Of a stretch of DNA of 16,023 nucleotides, positions 1-16,023 are shown in pieces (position 1 is the stretch's first letter; each line of letters opens with the position of its first letter). The stretch is from Candidatus Hydrogenedentota bacterium (GTDB lineage Bacteria > Hydrogenedentota > Hydrogenedentia > Hydrogenedentales > JAGMZX01), in the NCBI GenBank assembly GCA_029556545.1, contig JAKQEQ010000140.1, positions 1-16,023 on the forward strand, given 5' to 3'. The notes beneath the pieces are model-generated. The model was given only the letters and a program-made list of their open reading frames with translations, ran no database searches and was not told the origin of the DNA. The position numbers were made by a program, and so were the translations under genes.

Positions 1-1241
1 CACGCACGTGGGGATGAACCGTAATTCTTGACGGTTCGGCCTCATACCCCACAGTGTTCCCCACGCACGTGGGGATGAACCGAGAAGCTGGTGAAGGTGG
101 TGGGGCCGAGTCCCGTGTTCCCCACGCACGTGGGGATGAACCGATACGGAATTACGTGCCCTGAGTTATCCTGAGGTGTTCCCCACGCACGTGGGGATGA
201 ACCGTGTTTTGTCTCGACGTTCATTTTCGTGGCGCGGTGTTCCCCACGCACGTGGGGATGAACCGTGTTTCGCCGTGATGATCTGGACCTCGGACCCGTG
301 TTCCCCACGCACGTGGGGATGAACCGCACCATTCAAATTCCGCACCCCCCACTCCTCAGTGTTCCCCACGCACGTGGGGATGAACCGTTCATCGCCTGCT
401 CGAACGGCTCCTTGAACACGTGTTCCCCACGCACGTGGGGATGAACCGCGCACCGTGATGGCCGTCGCTGTCCATGGATCGTGTTCCCCACGCACGTGGG
501 GATGAACCGAAGCTGCTCTTGCCCGCCGCCCCCTTCGCCAAGTGTTCCCCACGCACGTGGGGATGAACCGGCGGACAAGCTCATCGTCTTCGGCTACAAC
601 GCGTGTTCCCCACGCACGTGGGGATGAACCGCGATTGAATGGGCTATCGCCCAGGTCGCCGCGGTGTTCCCCACGCACGTGGGGATGAACCGTGAAGACT
701 TCCCGGCATGGAGGAACGAGACATGTGTTCCCCACGCACGTGGGGATGAACCGCCATGGGCCACATCATCAACATCACGCGCGATGTGTTCCCCACGCAC
801 GTGGGGATGAACCGAATGGAACGAAAAGACTGTATCGTATGGTTACGTGTTCCCCACGCACGTGGGGATGAACCGTAGAGCGCGATCTGCACTCGGACCT
901 TACGCCAGTGTTCCCCACGCACGTGGGGATGAACCGGCGGCGGATGTCGTTCTGCGAGTACACCCCAAGTGTTCCCCACGCACGTGGGGATGAACCGCCT
1001 CCTGAACAGGAGTACGCGCGCGTGGGAATGTGTTCCCCACGCACGTGGGGATGAACCGACCAAGCTCGCGGACTATGCCGCGCCAGCGTTGTGTTCCCCA
1101 CGCACGTGGGGATGAACCGGTTTCACCATTTACCCCATGAATATGAACCCCGTGTTCCCCACGCACGTGGGGATGAACCGCGTTTACAAGCCTCCACTAC
1201 ACCGTGCCCTGCGTGTTCCCCACGCACGTGGGGATGAACCG
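1..1241 (+). CRISPR. Type I-E-like CRISPR array, 20 full repeats plus a partial one
   Basis: The repeat is 29 bp, beginning GTGTTCCCC and ending GGGGATGAACCG, with an 8-bp inverted repeat (TCCCCACG / CGTGGGGA) around a CA centre. Full copies start at 54 and then every 61 bp to 1213 (20 copies). Positions 1-21 are the last 21 bp of a further copy, so the array runs off the left edge. All 20 spacers (22-53, 83-114 and so on to 1181-1212) are exactly 32 bp and mutually different. Repeat length, spacer length and the resemblance to the E. coli repeat (GAGTTCCCC..., 5' handle ATAAACCG, here ATGAACCG) indicate subtype I-E. By that homology the array is transcribed on the plus strand, its leader lies to the left outside the window, and 1241 is the old trailer end. 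Every repeat is identical, including the last. No cas gene is in the window. Confidence 0.98.
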
Positions 1242-1257
1242 CGGATCGACGTGCCGA

Positions 1258-1287
1258 TCGTGTCGGCAAGGCTGGTTGCCGACACGA
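1258..1287. other. Perfect 12-bp hairpin just after the CRISPR array
   Basis: TCGTGTCGGCAA (1258-1269) and TTGCCGACACGA (1276-1287) are exact reverse complements around a 6-nt loop, 17 bp past the last repeat. No T-run follows on either strand, so it is not a classical intrinsic terminator. It could stop or protect the 3' end of the pre-crRNA, or be a leftover of a mobile repeat. The structure is seen directly; the role is unknown. Confidence 0.6.
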
Positions 1288-1299
1288 CTGGCGTGCATA

Positions 1300-1404
1300 G
1301 GCCGGGGGCCGGCGCGTCAGAGCAATATTTTCTGGTGTTGTGGGGTGTTGCGGTGGTGGAGTTTGTGGCGCTTTTTGGGGGGATGGTCGCGCCGGCCCCC
1401 GGCC
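1300..1404. repeat. 17-bp perfect inverted-repeat pair bounding a 105-bp segment
   Basis: GGCCGGGGGCCGGCGCG at 1300-1316 is exactly complementary to CGCGCCGGCCCCCGGCC at 1388-1404. The 71 bp between them have no ORF of note and one strand is T/G-rich. The pair could form a long stem or be the ends of a small non-autonomous element (MITE-like). I see no target-site duplication outside the arms, so the mobile-element reading is only a possibility. Confidence 0.55.
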
Positions 1405-1440
1405 GTTGAGGCGTAGCCGAAAACGGCGGGAGGGAAGGGG

Positions 1441-1531
1441 GAGTGCGGAGTGCGGAGTGCGGAATGCGGAGTGCGGAATGCGGAATGCGGAATGCGGAGT
1501 GCGGAGTGCGGAGTGCGGAGTGCGGAGTGCG
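1441..1531. repeat. Heptanucleotide tandem repeat, 13 copies of GARTGCG
   Basis: Thirteen consecutive 7-bp units, nine GAGTGCG and four GAATGCG, with no interruption. Because 7 is not a multiple of 3, every frame cycles through the same 7-residue peptide, which explains the open but meaningless reading frames across it. The unit variants are ordered (GAG x3, GAA, GAG, GAA x3, GAG x5). The segment lies between the CRISPR array and the end of the isomerase-like gene. Confidence 0.95.
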
Positions 1532-1557
1532 GATCGGGGGCCAGGGCCAGGGTGGGG

Positions 1558-2382
1558 CTAGACGTGGGTGAGGTAGGCTTGTTTGATGCGTTGGAGGAAG
1601 CCGGCCTGGTCCTGTTCCCAGTAGGTGTTGGAGAATATCTCGACTTCGATGTCGCCGCGGAATCCGGTGTGCTCGACCCAGGCGCGGATGGCGGGGATGT
1701 CGATGCAGCCTTCGCCCATGAGCGCGCGGTCGTTGAGGATGTCGCGGGTGGGGGTGCGCCAGTCGCTGACGTGGAAGGAGAAGAGGGAGCGTCCGGCGCG
1801 TTCGATTTCGGATTTGAGGGTGGGGTCCCACCAGAGGTGGTATACGTCGATGGTGACGCCGAGCCAGTCGGAGTTGAGGGCGGTGACCATGTTGTTGGCT
1901 TGTTCGAGGGTGTTTACGGCGGAGCGGGAGTCGGCGTACATGGGGTGGAGGGGCTCGATGGCGAGGCGCACTTTGGCGGTCTGGGCGTGGGGCAGTACGG
2001 CGGCGATGCCGTCGAGTATCTGGCGGCGTTGTTCGGGGAGGGGGATGCCGGGCGTGGCGCCGCATACGAGGACGATGAGGTTCGTGCCGAGGACGACGGC
2101 CTCGTCGATGATGCGGCGGTTTTCGTCTTTGGCGTGTTCGCGGTCTCGGGCGCTGGAGGCGGTGAAGAATCCGCCGCGGCACAGGCTGGTGACGCGGAGC
2201 GCGGAGTCGCGGAGGCGTTTGGCGGCCTCGATGACGCCGTTGTCTTCGTAGTGCATGCGCCAGAGGGTGAGTGCGGGCACGCCGGCGCGGGTGTAGCCGT
2301 CGATGATTTCGGGGAGGGACCAGGGCTTGGTCGTGATGCTGTGGATGCAGAGGCGGGAGCAGTCTGGAAGCGGCGCCGCCAT
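1558..2382 (-). CDS. Sugar phosphate isomerase/epimerase family protein (xylose isomerase-like TIM barrel)
   Basis: 274 aa, matching the usual 260-300 aa of the AP-endonuclease-2/xylose-isomerase-like barrel family. The strand pattern and likely divalent-metal ligands are visible: E143 in LAIEPLHP, D179 and H182 in GVTIDVYHLWWD, H204 in FSFHVSDW, and E248 in DIEVEIFS. No signal peptide is seen, so it is probably cytoplasmic. Relatives isomerise or epimerise sugars, keto-sugars or inositol derivatives; the substrate cannot be read from sequence. The start is the ATG at 2382, which has AAGGAGA 5 nt upstream. An in-frame ATG at 2484 would add 34 Arg/Lys/Pro/Cys-rich residues and lacks support. 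It is the last gene of the leftward run, 173 bp after the tetraheme cytochrome gene with a hairpin between them, so it may be transcribed separately. Confidence 0.9.
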   Translation of the reverse strand: MAAPLPDCSRLCIHSITTKPWSLPEIIDGYTRAGVPALTLWRMHYEDNGVIEAAKRLRDSALRVTSLCRGGFFTASSARDREHAKDENRRIIDEAVVLGTNLIVLVCGATPGIPLPEQRRQILDGIAAVLPHAQTAKVRLAIEPLHPMYADSRSAVNTLEQANNMVTALNSDWLGVTIDVYHLWWDPTLKSEIERAGRSLFSFHVSDWRTPTRDILNDRALMGEGCIDIPAIRAWVEHTGFRGDIEVEIFSNTYWEQDQAGFLQRIKQAYLTHV

Positions 2383-2387
2383 GTCTT

Positions 2388-2394
2388 TCTCCTT
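2388..2394 (-). promoter_or_regulatory. Ribosome binding site deciding the isomerase start
   Basis: Read on the minus strand this is AAGGAGA, 5 nt before the ATG at 2380-2382. It supports the 274-residue product over the longer reading frame that opens at 2484. Confidence 0.75.
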
Positions 2395-2499
2395 CGGTTG
2401 GGACGGGGGCACTCTACGGCGTGAGACGGGCGTGCCGCAAGCGCATGTGGTTTTGCGGGGGCAGGCGCGGTCTTTTTTCACCACGAATCACACGAATAG

Positions 2500-2527
2500 G
2501 AACGCCCGGGACGATGCCCGGGCGTTC
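2500..2527 (-). terminator. Strong GC hairpin after the tetraheme cytochrome gene (possible terminator)
   Basis: GAACGCCCGGG (2500-2510) and CCCGGGCGTTC (2517-2527) form an 11-bp perfect stem with a 6-nt loop, starting 29 bp after the cytochrome stop on the minus strand. There is no U-tract after it on the minus strand, so termination would be non-canonical. It may instead stabilise the mRNA 3' end. The adjacent A/C-rich stretch 2476-2497 (CACCACGAATCACACGAAT) resembles simple interspersed repeats of environmental genomes. Confidence 0.5.
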
Positions 2528-2555
2528 GCATCAACAGGGTGTGTAGGGTATCAGG

Positions 2556-3152
2556 TCATCCCTCGGCGGGACGGCCATGTTTGATCTTTTCCCACGCCTG
2601 TTCGAAGTCGAAGCCGGCTTTGGTTCCGTCCTTGAGGGTATATCGTTCGGTGTTCCAGGTCGGGCTCTGGTCGTTGTGGCATACGATGCAGTCGTTGACG
2701 TCGGGTCGGGTCTGGTTCTTCGTGATGTCGACGTCTTCGCCCTTCTTCTTGCGCTTGCCGTCTTCGAGGTGGAGGGAGGCGGGGCCGTGGCAGGATTCGC
2801 ACTGGACGCCGTCTTTCTTGTCGATGGTGGCGGGGGCCTGGCCGGCTGCGACGTCGAATGCGGTGACGTGGCACCGGAGGCACTCGGGGGCTTCGGCGGG
2901 GGGCTTTTCGAGGCCCTTTTCCTTGCCGATAGCGACGGCTTCGTCGCTGGAGAGGACTTCGAAGGCGCTTGCGTGCTTCATGGCCTTCCAGGCGTTCCAG
3001 ATTTCGCCTTCCTGCTTGCTGTTGTGGCACATCTTGCACTTGCTGTGCCCGACGTAGGTCGCGGGCTCCTGGGCGGTGACGCTGGTGAGTTCGACGACCG
3101 GCAGCAGGATGGCGACGGTCATGATTACGGCCAGAAGGACATTCATCTTCAT
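2556..3152 (-). CDS. Periplasmic tetraheme cytochrome c (cytochrome c554-like family)
   Basis: 198 aa. Residues 1-27 are a signal peptide (hydrophobic stretch about 5-20, likely cleavage after TAQ or nearby). Four CXXCH heme motifs are present: CKMCH 39-43, CLRCH 91-95, CESCH 118-122 and CIVCH 155-159. Spare histidines H36, H60, H127 and H192 could supply distal heme ligands. The spacing, with YVGHSKCKMCH near the start and DGVQCESCHGPASLH in the middle, fits the cytochrome c554-like family, soluble periplasmic electron carriers. The start is ATG 3152; a second ATG two codons later (3146) is equally possible, and the nearest SD-like AGAGGAG is rather far (12 nt). It lies 177 bp downstream of the response regulator on the same strand. 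I infer it carries electrons for, or is controlled by, the adjacent heme-sensing two-component system. A nitrite- or hydroxylamine-linked role is not demonstrated. Confidence 0.9.
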   Translation of the reverse strand: MKMNVLLAVIMTVAILLPVVELTSVTAQEPATYVGHSKCKMCHNSKQEGEIWNAWKAMKHASAFEVLSSDEAVAIGKEKGLEKPPAEAPECLRCHVTAFDVAAGQAPATIDKKDGVQCESCHGPASLHLEDGKRKKKGEDVDITKNQTRPDVNDCIVCHNDQSPTWNTERYTLKDGTKAGFDFEQAWEKIKHGRPAEG

Positions 3153-3329
3153 TTCGCTACGATGCTCCTCTTAATCGCGCCGCTCGGATACCCCTCGCGG
3201 CCCACGCAACCCGACGGATGAAAAAGTCTACTTATTCATCCACAACGTTGTCCAAATGATACCCGTCACGGGGGGCGTGCGCATCCGTAGAAATCCACAA
3301 GACGGCGGGACGCCCTGAAAACGGGGATT
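3153..3329 (-). promoter_or_regulatory. Region upstream of the tetraheme cytochrome with a 10-bp palindrome
   Basis: 177 bp separate the response regulator stop from the cytochrome start. ACAACGTTGT at 3242-3251 is a perfect 10-bp palindrome about 90 bp upstream of the ATG, a plausible operator position. The segment is AT-richer than its surroundings (around 3218-3260), as expected for a promoter. A short inverted repeat CTGAAA/TTTCAG (3315-3320/3328-3333) overlaps the regulator stop. No clear -35/-10 pair stands out. Confidence 0.3.
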
Positions 3330-3980
3330 TCAGTCGAATTTCAGCATACCGTTGTCGATGGCGTAGCGGACGAGGTCGGCGCGGCTCTTGAGGTCGAGCT
3401 TGGCCATGATGTTGGTGCGGTGCGTCTCGACGGTGCGGTCGGAGATATGGAGTTTTTCGGCGACTTCGGCGTTGGTGTGGCCGTAGGCGAGGAGGGTGCA
3501 GACTTCCTTTTCGCGCGGGGTGAGGAGGGCCATGGGGTCCTTGAGGCGGGTGGAGGGCCGCCCGACGTAGGGGGAGACGACGAGTTCGGCGAGTGTGGGG
3601 TCGATATAGACATTCCCGCGGTGGGCGGCGCGGATGGCCTGGACGAGTTCGGATCCGGTGGATTTCTTGAGGACGTAGCCTCGGACGCCAACGCGGAGCA
3701 GTTCCTGGAGGTAGTATTCGTCCTCGTGCATGGTGAGGACGACGATGGAGAGTCCGGGGTGCGCGCGAAGGGCCTCGCGTGCGACGCGCTGGCCGGGCAG
3801 TCCGGGCATGCTGATGTCGAGGAGGAGCACGTCCACCTCTTTCTCGTTCAGGAGGCGGAGGGTGTCGACGCCGGAGCCGGTCTCGCCGACGACCTGGAAT
3901 TCCTCCTCGTGTTCGAGCAGTGCGCGGAGGCCGCTTCGGAAGACGGCGTGATCATCCGCTATGAGCAAGCGTATTCGCAT
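3330..3980 (-). CDS. NarL/FixJ-family response regulator (receiver plus LuxR-type HTH)
   Basis: 216 aa, the normal family length. The N-terminal receiver domain (about 1-120) has the acidic pair D9-D10, the phosphoacceptor D55 in LLLDISMPG, T83 in VVLTMHEDE and K105 in GYVLKK, so all key residues are intact. The C-terminal LuxR/GerE helix-turn-helix (about 150-212) starts LTPREKEV and includes AEVAEKLHISDRTVETH. It should be a phosphorylation-controlled DNA-binding transcription factor in the cytoplasm. Its start ATG lies inside the 3' end of the kinase gene (29-nt overlap, 3952-3980), a strong sign of one transcript and translational coupling, so the kinase is its cognate partner. Likely targets are the divergent heme cytochrome gene and the downstream tetraheme gene, by inference from position. 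Confidence 0.95.
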   Translation of the reverse strand: MRIRLLIADDHAVFRSGLRALLEHEEEFQVVGETGSGVDTLRLLNEKEVDVLLLDISMPGLPGQRVAREALRAHPGLSIVVLTMHEDEYYLQELLRVGVRGYVLKKSTGSELVQAIRAAHRGNVYIDPTLAELVVSPYVGRPSTRLKDPMALLTPREKEVCTLLAYGHTNAEVAEKLHISDRTVETHRTNIMAKLDLKSRADLVRYAIDNGMLKFD

Positions 3981-5559
3981 AAGCCTCCTCGTGTACCGGG
4001 ATGCGGACCCGGACGGTTGTCCCGGCGCCGGGCTTCGAGACGACGGCGAAGTTGCCGCCGACGAGCGCGGCGCGCTCCTCCATGCCGATGAGTCCTAGGG
4101 CCGCGTCTTTGTGCCTCTGGATGGCGCGGAGGTCGAAGCCCTTGCCGTCGTCCTCGACGATCAGGCTGACCTCGTGGTCGTGGCGCATGAGGACGATGCT
4201 GGCCTGGGTGGCCCCGGCGTGCCGGATAACGTTCATGACGGCCTCCTGGGCGATGCGGTATAGGGTCACCTCGATCTCGATGGGGAGGCGTTCGGCGTCC
4301 GAGGGCACGACGCATTGACAATCGATCGGGAGCGCGGCGCGCTTGGACATTTCCTCGACGTAGCGGGCGAGGGCGTGGTCGATACCGTAGTCGTCGAGGA
4401 TCGAGGGCCGGGCGTCCCAAGCGAGGCGTCCGACGTCGTCAATCAGTCCGCGAATCGCCTGCCGGAGCCTGGCGAAACGTTCCGGGGAGGCGGCGCATTC
4501 CTTGGCGAGGGCGTCGACGCTGAGGAGGACGTTCGACAGGTTCTGTCCGAAGTGGTCGTGGAGTTCCCGGGAGATGTTCTTGCGTTCTTCCTCCTGGACT
4601 CGCACGATTTTCCCGAGTAACGAGACGCGGGCCCGGTCCTTTTCGAGGACTTCCTTCTGGTAGTTTTCGAGCCCCTCGGCCATCTGGCTCAGGGCCATGC
4701 TCAGTTTGCCGATTTCATCGCCGGAAAAGACGCGCGCGCGGACGGAGAAATCGCCCTCGCGAATGCGGTTGGTCGCCTGAACGAGGTTGTGGATGGGGCG
4801 CACAATGAGATAGGCGAGGGCGAGGGCAAGCGAGATGCCCAGGACGGTGCATGTGGCGAGGGCGAGGACGATGGAGCGGCTGATGGCGGCGAGTTCGTGG
4901 GCGATAAGGGTATCGCCGACGCCGAGGCGCACGGTGCCGATGGGCTCGGGCCCGATGGTCACGGCGGCCTCGATGATAAGGTGGTCGTCCTTGCGGAATT
5001 CGCGAATCCTGCCTGCCGGCAGGTCGAGGTCGGTCGGGACTTCGAGCAGGCTCGACGCGATCTCCCGGGCGGAGATCGAGGCGTGGCACGTGGCGCAGAG
5101 ATCGCCTCCATGCTCGACAAGGTCCGGGGGGGCCTCCTTCGGGAAGGTGAACCCGTGGGAGAGTATCCGTCCGTCGAGGTCCTGGACCAAAGCATAGCGC
5201 ACATCGGGCACGACCGCCATGGCACGGTCCAATGCAACGTCTATGGCGTCGGTGTCGCCGGAGCGGACATGGGCCTCGACGTTTCGCGCGAGAGAGGTCG
5301 CCACGGACAGGGCCTTGCGACCGTGTATGCGGTAGTGGGTTCGGTAGATGCCGGCTCGGCTTTCGTAGTAGGCCACGCTTCCGAAGAGGACGGTGACGAC
5401 GACGCCGACGCCGAGAATCTTGACGAAGATGGGGACGGAGAAGAGACGCCATAGGATGCGTCTCAACGCGCCTTCCTGGGCCTGGGGCGAATCCACGGCG
5501 TGATCATTCTCCTCGTGCATGGCTGCGTCATGCGTGCTGTCTTGCGATCGGTAATGCAT
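3952..5559 (-). CDS. Membrane sensor histidine kinase (NarX/NreB-type) with a c-heme motif in its sensor domain
   Basis: 535 aa. Layout: cytoplasmic N-terminus, TM1 about 44-64, periplasmic sensor about 65-228, TM2 about 229-253, HAMP about 250-305, coiled-coil about 300-325, HisKA_3 dimerisation domain with phosphoacceptor H334 in RELHDHFGQ, and HATPase about 430-522 (N443, DDGKGFD 470-476, GLIGMEERA 489-497). All catalytic boxes look intact. The sensor contains CATCH at 155-159, a covalent heme c attachment motif, within HGGDLCATCHASI. Cysteines and histidines are otherwise rare there, so a single c-type heme is likely. Heme-bearing periplasmic sensors are known from Geobacter-type bacteria, where they report redox state or small ligands. 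The start ATG 5559 has AGGA 10 nt upstream. The gene overlaps the regulator by 29 nt and is divergent from the 11-heme cytochrome. I infer a redox sensor for the neighbouring electron-transfer genes. Confidence 0.93.
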   Translation of the reverse strand: MHYRSQDSTHDAAMHEENDHAVDSPQAQEGALRRILWRLFSVPIFVKILGVGVVVTVLFGSVAYYESRAGIYRTHYRIHGRKALSVATSLARNVEAHVRSGDTDAIDVALDRAMAVVPDVRYALVQDLDGRILSHGFTFPKEAPPDLVEHGGDLCATCHASISAREIASSLLEVPTDLDLPAGRIREFRKDDHLIIEAAVTIGPEPIGTVRLGVGDTLIAHELAAISRSIVLALATCTVLGISLALALAYLIVRPIHNLVQATNRIREGDFSVRARVFSGDEIGKLSMALSQMAEGLENYQKEVLEKDRARVSLLGKIVRVQEEERKNISRELHDHFGQNLSNVLLSVDALAKECAASPERFARLRQAIRGLIDDVGRLAWDARPSILDDYGIDHALARYVEEMSKRAALPIDCQCVVPSDAERLPIEIEVTLYRIAQEAVMNVIRHAGATQASIVLMRHDHEVSLIVEDDGKGFDLRAIQRHKDAALGLIGMEERAALVGGNFAVVSKPGAGTTVRVRIPVHEEAYANTLAHSG

Positions 5560-5804
5560 TGGTTTGGTGTCCTACAGCCGGGCACCGCCGGCCATCATAA
5601 CAAAAGAAATCCGCGAAAAACACGTGGGCGACTCGCGGGAGCTTGTCCCCCGTAACGTATACACGGCTTTTCCATGGTTCGACTTCAGGGAAAAACACGG
5701 ACTGGCCGCGGTGAGTTCCCCTTTTTACGGATGCGAAGGGCGGATGGCGAGGGTATGCTTCAGCGCATTCTTATTCCGCAATGAGACTTCAGGAGACTCG
5801 ATAC
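5560..5804. promoter_or_regulatory. Divergent intergenic region between heme-sensor kinase and 11-heme cytochrome
   Basis: About 245 bp must hold both promoters. A 10-bp direct repeat GAAAAACACG occurs at 5615-5624 and 5690-5699, 75 bp apart, each in a locally A-rich patch. Around 5650-5666, CCGT-(N9)-ACGG is an imperfect dyad centred on GTATAC. GGTATGCT near 5753 is a weak -10-like match for the rightward gene. These are candidate binding sites for the response regulator; none is proven. Confidence 0.35.
5791..5795 (+). promoter_or_regulatory. Ribosome binding site favouring a GTG start for the 11-heme cytochrome
   Basis: AGGAG at 5791-5795 lies 9 nt before an in-frame GTG (5805-5807). The earlier in-frame ATG at 5781 has no Shine-Dalgarno-like sequence in front of it, and the AGGAG would fall inside its coding region. 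Confidence 0.55.
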
Positions 5805-7739
5805 GTGGAACGCGAGCGACGGCGCACAGTGTATTTTGGCCTCGTTCTTGCGGTGGCCATTGCGTCGCCGCTTGCGGCGCAAGAGGACCAGGACTGTTTC
5901 TTCTGTCATAACGATGCGGACCTGACCCGTGAACTTGAGGATGGCACGCTGCAGTCGCTTTATATCAGCGAGCCGCTTTTCAAGGCTTCCGTTCACGGCG
6001 AACAGGGGTGTGTGTCGTGTCACACGGACATCACGGATCTGCCGCATGAGGCGCGATTGGCGCCGGTGGATTGCGGGAACTGCCACGAGGAGGCGAGCGC
6101 TTATGCAAAGACGCCTCACGGCCAGTTACTGGCCCAAGACGACGGGGACGTGAGCGGGTGCGGCGACTGCCACGGGACGCATGACATTCGGGCGGTGAGC
6201 GACCCGCTGTCCCACGTGCATCCGACGAATCAGCCGCGCACGTGCGGCAAGTGCCACTCCGACCCGGGACTGGTGAAGTCCCACATGATTTCCGTGGCGA
6301 ATCCTTCCGAGAAATACATGAAGAGCGTGCACGCGCGCGCTATCTTTGAAAAGGATAACCTCGACGCGGCGAGTTGCACCAATTGTCACGGCGCGCACGA
6401 CCTGCTTCCGTCGCAGGACCCGTCCTCGAAGGTCTATCGGCGCAATATCGCAGACACGTGCGGCGCGTGCCATCCGCGGGAGCGCGAGGAATTCGAGCAG
6501 AGCATTCACGGCAAGGCGTTGACGGCGGGGATACGATTCGCGCCGACGTGCATCGACTGCCACGGCGAGCACGGGATCGAGGCGCCGAGCGAGCGCACGT
6601 CGAGCGTGAATCGCCAGCAAGTCGCCCGGTCCACGTGCCCGCGCTGTCACGACGATGAGCGTATCATGACGCGGTTCGGCATCGAGACCATGCGGCAGGC
6701 CAGCTACATGGACAGCTACCACGGCTTGGCGAGCGCGGCGGGATCGGAAGTGGTCGCGAGTTGCACCAGTTGCCACGGGACGCACCTGATCCTGCCGCAC
6801 CTGGACCCGGCGTCGTCGACGCACGTGTCGAATCTGCCGCAAACCTGCGGGCAGTGTCACGCGAACGCGAACCCGAACTTCGCCGTGGGGGCGGTGCATA
6901 TCATGCCGACCAATCCGGGGCAGAAGGCGCTGGGGCTGGTGCGGCTGGCGTACCTCGTGCTGATCGTGGGGGTGGTCGGGGGGATGGTCTTCCACAACAC
7001 GATCATGATGGGCCGGCACGCGCTGCGGAAGTTCAAGCAGGAGTTGGGCGGCGAGGGGACGTATCGGCGGTTCAGCACGGGGCTAACCATCGGCCACATG
7101 GTGCTGACGATCGCGTTTATCGCGCTTGCCGTGTCGGGCTTTGCCTTGCGCTACCCCGAGACGTGGTGGGCTCGCGCGATCTTCCCCGGGGAGGCGGGAC
7201 TGGCGGCGCGGGGTGTGGTGCATCGCATCGCGGCGGTGGTGCTGGTCGGCATCGCGGTGAGCAACGCGATCTATCTGCTGCTTACAGGGGGCGGGCGACG
7301 CGAACTCGGCGCGCTCTGGTTCCGCATCAAGGACTTGAAAGACGTGTTCATGAATATGGGCTATGCCTTCGGGCTGGTGAAGCGGGAGCCGCGATTCGAC
7401 CGCTACAGTTACATCGAGAAGTTCGAGTACTGGGGCATGTGGTGGGGCACGCTGCTGATGATCGTCACCGGGTTCTGCATGTGGTTCGCGAACACGTTCC
7501 TCGACCTGTTGCCGAAGATCGCGCTCGATGTTGTCGCGCTGGTGCACTTCTACGAGGCGTGGCTCGCGGTCCTGACCATCATTATCTGGCACCTCTACTA
7601 TATGATCTTCGACCCCCACACCTACCCGATGAACTGGTCCTGGATCACCGGGCACATCACGGACGAGGACTTCAAGGCGCGGCATCCGCTCGAATATGAG
7701 CGCGTCGTGCGGGAGCGGGAGGAAGGGAGGGGGGAGTAG
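5805..7739 (+). CDS. Undecaheme cytochrome c fused to a membrane cytochrome b (CbcL-like quinol oxidase)
   Basis: 644 aa from the GTG start (652 aa from ATG 5781). A signal peptide ends near LAAQ (residue 26). Eleven CXXCH motifs follow, with first Cys at about 31, 69, 90, 119, 147, 191, 219, 249, 278, 320 and 348, many in CHGxH settings. About five TM helices then come at 379-400, 427-448, 469-493, 541-562 and 575-602. Histidines H397, H431, H473, H581 and H596 in or next to helices are candidate b-heme ligands, resembling the HydC/FdnI cytochrome b561 group. The multiheme-c plus cytochrome-b fusion recalls Geobacter CbcL, which takes electrons from menaquinol and hands them to periplasmic cytochromes. 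I infer the same direction here, possibly feeding the tetraheme protein or extracellular acceptors. It is divergent from the c-heme kinase. Acceptor and direction are not decidable from sequence. Confidence 0.92.
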   Translation: MERERRRTVYFGLVLAVAIASPLAAQEDQDCFFCHNDADLTRELEDGTLQSLYISEPLFKASVHGEQGCVSCHTDITDLPHEARLAPVDCGNCHEEASAYAKTPHGQLLAQDDGDVSGCGDCHGTHDIRAVSDPLSHVHPTNQPRTCGKCHSDPGLVKSHMISVANPSEKYMKSVHARAIFEKDNLDAASCTNCHGAHDLLPSQDPSSKVYRRNIADTCGACHPREREEFEQSIHGKALTAGIRFAPTCIDCHGEHGIEAPSERTSSVNRQQVARSTCPRCHDDERIMTRFGIETMRQASYMDSYHGLASAAGSEVVASCTSCHGTHLILPHLDPASSTHVSNLPQTCGQCHANANPNFAVGAVHIMPTNPGQKALGLVRLAYLVLIVGVVGGMVFHNTIMMGRHALRKFKQELGGEGTYRRFSTGLTIGHMVLTIAFIALAVSGFALRYPETWWARAIFPGEAGLAARGVVHRIAAVVLVGIAVSNAIYLLLTGGGRRELGALWFRIKDLKDVFMNMGYAFGLVKREPRFDRYSYIEKFEYWGMWWGTLLMIVTGFCMWFANTFLDLLPKIALDVVALVHFYEAWLAVLTIIIWHLYYMIFDPHTYPMNWSWITGHITDEDFKARHPLEYERVVREREEGRGE

Positions 7740-7782
7740 GGACTAGGGATCAGGGACTAGGGATCAGGAATCACGGACCAGG
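7739..7782. repeat. 14-bp tandem repeat right after the cytochrome stop codon
   Basis: GGGACTAGGGATCA occurs at 7739-7752 and exactly again at 7753-7766, followed by a decayed copy (GGAATCACGGACCA, 7767-7780). The first copy begins at the last base of the stop codon. No hairpin terminator is visible here. The remaining gap up to 7901 holds a -10-like box and nothing else I can support. Confidence 0.8.
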
Positions 7783-7862
7783 GGTGGGTGTCCGTGCGGT
7801 TCATACGGTCCGTGCTTCGAGCTCGCGCGAGGGGGGCGTGTTTCTCTCCCGGCGCTTGGCAA

Positions 7863-7875
7863 GGTATACTGCCGT
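7863..7875 (+). promoter_or_regulatory. Candidate -10 element upstream of the sulfatase-like gene
   Basis: GGTATACTGCCGT contains TATACT (7865-7870), 31 bp before the ATG at 7902. No good -35 is seen 16-18 bp upstream. The same 13-bp block with one change recurs before the BFN gene at 13521-13533, which is the main reason to list it. Confidence 0.3.
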
Positions 7876-7901
7876 GGAACCTGGGGCGGCGAGGGTGTTG
7901 C

Positions 7902-9362
7902 ATGGGTACACTTACACGCAGACGTTTCTTGGCGCATTCGACGGCGGCCGGAGTCGGCGCGGTTGTCGGCGCGGGGTGTGGCCGCGCTTCGGAGGATACG
8001 CCCGGAGCGGAGGCCGGCCGCGTCGTGGCTGAGGAGGCCGTCGCCGGGGAGAGTCCCGGTTCGCGACCGCCGCACATCGTGTTGATCATGCTCGATACGC
8101 TGCGGGCGGACAAGCTGGGCTGCTATGGCTATCCGCACGATACGTCGCCCGCGCTGGATGCGCTTGCGGCGCGGGGGGTGGTGTTCGAGCGGGCCGTGGC
8201 CCAGTGCAGTTGGACCCGGCCGTCGGTCGGATCGCTGCTGACGTCCCGATATGCGCGCGACCTCGGGCTGTATGTCGAGCATAACGAAATCCTGAACAGC
8301 CGGTTCGAGACCATCGGGACGCTGCTGAAGCAGCACGGTTACACGACCTTCGGCGCGACCGCCAACCCGAATATGAATCGGAGTTACAATTTCCATCTCG
8401 GCTTTGACGAGTATATCGAGAGCGCCGTGGTGTTCAGTTGGATGGAGGAGGCCCATGACGACAACGTGCGCGGGCGCGTCTCGCTGCCGTCCGCGCCGCG
8501 GCTGTACGAGCAGACGCTCGATTTCGCGCGGCGTCATCCGCAAGGTCCGTGCTATGTTCAACTGAACCTCATGGAAATCCACGAATGGTACGTGCGTGAC
8601 AACTATACCCTGCGGCGCCCCGAGTACCAGGGCCTTTTTCTGGACGTCGGCGAGCGGTACCCGAAGTACCTGCAATCGGTGCGGCAATTGACGGACGACA
8701 CGGCGGGGTTCATGGAAGCGTTGAGCGGGCTTGCCGGTTGGGAGGATACGCTGTTCGTCATCCTGAGCGACCACGGCGAGGGACTCGATGACCACCCCGG
8801 CATCGCCAAATCGCTTTATCACGGCTGGCTGCTGTACGAGTCCCAGGTTGTCGTGCCGTGGATACTGTATCGGCCCGGCTGGACGCCGGCGCAGCCGCGG
8901 ATAGCCCAGCCCGTGCGCCTGCTCGAACTCTTGCCGACGGTGCTGGATTTCGCGGGCGCGCCGATTCCGGAAGACATCGCGGGCGTGTCGCTGAAGCCGC
9001 TGGTCGAGGGCCGGGTCGCGTCGGCGGCGTTGCCCGAATACTTCATCACCGAGACCGACTTTCGCGGCGCGAGCAAGGTGGGCGCGTACGCGGCGGCGTG
9101 GAAATACTTCAATAATATCGCGCCGCACGCGGGATTGCCGCCCCATGAATTGCAGGCGCGCGGCGGTCGCGAGCAGGGCCTTCGCACGAATCAGTCGCGG
9201 CGCCGGGCGGAAGACATGGAACCGCTGCGGGCCTACGTCGAGGCGTGGATGCGGGAGCATCCGAAGACGCCGCCGACGCCGCAGTTGCAGGCGTTGTCCG
9301 AGGAGGAGCGACGGCAGTTGGAGGCCATAGGTTACCTGGGCGACGAGGAGGAGACGCCGTAG
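7902..9362 (+). CDS. Sulfatase-superfamily lipoprotein with Thr at the formylglycine position
   Basis: 486 aa. The N-terminus has a twin-arginine motif TRRRFLAHS (5-13), a short hydrophobic stretch and the lipobox-like GAGC (C26), so a Tat-exported lipoprotein is likely. The alkaline-phosphatase/sulfatase fold is shown by IMLDTLRAD (D65, metal), CSWTRPSVGSLLTSR (102-116), SDHGE (D290-H291, metal) and the C-terminal QLEAIGYLG typical of the family. Aligning PSVGSLLTSR with the sulfatase CxPSRxxLLTGR signature puts Thr105 at the nucleophile position and Val109 instead of Arg. Canonical sulfatase activity is therefore doubtful; phosphotransferase or phosphodiesterase relatives use Thr there. The start ATG 7902 has GAGGGT about 8 nt upstream; an ATG at 7788 would bury the Tat signal 38 residues in. 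Downstream come two membrane glycosyltransferases, suggesting work on a cell-envelope glycan. Confidence 0.88.
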   Translation: MGTLTRRRFLAHSTAAGVGAVVGAGCGRASEDTPGAEAGRVVAEEAVAGESPGSRPPHIVLIMLDTLRADKLGCYGYPHDTSPALDALAARGVVFERAVAQCSWTRPSVGSLLTSRYARDLGLYVEHNEILNSRFETIGTLLKQHGYTTFGATANPNMNRSYNFHLGFDEYIESAVVFSWMEEAHDDNVRGRVSLPSAPRLYEQTLDFARRHPQGPCYVQLNLMEIHEWYVRDNYTLRRPEYQGLFLDVGERYPKYLQSVRQLTDDTAGFMEALSGLAGWEDTLFVILSDHGEGLDDHPGIAKSLYHGWLLYESQVVVPWILYRPGWTPAQPRIAQPVRLLELLPTVLDFAGAPIPEDIAGVSLKPLVEGRVASAALPEYFITETDFRGASKVGAYAAAWKYFNNIAPHAGLPPHELQARGGREQGLRTNQSRRRAEDMEPLRAYVEAWMREHPKTPPTPQLQALSEEERRQLEAIGYLGDEEETP

Positions 9363-9377
9363 CGTGGCGGGGCGAGG

Positions 9378-9476
9378 GAGCGAGTACGAGTGCGAGTACG
9401 AGGAGAAGAAGAACGATTACGATTACGATTACGATTACGAGGACGAGCACGAGGACGAGTAGGAGGACGAGTAGGA
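9378..9476. repeat. Purine-rich hexanucleotide-type repeat tract
   Basis: The tract is built of near-6-bp units: CGAGTA/CGAGTG units at 9380-9400, four exact CGATTA units at 9414-9437, then CGAGGA/CGAGCA/CGAGTA units to about 9474. It starts about 20 bp after the sulfatase stop. Open frames across it on both strands are by-products of the period of 6. It fills most of the 170-bp gap before the first GT-C gene. Confidence 0.85.
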
Positions 9477-9489
9477 ATGGCGACGCTGG

Positions 9490-9518
9490 TTGTTGAATCG
9501 GCTGCAAAAGTGTTTAAT
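9490..9518 (+). promoter_or_regulatory. Candidate promoter for the first GT-C gene
   Basis: TTGTTG (9490-9495), a 17-bp spacer and TTTAAT (9513-9518) in a locally AT-rich stretch, 14 nt before the ATG at 9533. This position would give a very short leader, in line with the lack of a clear Shine-Dalgarno site. The -35 matches the consensus only in TTG. Confidence 0.3.
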
Positions 9519-9532
9519 ATTTCTCTGGATAT

Positions 9533-11272
9533 ATGATGAGTCAATCGCACGGCACATGGTACGGGCGCTTCTTGGGCGGCTTTCTGCTGGTGATATTCCT
9601 GGCGGGGCTGATGACGGTCGCGGTGCGGGCGTCGTGGCTGTGCGATGACGCCTATATCACGTTTCGGACGGTGGACAACGTGGTGAAAGGCCACGGCCCG
9701 CGGTGGAACGTCGAGGAGCGCGTGCAGGCTTACACGCATCCGTTGTGGATGCTGTTGTTGTCGGCGGTATACGTGTTCACGCGCGAGGTTTTTGTCACGG
9801 CGCAGATGGTGGGGCTCATACTGACGCTTGCCGTGGCGCTGTTGCTTGCGCTGGTCGTCGCGCGGACGCCCGCCGCGGCGCTGGCGGCGCTGGCCGCGCT
9901 TGGGCTGTCGAAGGCGTTCATCGAGTACAGCACCTCGGGACTGGAGAATCCGCTGACGCACCTGCTGCTCGTGAGTTTTCTCGCGCTTTTTTTCAGTGAT
10001 CGGCCCGATGCGCGCAAGGTGTTGCCGCTGTCGCTGTTGGCGGGGCTTGCCGCGCTCACGCGGATGGATACGCTGTTGATCTACCTGCCCGCGCTGATTT
10101 TTCTGATCGTGAAGGCGCGGTCGGCGCGCGCCTGTGTCTACATGGCGTGCGGGTTCCTCCCTTTCGCGGCGTGGGAAGCGTTTTCGGTGATCTACTACGG
10201 CTTTCCTTTTCCAAACACGGCTTACGCGAAACTGAGCACGGGCGTTCCCGCGGCGGACCTGGCGCGGCAGGGCCTCGCCTATTTCATCAGCCAGGCGGAT
10301 ATCGACCCGTTGACCCTGGCCGTGGCGCTTTGCGGGTTGGCGCTGCCGTTCGCGCTGCGCGAATGGCGCGCGATCATGCCCGCGCTCGGCGCGGTCCTGT
10401 ATCTGGTCTACGTGGTGCGCATCGGCGGCGACTTCATGGTCGGGCGGTACTTCACGGCCCCGATGCTCGTGGCGGCGGTGCTGTTGGCGCGGGCGCCGAT
10501 GCGATTCGGTCACGCCTTCACCTCGATCATGGTCCTCGGGTTGCTTTGTTTCATGGGGCGGTATCCCATCGTGCTCACCGACGCGGAGTACGGTCTCGAT
10601 CGGCTGTCGCAGCCCGGGAACGCCTTCCGGGACGAGCGGGGCGTGAGCGATCAGCGCGGGTTCTACTACCACGCGACGGGGCTGCTGCGGGGCCCGCAAA
10701 ACGGCTGGGAGGCGAAACACGAATGGGTCGAGACGGGCCGGATGCTGCGGGCGAAGGGGAAGAACGTGTCCGCTTACGGGGCGACGGGTTTCAAGGGCTA
10801 TTACGCGGGGCCGGACGCTTACATCGTCGATTATCATGCGCTGTCGGACCCGCTGCTGGCGCGGTTGCCGGGGAACGACCTCGTGAGGTGGCATATCGGC
10901 CACTTCAAGCGCGATATCCCGGCGGGGTATCTCGCGGTGCTGCGCGGCGAAAAGGAAGCGCTTGACGACCCGGACCTCCAGGCGTTCTTGGGAAAGTTGT
11001 TCATCATTACGCGCGGTCCGGTGTGGAGTCGCGAGCGACTGCGGGCTATCTGGGAGATGAACCGCGGCCGATATGACGGGCTGATCGCGATGTACGCCGC
11101 GCAACGGGCGGCCAACGCGGAGCCGGCCCGCAGGGACATCCTCCTGCCCCCGTGGACGGGACGGCCTGCGGCGTCGGAGGTGCGTGCCGAGGAAGATAGC
11201 GAGACAGGGGAAGGAGACAACGACGAACCCGAGCCGGAAACCGGGACTGAATCGGAGCCGGATCATGGGTGA
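9533..11272 (+). CDS. GT-C-type membrane glycosyltransferase (AftB/ZomB-like)
   Basis: 579 aa. About ten hydrophobic segments lie within residues 12-345, followed by a soluble C-terminal domain (about 350-545) and an acidic tail (552-579). The first extracytoplasmic loop carries WLCDDAYIT (35-43) with the Asp pair D38-D39 typical of GT-C enzymes, then ERVQAYTHPLW (62-72), as in actinobacterial arabinofuranosyltransferase AftB and ZomB-like proteins. Other family blocks are TRMDT 176-180, YYGFPFPNT 221-229, VVRIGGDFM 294-302 and GYYAGP 422-427 with DPLLARLP. Such enzymes move a sugar from a polyprenyl-phosphate donor to a surface glycan; donor and acceptor are unknown here. An ATG one codon later (9536) is an equal start. 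Its stop overlaps the next gene by 8 nt, and the two proteins are paralogues. The acidic tail is absent from the paralogue. Confidence 0.85.
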   Translation: MMSQSHGTWYGRFLGGFLLVIFLAGLMTVAVRASWLCDDAYITFRTVDNVVKGHGPRWNVEERVQAYTHPLWMLLLSAVYVFTREVFVTAQMVGLILTLAVALLLALVVARTPAAALAALAALGLSKAFIEYSTSGLENPLTHLLLVSFLALFFSDRPDARKVLPLSLLAGLAALTRMDTLLIYLPALIFLIVKARSARACVYMACGFLPFAAWEAFSVIYYGFPFPNTAYAKLSTGVPAADLARQGLAYFISQADIDPLTLAVALCGLALPFALREWRAIMPALGAVLYLVYVVRIGGDFMVGRYFTAPMLVAAVLLARAPMRFGHAFTSIMVLGLLCFMGRYPIVLTDAEYGLDRLSQPGNAFRDERGVSDQRGFYYHATGLLRGPQNGWEAKHEWVETGRMLRAKGKNVSAYGATGFKGYYAGPDAYIVDYHALSDPLLARLPGNDLVRWHIGHFKRDIPAGYLAVLRGEKEALDDPDLQAFLGKLFIITRGPVWSRERLRAIWEMNRGRYDGLIAMYAAQRAANAEPARRDILLPPWTGRPAASEVRAEEDSETGEGDNDEPEPETGTESEPDHG

Positions 11273-13490
11273 TCCTCAGGGAAAGAGTCCGGCGGACCGC
11301 GTGGTCATCGCGCTGGCGCTGGCGTTGCTGGCGCTGGTGCTCGTGCGGACGGCGTGGCTGTGCGACGACGCCTATATTACCCTGCGCGTCGTGGACAACC
11401 TCGTCGATGGCCACGGGCTGACGTGGAACGTCGGCGAGCGCGTCCAGACCTACACGCACCCTTTGTGGCTGTTTCTCCTGGCCGCGCCTTACTATCTCAC
11501 CCGCGAGCATTTTCTGACGACCATCGGCGTCTCGATGCTGGTCAGCCTGTTGGCCGCCGCCGTGCTGGCGGGCCGGGTTGCGCGGGCGACGGGCACGGGG
11601 CTGCTGGCCGTGGCGCTGCTCGTGTTCTCGCGCGCTTTCGTGGATTACAGTTCTTCCGGCCTCGAAAACCCGCTGACGCATCTTCTGCTCGTGCTGTTTT
11701 TCGCGGTGCTGTTTCACGGGCAGGCGCGGGCCCGCAACGTACTCGCGCTTGCCTTGCTTGCGGCGCTGGGCGCGCTGAATCGCATCGACACGCTGCCGCT
11801 CTACGCGCCGGGACTCGTGGCGGCATGGTGGCGCGCGAGAAAAGGCGGCGGGACTTGGCCCGCTTTCCGGGCGACGGCGGCGCTGGCGTGCGGCATGCTG
11901 CCGCTGATCGCGTGGGAAGTCTTCTCGCTGGTCTACTACGGGTTCCCGTTTCCGAACACCTTCTACGCGAAGCTCGGTGCGGGCATCTCGTCGTCTGACC
12001 TGGTCACGCAGGGCTTGCATTACGTGGAGAACTGCTGGCGGCGCGACCCGCTGACCCTCGGCGTCATGGCGGCGGGCATGTTGGCGGCCTTGCTGCGCGG
12101 GAGCGGGGCGGCCCTGGCGGGCGCGTTCGGGATCGCGATCTATCTTCTCTACGTGGTCCGCATCGGCGGGGATTTCATGGCCGGGCGGTTTTTCTCCGCG
12201 CCGTTCGTCTGCGGCGTGGCGCTGCTGACGGGCTGGACCGATGCGGAACGCGCGCGGACGGCGGCCCTCGCGCGCGGGATTGCGTCGCGGTTCGTGGAGG
12301 CCGTTCCCCGGCTCGCGTGGGCGCCGCTGGTGATCCTCGTGGCGTGGATCGGCCTGGGCATGCCGGGCCGGCCCGAGAGCGACAGGCCGGCAGCGCGCGC
12401 GACGGAGGCCGTCGTGGACGATGCCTGGGCGTCGCCGACGCCGACGGTGTTCTCCGACTCGCGCCACGGGAAGACCTTGGCCGGTTTCAAGGACGGGCAC
12501 GGCATCGGCGACGAGCGGCTGTTCTACTTCGCCAACGCCGGGCTGTTGCGGTATCGCCGGAACGCGGAGTTGCCCATGATCGGATTCGCGACCGAGGGGC
12601 GGCGCTACCGGCTTCTGGACCGGCCCGCGACGTATGTTCACGGCAGCGTCGGGTTTCGGGGCTACTTCGCGGGGCCGAAGGCGCATATCATCGACTACTA
12701 CGCGCTTACCGATCCGCTGCTGGCGCGGCTGCCGGCGGTGTACAGCCCGAACTGGCGCGTCGGCCACTTCGTGCGCAACGTTCCGCCGGGCTACGTGGAC
12801 ACCGAACAGGCGCTGCACACGCGGTCCGTCGATTTCGGGGACCCGGAACCGATCATCGCGGGGCCGCCGTGGCGCTGGCCGATCTGGCGCGCGCTCGCTT
12901 GTGGCACGGGCGTCTCGCCCGTGGTTTATGGGCAGGATGCCGATGCCACGGCGTTCGCGTTCGACGGGAACGAAATCGAGGATATGCGGCTTGCCGCATA
13001 CTACGACCAGCTTATTTTGATCACGCGTGGGCCGATCTTGGCACGGGAGCGGTGGCGCGCCATCTGGCGGATGAACACGGGCCGGTACGACCACCTCATC
13101 GACCAGGACGCCTATCGTTATCCCGGTATCCGCCGCGTCGTGGCGGATGAACTGCCGCGGTTCGAGGCCGCCGAGAATGACTGGAAAATCGCGGCGGGCG
13201 TTGCCTTCACGCAACGGGGGATCGAGGTCGCACTCGGGGAGACGCGCCGCGAGCGCGGCATCGAGATTGCGCTCGACGGCAACGATAAGTACCGTATCCT
13301 CGTGGTCGGCGACGACGGCGTTCTGGTCGTGCGCGACGTGGGCCCTTCGGCGCAGGCGTCTCGGGCATGGGCCGTGTACGAAGTCGCGCTGCCGGAACGC
13401 GTGGCCGCGCGCGGGTATGCCGCGTTGCGGGTATTTCCCGTGGGAGGCGACCGGCGTTATCGCCTGGGTTGGGTGCGTCCGGCGGAGTAG
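11265..13490 (+). CDS. Second GT-C-type membrane glycosyltransferase, with C-terminal extension
   Basis: 741 aa, a paralogue of the upstream protein. Shared blocks: WLCDDAYIT (31-39; Asp pair 34-35), ERVQTYTHPLW (58-68), NRIDT (172-176), YYGFPFPNT (224-232), VVRIGGDFM (297-305), GYFAGP (466-471), DPLLARLP and ITRGPI with RERWRAIWRMN. Differences: about 50 extra residues around 515-570 and a C-terminal domain (about 615-741) with alternating strands that I do not recognise, possibly a beta-sandwich. Part of the extra segment (546-562) is coded by a palindromic interspersed repeat. The start ATG 11265 overlaps the end of the upstream gene (ATGGGTGA, 8 nt) and has GGAG 7 nt upstream. An in-frame ATG at 11184 would overlap the neighbour much more and add a charged leader, so I reject it. 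The tight overlap indicates co-translation and perhaps a common pathway or heterodimer. Confidence 0.85.
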   Translation: MGDPQGKSPADRVVIALALALLALVLVRTAWLCDDAYITLRVVDNLVDGHGLTWNVGERVQTYTHPLWLFLLAAPYYLTREHFLTTIGVSMLVSLLAAAVLAGRVARATGTGLLAVALLVFSRAFVDYSSSGLENPLTHLLLVLFFAVLFHGQARARNVLALALLAALGALNRIDTLPLYAPGLVAAWWRARKGGGTWPAFRATAALACGMLPLIAWEVFSLVYYGFPFPNTFYAKLGAGISSSDLVTQGLHYVENCWRRDPLTLGVMAAGMLAALLRGSGAALAGAFGIAIYLLYVVRIGGDFMAGRFFSAPFVCGVALLTGWTDAERARTAALARGIASRFVEAVPRLAWAPLVILVAWIGLGMPGRPESDRPAARATEAVVDDAWASPTPTVFSDSRHGKTLAGFKDGHGIGDERLFYFANAGLLRYRRNAELPMIGFATEGRRYRLLDRPATYVHGSVGFRGYFAGPKAHIIDYYALTDPLLARLPAVYSPNWRVGHFVRNVPPGYVDTEQALHTRSVDFGDPEPIIAGPPWRWPIWRALACGTGVSPVVYGQDADATAFAFDGNEIEDMRLAAYYDQLILITRGPILARERWRAIWRMNTGRYDHLIDQDAYRYPGIRRVVADELPRFEAAENDWKIAAGVAFTQRGIEVALGETRRERGIEIALDGNDKYRILVVGDDGVLVVRDVGPSAQASRAWAVYEVALPERVAARGYAALRVFPVGGDRRYRLGWVRPAE
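12901..12949. repeat. Palindromic interspersed repeat (REP/MITE-like) inside the GT-C coding sequence
   Basis: The outer stem is GTGGCA (12901-12906) with TGCCAC (12944-12949). Overlapping and inside it is hairpin CACGGGCG-TCT-CGCCCGTG (12905-12923), then a second imperfect hairpin ATGGGCA-GGA-TGCCGAT (12928-12944). The whole can fold as a cloverleaf-like structure. The sequence matches a widespread repeat type of Planctomycetes/Verrucomicrobia-like genomes as I remember it, usually seen in annotations as peptides such as NHGRDARAT on the other strand. It is read in frame here as GTGVSPVVYGQDADAT without disrupting the gene. Confidence 0.75.
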
Positions 13491-13522
13491 CGCAGGGCGC
13501 GCGCCGGGTGCGCGTCGCGCGG

Positions 13523-13528
13523 TATAAT
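13523..13528 (+). promoter_or_regulatory. Consensus -10 box (TATAAT) upstream of the BFN gene
   Basis: TATAAT sits in GGTATAATGCCGT (13521-13533), nearly the same block as at 7863-7875. It is 20 bp from the ATG at 13548. An earlier in-frame ATG (13527) overlaps this box, another reason to prefer the later start. No good -35 is visible. Confidence 0.45.
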
Positions 13529-13535
13529 GCCGTAT

Positions 13536-13541
13536 AAGGAG
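13536..13541 (+). promoter_or_regulatory. Ribosome binding site fixing the BFN gene start
   Basis: AAGGAG, 6 nt before ATG 13548. It is a perfect Shine-Dalgarno core at ideal spacing and excludes the in-frame ATG at 13527. Confidence 0.85.
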
Positions 13542-13547
13542 TTTGTC

Positions 13548-14018
13548 ATGGTCGAGCTCGAACTGTTGGGCGTCAGCCAGTCGCCGGAACAGCACCATCC
13601 GCTGGTGCTCCTGCGGCATGAAAACCGCGTGCTGCCGATCCTCGTGGGCCTGCCCGAGGCCCGGGCCATCCAGGCCGGACTCATGGAGGAAAAGCCGCCG
13701 CGGCCGATGACCCACGACCTGATCCGCAACGTGCTCGCCGGGCTGCGCGGCGAGGTGCGGTCGGTCACCATCTACAAGCTCGAAAACGACACCTTCTACG
13801 CGCACCTGAACGTCGAGCAGAAGAACGCGGCGGGACTGGTCGAGCAGGTGCTCCGCATCGACTCGCGCCCGAGCGACGGCATCGCCATCGCCGTGCGGGT
13901 GAACTGCCCGATCCTCGCGTCGGAGGAGGTCATGGAAATAGCCGGGCAGGACGCCTCGATCCTCGGCGGTCCCGAGGACGAGGACGACGAGGACGAGGAC
14001 AGCGATTTCGATTCGTAG
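13548..14018 (+). CDS. Bifunctional nuclease (BFN/DUF151) domain protein
   Basis: 156 aa, the typical size of stand-alone BFN-domain proteins. The domain spans about 1-135 and shows the family blocks LPILVGLPEARAI (29-41), RPMTHDLIRNVL (52-63), VTIYKLENDTFYAHL (73-87) and the signature RIDSRPSDGIAIAVR (103-117). Plant and Thermotoga relatives have been linked to nuclease activity or solved as structures, but the cellular role in bacteria is unsettled. No signal peptide or membrane segment is seen, so it is cytoplasmic. The C-terminus ends in a strongly acidic tail, PEDEDDEDEDSDFDS (142-156), which could mediate binding to a basic partner. It follows the GT-C gene by 57 bp with its own -10-like box and a strong RBS, so it may be transcribed both from upstream and independently. 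Identification is firm; function is not. Confidence 0.92.
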   Translation: MVELELLGVSQSPEQHHPLVLLRHENRVLPILVGLPEARAIQAGLMEEKPPRPMTHDLIRNVLAGLRGEVRSVTIYKLENDTFYAHLNVEQKNAAGLVEQVLRIDSRPSDGIAIAVRVNCPILASEEVMEIAGQDASILGGPEDEDDEDEDSDFDS

Positions 14019-14226
14019 CGCGGGGGAGGCGGGCCGAGGGGACTGAAAGGGATTAAAAGGACGGAAAGGACCAAAAGGAAGCAGAGGCGGTTTGCGGGCC
14101 GAACCGCGTTGCAGCTATGACGGATTCAGCGGCGTGTCGCCCGGCACCGCACCGTCCCTTCTCCTTGGTCCTTTACGTCGTCTTGGTCTCTTTGGTCTTT
14201 TTCCCGCTCGTCCGCGCATATCCGGG
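14019..14226. repeat. Convergent intergenic gap with facing purine-rich and pyrimidine-rich tracts
   Basis: No gene is seen in these 208 bp. A plus-strand purine tract (about 14036-14084: GGGACTGAAAGG, GGATTAAAAGGA, GGACCAAAAGGA units) faces a pyrimidine tract (about 14153-14211: TCCTTGGTCCTTT, TCTTTGGTC units). AAAGGACCAA (14065-14074) and TTGGTCCTTT (14165-14174) are exact complements, so a large stem-loop is possible. Lying between two converging stops, it may act as a two-way transcription stop. Confidence 0.6.
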
Positions 14227-16023
14227 TTACGGCTCCGGCGCGATTTCACTGATCACCACATCGCTGTACAGGGCGCCACCCGCCAGTCGATACTCTATTT
14301 CGCCCGACACCTGCTGGGCACCGTCGGCGTCCGCCGGCACACGCACGACATAGGTAAACGTGGCTGGGAATGGCGGTACGGCAATCCACAGAAATTCAAA
14401 GGGCGAGGAATCGCCAAGAACCGGCTTGAGCACCGGATCATTGGGACCCGCGGAGGAGACAAATGTCCAGCCCGCGGGAAACACTTCACGCATGCTGATG
14501 GCCGCCAACGCGCCACCGCACGTGCTACCCAAGACGATTTCCACAGTGAGCAGGTCGCCTGGCGTATAGGTGGGCAATACCCTCCGTTCAAAGAAGGTGC
14601 AGGGCCTGTAAGCCTTGAATGTGCGCAACGCCGCGCCTGTCGCCGCGTCCCAAAGCATTGCCGAGCTATCGTGTGATCCCGTCAGCACGTGCCTGCCGTT
14701 TGGTGAGAACGCTACGGATAGCACGCCTGCCCTATGACCCGAAAAGGTACGCAGCTGCGCTCCAGTGGCCGTGTCCCATAGCCTCGCCGTTGTATCCCAC
14801 GACCCTGTCAACAGGTGTGTGCCGTCCGGCGAAAACGCCACGGAGTGTACGCGATGCGTGCTAATGCTATTCGTGCGAATTATGGCCCCTGTTGTCGCGT
14901 CCCAAAGCCTTATTGTACCGTCACTTGCTCCGGTAAGCACGCGCGAACCATCCGGCGAAAACGCCACGGAATTGACTGAACCTGTGTGGCCAGAGAACGT
15001 GCGGATTTCCGCGCCTGTCGCCACAAGCCAGAGTTTGGCCGTTTGGTCCCCCGATCCGGTCAGAACGTGCGCGCCGTCCGGTGAAAACGCTACGGAGTTT
15101 ACATAACTTATGTGGCCAGAGAACGTGCGGATTTCCGCTCCCGTCGCCGCATGCCAGAGTTTAGCCGTCAGGTCCGTCGAGCCCGTCAGGACCTGCATAC
15201 TGTCCGGTGAGAACGCGACGGAATAGACTGTATGTGTGTGCCCCGAAAACGTCCTGATGTCCGCGCCGGTCGCTGTGTCCCAAAGCCTCGCGGTGTGGTC
15301 CGTTGACCCCGTCAGAACTTGCGAGCCGTCGGATGAGAATGCGACAGAATTGACTTGGCCCGTGTGACCGAACAGGCAGCTCGTGGTCGTACCGGTTGTG
15401 GGGTCGAGAATCATCGCCCCCACGGCCCCGCCGAAAACGATTCGCCTCCCGTCGGGGGAGTAGGCCACGCCATGGATATCGAATATGTCGGCATCCTCAC
15501 AATCCCCGCCGTCCTCGCCTTCCCCTTCGCCTTCGCCCTCGTCCGGATCCACAGGCATTAGCACGCTCGATACGAGGTCCGAGGTCAGTTCGGGGCCGGT
15601 GGTGCGATATAAGGCGCGGCCCGAGAGCGTTTGGGGACCCGCGGCATCCTCGGGTACGGCGAGCACGTAGGCGAAGTTCAGGGGAAAATCAAAGCCCGAG
15701 AACCACACGAATTCCAACTTTTCTGTGGTCTCGGAGGGAGGGAAGATGGCCGGTGTATTGCCGCCCGCGAGCCCCTGGAAGCTCCAACCCGGCGGGAGAT
15801 ACTCGATGACGCCCAGCGCCCTCACTTGCTCCGTGCCCGTGTACTCCAACTGAATCTGGACCGTGAGCGTCGCGCCCGGCATGTAGAAACCGCCGCTGTC
15901 GAAGGTACGCAGAAGCACCATGTCTTTCGGCGGTTCGGGTTCGCCCTCGCCTTCGCCTTCCCCCTCACCCTCGCCCTCGCCTTCCCCCTCCCCTTCGCCC
16001 TCGCCTTCGCCTTCACCCTCGCC
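14227..16023 (-). CDS. WD40 beta-propeller protein with Gly-Glu linkers and twin flanking domains (5' end cut off)
   Basis: The C-terminal 598 codons are visible; the frame stays open to the right edge, so the start and any signal peptide are missing. Numbering from the Met codon at 15921 downward: before it, 14 Gly-Glu pairs then PEPPKD; domain A about 5-125; a short Gly-Glu linker about 128-136; a seven-bladed WD40 propeller about 148-441; domain B about 442-560. Blades 2-7 are exactly 42 residues each, with the pattern SVAFSPDG..VLTGS.D.TA.LWD.ATGA..RTFSGH; blade 1 is degenerate. Domains A and B share PGxxLTV..., a PPGWSF/PAGWTF block and FxY-VxVP, so they are duplicates, probably beta-sandwiches. 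The product is likely secreted or surface-bound, with a scaffold or binding role. No catalytic residues are seen. The ATG at 15921 is internal, not the start, because the repeat linker upstream is clearly coding. Confidence 0.88.
   Translation of the reverse strand, partial: GEGEGEGEGEGEGEGEGEGEGEGEGEGEPEPPKDMVLLRTFDSGGFYMPGATLTVQIQLEYTGTEQVRALGVIEYLPPGWSFQGLAGGNTPAIFPPSETTEKLEFVWFSGFDFPLNFAYVLAVPEDAAGPQTLSGRALYRTTGPELTSDLVSSVLMPVDPDEGEGEGEGEDGGDCEDADIFDIHGVAYSPDGRRIVFGGAVGAMILDPTTGTTTSCLFGHTGQVNSVAFSSDGSQVLTGSTDHTARLWDTATGADIRTFSGHTHTVYSVAFSPDSMQVLTGSTDLTAKLWHAATGAEIRTFSGHISYVNSVAFSPDGAHVLTGSGDQTAKLWLVATGAEIRTFSGHTGSVNSVAFSPDGSRVLTGASDGTIRLWDATTGAIIRTNSISTHRVHSVAFSPDGTHLLTGSWDTTARLWDTATGAQLRTFSGHRAGVLSVAFSPNGRHVLTGSHDSSAMLWDAATGAALRTFKAYRPCTFFERRVLPTYTPGDLLTVEIVLGSTCGGALAAISMREVFPAGWTFVSSAGPNDPVLKPVLGDSSPFEFLWIAVPPFPATFTYVVRVPADADGAQQVSGEIEYRLAGGALYSDVVISEIAPEP
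14599..15354 (-). repeat. Six 126-bp tandem repeats coding for WD40 blades 2-7
   Basis: The six units are in strict 126-bp register with no indel. Similar strings recur on the plus strand, for example GTCCGGCGAAAACGCCACGG and GTGCGGATTTCCGC repeated at fixed spacing near 14826-15150. Similarity holds at DNA as well as protein level, pointing to recent duplication or gene conversion. Confidence 0.85.
15940..16023 (-). repeat. Hexanucleotide repeat coding for (Gly-Glu)14, running off the window
   Basis: Fourteen 6-bp GGN-GAR units on the minus strand with varied third codon positions, continuing past the edge. The variation in GGC/GGT/GGG and GAA/GAG shows selection for the Gly-Glu peptide instead of simple slippage alone. 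It forms a flexible acidic spacer ahead of domain A. Confidence 0.85.

Follow-up and report, generated by a model that had tools for sequence, protein, structure and literature searches.

Does a heme-bearing sensor kinase that stands among multiheme cytochromes form a closed module with them, or does it belong to a larger respiratory system, and what does it sense and control? The question is raised by four neighbouring genes in the window, i.e. the whole stretch of 16,023 nucleotides analysed here (Candidatus Hydrogenedentota, an uncultured phylum; assembly GCA_029556545.1, contig JAKQEQ010000140.1, positions 1-16,023 of the forward strand; genome coded G000, contig G000:C148). The comparison set comprised 60 genomes of the order, with a wider set of 68. 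The preferred answer, for which the chances are about even, is that a periplasmic heme-redox kinase controls an extracellular electron transfer (EET) regulon through its NarL-type regulator and a short DNA box.

Translation and profile scans confirmed the four genes proposed by an earlier, sequence-only reading. The tetraheme c554-like periplasmic cytochrome P0001 (2556-3152, minus strand; 198 aa) carries four CXXCH motifs, i.e. four hemes, and scores 62.6 bits against the Cytochrome_C554 profile (PF13435, cut-off 20.8). Beside it stand the NarL/LuxR-type response regulator P0002 (3330-3980, minus strand), with Response_reg and LuxR/GerE domains above cut-offs, and the sensor histidine kinase P0003 (3952-5559, minus strand; 535 aa), with two transmembrane helices, HAMP, HisKA_3 (histidine H334) and HATPase_c. 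The reading frames of kinase and regulator overlap by 29 bp, the four Pfam domains that define them as a NarL-type two-component pair are all above cut-offs, and the regulator adjoins the kinase in the neighbourhoods read. The fourth gene, P0004 (5781-7739, plus strand; 652 aa), is transcribed divergently from the kinase and encodes a fusion of an 11-heme cytochrome c with a b561-type cytochrome b.

The rest of the window holds a CRISPR-like array at 1-1245, with repeats of about 29 bp (GTGTTCCCCACGCACGTGGGGATGAACCG) and regular spacers, that runs off the left end of the contig and beside which no cas genes were identified within the window. Short tandem repeats of the GGAGTGCGGAATGC type lie between this array and the next gene (1441-1533). 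Beyond the fusion, at 7902-16023, stand genes for a TAT-signal sulfatase, glycosyltransferase-like membrane proteins and a WD40 repeat protein that look unrelated.

The sensor domain of the kinase and its heme motif

The kinase contains a single CXXCH motif (CATCH, residues 155-159) that is flanked by two hydrophobic helices and invariant across the aligned kinase orthologues. An AlphaFold2 model of the region between the transmembrane helices (about residues 66-222; 4894..5364, minus strand) predicts a periplasmic CitA-like Cache domain that encloses the motif. Its mean pLDDT of 72 indicates moderate confidence, weakest in the insert described below. The best structural match is CitA 2v9a (Z 11.7, 1.8 A over 98 residues), the top matches are CitA chains with Z of 10.5-11.7, and Foldseek gave an E of 7.5e-4 for 2j80. 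Weak matches to the sCache_3_2 profile were found in 4 of 11 sensor domains (best E 0.0014), the window member being without a match. In the numbering of the model (40 lower than that of the kinase), strands span 80-87 and 92-97, the CXXCH stands at 115-119, and further strands follow at 147-150, 153-161 and 168-176. The motif is thus predicted to lie between strands 2 and 3 with three strands after it, confidence in the insert itself being low. Most likely, P0003 is a sensor with heme c in the periplasm, its scaffold being a Cache domain of the CitA type to which the heme would be covalently attached; the window genome also encodes a CcsB-type heme-attachment gene.

The motif belongs to an insert of about 24 residues (about residues 147-170; 5050..5121, minus strand) that is absent from heme-less sister kinases. 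In an alignment, the heme-less relatives at L095-L097 have the same scaffold and are some 24 residues shorter exactly at this place, and the sensor profile matches the heme-less sisters of G007 and G033, two genomes that carry both forms, in two pieces flanking the insert. The heme-less sister kinases with their regulator (L095:7254-10373, L096:3919-6993 and L097:586-3705) are preceded by a gene whose predicted product is a PhnD-like binding protein, and at L095 several multiheme genes lie directly upstream. The kinase trees cluster the heme kinases with modest support and require few changes (by the count made, 2 per tree), and a constraint holding all heme kinases together was not rejected (p-AU 0.09), so that a single gain of the heme motif is favoured rather than established by these sequences. 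One row labelled heme-less, L094, proved to be a contig-edge fragment without sensor and was left out of the second tree. A limited test, a genome scan with two short peptide patterns, found relatives in this phylum only, and those of the kinase that have a name are MAGs of Candidatus Hydrogenedentota. A search of plasmids gave no relative of the sensor.

Heme-bearing Cache domains are already known as the sCache_heme family (DUF3365/Tll0287, PF11845), represented by GSU0582, GSU0935 and a P. azotoformans protein (preprint PMC12889525). The window kinase resembles them in its periplasmic Cache fold, its motif for covalent c-heme, here with predicted attachment, and its fusion to transmembrane, HAMP and kinase parts. 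It differs in sequence, since neither P0003 nor any of the 11 sensor domains matched PF11845 at E up to 10 and since a profile-profile comparison found only the CXXCH in common. It also differs in its CitA-like scaffold with heme-less sisters, and in the modelled position of its insert, between strands 2 and 3, whereas the heme loop of PF11845 lies directly before the last beta strand (PMC12889525). The fold search returned no PF11845-type structure among the matches listed, which excludes nothing. PF11845 proteins are absent from the window genome, and true members are present in 15 of the 60 relatives. The position of the insert together with the missing PF11845 match suggests a second acquisition of c-type heme.

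The same family supplies the main rival for the signal, namely that the kinase is a gas sensor whose periplasmic heme binds NO or another diatomic gas, the pair then switching the cytochromes on nitrogen-oxide conditions. The closest characterised signalling domains do bind NO: the signalling-type heme-c Cache protein of P. azotoformans binds it tightly, while stand-alone ones look redox-like (PMC12889525). A conserved histidine of the sensor, H135 (SHGF), is no more than a possible distal ligand of such a heme; most heme-less sisters have it as well. Nevertheless, the sensor falls outside the NO-binding family by profile and by insert position, and the neighbours of the kinase are EET-type cytochromes, among which no nitrogen-oxide gene caught the eye in a reading of the neighbourhoods for other purposes; gas sensing is held to be unlikely, though with a real share of probability, beside the preferred redox reading.

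The electron transfer genes and the predicted box

Homologues of the tetraheme cytochrome, present in 32 of the 60 genomes at the search cut-off, lie mostly inside EET-type clusters. The recurrent cluster comprises an MtrA/DmsE-like cytochrome (6-8 hemes), a barrel-like protein, a 14-heme cytochrome, the tetraheme, ResB/CcsB maturation proteins, an OmcA/MtrC decaheme and an NrfH-like pentaheme. The decaheme of the same-genus genome G001 scores 462 bits (cut-off 209.3) and the window genome protein is 72% identical to it. The MtrA-like protein, with 6-8 CXXCH, reaches 52.9 bits and remains below the MtrA/DmsE cut-off of 192.2, and the barrel-like protein has no match to a Pfam or NCBIfam family. 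MtrC directly follows the tetraheme in G001; the window genome has it, like the barrel operon, the NrfH-like gene and CcsB, on other contigs. By gene content, the tetraheme belongs to an order-wide set predicted to serve Mtr-like EET. In the literature searched, no description of EET potential in Hydrogenedentota was found.

The fusion combines an N-terminal multiheme c part with a C-terminal b-type membrane domain containing hydrophobic segments (Ni_hydr_CYTB, PF01292, 50.8 bits against 30.1). Its 11 CXXCH are all invariant in 18 eleven-heme proteins, in which distal and membrane histidines are also conserved. Because of this invariance in homologues, the CXXCH motifs of the fusion, like that of the kinase, are not due to chance. 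A 19-heme paralogue of about 930 aa adjoins the 11-heme fusion in many genomes of the order, outside the window genus (L101:9859-12627, with similar genes in L104-L108 and L110-L115).

The sequence-only reading had named the intervals 5560-5804 and 3153-3329 as places in which to map binding of the regulator. When the two intergenic regions of the window were compared by eye with G001, a common TACGGATG-type sequence was seen. The box, TTTNYMCGGATG, is present in both regions, as TTTCTACGGATG at 3282..3293 (minus strand) upstream of the tetraheme gene, in a form common to the fusion and other EET promoters, and as TTTTTACGGATG at 5722..5733 (plus strand) upstream of the fusion, in the divergent kinase/fusion interval. 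On other contigs it precedes the MtrC, porin-operon and NrfH-like genes, and in both G000 and G001 it stands gene-oriented before MtrC, the MtrA-like operon and the NrfH-like gene. Its idea of regulation is partly borne out in that a shared box occupies both intervals; the link between box and regulator is a putative one, drawn from their co-occurrence. When the sites are aligned, a -10-like TATNNT appears some 20 bp downstream of the box and a weaker repeat some 33 bp upstream of it, a layout that activator sites would be expected to have. The divergent interval also contains a direct repeat, G(C/G)GAAAAACACG, at 5613-5624 and 5688-5699, the first copy of which is kept in G001.

A relaxed pattern gave 25 matches in the window genome, seven of them before EET genes or a 4-heme/FeS operon divergent from the MtrA-like operon. 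This divergent region (L206:10752-12465, G000:C32) encodes an FeS protein and one with 4 CXXCH, and the box is oriented towards their genes. One site on G000:C33, before the cytochrome-maturation operon, was dropped as it lies inside coding sequence.

A matrix built from G000 and G001 alone was then applied to the other families, with the 99th percentile of the background as threshold. It matched 17 of 61 promoter-proximal EET genes in other kinase-bearing genomes and 1 of 47 in kinase-lacking ones (Fisher p = 2e-4), the two groups being phylogenetically non-independent. Matches were rare among operon-internal EET genes (0/48 kinase-bearing, 1/32 kinase-lacking) and control promoter-proximal genes (3/220), and column-permuted matrices gave a mean of 0.9 and a maximum of 3 matches on the same 61 genes. 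In kinase-bearing genomes the box precedes nine of the ten tetrahemes with their own promoter and all five FeS heads (5/5). It is absent from G002, G007 and G033, whose heme kinases are divergent, and from G018, which has a kinase fragment; the kinase-lacking G039, which has the box, carries a heme-less homologue of the kinase/regulator pair. Genome-wide box counts were rejected as a test for being not specific, as they exceed a reversed-pattern control in many kinase-lacking genomes too. Motif discovery over all orthologue promoters was also discarded, since what it returned were coding signals from multiheme genes lying upstream instead of operators.

For the box, the chief rival explanation is a different regulator: box and cytochrome regulon could be under its control, or the box could be an extended promoter element, the kinase pair controlling something else as a mere neighbour. 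The box-kinase association is correlative, the promoter of the kinase itself is without box in all ten other genomes tested, and several genomes have no cytochrome near the kinase. Against this, the box is split by kinase presence in the counts above, and in nine genomes (G000, G001, G015, G016, G021, G049, G054, G055 and G056) it precedes the gene that comes right after the regulator. Control by a different regulator is judged improbable, and the kinase-regulator pair is preferred as the controller of the box.

Gene neighbourhoods across the order

Heme-sensor kinases were found in 13 of the 60 genomes, with a fourteenth, in G060, from the wider set, and the 11-heme fusion in 19 of the 60. 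The tetraheme comes directly after the kinase-regulator pair in G000, G001, G016 and G056, and in G054 as an edge fragment, while FeS-NrfD-13-heme genes take this place in G015, G049 and G055, and in G021, which is cut by the contig end. Together these arrangements cover nine genomes of families f1, f4, f9 and f10. The fusion lies elsewhere in 17 of the 19 genomes that bear it; in kinase-bearing genomes outside the genus it is on a different contig or, in G016, some 16 kb off. With the kinase near respiratory genes in four families and the fusion elsewhere, what recurs is the kinase-regulator pair with genes for respiratory cytochromes or the NrfD complex, and not the set of four.

The tie of the c-heme pair to multiheme genes, as drawn by the sequence-only reading, holds beyond the window genome: of 14 kinases, 8 have genes with at least four CXXCH within 6 kb, whereas no such gene lies in any of 16 control regions of the same order (p = 5e-4, a value that ignores phylogeny). 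One intended control, L162, is itself a tetraheme cluster and was excluded from this background. The exact set of four genes that had been put forward is, among the genomes compared, adjacent in G000 and the same-genus G001 only, and the linkage of all four, expected in related genomes, breaks outside the genus. That they make up a self-contained sensor-plus-output module is highly improbable and largely refuted by this comparison: in its favour are the order kept in two same-genus genomes, the box in both intergenic regions and the presence of the fusion in 11 of the 13 kinase genomes against 19 of 60 overall (counts that ignore phylogeny), but the four genes are non-adjacent in every other genome examined, the MtrC, porin-operon and NrfH-like parts are on other contigs of the window genome, and, outside the genus, the search found no box ahead of the 11-heme fusion. 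The four neighbours appear to be a local piece of a larger respiratory system in a genus-level arrangement, and not a closed unit.

Proposed mechanism, known systems and significance

In the proposed heme-redox mechanism, the redox state of the periplasmic cytochrome pool would be read through the covalently bound heme of the kinase, which may sample electrons from this pool. A change in heme redox state would alter the Cache domain, and the kinase would phosphorylate its NarL-type partner. The phosphorylated regulator would bind TTTNYMCGGATG-type boxes about 20 bp upstream of the -10-like element and presumably activate the genes behind them. General targets would be the tetraheme c554 and, where present, the FeS-NrfD-13-heme complex; in the window genus, MtrC, the MtrA-like/porin/14-heme operon, the NrfH-like pentaheme and the CbcL-like fusion would be added, these cytochromes making up the presumed electron route.

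Several parts of this system have known counterparts. P0003 shares its modelled periplasmic fold (Z 11.7) with CitA/DcuS-type sCache_3 kinases, and the pair shares its HisKA_3 kinase and LuxR-type regulator with NarX/NarL pairs; it differs from both in joining a CitA-like sensor to a HisKA_3 kinase and in adding a c-heme insert. The fusion is placed by family description with CbcL/MtrH/MtoC, inner-membrane quinol oxidases/quinone reductases with 3-23 hemes (PMC6295460), for it has an N-terminal multiheme c part and a C-terminal HydC/FdnI-like cytochrome b. It differs in having 11 hemes versus 9 in G. sulfurreducens CbcL, and in that 11-heme fusions of the order, unlike those of the window genus, are often paired with the 19-heme paralogue. 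In the same way, the cluster resembles the Mtr conduit in uniting an OmcA/MtrC decaheme above cut-off, an MtrA/DmsE-like cytochrome and a barrel-like protein, whereas its MtrA-like and barrel proteins are below or without family cut-offs, and its extra 14-heme, tetraheme and NrfH-like parts are scattered over contigs in the window genus. The fusion and the NarL-type pair are each of an already known kind, the new parts being the sensor variant and the predicted regulon.

A broader reading, held tentatively at slightly short of even chances for its two halves jointly, is that a second, independent origin of c-heme Cache sensors took place within Hydrogenedentota at a new site, between strands 2 and 3 of a CitA-type domain, and that this heme sensor today feeds a two-component switch dedicated to an EET regulon with its own operator. 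If the heme insert was independently acquired, the heme-less relatives would allow a direct experiment on how sensor domains gain a cofactor. How the state of an extracellular respiratory chain is sensed is poorly known, and the present analysis puts forward a candidate for such a sensor, with heme in the periplasm, together with its partner regulator, a defined DNA box and the genes that would be its targets. Finally, the genes described here point to a potential for EET in Hydrogenedentota.
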